DNA from: a virus
IMG/VR virus record: IMGVR_UViG_3300042691_016984
Span: 1 to 31,204 of that record
Reading direction: 5' to 3' (one strand)
Length of the DNA stretch: 31,204 nt
In this document: one piece after another, positions 1 through 31,204 of the stretch
Position numbering within the stretch: the first letter of the stretch is position 1
How the letters are laid out: each line of letters starts with the position of its first letter
Notes under the pieces: generated by a model
What the model saw: only the letters and a program-made list of their open reading frames with translations
Told to the model about the DNA's origin: nothing
Databases searched by the model: none
Made by a program: the position numbers and the translations under genes

Positions 1-52
1 AGGTCGTGCCTGCCGCTTGTAGTCCGAATGCTGCGAGTGCTGCTGCTGCCAT
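1..52 (-). CDS. Start of a further late structural gene (truncated by window edge)
   Basis: An ATG at 52 opens a frame that runs out of the window. Only about 17 residues are visible (MAAAALAAFGLQAAGT...), an alanine-rich, weakly hydrophobic start. A good Shine-Dalgarno (AGGAG) lies about 7 bases before the ATG and overlaps the stop of the nozzle gene, which ends 9 bases upstream. Podoviruses of this type often carry an internal virion or ejection protein after the tail nozzle gene, and small Ala/Gly-rich starts are common there. That role is inferred from position only. Confidence 0.7.
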   Translation of the reverse strand, partial: MAAAALAAFGLQAAGTT

Positions 53-61
53 GATGTGCTC

Positions 62-2392
62 CTATCTTGGGGACACGGTCACCTGCGGCACAACCGAAAG
101 CACGCTTAAGGGGAGCGGATCTTTCTGCTGGACCGTGACCACCGCGTTCTTCTCCCACTTGGCTACGGTCTGGACTTCGATGAGTCCGGTGACCGGGCGC
201 GTTGGGTCTTCGTAAGTCTCGTTGCTGCGCTGCTTGTACTCGCTCAAGTGGTTCTCGTCAGGCCCCACGAACACGCCGCGGGAGGACTCCACCATCATCG
301 AGACCTTGTGGATGATCTTGTTCTTATCGACAATCGTCTCGCCTGCAGGGTTGTCGATGGCGAGGGTCTGCATGGTCGAGGTGTAGGGAAGCCCGACGTG
401 GACTACCCCGCACGGACGGTTGAGCGTGATTGCACCGTTGGTCACCCTGCACGTTGGATGCACGTTGCCATCTGCCAGCACGCTTACGTCTTTGCCTTCC
501 AAGTGCGATAGACCAGAGATCTCGTCCACCATCTTTACCCAGGATGCCGTGGTGGTGAACCCGGTCGGCACGTCACGCGATGGCTGAACAACAACCGTGG
601 TGGTGTTGGTGTACGAGATGACCTTGAATCGGATAGACACCCCGTTGACGGTGAGCTCGTACGCGTTGCCAACGTCCGCTGAACTAAAGAAGCTTGCCGA
701 GCACACCAGTCGCATGGTGTCGCGAACCGTTGTGCCGGTGATGGCTTGCACGGTCATGGTGCGCGAAGTCACCGTGTTGTTGCCGTCGTAGGTGGCGCCG
801 CAATCCACGAAGAATGCGTCACGCTTGATGTCGATGGGTTGCGAGGTGTACCGGGGTGCGAAGCGCTCGATGTAGCGTTTGGTCACCCCGTTGATAGTGC
901 GGCGCACTACCACGTAGATGCCATCCTCGGTGCCTTCGGGAATGCACACCACGTCCTCATAAGCCCCATCCGTATCGTGACGGTGCCACCCCCACACGTC
1001 ATGCTCGCGCAGGTAGGTCAGGCCAAGCAGCACCCCGTCAGAGCGCACCACCCACACAATGGAGTGCGGAATCTGAGCGTAGTCCCATGCGGTCAACTGA
1101 TACCCGTCGAAGAGGTGCGCAGCAAACACGGTCAGGTCCCGCCCGTTGTACCCGTCAGACTGCAGGTCGTAGCGCAGGTCGCGAACGATGTTGCCTCTGG
1201 CTTGCACGTACAGAGCGTTGTTGCCAATCACGATGGGCGTGATCTTGGACGCACCTGAGTAGCCTTCCTGCTTGAGATTAATGGCAGAGGGTCGGATAAC
1301 TCCGTCAGAGTCGCCCTGCATGCGCCACTCCCCGCCAGAGGTGAGGATGAGCATCTGGCCGACCTCGATTAAGTGCCGCACCTCGTTCACCTGCCGACCG
1401 GCAATGGTGAAGGTCACCGCATCGTCATCCTGTAGGGGCGAGCGGATGGAAAAGTTGAGGAAGTTTCCGGTTCGCGACATCCACACCTTTTCGGGTTCGT
1501 TTATGGTGTTGGCGAACACTGCCCGTTGTTGGTAGTAGGAGACTGCTCCGGGATAACTCCCCGCCGCAGTAAAAGGGTTACGCGCCAGAGGTGGCGTTTG
1601 CTCGCTATTGGAACGCACGCTGCCGTCATCGACGAACGTGACCGTGGTGCCAGATCCGTCCCACCTTGCAGTCCCGACGTAACCGTACACGCCACTCCAG
1701 TTTGAGTAGACGTTGTATTCGTAAATGCCGGCAACGGTGTTGATGACTACTTCATTCCTGCGTTCCGTATCAATAGGCTTTACTGCTGTTACAGGCGCAC
1801 TTGGAACAGACTCTTCATAGGTGTCCTCCTTGACGCTTGTTACAACGTATTTGGTATTCAAGCTATCGCCTGGTGATATCGATCCACTACCCGCAAGGTT
1901 GACTTGCTTGATTGTTGTTGGAGAGATGCTTGGGCTGAAAACTGTAGCCGTCAAAGTCCATGACGTGTGCCCGGTTCGCGACAACCTACGTGGCGCATGA
2001 CTTTGGTGAACGAGCGTGATGACGTCCCCGGATTGGACGTACTGAATGTCGCGCAGTTGGCTCTCCAAGTACGGACTCGAAATCTCGTAGGGGATTCCGC
2101 CTGAGGTCAACTGCACCCCGTTGCGGATGAATCGGATGTACTGGTTGCCGAACTCAAGCACGTAGGTCTGATCGGCGTTGAAGATGAACTTGATCAAGCG
2201 CACCTGCTTGGTCGAGTCCTTGACCGAAGCAATGAACTTGGTGCCAGGACGGTTCGTCACCCCTCCGTGTCGCATGACGAGGAAGTTCTCGCACTGGCGA
2301 AGGCCGGTCTGGTACTTCGTCTGGTCAGAGCGTGCGTACAGTGACGGGGCAATCTCCCCGCCGGCGAAGGAGCGTTGAGACGTCGAGGGCAT
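62..2392 (-). CDS. Tail nozzle / tail tubular protein B-like (stabilisation protein)
   Basis: A 776-residue structural protein expected to form the distal tail tube (nozzle) below the adaptor ring. The N-terminal signature is typical of podophage nozzle or 'phage stabilisation' proteins: RSFAGGEIAPSLYARSD at residues 7-23, then CENFLVMRHGGVTNRPGTKF at about 34-53. The rest is beta-rich, with no membrane segment or enzyme motif. Its ATG overlaps the stop of the adaptor gene by one base (TAATG) and has no Shine-Dalgarno, so translation is probably coupled to the gene upstream. The length suits T7 gp12-like proteins (about 800 residues). The family call is from remembered sequence patterns plus gene order. 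Confidence 0.85.
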   Translation of the reverse strand: MPSTSQRSFAGGEIAPSLYARSDQTKYQTGLRQCENFLVMRHGGVTNRPGTKFIASVKDSTKQVRLIKFIFNADQTYVLEFGNQYIRFIRNGVQLTSGGIPYEISSPYLESQLRDIQYVQSGDVITLVHQSHAPRRLSRTGHTSWTLTATVFSPSISPTTIKQVNLAGSGSISPGDSLNTKYVVTSVKEDTYEESVPSAPVTAVKPIDTERRNEVVINTVAGIYEYNVYSNWSGVYGYVGTARWDGSGTTVTFVDDGSVRSNSEQTPPLARNPFTAAGSYPGAVSYYQQRAVFANTINEPEKVWMSRTGNFLNFSIRSPLQDDDAVTFTIAGRQVNEVRHLIEVGQMLILTSGGEWRMQGDSDGVIRPSAINLKQEGYSGASKITPIVIGNNALYVQARGNIVRDLRYDLQSDGYNGRDLTVFAAHLFDGYQLTAWDYAQIPHSIVWVVRSDGVLLGLTYLREHDVWGWHRHDTDGAYEDVVCIPEGTEDGIYVVVRRTINGVTKRYIERFAPRYTSQPIDIKRDAFFVDCGATYDGNNTVTSRTMTVQAITGTTVRDTMRLVCSASFFSSADVGNAYELTVNGVSIRFKVISYTNTTTVVVQPSRDVPTGFTTTASWVKMVDEISGLSHLEGKDVSVLADGNVHPTCRVTNGAITLNRPCGVVHVGLPYTSTMQTLAIDNPAGETIVDKNKIIHKVSMMVESSRGVFVGPDENHLSEYKQRSNETYEDPTRPVTGLIEVQTVAKWEKNAVVTVQQKDPLPLSVLSVVPQVTVSPR

Positions 2393-3069
2393 TAGGAGAT
2401 GGAGAAACCGCTAGGGAAGAGTCTGCTGACGGCATCGTCCCCAGCGAAAGTGTTCGTGGCATAGCCACGGGTGTTCAAGAACTCGGTGTCCACATCGCGC
2501 ACCGGTTCGCCTTCGTTGAAGACGATGCGCTGGGCGATGTCGCGTTCAGCCTGGTACATCTGAAGCGCCTGCTTGCGCAGTCCGTCTACTGCCGACAAAG
2601 GCATGGAGATTTCCGCGGCGAGCAACCACGCCAGAGCGGAGGAGAACGACGGATCGAACTGACCGGGGTCTTCCACCCGCTTGGTGTACTCGACCGCAGC
2701 GTCCTTCATGTTGGTCAGGATGATTCTGCCGGCTGAGTCTTGCCCGACCTCGAACGCTTCGGGGATGACCTGCCGCGGACCCATCGAGGTGAGGATGCGG
2801 CGGATGACCGTGGCGTCGGTGGGGTAGCGGTAGGCATACAACCACTCGCTTGCCCACGCCTGACCGTCGTTGTCCGAGACAAGCGCCAGAGTCGCGAACG
2901 CACGGGCGAAAGGCCAATGCACTTCACGCAACACCCGCTCACGACATTGGTCGTACAGGAGTTTGCACACCTGCGCTTCTTGAGAGGACTCGTTGAGCGA
3001 GTCGATGAACATGCTCACCCCGATACGGGCGAGTGCGGTGTTGCAGATTTGGACGACGGATGTGGACAT
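2392..3069 (-). CDS. Tail adaptor / tail tubular protein A-like
   Basis: A 225-residue protein like T7 gp11, the ring that joins portal and nozzle. The start (QICNTALARIGVSMFIDSL, residues 7-25) and the segment CRERVLREVHWPFARAFATL (about 42-61) are hallmarks of podophage adaptor proteins: a helical bundle first, then a mixed region. It lies directly before the nozzle gene, as in related phages, and shares one base with it. The ATG at 3069 has no Shine-Dalgarno; instead the leader contains a GC-rich hairpin (3078-3103). Length is normal for the family. Confidence 0.85.
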   Translation of the reverse strand: MSTSVVQICNTALARIGVSMFIDSLNESSQEAQVCKLLYDQCRERVLREVHWPFARAFATLALVSDNDGQAWASEWLYAYRYPTDATVIRRILTSMGPRQVIPEAFEVGQDSAGRIILTNMKDAAVEYTKRVEDPGQFDPSFSSALAWLLAAEISMPLSAVDGLRKQALQMYQAERDIAQRIVFNEGEPVRDVDTEFLNTRGYATNTFAGDDAVSRLFPSGFSIS

Positions 3070-3077
3070 GGATGAAA

Positions 3078-3103
3078 GAGGGGCGGGTTTCCCCGCCCCC
3101 CTC
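3078..3103 (-). terminator. GC-rich intercistronic hairpin before adaptor gene
   Basis: An inverted repeat of eight G/C pairs (GGGGCGGG against CCCGCCCC, about 3080-3099) with a four-base loop. It sits in the 37-base gap between the small 64-residue gene and the adaptor gene. On the minus strand it is followed only by CTCTTTC, so the U-tract is poor. It could be a leaky terminator or an mRNA-stabilising or translation-attenuating element. The structure is visible in sequence; the role is inferred. Confidence 0.45.
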
Positions 3104-3106
3104 TAA

Positions 3107-3301
3107 CTATTTGCGCTTCGGTTTGGGGTCCTCGCTCGCGTCCGTCTCGGGCGCGGGGGCTTCCGGTTTCGGCATGGGGATGACCTCCATCCATGCCTTG
3201 CTGACGAACTTCTCGTCGGCGAGCGTGAGCTCGTCGCCGGGACGCCGCAACTGGTTGCCGATGAACCCGGCTTGAGTGACTCTGACGCGAACGTGTGCCA
3301 T
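3107..3301 (-). CDS. Small conserved-type phage protein between cement and adaptor genes
   Basis: 64 residues with a compact beta-type start (MAHVRVRVTQAGFIGNQLRR) and a charged, Pro-rich tail ending in PKPKRK. Small proteins with an 'FIGN..RRPGDEF'-like stretch commonly lie between capsid and tail genes in phages, but I know no established function. It starts 9 bases after the stop of the cement gene. AAGG formed around that stop is the only possible, weak ribosome site. The position suggests a minor head or head-tail joining protein, which is a guess. Confidence 0.7.
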   Translation of the reverse strand: MAHVRVRVTQAGFIGNQLRRPGDELTLADEKFVSKAWMEVIPMPKPEAPAPETDASEDPKPKRK

Positions 3302-3310
3302 AACCTAGCC

Positions 3311-3766
3311 TTAGCCGATGACGATTGCGTCCGTGTAGTTCTTGACCGCAGTGACACCGCGAACAAGCGCCGCCTTGTAGGTCGCCACAGGCGAGGTCCC
3401 GCCTTGGGTGAACTTCAAGCGCACGAACTGCTTGTAGTCGCCGAAAGGCAAGCACGCATTAAGCACGTGCCCCCCGCCAATAGGCAACGCAATCGGCCCG
3501 TAGGTCGCGATGGTTGCCGGCGAACTGAACGCTGCGGTGCTGTCGGTTTCGATGAGGATCGTCACCGTTGGCGAGGTTCCCGTCACGCCGCTTGCATTAA
3601 CCTGCAGGTAGACGTCTTCGCCCACGCCGAGGTCTTTTGCTACGTTGCTTCCGCCCACTCCGTTATAGAAGGGCCCGATGTCGATGGTGTCGGTCGAAGC
3701 CGTTGCGGTTGTGCCGCTGATTGCCTGACCGTCGCTGAACATGTTCTGTCTGTCGAAGATAGCCAT
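3311..3766 (-). CDS. Capsid cement (decoration) protein, Bbp16-like
   Basis: 151 residues, rich in Thr/Ser/Gly/Val, predicted all-beta. The N-terminus (MAIFDRQNMFSDGQAISGTT, then TDTIDIG) matches the pattern of Bbp16-family cement proteins, which sit on the outside of BPP-1-type capsids and stabilise them. It lies immediately after the coat gene, as in that family. The leader has AAGAGA about 12 bases before the ATG, a modest ribosome site, and a strong hairpin lies between coat and cement genes. The family call rests on the N-terminal motif and synteny. Confidence 0.8.
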   Translation of the reverse strand: MAIFDRQNMFSDGQAISGTTATASTDTIDIGPFYNGVGGSNVAKDLGVGEDVYLQVNASGVTGTSPTVTILIETDSTAAFSSPATIATYGPIALPIGGGHVLNACLPFGDYKQFVRLKFTQGGTSPVATYKAALVRGVTAVKNYTDAIVIG

Positions 3767-3796
3767 AATGCTGATTCTCTTTGAGGTGTTGGTTGT

Positions 3797-3816
3797 GCCC
3801 CCGGTTACCCGGGGGC
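3797..3816 (-). terminator. Strong hairpin between coat and cement genes
   Basis: GCCCCCGG (3797-3804) pairs with CCGGGGGC (3809-3816) across a four-base loop. It lies just downstream of the coat stop in transcript direction. There is no U-run on the minus strand, so full termination is unlikely. A partial stop, or a 3' stabiliser that raises coat over downstream mRNA, fits the position better. Confidence 0.45.
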
Positions 3817-3823
3817 GTTAGGG

Positions 3824-4819
3824 TTAGGCGACGACCGACTCGGTTTCGAGGATCTGGTCGCAGGTTTCGATGCGAATCCCGCGGAACTTCGTCACCGGCT
3901 TACCATCGACGTTGTCGATGTTCAACTGGTAGGACGACTTGTTCAGCGCCTGGATGTCGAGCATCTCGCGCACCGTGCGGTTGCAGTAGAACACCGGACG
4001 TCCAGAGGACAGGTCAGGCAAGCGGTGGATTGCCTTAATCATCAGTTTGATGAGGTCGGCAGCACCAGACTCGCTTACGAGGTTGGACACGTCGATGTTG
4101 GCGATACGAACCGCATAGCGCCAGTCGCGCACTGCAAGTCCGCACTTCCATTGCCACCGGTCGATGAACGCTTTCATGCGCCCCGTCCCGATGCCAACGC
4201 CCGTCTGAATCATCTGCTCGCCCAAGTCCTCGTGGATGAGGCCGGCTTTCGATGCCTTCGGGTAGATGCCACTGATGGTGTTCTCGCCCCACGCAACAAG
4301 CCAGATTGACGTGTTGTCGGACCCAGCGCCACCGGCACTGAGGATGTTCTGGCTGTTCGTTCCCGACAGGGAAGCGTAGCGAGGTGCAAGCCCCGTGAAG
4401 TACTCGGGGGTGATCGCAGCGTTCCCGTAGAAGAGCGTCTGCGCCATCGTCTGGTTCATCGCTTCGATGAAGGCCGCGGCCTCAGAGAGGCGGAAGCCGG
4501 CATCGTTGCCGTTGAGTTTGACGAGGTCAGCGTCCACTTCGGAGATTGCCTCGAACATCGCGCACTGCTCGTCGATTTGAGCGGTGGTGGATTTCGAAGG
4601 AACGACCCCTTCGTTGAGCCGACGAGCGGTCACGGTCGGAAGACCGATGCGCACCGTGGTGCGGTGTCCGGTCGGGAGATTCCCTTCCTTCCACAACATG
4701 TCGTCGAGGATCGCGTTACGTTGCCGCAGAAGTTCCACGATCATAGGAACTTTGCCGTCTGGGTCGAGACGCTTCGCGTGGTCCGCGAGCGTTGCGACAT
4801 TGGATGCAAGTGTAGCCAT
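3824..4819 (-). CDS. Major capsid (coat) protein, Bbp17-like
   Basis: 331 residues. Order and length fit the HK97-fold coat of BPP-1-type podoviruses, and the gene sits between the scaffold-like and cement genes. Recognisable stretches are DPDGKVPMIVELLRQRNAIL near residue 19, TGHRTTVRIGLPTVTARRLN near 50, IGTGRMKAFIDRWQWKCGLA near 210, and a C-terminal GRPVFYCNRTVREMLDIQ segment. No signal or membrane segment is present. The ATG has no clear Shine-Dalgarno, although 'aacctact' precedes it, similar to other late-gene leaders here. The assignment is family knowledge plus synteny. Confidence 0.88.
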   Translation of the reverse strand: MATLASNVATLADHAKRLDPDGKVPMIVELLRQRNAILDDMLWKEGNLPTGHRTTVRIGLPTVTARRLNEGVVPSKSTTAQIDEQCAMFEAISEVDADLVKLNGNDAGFRLSEAAAFIEAMNQTMAQTLFYGNAAITPEYFTGLAPRYASLSGTNSQNILSAGGAGSDNTSIWLVAWGENTISGIYPKASKAGLIHEDLGEQMIQTGVGIGTGRMKAFIDRWQWKCGLAVRDWRYAVRIANIDVSNLVSESGAADLIKLMIKAIHRLPDLSSGRPVFYCNRTVREMLDIQALNKSSYQLNIDNVDGKPVTKFRGIRIETCDQILETESVVA

Positions 4820-4828
4820 AGTAGGTTG

Positions 4829-5491
4829 TTACTCTGATTTGTTAGCCGACATGCTGGGGTAGAAAGCCTCGGCGAATGATTTTTGGGCACGTGCGGGTTG
4901 GGACGATGTGGTCACCATCTTGTCCTCGCGCATGGCTTTACCGACCCGGGCAAGTAACCTGATCAACTCAGGATGATTGCCTACCCCGGACTGGTTCAGC
5001 ATGTTCTTGAACTCAGGACTGCCGAACTTATCCAATGCCGTTCTGGCATCGTTGACGCTCGACTGAAAGTTGCCCCCGCCGATCTCTTTGTCGGCTTGAG
5101 CATCCTTGGCCCATTGTTCGGTTTTCTCACGCACCTGCACTGCGTTGCGCTCGCTCACCGAGGACAAGAGTCCTGAGTCGCGTTCGACCAGTTTCTGCGC
5201 TGCCTCCTGCGAGAGTCCAAGTTCCTTGGCCAGGGCCTTGGTTTGCTCGAGGTATGAGGCATCCAGATTCGAGCCCTCCGGTAACTTCAACTCGAAGTCG
5301 GATTGCTGAGTCTGGGCGTTGCCACTGGTGGCATTGCCGGTTTGTGAGTTTGCTGCGGCGGATTGCTGCGTGCCCTGCTGGCCATCGGCACTCGCCGGGG
5401 TCTGCTGGGGTTGCGTTGCGCTCGTACCGTCAGCACTGGTTTGCTGGCCCGTGGGTGAAGCCTGGGAGCCGGCGATTAAGGTGTCAGACAT
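4829..5491 (-). CDS. Scaffold-like protein preceding coat gene
   Basis: 220 residues. The first 65 or so are a low-complexity, disordered Gln/Ser/Ala/Thr/Gly tract. A helical segment follows (about 66-160: LEQTKALAKELGLSQEAAQK, then a charged coiled-coil-like part). The C-terminal part reads KFGSPEFKNMLNQSGVGNHP and LIRLLARVGKAMREDKMV. A disordered N-terminus, helical core and position right before the coat gene are typical of podovirus scaffolding proteins. No protease motif is visible. GAGA lies about 8 bases before the ATG. Confidence 0.75.
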   Translation of the reverse strand: MSDTLIAGSQASPTGQQTSADGTSATQPQQTPASADGQQGTQQSAAANSQTGNATSGNAQTQQSDFELKLPEGSNLDASYLEQTKALAKELGLSQEAAQKLVERDSGLLSSVSERNAVQVREKTEQWAKDAQADKEIGGGNFQSSVNDARTALDKFGSPEFKNMLNQSGVGNHPELIRLLARVGKAMREDKMVTTSSQPARAQKSFAEAFYPSMSANKSE

Positions 5492-5541
5492 ACTTGATTC
5501 TCAGAGTGGTGAGATGGTTTCAAATGCGTCCATCAGAAAAC

Positions 5542-6789
5542 TTACAACTCCGCATCGAGCCATGACGCACCAGTCGTCGTGACGATGCGTGTGGCCTGCC
5601 CTGCCGTGGCGCCGGTGACCGTCCCGTTAAACAGTGCCGTCAGGTAAGTGGTGTTCGACAACGACGGAGAGGTGACGGAAATGTTGGAAACCCCTTGCGC
5701 CTGTATCGTTCCAGCAGAAAGGGTTGGTGCCGTGCGCATTGGAATAAAGAAGCGAATAGCCCCTCGCACCGCAGCAGTCGTTGTAAAGCCACCGGCGAAC
5801 TCACCCAGCGACTGGTAGTAGCGCATGCACTGCTCTAACTCCATTGCAACCGACTTCGTCTCAAACGTGGTTGCCACGCTACCGACCTCAAGCTGGAAGT
5901 CGCCGATTGCAAACACCTTGGCACTGAGTGCGCCCAAGCCAGAGAACATGATGCGCACGTCAAGCCCGTTGCTCGCATCACTGCTTCCGATGGTGAAGGT
6001 CGCGCTGATGGAGGTCCACGTAGCGCTTGGGACACTACCTGCAGACTTGGTGCTATCCACCTGAGTGACAGCAGAGAAACTGTCTGCAGAGTTTGCCTTG
6101 TAGAGAAGCGCCTGCATTGCAACGGATGACCCAGCAGTGTGGTACACCTTACAGGAAACCGTGACGGTCTTTGCGTTGAGCACGCGGGAGTTCAGCGATT
6201 CGATGCGCTGACCGAACACAATGGTGCCGCTACCCGACGTGGTAACAGTGACGGACTGCCCGAGCCCCGTCGTCGTCCCGCTGTTGGACACCTGCGTGAT
6301 GCTGGTGCTTGAGAGAGTGCTAAAGCCAGAAGGCAGGCAGTAGATGCGGTCGCACCCACCGTATGTAGCAGATCCGTTGACTGCGGCGACCGAACCGCGT
6401 TGCGCGATGCGGCAGTCACCGTTGATAAGGAAGTTGCGGAAAGGAACTAGAGCAGCGCTCGTCTGCGTGGTGTTGTCAGGAAACTTGACGGACCCGACTT
6501 GCGCGGCGCCCGTGACGGTCAGCGACTGCCCTTCGATGGCGCCCGAAGCGTCGATGGAGGTGACGCCTGTTCCGTTGTTGATGGTCAGTGCGCCGGTGAG
6601 CGTCCCGCCAGTAGTCTGCAATGCGTTGGCCGAGGCGATGTTCGCGACGGTGTTGTCCTCAAGTTTCAAAAACACGTCACCGGTGAAGGTGTTCGTGGCG
6701 AGCTCACCGACCAACAATGCAGAGGCTGAAGGCCCTGTCGTGGACCCTGCGGTCGAGTTTCTCTTGGGTACGATTGGGTTGATCGGCAT
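5542..6789 (-). CDS. Tail fibre / receptor-binding-type protein with shared N-terminal anchor
   Basis: 415 residues in three parts. Residues 1-50 are an anchor module (INPIVPKRNSTAGSTTGPSA ... GELATNTFTGDVFLKLEDN) also found at the start of the proteins at 6855-8018 and 8030-8317. About 50-115 is a beta-repeat linker (GALTINNGTG, VTGAAQVGSVKFPDNTTQT). About 116-415 begins RNFLINGDCRIAQRG, a start seen in phage carbohydrate-binding or lectin-like fibre domains, and continues Ser/Thr-rich and all-beta. No glycosidase motif is recognised. It has no Shine-Dalgarno and lies between the collagen-like fibre and the scaffold gene, an unusual place for a fibre gene. The receptor-binding role is inferred. 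Confidence 0.72.
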   Translation of the reverse strand: MPINPIVPKRNSTAGSTTGPSASALLVGELATNTFTGDVFLKLEDNTVANIASANALQTTGGTLTGALTINNGTGVTSIDASGAIEGQSLTVTGAAQVGSVKFPDNTTQTSAALVPFRNFLINGDCRIAQRGSVAAVNGSATYGGCDRIYCLPSGFSTLSSTSITQVSNSGTTTGLGQSVTVTTSGSGTIVFGQRIESLNSRVLNAKTVTVSCKVYHTAGSSVAMQALLYKANSADSFSAVTQVDSTKSAGSVPSATWTSISATFTIGSSDASNGLDVRIMFSGLGALSAKVFAIGDFQLEVGSVATTFETKSVAMELEQCMRYYQSLGEFAGGFTTTAAVRGAIRFFIPMRTAPTLSAGTIQAQGVSNISVTSPSLSNTTYLTALFNGTVTGATAGQATRIVTTTGASWLDAEL

Positions 6790-6813
6790 GGCTTAGAAAG
6801 TTCGATTGAAGTA

Positions 6814-6840
6814 CCGGCCCCATCGTGAAGATGGGACCGG
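6814..6840 (-). terminator. Hairpin after collagen-like fibre gene
   Basis: In minus-strand RNA, CCGGUCCCAUC pairs with GAUGGGGCCGG: eleven pairs including one G-U, with a five-base loop. On the plus strand the same spot is an A-C mismatch, so the fold favours the minus transcript. No U-tract follows, so it is more likely an attenuator or stabiliser than a full terminator. Confidence 0.4.
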
Positions 6841-6854
6841 CAAACTGTTGCGGA

Positions 6855-8018
6855 TTAATAAGTTCCGCCAGAGATGGCATCGCCATCAACGATGACTGTT
6901 TCTGGGTAGTACACCGTACCGTCAAACACCAAGGCTTGCCCGTTGGTCGGCGCCGTCGTGGAGACGTTGTATCCGCGAATCGACTCGGCATTGCCGTTTG
7001 AAGGACCCTGCGGACCCGTTTCCCCTTGAGGACCTTGAGGACCCTGTGGCCCGGTCTCCCCTTGAATCCCTTGAGGACCTTGCTCCCCTTGAGGACCTTG
7101 AGGCCCCATCTCCCCCTGCGGACCCTGAGGACCAGTTTCCCCTGTGGCACCGGTGACACCTTGAGGACCTTGAGGACCTTGTTCCCCCTGAGGCCCAGCG
7201 ACCCCTTGGATACCTTGAGGGCCTTGTTCCCCTTGAGGGCCTTGAGGACCAGTCTCCCCTGTAGCGCCAGTCGGCCCCGGTTCACCCTGAGGACCTTGCG
7301 CCCCCGTGTTCCCGATTTCCCCCTGCAGACCTTGAGGACCCTGTTCCCCTTGAGGCCCGGGTGCTCCAGTTTCACCTTGAGGACCCTGAGGGCCTTGAGG
7401 ACCAACTTCCCCCTGAGGACCTTGTGGTCCAGTCTCCCCTTGAGGACCTGAATCGGGTTGCGCAGGTGCCCACTCGCTACCGTTGAACTTCAGCACCTGG
7501 TTGGCCGAAGGCACGGTTGATGAAAACGACTGCCCTTGAATCTTGGACACCGTTGGGTTCGGGTACGTCCCCGACAAATCCCCGCCGGCATTTCCGGTGG
7601 GAGCTCCACCAGAAATGATGGCCACGTATCCAGAACCGCCCCAGCGATAGGACGTGTTCTCGTCGAGTGCCACGTAAATCTTGCCAGTCTCCCCTGTGCC
7701 GGGGAACGAAGCCACGTTGGCATACTCCTCAACGTCATCGACGTAGGAGGGCAAGTAGGTGGAGTCAATAAGACCACTACCATTCAGCGGAGCGATACCG
7801 TTTGCCTGACCAACGCTCGAGGAAGCTACTGCGCCGACGTCGCTTGCGCTGATGTCGGACGTTGCCTTGAACTCTTTGACGCTGTTGTCTTCGGTCTTGA
7901 TGTACAGGCGCCCGAGAAACGCGTTCGACGCGATTTCAGCGACCTGCAGGTTGGATGAGGAAGGTCCTGCGGACGATCCGCCCAATCCGTTTGTTTTTGG
8001 AATAATGGGATTAGCCAT
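6855..8018 (-). CDS. Collagen-like tail fibre
   Basis: 387 residues. Residues 1-50 are the shared anchor ([17 protein letters not shown] ... [18 protein letters not shown]). About 80-130 ([39 protein letters not shown]) is a small beta domain common in phage fibres. About 138-188 ([33 protein letters not shown]) is a linker also used twice in the large fibre at 8855-11875. Residues 191-340 are fifty uninterrupted Gly-X-Y triplets, so the protein is expected to trimerise as a collagen-like stalk. The C-terminal cap ends GDAISGGTY, like the neighbouring short protein. GAGAG about 9 bases upstream is a possible ribosome site. Confidence 0.85.
6999..7448 (-). repeat. Collagen-like Gly-X-Y coding repeat
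   Basis: About 450 bp encode fifty Gly-X-Y triplets, mostly GPQ, GEQ, GET and GAT. At DNA level this is a degenerate 9/18-bp repeat (ggaccttga-type units), a likely site of slippage and length variation. It also creates long spurious open frames on the other strand. Confidence 0.9.
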
Positions 8019-8029
8019 GTCTTTTTCTC

Positions 8030-8317
8030 TCAGTAGGTTCCACCGGTTAACTGGTCGCCATTCTTGAGAATAAGCTGACCGTTGACTGTCGGTGTGCCAG
8101 TCAAAGCGGGTGATTGAAGTGGCGCCGCGCCAGCAACATCCGACACTTCCAAGGTCTCCACAGGCTTGTATGAGGCGAGCGTCTCGGCACCCGTGCGCAT
8201 GTACAGTTTCCCGTCAGTTCGGTTGCTTGCAATCTCGCCAATCTGCAAGGCTTGCACCTCAGGTCCAGCGGTGGACCCGTCGATAGCGTTCGTCTTTGGA
8301 ATGACCGCAGATGCCAT
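8030..8317 (-). CDS. Short tail protein: anchor module plus small cap
   Basis: 95 residues. The first 50 or so match the anchor module of the two fibre proteins nearby ([37 protein letters not shown]). The rest is [20 protein letters not shown], a fibre-type linker, and an end (DQLTGGTY) that echoes the end of the collagen-like protein (AISGGTY). It may occupy the same attachment site as the longer fibres but without a stalk, or be a reduced relic. There is no Shine-Dalgarno. It ends 11 bases before the collagen-like gene. Confidence 0.72.
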
Positions 8318-8362
8318 GATTTTCAGCGTGGGAACATGGATTCAAAAGCGTCCACAACAAAC

Positions 8363-8659
8363 TCATGCAGACTCGTGAGAACGTGCTTCCTTGAGCATGA
8401 GCAGGTACTCATCGAACGCGATACGCTCGATGTCCTGCTGTAAGCGCAGGCCGACGTTGCGCTCGCCTTCTCGGAAATAGGTCTCGGAGTTTCCGGTGTA
8501 AGACGAGCGGCGCATCCCGGTGTTGCAGAGCACGCGCCAGAGCACGCGCCGGCCTTGTGGGGTGGCCATGACAAAGCGCAGGTCGTCCTCCTCGACGTTG
8601 GCCTTGCGCTTGAGCTTCGCCTCTACCTCGGCGACCTTCTGCGGATCTGCGGCGTTCAC
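8363..8659 (-). CDS. Bbp19-like small structural-module protein
   Basis: 98 residues from a GTG start that overlaps the preceding stop (GTGA), a clear sign of coupled translation. Helical and charged, with core VMATPQGRRVLWRVLCNTGM and ETYFREGERNVGLRLQQDIE, then an end like FDEYLLMLKEA. This is the pattern of the Bbp19-like small domain found in BPP-1-type structural operons; its function is not known to me. The alternative of starting later at an internal ATG would remove the conserved core. Confidence 0.75.
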   Translation of the reverse strand: MNAADPQKVAEVEAKLKRKANVEEDDLRFVMATPQGRRVLWRVLCNTGMRRSSYTGNSETYFREGERNVGLRLQQDIERIAFDEYLLMLKEARSHESA

Positions 8660-8850
8660 GATTCGGGTTGTGGCTCAGGAGGTGCGCTGAAGGTGCCGTC
8701 AGGGTTGCGAATCCAGCCGATGTCGGCTTGACGGGTGCATGGCACAAGCTCGTATCCGTCAGGCATGACGAACTGGTGTTGCGGGTCGTAAATAATGGCG
8801 TTCTCTACAACGCCACTAGGACTGATGATGAGGTAACGGGACGCACTCAT
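8656..8850 (-). CDS. Small fibre-associated protein
   Basis: 64 residues: RYLIISPSGVVENAIIYD, then DGYELVPCTRQADIGWIRNP, and a Pro-rich tail. The 'GVVENVI...IGW...DGTFS.P' layout is common in short proteins coded next to phage tail fibres, often called tail or tail-assembly proteins. It starts four bases after the stop of the large fibre gene (TAA-ACCT-ATG) and its own stop overlaps the next start. Function is inferred from neighbours. Confidence 0.65.
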   Translation of the reverse strand: MSASRYLIISPSGVVENAIIYDPQHQFVMPDGYELVPCTRQADIGWIRNPDGTFSAPPEPQPES

Positions 8851-8854
8851 AGGT

Positions 8855-11800
8855 TTAGAAGTACCAAGTCAGGACGACGATTCCGTTGCCACCATTGCCG
8901 CCATTCCCCCCATTTGTGAGTCCTGCACCACCACCACCTCCTCCTCCACCCGGGAATGCCCCATTGCCTCCAGCACCACCGACGCCTGTCAAGTTTGAGC
9001 CACCACCTCCGCCCCCTCCACCAGAAGTCCGGTAGTGCTGCGGTGATGTTGCATTTGCACCTACTGCACCTCCTGCTACCCCGCCAGATGCACTCCGACC
9101 TTGCAGCAACCGTTTGTTGATAGCTCCTCCAGCACCACCTGCGTGCTGCGTCGTGGTGCTAAGTCCACCACCAGCACCACCCCCTGTAGCGGCTAACAGC
9201 AGCGAAGCATTCCCTTGATTAGTTCCAGCACCCCCAGTATTAGCGCCAGGAACACTCGACCCGCCACTCGTTCCCGAGTACCAACCGGAGGTTGATCCAC
9301 CACCACCACCAAAAGAGCCTGTTGTTCCGTTCCATCCAGATAATGCACCTTGAGCAATCACAAGCCCCGGAATCAAACTCGGCCAACTAAGTGACTCAAC
9401 GGTGTTTGGATAAATCAACACGCCAGAAAATCCGGCAGTCGATGGTTGCACACCACCAGCACCACCTGTCCCGCCCTGCCCCCCACTGCCGACAAACACG
9501 CTGAGTTGTGCGCCTGCCAAATTTTGAACCGTGATGAGTTGCTCATCCCATGCTCCACCACCAGCCCCAGAACCACCACCACATGAGACTAACGTGCCAT
9601 TGCAGTTGTAACCAGCACCGCCACCACCTCCTGCTCCATGAACAAAAGCGTTCAGCATCTTCGCCCCTGCCGGGATAGAAACAGGCGACACCGACGACGT
9701 GTACACGTCAACCTGCACACCACCACCGCTGCCCCCACCACTTACCGTGCTCCACGAGGCATTCGTCCCATCGGTGGTGAGATACTTCCCACTGTTGTTC
9801 GCTTGAGCAGGCAAGAGTCCGTTGAGTGCGTGAGCCGCAGTTGACGCAGCAACACCAGTCCCACCGTTTTGCAGAGAGAGTGTCCCGGCAAGTGTGATAG
9901 TCCCGCTTGAGGTGACCGGGCCACCGCTCGTGATGAGTCCGGTGGTTCCGCCAGATACACCGACGCTTGTTACGGATCCACCACCGGATGCCGTGTTGTT
10001 TACTTCGAGCGTCTTGGTATCGGCATCCCAGTCCAGAGAGATGTTCGTGCCTGCAACCAGCACCTGCGCTACACGCGACCCGACTGCGTCATCGAAATCG
10101 ATAACCTGAGACGACGAGTGTGTATGCACTTGCCGCGCAGCACCAATGCCTTGAGCCGTGATGATTGCCGTCGATGCCGATGTGACGCGCCCTTTTGCGT
10201 CCACTACCAGAACTGGCACCTCCGCATCGCTCCCGTAAGTTCCAGCAGTAACGCCTGATGTTGCAAGTGTTGGATTGGGGTACGTCCCAGAGAGGTCTCC
10301 ACCCGCATTGCCTGACGGTGCTCCCCCGCCCGACGCCGAACTGTTGATAGTCAGCGTGTTGGCTGAGTCGTTGTAACTGAGCGAAATGTTCGTGCCGGCA
10401 ACGAGGAGTCCTGCCACACGGTCGTCTACCGCTTCGGAGAAGTCGGTGATGTTCGACGCAGTGTGCGTGTGAGAGGCCGGTGCTGCACCGATTGCCGCGG
10501 CGCTCAAGCCGGTGACCTGTGATGTCGAAATCGCGATGGGCACCGAAGATGCCGCAGTCACAAGCCCCTTGGCATTTACCGTTACACCAGCAACCGAAGA
10601 GGCTGAACCGAACGTGCCGACGTTGCTGTTGACCGTGGCAAGTGTTGCTGCCTGTGATCCTGAGCCTGATGCCGTGACATCACCCGTGAGCTCGGTGATA
10701 CCTGTGTCGGTGTCGGTGTCCGCAGCAGGCGCCCATGCCGTGCCGTTGTACTTGAGCACCTGACCTGATGTCGGTGCGGTCGCCGCAACTGCGGTGCCTT
10801 GAATCTTTACGACCGTGGCACTCGAGGTCGTGCCCGACAAATCCCCGCTGAGCGAGCTTGAGCCAGAGGTGACCGTGGCCGGTTCCCACTGCGAGGTGGC
10901 GCTGTTCCACGAAAGTACTTGGCCCGATGTCGGTGCGGTTGTCGCAACCGTTCTGCCTCGAAGGCGTTCGACCGTCGTCGCCGCGGAACCTTCACTGCTG
11001 GTGACATCACCGGTGAGTGCGGGGAGTTTCGTGGCCGATAGTGTGGTGAATGCGGGTTCGGCGCCGATGCTCGCTGGGGTATGCGTGTGGGTCGTATCGG
11101 ACTTGCCTGCCAACGCAGCGCTCAGGCCGGTGACATCCGACATGGCGTGGGTATGCACCGCAGGCGCAGCGCCAATCGCTGCCGCACTAAGCCCCGTGAC
11201 TTGCGAAGTCGAGATGGCAATCGGCACCGATGCCGCGGCAGTCACAAGCCCCTTGCCGTTCACCGTGACTTGAGCGACCGACGAGGCGCTCCCGAACTGT
11301 CCGGTATTGGAGTTGACCGTTGCGAGCGTGGCAGGGACGGTTCCCGTGCCCGATGCACTCACATCCCCGGTGAGCGTAGTGATGCCGGCGGACCCTCCGC
11401 TTCCACCAGTGTTGGTGATGGTGAGTGTGTTGGCGGTGTCGTCGTAGTTGAGCGAGATACCCGCCCCTGCCTGTAGGAGTGAGCCAACACGGTCGTCTAC
11501 TGCCTCACTGAAGTCGGTGATTGTGGACGCCGCTTGCGTGTGGCTTGACGCCGCTTTCCCGTCGAGCGTGGTCTGCAGATTCGTCACGTCGGAGATGGCA
11601 TGCGTGTGCGATGCCGCTGCGTAGGATCCCGCGGCTTGTTTGCCGTCGAGCGCAGTCTGAAGGCCCGTGACGTTGGCAATGGTGTGGATGTGTCCAGCGT
11701 CTGCCTTGTCATCCAGTTGCGACTGCAACAAACTTAATGTCCCCGGCAGGTTCGTGACGTCTGCAATGGCGTGCGTGTGCGATGCTGCTGCCGTCCCCAG

Positions 11801-11875
11801 CACGGTGCGTGCTTCTGCGGCATCTGCCGCCTGCATGAAGGCGTGGATTGTGGGTTTTACTGTTACGTCAGGCAT
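8855..11875 (-). CDS. Large tail fibre with His-x-His repeats and glycine-rich tip
   Basis: 1006 residues, the longest gene here. Residues 1 to about 330 hold repeated modules with HTH/HTHT followed by DVTNL or ITDFSEAVDDRV. His-x-His pairs of this kind bind metal in trimeric phage fibres such as T4 gp37. Two near-identical blocks (both containing VPIAISTSQVTGLSAAAIG) show internal duplication. Linkers of the LSGDLSGTTSSATVVKIQG type follow. From about 720, after SVSPVSIPAGAKMLNAFVHG, the protein becomes extremely glycine-rich (runs of 5-9 Gly) and ends NGIVVLTWYF. This resembles polyglycine-sandwich receptor-binding tips, so the C-terminus is the probable host contact. No shared anchor module is present. 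Confidence 0.82.
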   Translation of the reverse strand: MPDVTVKPTIHAFMQAADAAEARTVLGTAAASHTHAIADVTNLPGTLSLLQSQLDDKADAGHIHTIANVTGLQTALDGKQAAGSYAAASHTHAISDVTNLQTTLDGKAASSHTQAASTITDFSEAVDDRVGSLLQAGAGISLNYDDTANTLTITNTGGSGGSAGITTLTGDVSASGTGTVPATLATVNSNTGQFGSASSVAQVTVNGKGLVTAAASVPIAISTSQVTGLSAAAIGAAPAVHTHAMSDVTGLSAALAGKSDTTHTHTPASIGAEPAFTTLSATKLPALTGDVTSSEGSAATTVERLRGRTVATTAPTSGQVLSWNSATSQWEPATVTSGSSSLSGDLSGTTSSATVVKIQGTAVAATAPTSGQVLKYNGTAWAPAADTDTDTGITELTGDVTASGSGSQAATLATVNSNVGTFGSASSVAGVTVNAKGLVTAASSVPIAISTSQVTGLSAAAIGAAPASHTHTASNITDFSEAVDDRVAGLLVAGTNISLSYNDSANTLTINSSASGGGAPSGNAGGDLSGTYPNPTLATSGVTAGTYGSDAEVPVLVVDAKGRVTSASTAIITAQGIGAARQVHTHSSSQVIDFDDAVGSRVAQVLVAGTNISLDWDADTKTLEVNNTASGGGSVTSVGVSGGTTGLITSGGPVTSSGTITLAGTLSLQNGGTGVAASTAAHALNGLLPAQANNSGKYLTTDGTNASWSTVSGGGSGGGVQVDVYTSSVSPVSIPAGAKMLNAFVHGAGGGGGAGYNCNGTLVSCGGGSGAGGGAWDEQLITVQNLAGAQLSVFVGSGGQGGTGGAGGVQPSTAGFSGVLIYPNTVESLSWPSLIPGLVIAQGALSGWNGTTGSFGGGGGSTSGWYSGTSGGSSVPGANTGGAGTNQGNASLLLAATGGGAGGGLSTTTQHAGGAGGAINKRLLQGRSASGGVAGGAVGANATSPQHYRTSGGGGGGGGSNLTGVGGAGGNGAFPGGGGGGGGAGLTNGGNGGNGGNGIVVLTWYF

Positions 11876-11878
11876 AGG

Positions 11879-12019
11879 TTATGGAATGATGTAGCGTGAA
11901 CCGTCCGGGGTGCGGTAGAAGAACCCGTCCGGGGTGCGGTAGAAGAAGAGCGTGACCGGCGGCGCAGGGGTGCCTGTCCTTGCGACAGTGGTCGTTGAGA
12001 TGGCGATGCCGATTTCCAT
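11879..12019 (-). CDS. Small 46-residue protein with duplicated FFYRTPDG motif
   Basis: A short frame with tight junctions on both sides: TAA-CGC-ATG from the gene before and TAA-CCT-ATG to the large fibre gene after. It reads MEIGIAISTTTVARTGTPAP, then VTLFFYRTPDG and FFYRTPDG in tandem, and ends SRYIIP. The in-frame 24-bp duplication and the junctions shared with neighbouring late genes argue that it is coding. The hydrophobic/aromatic repeat may be an interaction peptide. I recognise no family. Confidence 0.68.
   Translation of the reverse strand: MEIGIAISTTTVARTGTPAPPVTLFFYRTPDGFFYRTPDGSRYIIP
11901..11948. repeat. Tandem 24-bp direct repeat
   Basis: Two adjacent 24-bp units beginning CCGTCCGGGGTGCGGTAGAA, identical except for the last base. 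They are in frame within the 46-residue gene and add eight amino acids per unit. Confidence 0.95.
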
Positions 12020-12022
12020 GCG

Positions 12023-12307
12023 TTACGGGTTGAAAAGTCGGATGATGTTGGACGCAGTGGTGCCGGTCGCGAACACGCTCACCACCTTCACCGGGAAGAA
12101 CCCGTTGGCTAAGGACGAGAAGGTGACGGTGTCCCCGCCTGCCGTGGTCACTCGCAAATCGCCACCCGTGCCAACGTACAACGTCGAAGGCGCGAACGTG
12201 GTTGAGTTGCTCGGTGTGACTGCCGCGGCGCGTTCGGGTTGAGCGACGGTGTCGGTGACGACGACGTTCTGCCCGTCTTCGACAAGTAGTGGATTGGTGG
12301 ATGCCAT
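12023..12307 (-). CDS. Spike/fibre base-type protein
   Basis: 94 residues, beta-rich. TLYVGTGGDLRVTTAGGDTV followed by TFSSLANGFFPVKVVSVFAT and GTTASNIIRL is the pattern of small 'spike base' proteins in phages and gene-transfer agents (RCAP_Rcc01079-like). I chose the ATG at 12307, four bases after the preceding stop (TAA-ACCT-ATG), over an upstream in-frame start that would run 54 bases into the oxygenase gene. It probably helps fix the fibre coded two genes later. Family call from pattern memory. Confidence 0.7.
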   Translation of the reverse strand: MASTNPLLVEDGQNVVVTDTVAQPERAAAVTPSNSTTFAPSTLYVGTGGDLRVTTAGGDTVTFSSLANGFFPVKVVSVFATGTTASNIIRLFNP

Positions 12308-12311
12308 AGGT

Positions 12312-12854
12312 TTAACGGAGGTAGTCTGCAATGACGTGGATGCGCGGTTCTTCCGACGCATTCACCACGCTATGCACTTCGTGGTGGTTGAACTCCCACG
12401 CTTGACCGGGGAGCATCGTGACGCTCTCGTCACCGCACACGAAGATGCACTCCGGTGCGGAGGTGAGCGAGAAATGGAAACGCCGGTGAGCGAGCGCATA
12501 CGCACCCTCATCGCGGTGCGATTTGATGACGCCACCAGGTCGAAGCAGGGCAACGACCACGCGACCGATGCCCTTGGACTCGTTAGGCTCGAAGTCTTCG
12601 ACCAACTGACGGATGCCAGGCATGGCGAACCACGGGAAGTAACTCACGCACTCGAGCCCGTCGAAGACGTCGCGCACGCTCTTGGGCCCGTGCAGTGGGG
12701 CGAAACGCAGCACGATGTCGTCCACCTGCCCGTGTTCCGAACCGGCGAACATCCGCCGCACGTTGAGCCAGTTCCACGCCGGCAATGCTGCGAGGTCCTC
12801 GAGCGGTGGCGCGATGTCGAACTCTCCGACCTGAGTGAAGTTGCGCAGGCTCAT
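12312..12854 (-). CDS. Aspartyl/asparaginyl beta-hydroxylase-like 2OG-Fe(II) oxygenase
   Basis: 180 residues with the landmarks of the Asp/Asn beta-hydroxylase (cupin) fold. IKSHRDEGAYALAHRRFHFS (about 110-129) supplies the first metal ligands, MLPGQAWEFNHHEVHSVVN (about 147-165) the distal histidine, and PRIHVIADYL the 2-oxoglutarate-binding arginine. Such enzymes hydroxylate protein side chains with 2OG, O2 and Fe(II). The start overlaps the portal stop (ATGA), so it is made with the virion proteins. The substrate could be a phage structural protein or a host protein; the sequence does not say. Confidence 0.78.
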   Translation of the reverse strand: MSLRNFTQVGEFDIAPPLEDLAALPAWNWLNVRRMFAGSEHGQVDDIVLRFAPLHGPKSVRDVFDGLECVSYFPWFAMPGIRQLVEDFEPNESKGIGRVVVALLRPGGVIKSHRDEGAYALAHRRFHFSLTSAPECIFVCGDESVTMLPGQAWEFNHHEVHSVVNASEEPRIHVIADYLR

Positions 12855-14512
12855 CGCATCCCGCCTCCAGCGGTAAGACGGGCGAGCGCAGAGTCGTTGC
12901 CCATGTCGGTTTCAGAAAGTAGCTTGGCACCCTGCGCAACCTGTTGAAGTTGCTCGGCGCGTTGCTGCGCGGCAATCGCCTGCGCACGTCCCTCGCGAAT
13001 CTTCGCAACCTCTTCATCGGGGCGCACAATCTTGGGAGGCACGCCCAGCATGTCGGAGTACTCGTCAACGACCTGGTCGAAGTCCAGTTTGTCGGCAATC
13101 TCGGGCTTTGCCGATGCGAGGTTCCCGACGAACCCGACGAAACGCTCAAGGCCCGAAGTGGCGACCATCTTCTGGGCTTGGGCCATGATGGAGATGTACT
13201 CCACCTTGAGCTCCTGACCGGCAATCTCAGCCGGCGGCGCAGGCACCTCGCCCCGGCGCATCATAATCGCGAAGGTGCGGTCGATGAGTGGGTCGAGCAG
13301 GTCTTCGTTCTGGCGCTCGAGCACCGGCCCGAGCATCAGCAGTTTCTCCTCGTGACGCTCTTCAATCTCGCGTGCGGTGATTTGGCGCCGGTCGCTGTTG
13401 GCCAGCATGAGGAACAGGTCTTCGTAGAAGCATCGCTTCACCCGGTTCTGCGTCTCGCCGATGAGCACGCTCAACTCCTGCAGGGGCATGCGAATCTCGT
13501 GCGCAGGCTTGAACCCGGTCGAGCCCTGCGTGGTGTCCACGTAGGTGATGTCCCCGGGGAGCAGCGAGGCTTTCTTGTTCTGCATGCTGGTGGGCGCCAC
13601 CATCGGCGGGTTCACCATCTTGTCGATGCTCTGAATCATGCGTCGTTGCATCGCTTGCAACTGCTGCACGTCCCCCAGTGCGTCCATCCCCGGGGAGTGC
13701 CCGTAGACGTCCTCACCGGTGAGGTTCCACCGCGGCGCCATGACCGGAAACTCGTCGAACCCAGACTCATCAAGGAACTTGCCTTCTTCATCAGAACCCA
13801 GTTCCCAGTAGCAGGAGGAGAAGCGCTTGTACTTGGCCGCGAGTTTCTCGGGGTTGTAGTCCTCGTTCGGGTGGATCATGTGCGCGACATCAATCCACGT
13901 CTCGTAGTTGCCGTTGTTGTACTGGTCCTGCACGGAGCGGGAGCAGTTCTCTAAGCCAAAGCGTTGCACCAGTTGTCGCACCGTCATCGCATACTCGCGA
14001 ACGAAAGTATCCACGGTGTGCCGGTGTGACTGCGCCAGGCAGTACGAACCGATGGGGAACGAGTAGCAGCGGATGACGTCCTGGTCGTCCTCGAGCACTG
14101 CCATCGCGGAAGTCCCGAACAAGCCTTGGTCGCAGTAGAGCAGCGGCAAGGCGTTGTAGAGGTTGCTCTTGAGGAAGATTGTGCGCATCCGCTTGGTTAC
14201 GTCATCCAGCCACGTCTTGACCGGCCCGAACTCGCCGAGCGATGGGTCGGGCGTGGTGAGCGAGAACCACGGGCGTGCAGGGGATGTGAGCCCAGACATC
14301 ATCCCGGCCATGAGGTTTCGCATGGCGAGCGTTGCCGTGGAGTCGATGATCTTCTTGTTGCGACGGTCGCCTTTGTTGCGCTCTGCAATGGTGTAGCGTG
14401 CGCGGCGCGGCATCACGTAGTCGGAAAGGTCACGCCAGTGCGGCATGAATGATTCACGCTCCGAGCGGAGCGTCATGCGCATCTTTTCGAGTTGCTGGCG
14501 TTTAGTCTCCAT
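12851..14512 (-). CDS. Portal (head-to-tail connector) protein
   Basis: 553 residues, the length expected for the podovirus head-to-tail connecting protein that forms the dodecameric portal. Typical segments are RESFMPHWRDLSDYVMPRRA near residue 18, STATLAMRNLMAGMMSGLTS near 58, RPWFSLTTPDPSL, QGLFGTSAMAVLEDD, GHSPGMDALGDVQQLQAMQR, and VNPPMVAP. The C-terminus is helical and Gln/Ala-rich (AIAAQQRAEQLQQVAQGA). The start follows the preceding stop by three bases (TAA-CGC-ATG) and has no Shine-Dalgarno. The order terminase, portal, then coat confirms the role. Confidence 0.92.
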   Translation of the reverse strand: METKRQQLEKMRMTLRSERESFMPHWRDLSDYVMPRRARYTIAERNKGDRRNKKIIDSTATLAMRNLMAGMMSGLTSPARPWFSLTTPDPSLGEFGPVKTWLDDVTKRMRTIFLKSNLYNALPLLYCDQGLFGTSAMAVLEDDQDVIRCYSFPIGSYCLAQSHRHTVDTFVREYAMTVRQLVQRFGLENCSRSVQDQYNNGNYETWIDVAHMIHPNEDYNPEKLAAKYKRFSSCYWELGSDEEGKFLDESGFDEFPVMAPRWNLTGEDVYGHSPGMDALGDVQQLQAMQRRMIQSIDKMVNPPMVAPTSMQNKKASLLPGDITYVDTTQGSTGFKPAHEIRMPLQELSVLIGETQNRVKRCFYEDLFLMLANSDRRQITAREIEERHEEKLLMLGPVLERQNEDLLDPLIDRTFAIMMRRGEVPAPPAEIAGQELKVEYISIMAQAQKMVATSGLERFVGFVGNLASAKPEIADKLDFDQVVDEYSDMLGVPPKIVRPDEEVAKIREGRAQAIAAQQRAEQLQQVAQGAKLLSETDMGNDSALARLTAGGGMR

Positions 14513-14515
14513 GCG

Positions 14516-14806
14516 TTACTGCCCGAGCAGCGTCTTGCCCATGTTTTGAAACTTCTGCTGGTCAAGCGTACTGCCTCCAAGTCCCTGTCCCCCAGTGAGG
14601 ATGGTGTCCGAGCGTCCGCTTGCTGCTAGTGCCTGTCGGCGAGCACTGTCCTGACGTGACTTTGCGTTCGTCTCCATCTGGCTTTCGCTCATTGTTTTTG
14701 GTTTCTCTGGCTCACTGGGGATGTCCGGTGCGTTTTTTTTACTCATCGCACTCGAAGCGATCCCGCCCAGTGCTGATCCGACAATGATTGCTGCTGTAAA
14801 TCCCAT
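14516..14806 (-). CDS. Small pre-portal protein
   Basis: 96 residues. A hydrophobic Gly/Ala N-terminus (FTAAIIVGSALGGIASSAM) that could insert in a membrane, a charged Pro/Glu/Lys region, and a conserved-looking end (GRSDTILTGGQGLGGSTLDQ, then KTLLGQ). Small proteins with 'R..TILTGG.GL....KTLLG' occur next to portal genes in many podo- and siphophages, with no agreed function. Junctions are TAA-CCT-ATG before it and TAA-CGC-ATG after it. Possibly a minor virion or ejection factor. Confidence 0.72.
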   Translation of the reverse strand: MGFTAAIIVGSALGGIASSAMSKKNAPDIPSEPEKPKTMSESQMETNAKSRQDSARRQALAASGRSDTILTGGQGLGGSTLDQQKFQNMGKTLLGQ

Positions 14807-14809
14807 AGG

Positions 14810-15265
14810 TTAGTTAATGCGTTTGAGGTAGATGAGATCCACGAGCGAATAGCCGAGACGCTCGATGAGTGGCGACCAATCATGCTTCGCTTTGATGTGG
14901 TGAACGACCACTTGCACACCCTCCTGCTTGAGTTGCTCCTCCGAGAACTTGATGAGGCGCGTGCCCAGCGTGCCGCGGCGTAAGTCTTTGCGGATAAAAA
15001 TCACGTCCTGTATTGCCTGTACTGAGGTGCTGTAGTGCAGATTGCGGTTCACGATGAACCATGCGTAGCCGATAATCTCACCGTTGCGCCGAGCGGTGTA
15101 CACGCGGATGGAACCGGCATCCTGCAGTGCGTAGTAGCGCTCCCAGTCAGGCGAGAGCGGGATGGTCAGGTCGTGCGCAATCTCGCGCCAATGCGCCTCA
15201 ATAAGCGGCATGCTCTCCTGCCCCAGTTCCGGGGTGAGCGGCTCGAGTGCAAACACGACGTCCAT
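14810..15265 (-). CDS. GNAT-family N-acetyltransferase-like protein
   Basis: 151 residues with GNAT layout: IRVYTARRNGEIIGYAWFIV (beta2-beta4, about 52-72), then IQDVIFIRKDLRRGTLGTRL (about 85-104). The RRGTLGTRL stretch stands where the acetyl-CoA loop R/Q-x-x-G-x-G/A lies. The end is KHDWSPLIERLGYSLVDLIY. It lies between terminase and portal, where GNAT-like proteins recur in related phages. The acetyl acceptor is unknown. The loop is slightly non-canonical (TLG instead of G-x-G), so a binding rather than catalytic role is possible. Confidence 0.75.
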   Translation of the reverse strand: MDVVFALEPLTPELGQESMPLIEAHWREIAHDLTIPLSPDWERYYALQDAGSIRVYTARRNGEIIGYAWFIVNRNLHYSTSVQAIQDVIFIRKDLRRGTLGTRLIKFSEEQLKQEGVQVVVHHIKAKHDWSPLIERLGYSLVDLIYLKRIN

Positions 15266-15295
15266 GCTTCAATCGTTGTGAGCGTTGCGTATCCG

Positions 15296-16603
15296 TCAAG
15301 CGAAAGGGTCGTACTCGGTGAGCGCATGCCCACCGGCGTGCAGGTTTAAACCCGGTCCGCGGGACGGGGCGACGGGGAACGCGAACGTGAGCGCCAGGGC
15401 ATCGGCGATGTCTGGCGAGGGCAGGCCGCGTTTCTTAAGGTCGTCTTTCGACTCGAGCTCGAACTTGTTCGCGGCGTTTGCGTAACTGTAGGTGGGTGCG
15501 CACAACTCGATCTTGAGTTGCGGGATGTCGGGGATGCTCGCGCCGGCTTTCAGCCACTGACTCATGTCGAACCACATCTCCCCACGCTTGTTCACGAACT
15601 GGGGCTTAGTCGGTGAGCCACCGAAGTTCACGCCCACAACAGCATGCCCGAGTTGATGCAAGCGGTCTATCACCCCCTCACCGCGTCCAGCGTCGATGAA
15701 CACCGCGTCGGGCTTCCACTCGACAATCGCCTGCGCCACCTTGGCTGCAAGCTCCATGTTGTTGAGCCCCTGATGCACCTGAGGCTCGAATGCCACCAGT
15801 CCCTGACGACCGAAGATCACTGACTTGTCGTCCCCGTACCGAGCGACATCCACGCCGAGGATGCGCGGTGAGAACTCGTAGTCGGTCGCCGGCAGGTGTT
15901 TACCCACTGCCTCCTGCACCGTCTCGAAGGCGATTAACTGGTCTGGGTTCGATGCGCTGAAATCGTTCAGCATCTCCTGTCGGAACTGGTTCTCACTCAT
16001 GTCTTTGCGCATGGATTCAATCTCGTCGGCTGAGAGGGCATCAGTCTGGTAGCAGGTGTAGTTCGCCGCGAACCACTCGTCGGGGTTGTTGAGAGCCTCG
16101 AAGTATTTCTCACTGAGCAGGTTCACACCCTTCACCGTGCCGATGAAGATGGCCCATCCTCGCCGGTCTGCAATCGCCGGTCGAAGAATCTCACCCCACG
16201 TCTCCGGTTTCATATCGGCGACCTCGTCGAGCACGACCCCGTCGAAGTAGAGTCCGCGCAGGGAGTCCGGGTTGTCAGCGCCGAAGAGCGTGATGGTCGC
16301 CCCGTTGGGAAACGTGACGGACAGCTCAGACTCGTTGATCTTGATGCCGGGGACAGGGAAGCTAAATCGCTTGAGGTAGCGCCAGGCAATCTTCTTGGTC
16401 TGCTTGAGCAGGGGTCCCACGTACCCGAACTGCCCCTCGGCCTTGGTGCATTTGAGCGCAGCATGGACGAGCTCCATGACGGCCATGACCGTCTTGCCAC
16501 CACGTCGGTGGATCACAACGACCGAGAATCGCTTGAGTCCGCGGTGAACCTTGCGTTGCCAGTCCCGGGGCGCGTAGCCGAGGTCGATGCGTTGGGATGC
16601 CAT
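15296..16603 (-). CDS. terL: Terminase large subunit
   Basis: About 435 residues. The ATPase has a Walker A-like VVIHRRGGKT (about 26-35), a Walker B FDGVVLDEVADM (about 118-129), and a coupling motif near FIGTVKGVN. The RNase H-like nuclease begins ILGVDVARYGDDKSVIFG (about 240-257), and DAVFIDAGRGEG supplies a further acid. It cuts and pumps DNA through the portal. I take ATG 16603. A GTG at 16639 would add 12 residues, but neither has a well-spaced Shine-Dalgarno. The small subunit lies upstream across an unusual 276-base non-coding gap. Confidence 0.95.
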   Translation of the reverse strand: MASQRIDLGYAPRDWQRKVHRGLKRFSVVVIHRRGGKTVMAVMELVHAALKCTKAEGQFGYVGPLLKQTKKIAWRYLKRFSFPVPGIKINESELSVTFPNGATITLFGADNPDSLRGLYFDGVVLDEVADMKPETWGEILRPAIADRRGWAIFIGTVKGVNLLSEKYFEALNNPDEWFAANYTCYQTDALSADEIESMRKDMSENQFRQEMLNDFSASNPDQLIAFETVQEAVGKHLPATDYEFSPRILGVDVARYGDDKSVIFGRQGLVAFEPQVHQGLNNMELAAKVAQAIVEWKPDAVFIDAGRGEGVIDRLHQLGHAVVGVNFGGSPTKPQFVNKRGEMWFDMSQWLKAGASIPDIPQLKIELCAPTYSYANAANKFELESKDDLKKRGLPSPDIADALALTFAFPVAPSRGPGLNLHAGGHALTEYDPFA

Positions 16604-16616
16604 CAGGGAAGTGTGC

Positions 16617-16850
16617 AGTCTCTCCTGCTGTCGCACCACTGCATCGACCGGGAGCTACCCGATCCGCGCCGCCGGCATGGAGCCAGCATGGCAGGTGTCG
16701 CGTCTCGGCCTCTCTCCGGTGGTCACGCCGAGTTAAACGGTGGCGTTCCCGTTGGCCTCGCGGCCATCTAGTCTCTCCGAGCTGTCACACCACTCTCTTC
16801 TGCGTCCGTCGGCGGCATTACCTCGTGACCACGGATCGGCAGGTGTCGCG
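16617..16850. repeat. Imperfect duplicated element in the TerS-TerL gap
   Basis: The gap 16604-16879 has no credible gene. Two imperfect copies of an 80-86 base element lie in it (16617-16702 and 16770-16850), each opening with AGTCTCTCC/AGTCTCTCCT...CTGTC.CACCAC and closing with an identical GGCAGGTGTCGCG. The 67 bases between them contain another CTCTCTCC and GTGGTCACG, which can pair with CGTGACCAC inside the second copy. A terminase recognition (pac/cos-like) site or a structured mRNA leader are both possible. The duplication is seen; the role is inferred. Confidence 0.6.
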
Positions 16851-16879
16851 GTTCTACGCTACCACCAGAGGTGCGCAGG

Positions 16880-17149
16880 TCAATCCTCGTCCTCGATGGG
16901 GTCGTCAGGGCAACGGTCGATGCCCGTGATCACCTCGATCTTCACCGGCCCGTCCCCAGCGCCGGTCACCTGCATCGGCAGCACCTTGCCCAACAACGTC
17001 AGGAAGGTGCGCGGGTCGAGCCTCGCTACCGTTTCGAGGTATTCCACCCCACCAGCACGCTCATAAGCCTGCAGGATGGCCTCTTTCAGCGACGTCGTGA
17101 TTTTGTTCGGGACCCCCTTCTTCCGCCCTCCGGTGTATCGTCCTTTCAT
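16880..17149 (-). CDS. terS: Terminase small subunit
   Basis: 89 residues: basic start MKGRYTGGRKKGVPNKITTS with the 'KKG.PNK' DNA-binding signature, a helical part KEAILQAYERAGGVEYLETV, and LDPRTFLTLLGKVLPMQV, then an acidic tail (DRCPDDPIEDED). This is the small-terminase pattern of many podophages. I chose ATG 17149, preceded by AAGAGAG about 4 bases away, over an in-frame start 120 bases upstream whose extra residues look non-coding. First gene of the late operon. Confidence 0.83.
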   Translation of the reverse strand: MKGRYTGGRKKGVPNKITTSLKEAILQAYERAGGVEYLETVARLDPRTFLTLLGKVLPMQVTGAGDGPVKIEVITGIDRCPDDPIEDED

Positions 17150-17196
17150 ACGCTCTCTTGTTTTTTCAAGCCTACAGCAGGTCCCAGAAAGGGCAA

Positions 17197-17492
17197 TGTC
17201 TACGCGTGTTCTACGGAAGTGACTACACAAGTTTGCGCAAGCGTAGACACGCAACTGTTTTGTAGCCAACAGCTTGCGCTTGTCTACACTTGTCTACGCT
17301 TGTTTTGCGAACATTTTGAAAATCTCGTGGAACACCTCACGCCCCTATTCCCCCTATTCCATCTACTACTCTTTTTAATAAAAGAAGTGTAGACAGTGTA
17401 GACAAGTAGGTAAGTGCGTATACCACAAGGATTTTTGACGTCTACACTTCCGTCTACAGAAGTGGGTTGTCTACGCTCAACTTGTGTAGCCA
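17197..17492. repeat. Iteron-like array of TGTCTACRCTTG repeats
   Basis: Nine exact GTCTAC cores occur in 277 bp. Six are on the plus strand (17198, 17282, 17292, 17440, 17452, 17469) and three inverted (17243, 17389, 17398), with several degenerate copies between them. The best consensus is TGTCTACRCTTG. The pair at 17281-17302 repeats at exactly 10 bp and the inverted pair at 9 bp. The middle (17345-17385) is AT-rich, with two CCCCTATTC direct repeats. No credible gene lies in 17150-17621. The location, before the late operon and after a terminator, suits a late-promoter activator array or a replication origin. Confidence 0.85.
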
Positions 17493-17519
17493 AGGCCATG
17501 CTGGGGGCATCAGGGCACG

Positions 17520-17549
17520 AAAAAACCCGCCTCCCACTCGGGAGACGGG
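17520..17549 (-). terminator. Rho-independent terminator of accessory operon
   Basis: On the minus strand CCCGTCTCCC-GAGT-GGGAGGCGGG forms a ten-pair stem (one G-U) followed directly by six T. It lies 73 bases after the stop of the last accessory gene (17622) and ends transcription from the 21503 operon before the late region. Confidence 0.93.
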
Positions 17550-17621
17550 CCTCTCGTTCGTCCGGTTGTGCCACCCCTGGCACTCGCGGCATTGGTTAAT
17601 CTATCGGCGCTGCTGCTGGTG

Positions 17622-17855
17622 TCAACGCGGATTCGTTGCGTTATCCGCAACGGGCATCTCGGTGCTCGTCGTGATCCTGAACCGCTCGTGCGACAGGTTG
17701 AACGTCCTGGCCGCCGCTTTGGCCTCGTCCGCGCATCGGAAGGTCGTTGACCACCGGATGTCGCGGAAGGACACCCACGAGTCCCTGTCACGGTCCACAG
17801 ATAGCCAGCACCCGGTGTCGCGATGCTGGATGCGGTAGGGCTTAGGAAAGCTCAT
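17622..17855 (-). CDS. Small hypothetical protein, last gene of accessory operon
   Basis: 77 residues: YRIQHRDTGCWLSVDRDRDS, then WVSFRDIRWSTTFRCADEAK and AARTFNLSHERFRITTSTEM. Short domains with aromatic beta strands and an 'A..F...' helix of this kind are frequent in phage accessory genes; no function is known. It overlaps the preceding gene by 14 bases, with GAGG about 8 bases before the ATG. Its last codons contain the exact palindrome GTTGCGGATAACGCAAC (coding VADNAT), which also occurs in the Cro-like gene. Confidence 0.7.
   Translation of the reverse strand: MSFPKPYRIQHRDTGCWLSVDRDRDSWVSFRDIRWSTTFRCADEAKAAARTFNLSHERFRITTSTEMPVADNATNPR
17635..17651. promoter_or_regulatory. Putative operator copy 1 (GTTGCG-N5-CGCAAC)
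   Basis: Perfect 6-5-6 inverted repeat, read on the minus strand as GTTGCGGATAACGCAAC. It is identical to the copy at 25483-25499. It lies within the end of the small gene at 17622-17855, about 90 bases before the terminator. Confidence 0.6.
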
Positions 17856-18036
17856 CGTCGGCCTCGTTCTCGGGGTCGCCCATCACTAAGGCAACCCCGA
17901 TGGTTTGTCCGTCGTAGTGTCCGCCGGTGACCCGTGCGAGGTAGGTCACCTCGGGCTTTTCGAGTGAGAGCATCAGGTTCGCCAGTCGGGCTACCAGGTG
18001 CTCCATCTCTTCACGGATCTCGGCTTCGGTGCTCAT
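17842..18036 (-). CDS. Small acidic helical protein
   Basis: 64 residues: helical start EAEIREEMEHLVARLANLML, a short beta part (TYLARVTGGHYDGQTIGVAL), and an acidic tail. I recognise no family. Its ATG overlaps, as ATGA, the stop of the second frame in the methyltransferase locus (18033), not that of the methyltransferase itself (18085). That supports translation of that second frame. Its own end overlaps the next start. Confidence 0.68.
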   Translation of the reverse strand: MSTEAEIREEMEHLVARLANLMLSLEKPEVTYLARVTGGHYDGQTIGVALVMGDPENEADDELS

Positions 18037-19844
18037 ACGATGCGCTCAATCATGTCAGCGAGTTTGCGCAGTGTCTCGGCAATCTCACGCAACGACGGGA
18101 CGCTCGGGGCGACCGGGACATCCTGCTGCGAGGTCGGCAGCAAGCACGGCAAAGGCTCGGGCAGCGGTTGCGGGGACAACTCCGTTTCCGAGCATTCGGA
18201 GCTCATCTGTCCGATTGTCACTGGCGTAGCACAACTCTGCATAGTCCATCCAATCGGCAATCCCATCAGCGCCTCCACCCACCTCGGATTCAGCTTTGCG
18301 TTTTGTTTCGTAACCGTGGCAATCTGGTCGTTGAGGTTCCGACTGCGCTCCGGGTTTTCCCATCTGTCCGCACCCCCACTGCGGTTGTCCCTCGTCTGAG
18401 GTGTCGCCCACGTCTTCTCCGTCGCCCCTACTTGGTTCTGTAGGTAAATCTGCGTTGAGCACTGCTGGTTCTTCGCCTCGGCTACCGATGGCGTTCTCCA
18501 TGTCTTCGGTGTCGCCCACTGCGGGTTCTGCACTGCTGCGCAGAGGTTCGGACTCCTTCCACTCCCCTGCTTCGTCTTCCCCTCGAGCACTGCCTGCTTC
18601 ACACGCTCCCGCCTCTCCATCATCCCCTGCTTGAACTTCTCCCACGGCACTCCGTCGTTCGCCTGCGTTGCGTCCGGTGTTGGCCAGAGTTGCTGTCTCT
18701 CCATCTGCCATGCCAGATTCGGCTGACCTCCATCGATCCTCTTCGGGTGGTGCTTGGTTGCATGGTTGTCTCCGACTTTTGGCGTCAGCCACAACTCGCG
18801 GGGGTTCCCACCAGTGTTGGGGTTCGCCGGGGCGGCTTGGCCATACTGACCATGCTCTGCCGCACCCACCTGCTCCTCCAGATTTCCCTTGCCCCGGTCG
18901 TAGTAGCACGCAGGACTTTGTTCCATCCCCGTCCTCGGTGTCCCCCACATCGCCGGGGCGGCTTGGCCAGACCTGCTCTTCTGCAACTTCTCCCGCACAC
19001 ACTCGCCCCTCAATGCTGGATGGTTGCTCAGTCCCAGTTGCCCGTGATTGGCTTGATTCCCAATCTTCCCCGCTTCCGCGGTAGTCGGTGTCGGCCACAC
19101 CCCCTTCTCTGCTTGATCGACTGCAACCGGCAACTGATCGCACCGACTCTTGCCATCCTGTCTGGTGTGCGAGTTCGGAGAGGTACCCTTCCAATCTCTC
19201 GCCATTGCGGTGGGCCAACTGTGGACTTGGTTTCGCAACCGCGCCTGAGTCGTGCGCCCCTCCTGCTCGTACTCCTGCCACGCTTCCGCTGATCCAACTC
19301 GGCAAGCATCCTCTGTTGAGATTGTGAGCCATGATGAACACCCGCTTTCTCTGGTGAGGCGCCCCGACTTCGCTCGCGCTGAATACTCCCCACGTCGGTT
19401 CGTAACCCAGTTCTTCCAGATCACTGAGCACGCTGGAGAGTCCCAGCGTGATGTGCCCTTCGACGTTTTCGAAGAACACGGTTTGGGGTCGCAGAACTCG
19501 AATGCCGTCTGCGATGGCAGGCCAGAGGTGACGGGGATCGTCGGCGCCGAGTCGCTTCCCTGCGCTACTGAATGGTTGGCAGGGATAACCGCCAGAGAGG
19601 AGGTCCACTCGGTCAGAAAATGCGCTCCAAGGGAAGGTTCGCAGATTGCTCCAGATCGGAGCCGGGTCAAGCGACCCGCCTTCCATTCGCGCAAGTAAGA
19701 GCTCGATGGCACTTGATTCGATCTCCGCATAAGCGACTGTGCGCAGATCTGGGAACACTCGTTTGAGTCCGAGGTCAATACCTCCGTATCCGGTGCAAAG
19801 ACTGATGTGAGTTGGTTGATGATAGGTCGTGGGAGTATCCACAT
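18033..19844 (-). CDS. Second open frame over the methyltransferase: WPTP-repeat / LNPxWVExLMGxPxGWT protein
   Basis: A frame offset from the methyltransferase stays open for 1.8 kb. The part upstream of about 19220 looks like a shadow. From about 19217 down it carries seven W-x-T-P/A steps (WPTAMARDWKG, WPTPTTAEAG, WLTPKVGDN, WPTPDATQAN, WATPQTRDN...) and then LNPRWVEALMGLPIGWT (18243-18293). These motifs are known in C-terminal parts of, or proteins beside, phage C5 methyltransferases. It extends past the methyltransferase stop with a helical end (SLREIAETLRKLADMIERIV), and its stop overlaps the next ATG. A true internal start is not obvious; a frameshift product is also possible. Confidence 0.45.
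   Translation of the reverse strand: MWILPRPIINQLTSVFAPDTEVLTSDSNECSQICAQSLMRRSNQVPSSSYLREWKAGRLTRLRSGAICEPSLGAHFLTEWTSSLAVIPANHSVAQGSDSAPTIPVTSGLPSQTAFEFCDPKPCSSKTSKGTSRWDSPACSVIWKNWVTNRRGEYSARAKSGRLTRESGCSSWLTISTEDACRVGSAEAWQEYEQEGRTTQARLRNQVHSWPTAMARDWKGTSPNSHTRQDGKSRCDQLPVAVDQAEKGVWPTPTTAEAGKIGNQANHGQLGLSNHPALRGECVREKLQKSRSGQAAPAMWGTPRTGMEQSPACYYDRGKGNLEEQVGAAEHGQYGQAAPANPNTGGNPRELWLTPKVGDNHATKHHPKRIDGGQPNLAWQMERQQLWPTPDATQANDGVPWEKFKQGMMERRERVKQAVLEGKTKQGSGRSPNLCAAVQNPQWATPKTWRTPSVAEAKNQQCSTQIYLQNQVGATEKTWATPQTRDNRSGGADRWENPERSRNLNDQIATVTKQNAKLNPRWVEALMGLPIGWTMQSCATPVTIGQMSSECSETELSPQPLPEPLPCLLPTSQQDVPVAPSVPSLREIAETLRKLADMIERIV
18085..19842 (-). CDS. C5 cytosine-specific DNA methyltransferase
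   Basis: 585 residues from a GTG start eight bases after the preceding stop. Motif I SLCTGYGGIDLGL (14-26), catalytic loop GGYPCQPFSSAGKRLG (84-99, Cys 88), motif VI FENVEG (124-129), QRKRVFIMAH (164-173), and the closing motif LGNGVVPATAARAF (about 551-564) are all present, so the enzyme looks complete. Between 185 and 530 is a long, charged insert with recurring VADT/VGDT/LANT/VADA-G steps, in the position of the target-recognition region. Likely roles are protecting phage DNA from host restriction or regulation. The insert is fully overlapped by another open frame. Confidence 0.93.
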   Translation of the reverse strand: MDTPTTYHQPTHISLCTGYGGIDLGLKRVFPDLRTVAYAEIESSAIELLLARMEGGSLDPAPIWSNLRTFPWSAFSDRVDLLSGGYPCQPFSSAGKRLGADDPRHLWPAIADGIRVLRPQTVFFENVEGHITLGLSSVLSDLEELGYEPTWGVFSASEVGAPHQRKRVFIMAHNLNRGCLPSWISGSVAGVRAGGAHDSGAVAKPSPQLAHRNGERLEGYLSELAHQTGWQESVRSVAGCSRSSREGGVADTDYRGSGEDWESSQSRATGTEQPSSIEGRVCAGEVAEEQVWPSRPGDVGDTEDGDGTKSCVLLRPGQGKSGGAGGCGRAWSVWPSRPGEPQHWWEPPRVVADAKSRRQPCNQAPPEEDRWRSAESGMADGETATLANTGRNAGERRSAVGEVQAGDDGEAGACEAGSARGEDEAGEWKESEPLRSSAEPAVGDTEDMENAIGSRGEEPAVLNADLPTEPSRGDGEDVGDTSDEGQPQWGCGQMGKPGAQSEPQRPDCHGYETKRKAESEVGGGADGIADWMDYAELCYASDNRTDELRMLGNGVVPATAARAFAVLAADLAAGCPGRPERPVVA

Positions 19845-19849
19845 TATTG

Positions 19850-19996
19850 TTATTTGGTTAGGATGTATTTCGGGTTCAGTATCTCCTCTGCCCATGCACG
19901 GGCAAAGCGTTTATGTTTACCCCTCGCCCAAGCGTACCCGGCAAGGCACGCGAGGGAGACGAGGATGATGGCGATGGTGAGTCGGTACAGGTTCAT
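19850..19996 (-). CDS. Small single-span membrane protein
   Basis: 48 residues: LYRLTIAIILVSLACLAGYA (3-22) is a clear membrane segment or uncleaved signal anchor. It is followed by a basic stretch (WARGKHKRFARAW) and a polar end. The ATG overlaps the preceding stop (ATGA), which supports the call despite its length. Function unknown; by the positive-inside rule the tail should be cytoplasmic. Confidence 0.72.
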   Translation of the reverse strand: MNLYRLTIAIILVSLACLAGYAWARGKHKRFARAWAEEILNPKYILTK

Positions 19997-20166
19997 TCAC
20001 TCGGGCAGTCTTCGTTGATGCACTCCCAGAAACCGCACGGGCCCGACTCGTTTGCGTCGTCAGTCCACTCCATCGGCTCTTGGCAACGCCGGCACTCAGG
20101 CGGGTCGGGTTGCTCGTCTGGGTTGCTCGTGAGCCATGAGTCGAACCAGTTTGGAAGCCTGCTCAT
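19993..20166 (-). CDS. Small zinc-ribbon-type protein
   Basis: 57 residues: LPNWFDSWLTSNPD, then CRRCQEPMEW, GPCGFWEC and NEDC. Paired cysteines (CxxC, then a C...C...C group) suggest a zinc-binding ribbon, as in many tiny phage proteins that bind nucleic acid or host proteins. The start at 20166 is chosen because it overlaps the preceding stop (ATGA) and has a strong GGGAGG/GAGGT ribosome site about 6 bases away. Confidence 0.7.
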   Translation of the reverse strand: MSRLPNWFDSWLTSNPDEQPDPPECRRCQEPMEWTDDANESGPCGFWECINEDCPSE

Positions 20167-20417
20167 CGCTGACCTCCCTCCCACTTGCCCAGCGTGCGCA
20201 GGAACGCCTCTGCCCGTTGCCGAGCGGTTGCGCAATAAAACTCTCTGTCACCGCAAGACTCTGCGCGAGTGACCAAAACTAACTGTTGGGCGTAAACTGG
20301 AGCAAAGGCATTGAAGATTGCACTCTCCGCTTCGTGCATCGCGTTGAGGCACGCGCAGTAGTCTGCATCCCACCCATACACCGCGGAGATGGCGGCGTTG
20401 ATCTGTTCGTCGGTCAT
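20163..20417 (-). CDS. Small phage protein resembling ABA-sandwich-type
   Basis: 84 residues: TDEQINAAISAVYGWDADYC, then LNAMHEAESAIFNAFAPVYA, and an end with ATARQRAEAFLRTLGKWEGG. The layout 'IN.A.A...GW..DYC.dLNAMHEAE...R.EA.L..lGKW' is typical of small phage ABA-sandwich or DUF2591-like proteins, whose role is unknown. GGAGGT six bases before the ATG is a strong ribosome site, and the start overlaps the previous stop (ATGA). Confidence 0.72.
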   Translation of the reverse strand: MTDEQINAAISAVYGWDADYCACLNAMHEAESAIFNAFAPVYAQQLVLVTRAESCGDREFYCATARQRAEAFLRTLGKWEGGQR

Positions 20418-20776
20418 TCCGCTACCTCCAACAGTTCAACGCGGATTGGGCGCCCCAAGTACGCCGACAGAATCTCTTCTAGCAACTGGATGTTTGCCGA
20501 CGTTGCCAACTGCTCGATTGCCAGTCCGTGCTGCGATGGAAACGCAATCACGACGGACGAGTTGCTGACCTCCAACAGGAAGCCAAGCTCCAACCACATC
20601 CGAATCAAAGGACGCTTCTTCCGAACCTCAGCAACCAGATGCTTCCACGTCTGCTCCCGGTCATCCGCTTCAATCCGGTCAATCTGTGCCTGAGCCTCTG
20701 CTATGGTCGCCTGCGCATCCGCGACGACCTTCCGCAGGTACGCCAGTGTCGAGCACTCCATTGTGTGCGTGCTCAT
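20414..20776 (-). CDS. Coiled-coil protein with DnaX (tau) C-terminal-like domain
   Basis: 120 residues. About 10-42 is a coiled coil (LRKVVADAQATIAEAQAQID). From 44 on the pattern W..LVAEVRKKRPLIRMWLE, VVIAFPSQHGLAIEQL and LLEEILSAYLGRPIRVELLE closely follows the C-terminal domain found on some bacterial DNA polymerase III gamma/tau subunits (W..l...rp.l...l, v.l.fp..., lee.l....Grpv.ve). In bacteria that end of tau contacts the replicase. A phage protein carrying it alone could bind or mimic a replisome part. The similarity is from pattern memory. GGAGGT lies six bases before the ATG. Confidence 0.6.
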   Translation of the reverse strand: MSTHTMECSTLAYLRKVVADAQATIAEAQAQIDRIEADDREQTWKHLVAEVRKKRPLIRMWLELGFLLEVSNSSVVIAFPSQHGLAIEQLATSANIQLLEEILSAYLGRPIRVELLEVAE

Positions 20777-20973
20777 GCCAGCACCTCCCGCACGTTGATC
20801 TGCGTGCCGTCAGCGCCGACAAGCCAGGCACCGAGGCCGGCTTGGTATTCAACGAACTGAGCAACGCCGCCGAACTCGCCGCGGCACCAACGGATGACCG
20901 CTTCGAGCGTCTTACGCTTACCCTGCAGGGAGCCGCGAAGCTCCCCGTTTACGTGGACAGAGTAGGTGCTCAT
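20773..20973 (-). CDS. Small beta-rich hypothetical protein
   Basis: 66 residues: STYSVHVNGELRGSLQGKRK, TLEAVIRWCRGEFGGVAQFV, EYQAGLGAWLVGADGTQINV. It resembles short phage proteins with a strand-helix-strand fold, but I know no function. The start at 20973 has a perfect AGGAGG seven bases upstream and overlaps the previous stop (ATGA), so I prefer it to a longer in-frame version. Confidence 0.7.
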   Translation of the reverse strand: MSTYSVHVNGELRGSLQGKRKTLEAVIRWCRGEFGGVAQFVEYQAGLGAWLVGADGTQINVREVLA

Positions 20974-21131
20974 TCGGACACCTCCTGCGTTAGTGAGACG
21001 TGAGCCAGCACGTAGGTGCCAAGCAGCAGGATGGCGAATCCGACCTGCCACAAGCCGGTTGTGTTGGCGATGAATACCGCATCCATGCTCGATAGCAGGA
21101 GCGATCCGATGGTTATGTGTGTATGTTTCAT
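20970..21131 (-). CDS. Small membrane protein (two hydrophobic segments)
   Basis: 53 residues: IGSLLLSSMDAVFIA (about 8-22) and VGFAILLLGTYVLAHVSL (30-47) could span the membrane twice. Its stop overlaps the next start (ATGA), and the AGGAGG for that start lies within its last codons. That tight fit supports a real gene. It is far from the lysis cassette, so a superinfection or membrane accessory role is as likely as a holin role. Confidence 0.65.
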   Translation of the reverse strand: MKHTHITIGSLLLSSMDAVFIANTTGLWQVGFAILLLGTYVLAHVSLTQEVSE

Positions 21132-21142
21132 AGTCTCGTCAG

Positions 21143-21176
21143 TACCCGCATCACGGGTAGACCGGGTAGCCCCGGT
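21143..21176 (-). other. Two small hairpins in the leader of the membrane protein gene
   Basis: TACCCG-CATCA-CGGGTA (21143-21159) and ACCGGG-TAGC-CCCGGT (21161-21176) are adjacent perfect inverted repeats in the 51-base gap between genes. No U-run follows. Possible processing or attenuation site. Confidence 0.4.
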
Positions 21177-21182
21177 TTCGAC

Positions 21183-21503
21183 TTAGCGGAACCGCTCAAG
21201 CACCGTGATGGCATCAGCAACAACCTTGCGGACGTGCTGCTCCTCACGCTTTGCGGTCGCAACAATCGCCGCCGCCTGCTTCTCCGCATTCGCGATGATG
21301 TTGGCAGCATGCCGTTGAGCATCCGCATGGACTTCCTCGCATTGGCGGAACGCATCACGCAACGAGATCGACGGGATGATGTCGGAGCGAAGGTTGGACT
21401 CGACCTCGTAGTCAACCTGACGCAACCACTCACCGATGTACGAGTCAGAAGGAAACTGGTGGACGAGGTTGCGGAAAAGTTCAAGTTCTTGGTTCTTGTT
21501 CAT
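21183..21503 (-). CDS. Helical / coiled-coil protein, first gene of accessory operon
   Basis: 106 residues. The first part (NQELELFRNLVHQFPSDSYI, GEWLRQVDYEVESNLRSD) resembles short phage proteins of unknown role. The second (about 52-106: RQCEEVHADAQRHAANIIAN, AEKQAAAIVATAKREEQHVR) is a long Ala/Glu-rich coiled coil. No Shine-Dalgarno precedes the ATG. The leader carries an inverted-repeat operator (21528-21544) and a promoter-like element. Confidence 0.72.
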   Translation of the reverse strand: MNKNQELELFRNLVHQFPSDSYIGEWLRQVDYEVESNLRSDIIPSISLRDAFRQCEEVHADAQRHAANIIANAEKQAAAIVATAKREEQHVRKVVADAITVLERFR

Positions 21504-21527
21504 GACGTGTGTTGGTTCGTTGTTCGT

Positions 21528-21544
21528 GTTGCGCTACTCGCAAC
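21528..21544. promoter_or_regulatory. Putative operator copy 2 (GTTGCGCTACTCGCAAC)
   Basis: Perfect 6-5-6 inverted repeat between the candidate promoter and the ATG at 21503. It is placed to block early transcription, like the copy before the 25081 gene. Confidence 0.65.
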
Positions 21545-21552
21545 GGTGACCA

Positions 21553-21596
21553 GCATGCCATGCGCATTGCGTGAGTCAACGTGATTTTCTGTGGGA
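21553..21596 (-). promoter_or_regulatory. Candidate early promoter of accessory operon with shared box
   Basis: On the minus strand a TTGACT (21574-21579) lies next to the 17-base box CGTGATTTTCTGTGGGA (plus-strand 21580-21596). That box matches the one before the exonuclease operon at 16 of 17 positions. The -10 is poor (CATGCT-like). The parallel layout of box, TTGAC, operator and gene at both operons is the main support. Confidence 0.45.
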
Positions 21597-21599
21597 AAT

Positions 21600-21634
21600 A
21601 AAAACCCCACCAAGCACTTGGCATAGTGGGGTTT
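21600..21634 (-). terminator. Rho-independent terminator after thyX
   Basis: On the minus strand AAACCCCA pairs with TGGGGTTT, enclosing an inner CCAAG-TG-CTTGG stem with a five-base bulge, followed by five T. It lies 29 bases after the ThyX stop and ends the exonuclease-ThyX operon. Confidence 0.88.
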
Positions 21635-21662
21635 ACGCTGGGTTGGGTGAGGCTCGAGTGGA

Positions 21663-22313
21663 CTATTCGTGCGCGATTTTCAGCGCTTGATGGACTGTCG
21701 GGAACACTTCAGCGAAGCACCGGTCAATCGCCTGCGCAATCTCACGGTGTTCTTTCTGAGTGTGTTCGTCGAGGCGAACCTGCAGGTAGTGAATCCACGA
21801 CCGACAAGTGCCTGACATGTACAAGGTTGTGCTCGTCGCGAGCGGCAGCACCATGCGTGCGCATTCACGCGCAACGCCGGCGTTGAGCAGTTCGTCGTAA
21901 ACAAATGCGACCCTCGTCATCGCCTTGCAGACCAAGCTGCGAACCTCTTCATCTTCAATGACTTCAGTGCTGCTCTGCCGATTCTTATCAGCCTGACGGC
22001 GCAACTCCACCGGCTCAATACCAACCGCTTCCGAATAGCGTTGGCTGAACTCTTGGAACGAGAACGACTTGTGACGCAGCAACTGCGCGGCAATCGCACG
22101 CGAAGTCTTGATTTCAACGGTCATCGACGCCTGCTCAAACACGGACCAATGCCCGTGCCTGATGCAGTACTGCAGGAGTCGCGGAGCGGTTTCCATGTTG
22201 CTCTGATTGCTCGGGTTAGACACCCGGGCACAGTAAACAATCAACTCCTCCGCGGTGCTGGGCCCACCGTCGAACTGACAGGGGACCGTGGATGCGATGA
22301 GTCGGACGTTCAT
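21663..22313 (-). CDS. thyX: Flavin-dependent thymidylate synthase
   Basis: 216 residues. It makes dTMP from dUMP with FAD, NADPH and methylene-tetrahydrofolate. The ThyX signature R-H-x-x-S-x(5)-S-x-R is visible as RHKSFSFQEFSQRY (80-93, with K for the usual R). WSVFEQASMTVEIKTSRAIA precedes it, and the C-terminal part ARMVLPLATSTTLYMSGTCR, WIHYLQVRLDEHTQKEHREI is typical. The ATG at 22313 overlaps the previous stop (ATGA); an upstream in-frame extension of 59 residues looks non-coding. Last gene before a terminator. Confidence 0.95.
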   Translation of the reverse strand: MNVRLIASTVPCQFDGGPSTAEELIVYCARVSNPSNQSNMETAPRLLQYCIRHGHWSVFEQASMTVEIKTSRAIAAQLLRHKSFSFQEFSQRYSEAVGIEPVELRRQADKNRQSSTEVIEDEEVRSLVCKAMTRVAFVYDELLNAGVARECARMVLPLATSTTLYMSGTCRSWIHYLQVRLDEHTQKEHREIAQAIDRCFAEVFPTVHQALKIAHE

Positions 22314-22561
22314 CGGGTTAAGCGTTGAGCCTCCGACAGATGCGTCATCCGCTGAATCTCGCGTTTGACGTACCACTGCGCCTTGTACAAGTCCTCGAGG
22401 TGAGTCGCCGAACTTTTCAAACCCGCTCGCCAGAGGTACTTGATGGCGTTGCCGACGTTCAGATTCATGTGCTCGATCACGTCGATGCACTCGATGCCAG
22501 CAGGGTGCTGGTTGTAATGCGCCGGGTGATCCACCGGATCGTTGTTCGGGTCGAAGCTCAT
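22310..22561 (-). CDS. DUF3310 (SaV-like) protein
   Basis: 83 residues with the full signature of the small phage family often labelled 'nucleotide kinase': DPVDHPAHYNQHPAGIECID, VIEHMNLNVGNAIKYLWRAG, LKSSATHLEDLYKAQWYVKR. The biochemical role is unproven. It sits next to thyX, consistent with nucleotide metabolism. The start is chosen at the ATGA overlap with the gene before; it ends in an ATGA overlap with thyX. Confidence 0.9.
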   Translation of the reverse strand: MSFDPNNDPVDHPAHYNQHPAGIECIDVIEHMNLNVGNAIKYLWRAGLKSSATHLEDLYKAQWYVKREIQRMTHLSEAQRLTR

Positions 22562-22899
22562 AGCGAGAACGTGCGTTTGAACCACCCGATGACCCCGGAG
22601 GGCTCGGTGAGCTTCTGCTCGAGTTCCACGATGTAGTCCCTCTGCAACTGCACCGTCTTGTCAGCGTCTGCCAGTTGGGCGAGTAGCTTCTGGTTGTTCT
22701 CTAGCAACAGTCCCTTCTCTCGCTGCCAGTCGTTGAACAAAACCTGGGACTTGCGGTGCGCGGCTTCCGCCACGTTCGCGTCAAAGGCCGTTAGTTGCTT
22801 GCGCAACTGGAACACAACTTGGTTGCGTTCAGTGCGGATTTGTTTGATGTACTGCCGTGCCTCATCGAGGCTTTTAATGGCTTGGAGTTGTCTACCCAT
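22558..22899 (-). CDS. Coiled-coil protein of unknown function
   Basis: 113 residues from ATG 22899, which overlaps the end of the previous gene by eight bases (ATGGGTAG). Mostly long helix: GRQLQAIKSLDEARQYIKQI, RTERNQVVFQLRKQLTAFDA, GLLLENNQKLLAQLADADKT, VQLQRDYIVELEQKLTEPSG, ending in an amphipathic VIGWFKRTFSL. An in-frame ATG at 22971 would add a Gln/Lys/Ser-rich stretch, but that part overlaps the preceding gene and reads as its shadow. It could be a structural adaptor of a replication or recombination complex; no family recognised. Confidence 0.65.
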   Translation of the reverse strand: MGRQLQAIKSLDEARQYIKQIRTERNQVVFQLRKQLTAFDANVAEAAHRKSQVLFNDWQREKGLLLENNQKLLAQLADADKTVQLQRDYIVELEQKLTEPSGVIGWFKRTFSL

Positions 22900-23110
22900 T
22901 TTCTTGTTCTGTTGTGGTTGTGGTTTCTGCTGTTTCTTGTCCCCCTGCAGGGACGAAGACTTCGACGACATCGTGGAATGCTCCCTCGTGGAATGTCTGA
23001 CCACCCGACCGGATGCACGCCCTGGGGGGCGCCATCTCGGTGAGTGCTGAGAGTGCTGCGATGGGGACGGGGCAGATTAGTTGCGCCCAGATGGTTTCCT
23101 CGCTGCTCAT
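22892..23110 (-). CDS. Small hypothetical protein with a good ribosome site
   Basis: 72 residues: SSEETIWAQLICPVPIAALS, ALTEMAPPRACIRSGGQTFH, EGAFHDVVEVFVPAGGQE, and a Thr/Glu tail. GGAGG lies seven bases before the ATG at 23110, which overlaps the stop of the HTH gene (ATGA). I recognise no family. The low-complexity tail overlaps the possible longer form of the next gene. Confidence 0.62.
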   Translation of the reverse strand: MSSEETIWAQLICPVPIAALSALTEMAPPRACIRSGGQTFHEGAFHDVVEVFVPAGGQETAETTTTTEQENG

Positions 23111-23307
23111 GGGTGTACCTCCTCTCTCTGCGCAAACTCCCAACTCTCCACGTCCTCAAGCCGGTAGCGAACCGGCCCCCTCTTCCCAGCCAGGCGGATG
23201 TACGTAGGACCAATCCTGCGTGTTCGCCAGTTCGCCAACGTGCCCAAAGCAATCTGCAACCTGTCCGACAACTGCTCAGGCGTGAGCCAAATGAGACTAG
23301 TTTTCAT
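23107..23307 (-). CDS. Small helix-turn-helix (excisionase/AlpA-like) DNA-binding protein
   Basis: 66 residues in the winged-helix HTH_17/MerR-like layout: LTPEQLSDRLQIALGTLANW (8-27) forms the HTH, RRIGPTYIRLAGKRGPVRYR the wing, and LEDVESWEFAQREEVHP the last helix. Proteins of this type act as excisionases or small activators. No integrase gene is visible in the window, so a regulatory or DNA-architectural role is equally possible. It lies between ERF and the coiled-coil gene. Confidence 0.8.
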   Translation of the reverse strand: MKTSLIWLTPEQLSDRLQIALGTLANWRTRRIGPTYIRLAGKRGPVRYRLEDVESWEFAQREEVHP

Positions 23308-23331
23308 GGTCGTATAGATGTGGGTGGGGCC

Positions 23332-24147
23332 CTAGAAAGGCCCCGATTCGTCTGCCTGCTGATCCCCAAACGGCACGTCGTCCTGCTGCTCCGGTGCGGG
23401 TGCCGGTGCTGCCTCTGCTGCTGGTGCTGGTGCTGCCTCTGGCGTGCTGCGTAGCTTCGCCATTGCCGACTTCACTTTCGACGGCACGGTCCCCTTGCTG
23501 GCAAGCGCCGCCTTGCGTTCGTCTTTCGCTTTGATGAGCTCGGCGATGCCTGCGTCGTCGCCCAGTGCGTCTGCCGCGTTGTACGCGTCGGTGTACACAG
23601 CTTTGAGCACGTCCACGTTCTCAGCCTTGCGGATTGCCGTCAGCGCCTCGTCGAGGTTGAACGGGCGTCCCTGAGGTGCCGGCTCGGGTTCTGTCGCGTC
23701 AGGCCGGCGGATGGTCACCTGTTTGCGAGGTTGGGTTGCGGCGTTGCCGTCGTCGTCGTCCTGGACGATGCCAACCATCGCGGCGAGAGCGTAGCGGCGA
23801 GCGTAGGTCACCGCGGACCCGACTCCCTGCGCATCGGGCTTCGACACCGGGATGGTGAAGGTGCTCTGAATCCACTCGCCAGACTCGTGAGCGAGGATGG
23901 TGGTGAGCTCGATGGTTTTGTCGCCAATCTCCCCGGGCGTCTGGATCACTGCCAGTCCGTTGCTGGCAAGGGGTTCGCGGCACGCGTCCCACACACCGGC
24001 GAGGTCCGCGTACCGGGACCGGAAGTGGGGATTCACGCTGTCTTTGAGTGCGGCACGCATTGCCCCCTGCGCTTTTGCGAGGGAACCTGCGAGTTTTGCG
24101 ATGCTGTCTGATGCCTTTAACATGCTTTTTTCTGTTGTTTTTGTCAT
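23332..24147 (-). CDS. erf: ERF-family single-strand annealing protein
   Basis: 271 residues. The N-terminal ERF domain (about 15-130) shows IAKLAGSLAKAQGAMRAALK, NPHFRSRYADLAGVWDACRE, LASNGLAVIQTPGEIGDKTI, and VGSAVTYARRYALAAMVGIV. It pairs complementary single strands after exonuclease resection, and the partner exonuclease gene lies directly upstream. The tail is Ala/Pro-rich, then acidic, containing DDVPFGDQQ, which resembles the acidic tip bacterial SSBs use to recruit partners. The start at 24147 has no Shine-Dalgarno; an ATG at 24123 is an alternative. Confidence 0.92.
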   Translation of the reverse strand: MTKTTEKSMLKASDSIAKLAGSLAKAQGAMRAALKDSVNPHFRSRYADLAGVWDACREPLASNGLAVIQTPGEIGDKTIELTTILAHESGEWIQSTFTIPVSKPDAQGVGSAVTYARRYALAAMVGIVQDDDDGNAATQPRKQVTIRRPDATEPEPAPQGRPFNLDEALTAIRKAENVDVLKAVYTDAYNAADALGDDAGIAELIKAKDERKAALASKGTVPSKVKSAMAKLRSTPEAAPAPAAEAAPAPAPEQQDDVPFGDQQADESGPF

Positions 24148-24157
24148 TGCTGCTTAA

Positions 24158-25081
24158 CTACTTGCTGCTTTTCTTCGCGTTCACGCGGAAGTTCCGATAC
24201 GCCTGGCGAACGAACGCCGGCACCTCCTTGGCCTCGATCATCCCCGCAGAGATGGACCACCCCGGTCCAATCACCTTCTCGGCAGTGCCGATGCGGGTGA
24301 GGAGTTGAGCCTTCAGAGAATCCTTAATGTCCTCGAGCGACTTGATGTTGCTCGACACCTCACGGTAGCGGGACACCAGGTCGTCGGTTTCAATGTCACC
24401 GGTCGCATCGACGACCTCGCCGGGGTTGGCACGTGCGTGGAGTTTCGCCACCACGTTGGCGTCCTCGGGGTAGTGAGGTTCGGGCGCCACACTTGATTCG
24501 ATGCTCGCCCAGAACCGAGCGACCTCGTCGAGGATTTGCGCATGCACCTCGGGGTCGGCCTTGCGGATGCAGTACTTGATGGTGTTGCCGGCGACGAGCG
24601 CCGCAATCACGCCCCACGACCGGCCCGTCACCAGCAACTGGTGTTGGAGTTGAAGCTCGATGTGAGCGGGGGCTTCGACCACGCCGTCCTCGTCGCTCCA
24701 TTTGTCGCGAAACACGAGGAAGTCCACGTTTTTAATCTCGAGCAGGCCGGGACCGTCTTCGTGCCCGAGAATCTCGAAATCAAACGAGGAACCGATGCGG
24801 CGTTCGTCGATGCGGGAGTAGACGTTGCGAGCACGCACGTCCCAACCCATGTCCTCGGCGATGCCGCGTGCAATCGCATCCTGCAGGCGATTGCCCCAGC
24901 GCATGCGCTCGTTCTCTTCCACCGTGTCACTGAGTCCGCCGGTCTTCTGGTGCCAGAGTTGGAGGCGCGTCTTGTACGGACTGAGTTCGAACAAAGCGGC
25001 CACGTCCGTTGATGTGATGTCCTTGCCGCGGAGGGCAAGCCAGGCTTCCCGGTCTGTCGGGAGTATGTTGGTCGTTTTCAT
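24158..25081 (-). CDS. YqaJ/lambda-exonuclease-type recombination nuclease
   Basis: 307 residues. The PD-(D/E)xK core is visible: WLALRGKDITSTDVAALFEL near the start, MRWGNRLQDAIARGIAEDMG (the acidic helix), SSFDFEILGHEDGPGLLEIK (catalytic Asp and E-x-K, about 97-116), and AHIELQLQHQLLVTGRSWGV (the Q-rich helix). It degrades one strand of duplex ends so that ERF can anneal. First gene of the leftward operon. Its leader holds an inverted-repeat operator 9 bases before the ATG and a candidate promoter. Confidence 0.92.
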   Translation of the reverse strand: MKTTNILPTDREAWLALRGKDITSTDVAALFELSPYKTRLQLWHQKTGGLSDTVEENERMRWGNRLQDAIARGIAEDMGWDVRARNVYSRIDERRIGSSFDFEILGHEDGPGLLEIKNVDFLVFRDKWSDEDGVVEAPAHIELQLQHQLLVTGRSWGVIAALVAGNTIKYCIRKADPEVHAQILDEVARFWASIESSVAPEPHYPEDANVVAKLHARANPGEVVDATGDIETDDLVSRYREVSSNIKSLEDIKDSLKAQLLTRIGTAEKVIGPGWSISAGMIEAKEVPAFVRQAYRNFRVNAKKSSK

Positions 25082-25089
25082 GTGTGTTG

Positions 25090-25106
25090 ATGTTGTCGTT
25101 TTGACA
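25090..25106. promoter_or_regulatory. Putative operator copy 3 (GTTGTCGTTTTGACAAC)
   Basis: Perfect 6-5-6 inverted repeat with variant arms (GTTGTC/GACAAC). It lies between the candidate promoter and the exonuclease start. Confidence 0.6.
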
Positions 25107-25116
25107 ACGGGATGGA

Positions 25117-25169
25117 CGCTAATACCAAGGGCATTCGGTGGTCAAGTAGGTTTGCGTGATTTTTTGTGG
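25117..25169 (-). promoter_or_regulatory. Candidate early promoter of exonuclease operon with shared box
   Basis: On the minus strand TTGACC (25138-25143) and TATTAG (25117-25122) are 15 bases apart, a little short for a sigma70-type promoter. Upstream lies the box CGTGATTTTTTGTGGGA (25153-25169), shared with the 21503 operon. The operator at 25090-25106 would sit just after the transcription start. Confidence 0.5.
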
Positions 25170-25249
25170 GACTTAGAGAGACTTACAGGAATCTCCTGAT
25201 GCATCGTGCTACAGATTAAGCACTTGTATAACCATTCAGCATCTGCCTG

Positions 25250-25278
25250 TTGCACTCCGTTGCGACACCAGCAACAAT
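25250..25278 (+). promoter_or_regulatory. Candidate promoter of the Cro-like gene, leaderless
   Basis: TTGCAC (25250-25255), a 17-base spacer, and AACAAT (25273-25278). The ATG begins six bases after the -10, so the mRNA would start at or next to the start codon. The spacer contains operator copy 4, which fits autorepression. Confidence 0.5.
25259..25275. promoter_or_regulatory. Putative operator copy 4 (GTTGCGACACCAGCAAC)
   Basis: 6-5-6 inverted repeat with one mismatched arm position, lying between the -35 and -10 elements of the rightward promoter. Confidence 0.6.
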
Positions 25279-25284
25279 GTTTGC

Positions 25285-25593
25285 ATGACCTCTGCTGACA
25301 TCGTCATCGCCCGTTTCGGTGGGATTCGTGCAACCGCACGAGCACTGCGCATTCACGCTTCATCGGTGCTGCGCTGGAAACGCTCGGGCACCGTGCCTAT
25401 TAGACGTTGGAACGCACTGCTTTCCGCAGCGCAGCGCAACGCAGTTCCGCTCGAGGTCACCGACCTTCTCCCCAACATTTCTGTTGCGGATAACGCAACA
25501 CGTGATACGAGTGCGGCATGCAACTCCGCGACTACCAGTTCGACCTCCTCGACCGGACCCGTCGTTCTCTCGCCAGTCATCGGCGAACCCTGA
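25285..25593 (+). CDS. Cro-like HTH transcriptional regulator
   Basis: 102 residues. ADIVIARFGGIRATARALRI (4-23), HASSVLRWKRSGTVPIRRWN and a helix ending EVTDLLP form a small Cro/YdaS-type helix-turn-helix: 'FGG..A.AR.L......V..WK.SG.IP..RW..L'. The first 63 residues are the regulator; the Ser/Thr-rich tail overlaps the helicase gene by 76 bases and may be unimportant. It stands at the divergent point between leftward and rightward operons, and all five inverted-repeat operators flank genes it could control. No ribosome site; likely leaderless. Confidence 0.8.
   Translation: MTSADIVIARFGGIRATARALRIHASSVLRWKRSGTVPIRRWNALLSAAQRNAVPLEVTDLLPNISVADNATRDTSAACNSATTSSTSSTGPVVLSPVIGEP
25483..25499. 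promoter_or_regulatory. Putative operator copy 5 (GTTGCGGATAACGCAAC)
   Basis: Perfect inverted repeat, identical to copy 1 in reverse orientation. It lies 18 bases before the helicase ATG and inside the regulator gene, where it codes VADNAT, the same peptide as in the 17622-17855 gene. Confidence 0.65.
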
Positions 25594-26924
25594 TGGTATG
25601 CCCCACGGGTGGGGGTAAGACCGTGATGTTCTGCTACATGGCACAACGTGCCGTGGCCCGTGGTGGACGCGTGGTGATTCTCGTGCATCGGGACGAGCTC
25701 ATCGACCAAGTCGCCGGCACCTTACATCGGTTCAACGTCCCCTGCACCTTCGTGGCGCCTGGTCGTAAGTACAGGCACAACATCCCCGTCGTCGTCGCCT
25801 CGGTGTTCGCGCTCAAGAACAGGCTGGATGTCGTTCACTCCCCGACACTTGTCATTGTGGACGAAGCGCACCACGCCACCGCGAAATCCTCGTGGGGCCG
25901 CGTGCTCAACACGTGGGCAGCATCAAAGGTTGTCGGTGTGACAGCAACGCCGCAACGCTTGTCGGGCGAGGGGCTTAACGAGTTGTTCGACGATATGGTC
26001 GTGGGACCCACCACTGCGGATCTCATCGAGGCGGGGCACCTCTCCTCATACGAGTATTTCTGCCCGTCAGAGGTAGATTTGAGCGGTGTTGGGTTTGCGA
26101 TGGGCGACTTCAACAAGCACGACCTCGACACCATGATGAACAAACCCGGCATAACGGGTTCAGCGGTCGAGCACTACCGCAAACTCGCTGACGGCAAACG
26201 TGCGGTGATTTTCTGCGTGAGCCTCAAACACTGCGCCGCGGTGCGCGATCAGTACCTCGCAGCAGGCTACCGTGCTGAGATCATCGACGGCACGATGGAC
26301 AAACTCGCACGACGCTCTCTCGTCCAACGCTTTGCCTCTGGCGGACTCGACCAGTTGGTGTCGTGCGACGTGGTGTCGGAGGGGTTCGACCTGCCTGCCA
26401 TCGAGGTGGTGCAGATGCTGCGCCCGACCGCATCGACCTCGCTCTGCCTCCAGCAGTGGGGCCGAGGACTTCGCACGTTCGCCGGTAAGACCCACGCCAT
26501 CATCCTAGATCACGTCGGTAACTGCCGGCGCCACATGTTCCCCGACTCCGACAGGGAGTGGACGCTCGAGGGGAAGAAGCGCAAGAAGAAGGACGCGGAA
26601 GCCAAGATCGCAATCCGCCTCTGCCCCGTGTGTTTCCGCGCACTCCCCGGGGGCACTCCGGTTTGCGGGTGCGGTCACCGGTTCGCACCTCAACCGCGGG
26701 AGGTTGAGCAGAAGCAGGGTGAGCTCGTGAAGGTATCGGCTCAGATGAAGCTTGCCCTGCAGGCACAACGGAAGCAGGAGCAAAGCAGTGCGAAGACATA
26801 CGAGGATCTCGTCGCACTTGGTCAATCTCGTGGGTATCGTTTCCCACGCGAGTGGGCTCAGAAGATTCTGGCCTCACGTAAAACGAGAACAAGAAGCAGA
26901 ACAACAACATCATGGCATCACTAA
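25518..26924 (+). CDS. SF2 DEAH-type helicase with zinc-finger end
   Basis: 468 residues: Q-motif-like LRDYQ at the start, Walker A CPTGGGKT (28-35), DEAH in VIVDEAHH (113-119 region), TAT (142-144), and QQWGRGLRTF (312-321) as motif VI. After the helicase core comes a four-cysteine cluster (CPVC at 369-372, CGC at 383-385) and a charged tail. Phage proteins of this type unwind DNA or remodel forks in replication or recombination. The last 13 bases overlap the SSB start. Confidence 0.92.
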   Translation: MQLRDYQFDLLDRTRRSLASHRRTLMVCPTGGGKTVMFCYMAQRAVARGGRVVILVHRDELIDQVAGTLHRFNVPCTFVAPGRKYRHNIPVVVASVFALKNRLDVVHSPTLVIVDEAHHATAKSSWGRVLNTWAASKVVGVTATPQRLSGEGLNELFDDMVVGPTTADLIEAGHLSSYEYFCPSEVDLSGVGFAMGDFNKHDLDTMMNKPGITGSAVEHYRKLADGKRAVIFCVSLKHCAAVRDQYLAAGYRAEIIDGTMDKLARRSLVQRFASGGLDQLVSCDVVSEGFDLPAIEVVQMLRPTASTSLCLQQWGRGLRTFAGKTHAIILDHVGNCRRHMFPDSDREWTLEGKKRKKKDAEAKIAIRLCPVCFRALPGGTPVCGCGHRFAPQPREVEQKQGELVKVSAQMKLALQAQRKQEQSSAKTYEDLVALGQSRGYRFPREWAQKILASRKTRTRSRTTTSWHH

Positions 26925-27289
26925 ACAAAGTCCTCCTCATGGGTAACTTAACCCGCGACCCAGAGACAAAACACACACCGAAAGGAACCGCAGTCACTCA
27001 GATGTCGATTGCAATCAACCGCAACTACACGACGGAAGGCGGAGACAAGAAAGAGGAGGTCACGTATGTGGACATTGAAGCGTGGGGCAGGTTGGCAGAG
27101 AACTGCGCAGAACACCTGTCGAAGGGGAAACAGATTTTCGTCGAAGGCCGGCTCAAGCTGGACACTTGGGAAGACAAGCAGACCGGGGAGAAGAAATCCC
27201 GTCTTCGCGTTGCCGCTGACGCGGTGCAGTTCCTCTCGCCGAGAGAGTCGTCGCAGCAATCCTCCTCACGCCCACGTCGTGATTTCTGA
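26912..27289 (+). CDS. ssb: Single-stranded DNA-binding protein
   Basis: 125 residues with a full OB-fold of the bacterial SSB type: LNKVLLMGNLTRDPETKHTP, QMSIAINRNYTTEGGDKKEE, VTYVDIEAWGRLAENCAEHL, GKQIFVEGRLKLDTWEDKQT. The tail is short, Ser/Gln/Arg-rich and ends RPRRDF rather than the usual acidic DDDIPF tip, so partner recruitment through the tip may be lost. It overlaps the helicase gene before it and the nuclease gene after it. Confidence 0.95.
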   Translation: MASLNKVLLMGNLTRDPETKHTPKGTAVTQMSIAINRNYTTEGGDKKEEVTYVDIEAWGRLAENCAEHLSKGKQIFVEGRLKLDTWEDKQTGEKKSRLRVAADAVQFLSPRESSQQSSSRPRRDF

Positions 27290-27587
27290 GACGCGGATTC
27301 AAAGTGAGATCCAGTTGGCCGCGTCCCGAGTTGGGGCGCGGCTATGGAGGAACCAAGTCGGCAAGTATGAGTTGGCCGACGGACGGTGGCTTTCATCGGG
27401 ACTCTGCGTTGGGTCTTCGGATCTCATCGGCATCACGCCTGACGGACGCTTCCTCGCGGTGGAAGTGAAGCGCCCGGGGAAAACCGCAACACCCGAACAA
27501 CGCGCCTTCGTCTCGCTTGTGCGAGCGATGGGAGGCGTGGCCGGGGTGTGCCACTCGGTCGAGGAGTTCCTCGCCTTGTTGGCTTAG
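27279..27587 (+). CDS. VRR-NUC-type nuclease
   Basis: About 102 residues from a GTG at 27279, overlapping the SSB end. A PD-(D/E)xK fold of the VRR-NUC kind: SEIQLAASRVGARLWRNQVG, GSSDLIGITPDGRFLAVEVK (Asp and E-x-K), then PEQRAFVSLVRAMGGVAGVC and VEEFLALL. Stand-alone viral VRR-NUC proteins cut branched DNA or Holliday-like junctions. A longer frame begins inside ssb, but its extra residues are Arg/Ser-rich shadow. Confidence 0.85.
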   Translation: MISETRIQSEIQLAASRVGARLWRNQVGKYELADGRWLSSGLCVGSSDLIGITPDGRFLAVEVKRPGKTATPEQRAFVSLVRAMGGVAGVCHSVEEFLALLA

Positions 27588-27615
27588 TTGGCCAAACAAA
27601 ACACACACACGGAGG

Positions 27616-29766
27616 ATGAAACGAGACTTCAAATCATTGCGAACGGACCTGCTGACCCGCGCACGCGGACTCCTGCAGGAGTGGTTTCCTGAGGGCCGAT
27701 TCCACGGACACGAGTTCGTGGTCGGCAACCTGTCGGGCGAAAAGGGTGACTCCCTCTCAGTCAATGTAAACACGGGCGTCTGGAGCGACTTCGCCGGCGG
27801 GGACAAGGGGTCGGACCTCATTGCCCTGTACGCAGCAAAGCATGGGTGTTCAATGTCCGAGGCTTACGATGCAATCGCCGGGACAAACTACATCCCGAAC
27901 AACACCCCGCCCCCACCGATACCCAAGAAAGCAACGCTCGGACTGCCACCGGAGGGCAACAAGCCGGCGCTCTTCATCCACAAGGTACACGGCAAACCCA
28001 CCTGCGTCTGGACGTACAAGACTGCTGACGGGAAGCTCATCGGGTACATCGCACGGCACGACCCGCGTGGCGCTCGCAAACAGTTCATCCCCTGGTTCTA
28101 CGACACCGAGAAGCAGGCGTGGGTGAACCAGATGATCGAGGACTCTCGTCCCCTCTACGGGCTCGAACTGCTCAACCAGAACCCCGGCAAGCCGGCGATG
28201 GTCGTCGAAGGCGAGAAGGCCGCGGACGCAGCACGTGCGCTCGCCGGTCACCACTACGTCGTCGTGTCATGGCCCGGTGGAGCGCAGGCCATCCACAAGG
28301 TGGACTGGTCGCCAATCCACGGGCGCCGGCTCTTCTTGTGGCCCGACAACGACGCGCCAGGCATCCAGTGCATGGACGCTATCGCAGAGATGCTTGCCGA
28401 CAGGGTGGCTGAGATCAAGATACTGCGCCCAGAGGGGCAACCGGAGAAGTGGGACGCTGCGGACGCGATGAACTCGGGCTGGACGTGGGACGCTCTGCGC
28501 ATGTGGGCGAAGGACAAGATCCGCACGTTCGACCCACCGACCACCGAAGCGAAAGCGGTATCAAAGGCAGTCGCCCGGGACAGCAGCATCAAGGGACTGC
28601 AAGACCTCTGGGAGCAACTCGGTCTTGAGATTGGCGGGTCGATGCGACCACACGCAAATCTGGACAACCTCTGCAAGATTCTCGAGGGGTACGAACCGCT
28701 CGCCGGCGTGGTCTGGTACGACGAGTTTAAGGAGAAGATTCTGACCTCGTGGGACACCGATGCGCGGGAGTGGAACGACGCGGACGACCTGCGTCTCACC
28801 CGCCTCATGCAGTCGCAACTTGGCATCCCCAAGGTGAGCGTGCAGGGGGTCCACGATGCCGTCGTGCTGGTCGCCCAGACTCGCGTGAGGAACGAGGTGA
28901 AGGAGTGGCTCGACCGATTGCGATGGGATGGCGAGTCGCGTTTGCGTCTCCTCCTGCCGGATGGGTTCGGTACGCCCCAGGACGAGTACCACCGCATGGT
29001 TGGGCAGTGCTGGCTTATCTCAATGGTCGCACGCATCTACCGACCGGGTTGCAAGGTGGACACCATGCCAATCTTTGAGGGAGCGCAGGGTGCGGGGAAG
29101 AGCACTGCACTGCGGGTGCTCGGTGGGGCGTGGTTCACCGAGTGCCACGAGAGCGTCACGTCGAAGGACTTCTACGGGGTGCTGAAAGGAGCGTGGCTTG
29201 TCGAGATCAGCGAGATGCACTCGTTCAACAAGACGGAGGTCGAGCGCATCAAGGGGGTAATCTCCTGCCAGGTTGACCGGTATCGCGCCCCCTACGGCAG
29301 GAACGCCGAGGACCATCCCCGCCGCTCCGTGTTCGCCGGCACGACGAACCGTGACGACTGGAACCGTGACGAGACGGGAGCCCGACGCTTCTGGGCAGTC
29401 GCGTGCGGCGCCATCAACCTCGAGTTCCTCGCGACCGAGCGGGACCAGTTGTTTGCGGAAGCAGTCTACCTGTTCAAGCGGGGCATGCCGTGGTGGAACG
29501 TCCCAGCGGATGAGGCAGCGGCACAAGCCGAACTGCGCCGGCCCGAAGACACGTGGGAGGAGGCACTGCGTGACGGGCTCGACGACGACAAGGCATACAC
29601 CACAAAGGAGATTCTCTGCGGCGCTCTGGGGATTGAGGTCGGCAAGCACGACCGGCGCATGGAACAGCGTATCGCCGCGGCACTGCGAGTGCTCGGATGG
29701 CGTCCATCAATAGCTAAGTCATTCGACCGCAAATCAATCCGCGTATGGAAAAAGACACAGGCTTAA
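27616..29766 (+). CDS. Primase-helicase: Toprim primase fused to VapE/VirE-type ATPase
   Basis: 716 residues. N-terminal primase-like part (VNTGVWSDFAGGDKGSDLIA, about 52-71), Toprim domain with MVVEGEKAADAARALAG (about 195-211) and LWPDNDAPG (about 240-248), and a linker. A C-terminal helicase-like domain carries Walker A FEGAQGAGKSTALRVLGG (about 487-504) and Walker B-like WLVEISEM, ending in a VapE-type tail with TTNRDDWNRDETGARRFWAV. It primes and unwinds at the phage fork. A GGAGG abuts the ATG at 27616, unusually close; an upstream in-frame start reads as shadow. Confidence 0.9.
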   Translation: MKRDFKSLRTDLLTRARGLLQEWFPEGRFHGHEFVVGNLSGEKGDSLSVNVNTGVWSDFAGGDKGSDLIALYAAKHGCSMSEAYDAIAGTNYIPNNTPPPPIPKKATLGLPPEGNKPALFIHKVHGKPTCVWTYKTADGKLIGYIARHDPRGARKQFIPWFYDTEKQAWVNQMIEDSRPLYGLELLNQNPGKPAMVVEGEKAADAARALAGHHYVVVSWPGGAQAIHKVDWSPIHGRRLFLWPDNDAPGIQCMDAIAEMLADRVAEIKILRPEGQPEKWDAADAMNSGWTWDALRMWAKDKIRTFDPPTTEAKAVSKAVARDSSIKGLQDLWEQLGLEIGGSMRPHANLDNLCKILEGYEPLAGVVWYDEFKEKILTSWDTDAREWNDADDLRLTRLMQSQLGIPKVSVQGVHDAVVLVAQTRVRNEVKEWLDRLRWDGESRLRLLLPDGFGTPQDEYHRMVGQCWLISMVARIYRPGCKVDTMPIFEGAQGAGKSTALRVLGGAWFTECHESVTSKDFYGVLKGAWLVEISEMHSFNKTEVERIKGVISCQVDRYRAPYGRNAEDHPRRSVFAGTTNRDDWNRDETGARRFWAVACGAINLEFLATERDQLFAEAVYLFKRGMPWWNVPADEAAAQAELRRPEDTWEEALRDGLDDDKAYTTKEILCGALGIEVGKHDRRMEQRIAAALRVLGWRPSIAKSFDRKSIRVWKKTQA

Positions 29767-29972
29767 GGCCGCTTGACCGAGACGACCCCGGCATCCCGAT
29801 GGAGTGGTTCCGCGAGCTCAACTTCAAATGCACCAAGTGGCTACGCGCCCGTGGCCTTTACTACGACACCGGCGAGTGGCGCGAGCAACTCAGCAGGCGC
29901 ATGAACGCCGAAAGGATTGTCCGTCAGGCGACAAAGCTCGACGACTTTGTTGACGGGCTTGGACGAGACTGA
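29745..29972 (+). CDS. Small hypothetical protein after primase-helicase
   Basis: 75 residues, charged and helical: GIPMEWFRELNFKCTKWLRA, RGLYYDTGEWREQLSRRMNA, RQATKLDDFVDGL. It overlaps the primase-helicase end by 22 bases. No family recognised. Last gene of the rightward replication operon. Confidence 0.68.
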   Translation: MEKDTGLRPLDRDDPGIPMEWFRELNFKCTKWLRARGLYYDTGEWREQLSRRMNAERIVRQATKLDDFVDGLGRD

Positions 29973-29979
29973 AAGGATT

Positions 29980-30079
29980 TGGGTATTGCAGCATGGTGCG
30001 CAGGGAGATCCTGCGTCAGGGTCGCTGACCCCGCATGAAACACTGCCTTTCCCGCCGAGGTGAGTAACCTCGGAACCGA
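29980..30079 (+). ncRNA. Candidate structured RNA (three perfect hairpins)
   Basis: The gap 29973-30148 has no credible gene. Three perfect inverted repeats follow one another: CGCAGG-GAGAT-CCTGCG (29999-30015), GGGTC-GCT-GACCC (30019-30031), and CCGAGGT-GAGTA-ACCTCGG (30055-30073). A strong terminator comes right after. That is the layout of a small RNA or a structured 3' end. I tested a tRNA fold: the first hairpin could be an anticodon arm, but it lacks the U before the anticodon and no T-arm forms. Confidence 0.45.
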
Positions 30080-30121
30080 CGCCGCTCGAGGTTGTGTGTT
30101 CCTCGAGCGGCGTTTCTTTTT
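30080..30121 (+). terminator. Rho-independent terminator before lysis genes
   Basis: CGCCGCTCGAGG (30080-30091) pairs perfectly with CCTCGAGCGGCG (30101-30112) over a nine-base loop, followed by TTTCTTTTT. The stem is also symmetric on the minus strand, but only the plus side has a T-run. Confidence 0.95.
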
Positions 30122-30142
30122 GCTACCCAGTTGCTACCCAGT
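30121..30142. repeat. Tandem 11-bp repeat
   Basis: TGCTACCCAGT occurs twice head to tail, between the terminator and the first lysis-region gene. Perhaps a binding site; no known motif. Confidence 0.9.
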
Positions 30143-30148
30143 TCTGAC

Positions 30149-30244
30149 ATGACATTGGAATACTTCGCTGCGGCAGGCATCGCCGGCGCCGCCACGGCAG
30201 CAGCAGAAGTTGTTGCCACCCAGATCAAGAGATCCCCACACTGA
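30149..30244 (+). CDS. Tiny Ala-rich peptide at the start of the lysis cassette
   Basis: 31 residues: LEYFAAAGIAGAATAAAEVV (3-22) then ATQIKRSPH. It is weakly hydrophobic and could associate with membrane. It ends seven bases before the holin-like gene. No clear Shine-Dalgarno. Coding nature is plausible from position only. Confidence 0.45.
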   Translation: MTLEYFAAAGIAGAATAAAEVVATQIKRSPH

Positions 30245-30251
30245 AGTCACC

Positions 30252-30422
30252 ATGAACGCGATTCTGTCACGCCTCAAAGAGGCATCCACCTGGCGGGGCC
30301 TGACCATCATTGCCACAGCATTCGGGCTGAAACTCCACCCCGACCTCGCCGAGGCTATCGTCATGGCAGGCACTGCCGTCGTCGGGGGCATCGAGGTTGT
30401 ACGCCGTGAGCGCAAACCGTAA
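30252..30422 (+). CDS. Holin-like small membrane protein
   Basis: 56 residues: AILSRLKEASTWRGLTIIAT, then AFGLKLHPDLAEAIVMAGTA, VVGGIEVVRRERKP. The 'TWRGL..I.TA.G....P.L..AI..AG.A.VG.IE..RRE' layout is common in phage holins, with two membrane-spanning stretches and a basic end. The start at 30252 is chosen because the extra upstream residues overlap the previous peptide. It would open the inner membrane for the peptidase downstream. Confidence 0.75.
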   Translation: MNAILSRLKEASTWRGLTIIATAFGLKLHPDLAEAIVMAGTAVVGGIEVVRRERKP

Positions 30423-30428
30423 CGCCGC

Positions 30429-30629
30429 ATGGAGCAACGCATCCTCGAGCAGTTGGCGCAACAGGGACCCGTTGTCGCGGTGCTTTGCTTTGCCCTCTGG
30501 TGGCTCAATCAAAGGCTCAACCGGGTTGAGGAGAAAGCCGACAGGTGCGAGATAGATCGCATCCGACTCTGGAAACGCATCGCTCACATCCTCCCGCACG
30601 ACGAGGAGGAAACCGACGAACAACCATGA
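30429..30629 (+). CDS. Second lysis-type membrane protein (single span, coiled tail)
   Basis: 66 residues: short N-terminus, a membrane segment (PVVAVLCFALWWLNQ, 14-28), then a charged helical tail (RLNRVEEKADRCEIDRIRLW). Such proteins are coded between holin and endolysin in many phages and may be a second holin/antiholin or an i-spanin-like part. The stop overlaps the peptidase start (ATGA). Confidence 0.7.
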   Translation: MEQRILEQLAQQGPVVAVLCFALWWLNQRLNRVEEKADRCEIDRIRLWKRIAHILPHDEEETDEQP

Positions 30630-31099
30630 GCCTCGACCCACGATCCGAGAAGAACATCGCGACGTGCCATCCCTCCGCGCAGGGACCCTTCCGCGCATTC
30701 GTCGCTGAAGCTCAGGCACTCGCCGCGAAGAAGGGGCTCGAGTACAAGGCAATCTGCGGACTCCGGTCATGGGAGGAGCAGGAACGTCTTTACGCTCAGG
30801 GGCGCACCGCACCGGGCAAGATTGTGACGAAAGCCCGCCCCGGGTCATCGATGCACAACTTCGGTCTCGCTATCGACATGGGCGTGTTCCGCGCCGGCAA
30901 GTACCTCGACGACGACGAACCGAAGACCGCTGACGATTTCCATCAGGAAGCCGCGAAGCTTGCGACGAAGTACAACCTTCGATGGGGAGGACACTTCAGC
31001 ACGATTTACGACGCCCCGCACTACGAGCTCGACGTGCCGTTCACGCTCGCGCAGTTGCGTGAGTTGCGTGCCCCCGGCAAGTGGGTGCCAATCGCTTAA
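30626..31099 (+). CDS. Endolysin: M15-family peptidoglycan peptidase
   Basis: 157 residues from ATG 30626 at the ATGA overlap. The VanY/L-Ala-D-Glu peptidase layout is complete: CGLRSWEEQERLYAQGR, SSMHNFGLAIDMGVF (S-x-H-x-x-G-x-A-x-D zinc motif, about 90-104), and YDAPHYEL (third zinc ligand and catalytic acid, about 131-138). It cuts the peptide stems of the cell wall. No signal peptide or separate wall-binding domain, so release needs the membrane proteins upstream. It converges with a minus-strand gene, their stops overlapping in CTTAAG. Confidence 0.92.
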   Translation: MSLDPRSEKNIATCHPSAQGPFRAFVAEAQALAAKKGLEYKAICGLRSWEEQERLYAQGRTAPGKIVTKARPGSSMHNFGLAIDMGVFRAGKYLDDDEPKTADDFHQEAAKLATKYNLRWGGHFSTIYDAPHYELDVPFTLAQLRELRAPGKWVPIA

Positions 31100-31204
31100 G
31101 CGTAGGCGATGAACTCCAATCCCTTGCCCTTTAGCTGGGGCAGCATCCCGTTCTCGTCATAGATGCCGGCTCCCTTTGGGATGATGGTGTCGGGAGGTAA
31201 TGCG
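31096..31204 (-). CDS. C-terminal end of a minus-strand gene (truncated by window edge)
   Basis: The last 35 codons of a minus-strand gene: ALPPDTIIPKGAGIYDENGM, LPQLKGKGLEFIAYA, stop. The stop overlaps the endolysin stop tail to tail. The orientation matches the late operon, so it may be the end of its last gene (virion or fibre protein) if the genome is circular or circularly permuted. No family recognised from this fragment. Confidence 0.7.
   Translation of the reverse strand, partial: ALPPDTIIPKGAGIYDENGMLPQLKGKGLEFIAYA

Follow-up and report, generated by a model that had tools for sequence, protein, structure and literature searches.

Dispersed putative operators of a Cro-type repressor in a phage lineage that seems to have lost its CI-type partner

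In the layout of lambda and P22, operators are clustered at OR and OL, whereas the locus described here carries single sites spread over 8 kb. For N15, PY54 and phiKO2, a published account places operators at cB-cro and cB-repA and gives predicted Cro half-sites (PMC4997575). In mycobacteriophage L5, about 24 asymmetric stoperators are bound by the immunity repressor, and the clear-plaque phage D29 is reported to have lost part of the repressor gene, with its sites kept and a working integration apparatus (PMC5712189, PMC9283540). A literature search on Cro in virulent derivatives and on phages of freshwater hosts returned nothing recognised as the present system, and no paper was found on conserved inverted repeats of phiC31.

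The window, a stretch of viral DNA of 31,204 nucleotides that was analysed as a whole, contains five copies of a 17-bp inverted repeat, labelled S1 to S5. These repeats are most likely docking sites for the phage's own Cro-type switch protein, as predicted from the sequence. The arrangement looks like a Cro-only regulon, that is, an ordinary Cro-operator system with an unusual layout and history.

The five repeats and their surroundings

Perfect GTTGCG-N5-CGCAAC is found in the window at 17635, 21528 and 25483, a copy with one mismatch (GTTGCGACACCAGCAAC) at 25259, and GTTGTCGTTTTGACAAC at 25092. All five copies listed by the initial annotation are real and four of its positions are exact; the remaining one, given as 25090, should read 25092. 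S1 (25092..25108, minus strand, GTTGTCAAAACGACAAC) is a putative operator before an operon that starts with a YqaJ/RecE-type exonuclease gene (24158..25081, minus) and includes the single-strand annealing protein Erf (23332..24147, minus), both assigned by family matches. S2 (25259..25275, plus) is a putative operator in the cro promoter, 9 bp ahead of the ATG. S4 (21528..21544, GTTGCGAGTAGCGCAAC on the minus strand) is a putative operator before a second leftward operon, whose first gene (21183..21503, minus) has a weak DivIVA-like match. S3 (25483..25499, plus), 18 bp ahead of the ATG of a DNA helicase gene (25518..26924, plus, family matches), and S5 (17635..17651, minus, from the motif scan) are putative operators placed within genes; on the minus strand the S5 copy is identical to that at 25483. 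Of four copies earlier assigned to operon starts, those at 25092, 25259 and 21528 keep that assignment, whereas the one at 25483 falls in the 3'-terminal part of the HTH gene. The fifth had been put at the end of the accessory operon, where it does occupy the last codons of ORF 17855-17622, but it marks no early operon start.

In 300 dinucleotide shuffles, no trio of perfect 6-5-6 repeats sharing one arm arose (0/300), the largest same-arm family being 2 (in 4/300); with any arm, the window has 19 such repeats against a shuffle mean of 10 and a maximum of 20. For the strict form GTTG-N9-CAAC, the whole window has 6 copies, where 500 shuffles averaged 0.82 and never exceeded 4; within 17601-25600 there are 5, compared with an average of 0.17 and a maximum of 3 over 1000 shuffles. 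The sixth copy, at 13645 within ORF 12851-14512, was left out of the operator count and probably reflects the single chance occurrence to be expected. When 3 mismatches are tolerated, there are 34 matches against 25.8 in shuffles, 34 being reached in 6/100 of them; since this loose pattern barely exceeds chance, the signal is carried by the strict copies, and the loose search was dropped as uninformative.

Judging by boxes read by eye, the operators appear to lie over or beside promoter-like sequences of cro, the exonuclease/Erf operon and the second leftward operon. S2 falls in the spacer between predicted -35 and -10 boxes of a putative cro promoter (25250..25278, plus, TTGCAC-N17-AACAAT, from the alignment), in agreement with the suggestion that this copy sits inside the gene's own promoter. 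The other two candidates are at 25116..25145 (minus, TTGACC-N18-TAGCGT), leading into the exonuclease operon, and at 21552..21579 (minus, TTGACT-N16-CATGCT), ahead of the second leftward operon. No convincing promoter was found at S3. S5 lies just ahead of TTGACA-N16-TAGATT (17598..17625, minus), a sigma-70-like match, so that it possibly adjoins a late promoter. This is the only sigma-70-like site among the matches listed for 16800-31204 (shuffles 3.1), a region in which promoter-like sites show no excess over shuffles; among relatives, L096 has both boxes and L095 the -35 box only. Next comes a terminator-like hairpin with a T run (17526..17549, minus), read from the sequence and absent from the list of the sigma-70-like scan, which separates the accessory operon from the terminase genes.

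The Cro-like protein and its recognition helix

The claim of a Cro-like HTH gene at 25285 (25285..25593, plus) is borne out by profile and model similarity to P22, N15 and Xfaso 1 Cro. A PDB profile search with its product returned 3bd1 (6.6e-6), 5w8y (1.9e-5), 1rzs (0.0037) and 2hin (0.018), which include the Cro proteins of Xfaso 1, P22 and N15. The Pfam P22_Cro match (E 8.3e-5) scores 22.7 bits, below the cut-off of 30.2, and P22_Cro matches stay under the cut-off in 6/6 proteins that match. The AF2 model (mean pLDDT 69.9) has helices at 3-11, 14-21, 25-34, 39-52 and 58-61 and a tail (64-102) of low confidence, the coding part of which overlaps the helicase gene. Its top four structural neighbours are all Cro (3bd1, 2hin, 6on0, 1rzs), with Z of 7.0-8.1 over 60-64 residues, values that are modest for a small helical domain. 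The prediction of a Cro-type repressor of the P22/N15/Xfaso-1 kind is well supported, and a predicted palindromic operator, S2, is present at its own putative promoter in the window and in relatives.

Does the motif accompany such proteins elsewhere? Loci were picked by recognition helix alone, without viewing the DNA; the best 80 of 97 were kept, and removal of six from the window's clade left 74 loci in 26 clusters, drawn mostly from one related phage group. GTTG-N9-CAAC occurs at most 160 bp upstream of the Cro gene in 17/26 clusters, against 7 for the next-best arm and 0-1 of 22-25 control stretches, and 24/26 have the motif once CATC is allowed as the right half. Two loci, L193 (the record of L091) and L222 (the Cro of MW202640), overlap with Cro genes examined separately; without them the count is 15/24. 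The Cro proteins of SaltyDalty and AH07 have RW and lack GTTG-N9-CAAC, so RW by itself is insufficient.

The initial annotation had also asked whether operator and recognition helix change together. Half-site position 5 does differ by helix type, being A in 22/32 half-sites of D-type helices and in 0/38 of the window's clade, counts for which a Fisher test assumes an independence that half-sites do not have. The letter rule is a loose one: L091 and L092 have helices similar to that of the window, yet of their 10 half-sites 2 carry A and 3 carry G at this position. Among 16 fetched regions, the operator analysis excludes L179, and U5 is uninformative because its annotated start gave a non-Cro frame; the invariance of GTTG/CAAC in the 19 listed sites follows from how the search was built.

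These 19 sites also bear on a role in RNA, in which 6-bp hairpins with a 5-nt loop, lying in leaders or ahead of terminators, would serve as translational operators or boxB-like antitermination elements. Four copies in the window are 9-24 nt ahead of start codons and one precedes the terminator-like hairpin; pair 5 is standard in 18/19 sites (4 by G-U) and pair 6 in 15/19. Sense-strand spacers are purine-rich in 13/19, which is not significant (p 0.17), and D-type phages often have the CATC right half that breaks the hairpin. Identical arm letters return in distant phages, cro is preceded by three sites in L091 and two in L092 in the fashion of DNA operators, and S2 would sit upstream of the predicted transcription start. 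We consider hairpin function very unlikely.

Across 101 kb of clade sequence, without L091, L092 and L108, GTTG-N9-CAAC is found 21 times, against 0-6 at each of 12 other spacings. Its density there is 0.21 per kb; the 73 loci selected by helicase (L015-L087) have 0.016 per kb and show nothing special at a spacing of 9. A scan of records matched the motif in 14/16, with control counts that are not zero in G009 (2), G012 (1) and W02 (2), whose motif matches are 1, 0 and 0.

Use of the sites by a different DNA-binding protein, whether a regulator of the host or the phage's own HTH_17 protein (23107-23307), would accord with the conservation of HTH_17 across the clade and with host-type promoter boxes near the sites. 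The motif, however, follows Cro genes picked by helix, occupies the cro promoter region, differs at position 5 by Cro helix type and is not enriched in helicase-selected loci, and we give this reading very little chance. The proposed binding of the repeat by the 25285 protein, with repression of its own gene, is well supported in silico by its resemblance to Cro, the tracking of motif with helix and the difference at position 5.

Relatives and the apparently lost repressor gene

When relatives are scanned for the motif, as the initial annotation had advised, sites recur at equivalent places across the clade with changed middles. In the mapped loci, S1 (L095, L096, L103, L014), S2 and S3 (each in L096, L012, L014) and S4 (L095, L096, L103, L106) are kept wherever a relative's sequence spans the position, and S5 is present in L095 and L096 and missing from L103 and L106; the terminase-only contigs L104 and L105 were left unmapped. 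L108 has four GTTG-N9-CAAC copies and no Cro gene was seen in it. A megablast search with window positions 12000-31204 found no phage record. In 37 distant helicase relatives of L015-L055, inspected by eye, no common repeat precedes the helicase gene, and a regulon as a general feature of such helicases was rejected; L017 and L027 have different HTH-like frames there, also read by eye.

A close relative, record G004 (L012/L103), has a CI-like HTH_3 gene between cro and the exonuclease gene, and matches to integrase and HTH_3 families. In family scans, integrase and HTH_3 had no match in G000, G001 or G002, nor did S24 in G000 or G001; an apparently complete sibling has no match to the relative's integrase or CI-type (HTH_3) families. 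End repeats are present in G001 and G004. A divergent CI-type partner of Cro was not encountered here; in its stead there is a 44-bp scar (25170..25213, minus) that matches the 3' end of the CI-like gene of L103 with 27/44 identities, the best of 17,073 placements. L014 matches the scar at 9/44 in the anchored place (best placement 23/44), and has a reading frame similar, by eye, to the HTH_3 gene of G004. Such a partner is a neighbouring gene and no property of Cro itself.

A partner repressor gene and an integrase, both present in the close relative, seem to have been lost from the virus. Since no CI-type or integrase family match was found, the lineage appears to descend from temperate phages and to have turned virulent, and we infer that the phage is probably virulent. 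A function of the repeats in replication or recombination, as iterons or dif/att-like sites, would suit their closeness to helicase and recombination genes. Their positions, however, track start codons and promoter-like boxes over 8 kb, no integrase match was found in G000, G001 or G002, and a distinct GTCTAC cluster makes a stronger candidate for the origin; this function is extremely improbable.

Proposed regulation and comparison with known systems

It is highly probable that a Cro-type repressor binds the dispersed sites S1 to S5 and shuts off early promoters, where binding, dimerisation, promoters and the sign and order of regulation are predictions. Cro appears to be the sole regulator assignable to these sites in this lineage. 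The predicted 17-bp operator GTTG-N9-CAAC, in the window's clade GTTG[C/T]-N7-[A/G]CAAC, would be bound by Cro presumably as a dimer. After infection, Cro would build up and turn off its own promoter via S2, the leftward early promoter of exonuclease/Erf via S1 and that of the second leftward operon via S4, the S1 and S4 operators covering the predicted transcription start. At S3, Cro probably blocks transcription entering the helicase operon from cro; the copy at 25483 is likely to control the helicase gene, either as a roadblock or through an internal promoter. At S5, Cro would sit upstream of the promoter-like sequence ahead of the late genes. Tuning of both leftward operons and the helicase operon, as originally envisaged, is likely for S1, S4 and the helicase gene, but the copy at 17635 lies outside the early operon starts.

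A fuller scenario makes Cro the temporal switch of a purely lytic cycle. CI and integrase would have been lost first, and Cro would then silence its own promoter together with both early leftward ones, act at S3 as a stoperator-like roadblock ahead of the helicase gene and, from S5, centred about -52 from the predicted start (hand count), activate a late promoter before the terminator. Taken jointly, these steps are unlikely.

The Cro-type repressor with dispersed operators suggests a candidate operator code for an environmental group of phage Cro proteins, in which the letters of the half-site go with the type of helix. Operators also occupy equivalent places in a relative that has CI and integrase and in a sibling without them, a natural pair in which one can ask what Cro does once lysogeny is lost.

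The protein shares a helical fold and profile match with the Cro of P22, N15 and Xfaso 1 (PDB 1RZS, 2HIN/6ON0, 3BD1), and its gene is likewise first in a rightward operon with a predicted operator at its own promoter. In contrast to that group, the predicted operator is GTTG-N9-CAAC, no CI partner was found in the lineage and the C-terminal tail overlaps the next gene. N15, PY54 and phiKO2 likewise have a five-helix Cro, but they are temperate and encode a CB repressor (PMC4997575); in the present virus, sites are also located within or at the end of genes. The virus resembles L5 in that its putative repressor sites are scattered and partly fall in transcribed regions, and D29 in that sites seem to have been kept after damage to or loss of a repressor gene; no integrase was found here, in contrast to the working integration apparatus of D29. 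The sites differ from those of L5 in being symmetric, about five in number and assigned to Cro (PMC5712189, PMC9283540).

Inverted repeats and the genes around them

The window (31,204 bases) is a single virus record. Five 17-bp inverted repeats start at 17635, 21528, 25092, 25259 and 25483 of the window. The initial annotation had located all of them, with 25092 misplaced by two bases at 25090. None of 300 shuffles of the window gave a same-arm family of three repeats with 6-bp arms around a 5-bp spacer, and the core GTTG-N9-CAAC is present five times in 17601-25600 (shuffle mean 0.17) and six times in the whole window (shuffle mean 0.82). The sixth copy, at 13645 within a coding frame, is about the number that chance would give. 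From sequence comparison, we regard the repeats as predicted Cro operators, named S1 to S5 below.

The exonuclease gene (YqaJ/RecE) runs leftward from 25081, followed in order by Erf, an HTH_17 protein and ThyX. A terminator-like hairpin (about 21605-21631) separates this first run from a second one, which starts at 21503 and encodes, among others, a cytosine methylase. In the rightward direction, cro, the HTH gene at 25285, is followed by helicase, SSB (a label read off its sequence) and primase/helicase genes. The methylase gene (18085-19842) is overlapped by a 620-codon open frame (18033-19895) on the same strand in another frame, and a tail-region gene contains collagen-like GPQG repeats (6984-7457). 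Of the 19 GTCTAC/GTAGAC copies in the window, nine fall in the non-coding stretch that precedes the terminase genes (17198-17474), which may serve as an origin or for packaging; the corresponding gap has 7 in L103, 12 in L106, 5 in L096 and 9 in L094, all related loci.

The repeats in related genomes

Relatives were collected by HTH, helicase, exonuclease and terminase protein queries. Ten loci of the clade formed by the window and its close relatives were mapped (L094, L095, L096, L097, L100, L103, L106, L107, L012 and L014), of which L103 and L012 are a single record and L094 is a twin of the window. In the scan of relatives for the motif, a check proposed in the initial annotation, S1 (25092-25108, minus strand; exonuclease), S2 (25259-25275, plus; cro), S3 (25483-25499, plus; helicase) and S4 (21528-21544, minus; second leftward operon) are found in every mapped relative covering the place, even with Cro identity down to 46-48%. 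S5 (17635-17651, minus) is found in L095, L096, L100, L094 and L107 and is missing from L103 and L106. L014 carries two extra copies of the core, one upstream of a CI-like frame and the other intergenic, past ssb (4263-4279 and 6739-6755). S3 and S5, both intragenic, share the same 17 bases in sense orientation with different flanks, and each encodes VADNAT; in L095 and L096 the two are not identical to each other.

The 19 sites compared, including one extra L014 site, all carry GTTG and CAAC, which is built in by the search; the informative part is that the places correspond across genomes and the middles vary. Spacing 9 is favoured in the clade pool (21 copies vs 0-6 at spacings 3-8 and 10-15), where GTTG is also the most frequent 4-9-4 arm (21; runner-up 13). 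At 73 loci found through the helicase (L015-L087), the 17 copies at spacing 9 do not exceed other spacings (7-23), and the density of the core is 0.016 per kb vs 0.21 per kb in the clade.

The Cro-like protein and its recognition helix

The HTH protein (25285-25593) has a weak Pfam match to P22_Cro (E 8.3e-5, under the cut-off). A profile from four relatives matches, among solved structures, the Cro proteins of Xfaso 1, P22 and N15 as well as the hybrid XPH1, and the predicted model, with five helices over residues 3-61 and a low-confidence tail, has four Cro proteins as its nearest structures, at modest Z. The 3' end of the cro frame overlaps the helicase gene start by 76 bases (25518-25593); the tail is constrained by the helicase and by operator S3.

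A first survey covered the 130 bp ahead of each of 22 Cro-like genes. GTTG-N9-CAAC was present in eight (the window, L007, L012, L014, L091, L092, MW202640 and, at -111 only, MW202722) and absent from 14. By eye, two of the 14, DC33 and zth2-2, show the left half near -25 next to an altered right half, while in Carin1 GTTG-N9-CACC lies at roughly -83, counted from the annotated start. The helix letters RW also occur in SaltyDalty and AH07, which lack the motif in these 130 bp, so RW alone is insufficient to specify it.

A second survey picked loci solely by recognition-helix pattern. Among the best 80 of 97 loci, 74 lie outside the clade and form 26 clusters at 90% identity; the motif is found within 160 bp upstream in 17 of the 26 (15/24 excluding L193 and L222, already met in the 22-gene survey), the next arm in 7 and other spacings in at most 4. 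Equal-size control stretches at eight other distances held it in 0 or 1 of 22-25. With CATC accepted as right half, 23/25 clusters of the D-type (helices DPAA and near variants) from these best 80 of 97 loci have it, plus L193 with the exact motif. Half-site position 5 is A in 22/32 D-type half-sites of the same best 80 of 97 vs 0/38 in the clade; in ten half-sites of L091 and L092 (HPSS/HPST) it is C in five, G in three and A in two. Direct recognition predicts operator letters that shift with helix type, as here, although the clusters are interrelated and the rule is loose. The main point of the initial annotation, that the 25285 protein binds the repeat, appears right.

Predicted action and a possible Cro-only state

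Promoter boxes were placed by eye from alignments of relatives. S1 and S4 lie 6-11 nt past a putative -10 box and cover the predicted start, and S2 lies in the spacer of a putative -35 TTGCAC and -10 AACAAT, 9 bp ahead of the ATG. From these positions, repression is predicted at S1, S2 and S4. S3 has no clear promoter in the alignments and is 18 bp ahead of the helicase start in 4/4 genomes compared (window, L096, L012, L014). S5 is directly upstream of TTGACA-N16-TAGATT, the sole sigma-70-like match listed in 16800-31204; the scan is no proof by itself because shuffles gave more matches. Both boxes are kept in L096 despite a changed spacer, and the -35 in L095. We infer a possible roadblock at S3 and whatever role S5 would have. 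Both leftward promoter-like boxes have the same A-rich element on their upstream side (21581-21596 and 25156-25171; minus-strand sequence TCCCACANAAAATCAC), with looser matches at 17097 and 26205 and similar sequence in relatives; it is possibly an UP element.

The record of L012 and L103 (G004) has a CI-like HTH_3 gene between cro and the exonuclease gene as well as an integrase match, and L014 has a reading frame resembling the CI-like gene. The exonuclease-cro gap of the window is just about 200 bp, and 25170-25213 has 27/44 identities to the 3'-terminal part of the CI-like gene in L103, the top of 17,073 placements. The sibling record G001 is 100% identical to the window over the stretches compared, which lie outside 384-5298 of the window, bar one 383-bp piece at 99.5%. 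G001 and G004 carry end repeats (114 and 127 bp) and therefore may both be complete; the record tables hold no completeness values. Among nine records searched, integrase and HTH_3 were matched in G004 and G012 (HTH_3 of G012 under the cut-off) and not in G000, G001, G002 and four named phage records; S24 and resolvase gave no match in G000, G001, G002 and G004. A CI of another family may lie elsewhere in G001. These gene contents would most simply be read as those of a virulent lineage from which CI and the integration genes have gone, with Cro retained. Such a lineage would be comparable to D29 and L5 (PMC5712189). Cro operators are a known kind of system; unusual here are the dispersed single operators and the apparent Cro-only state.
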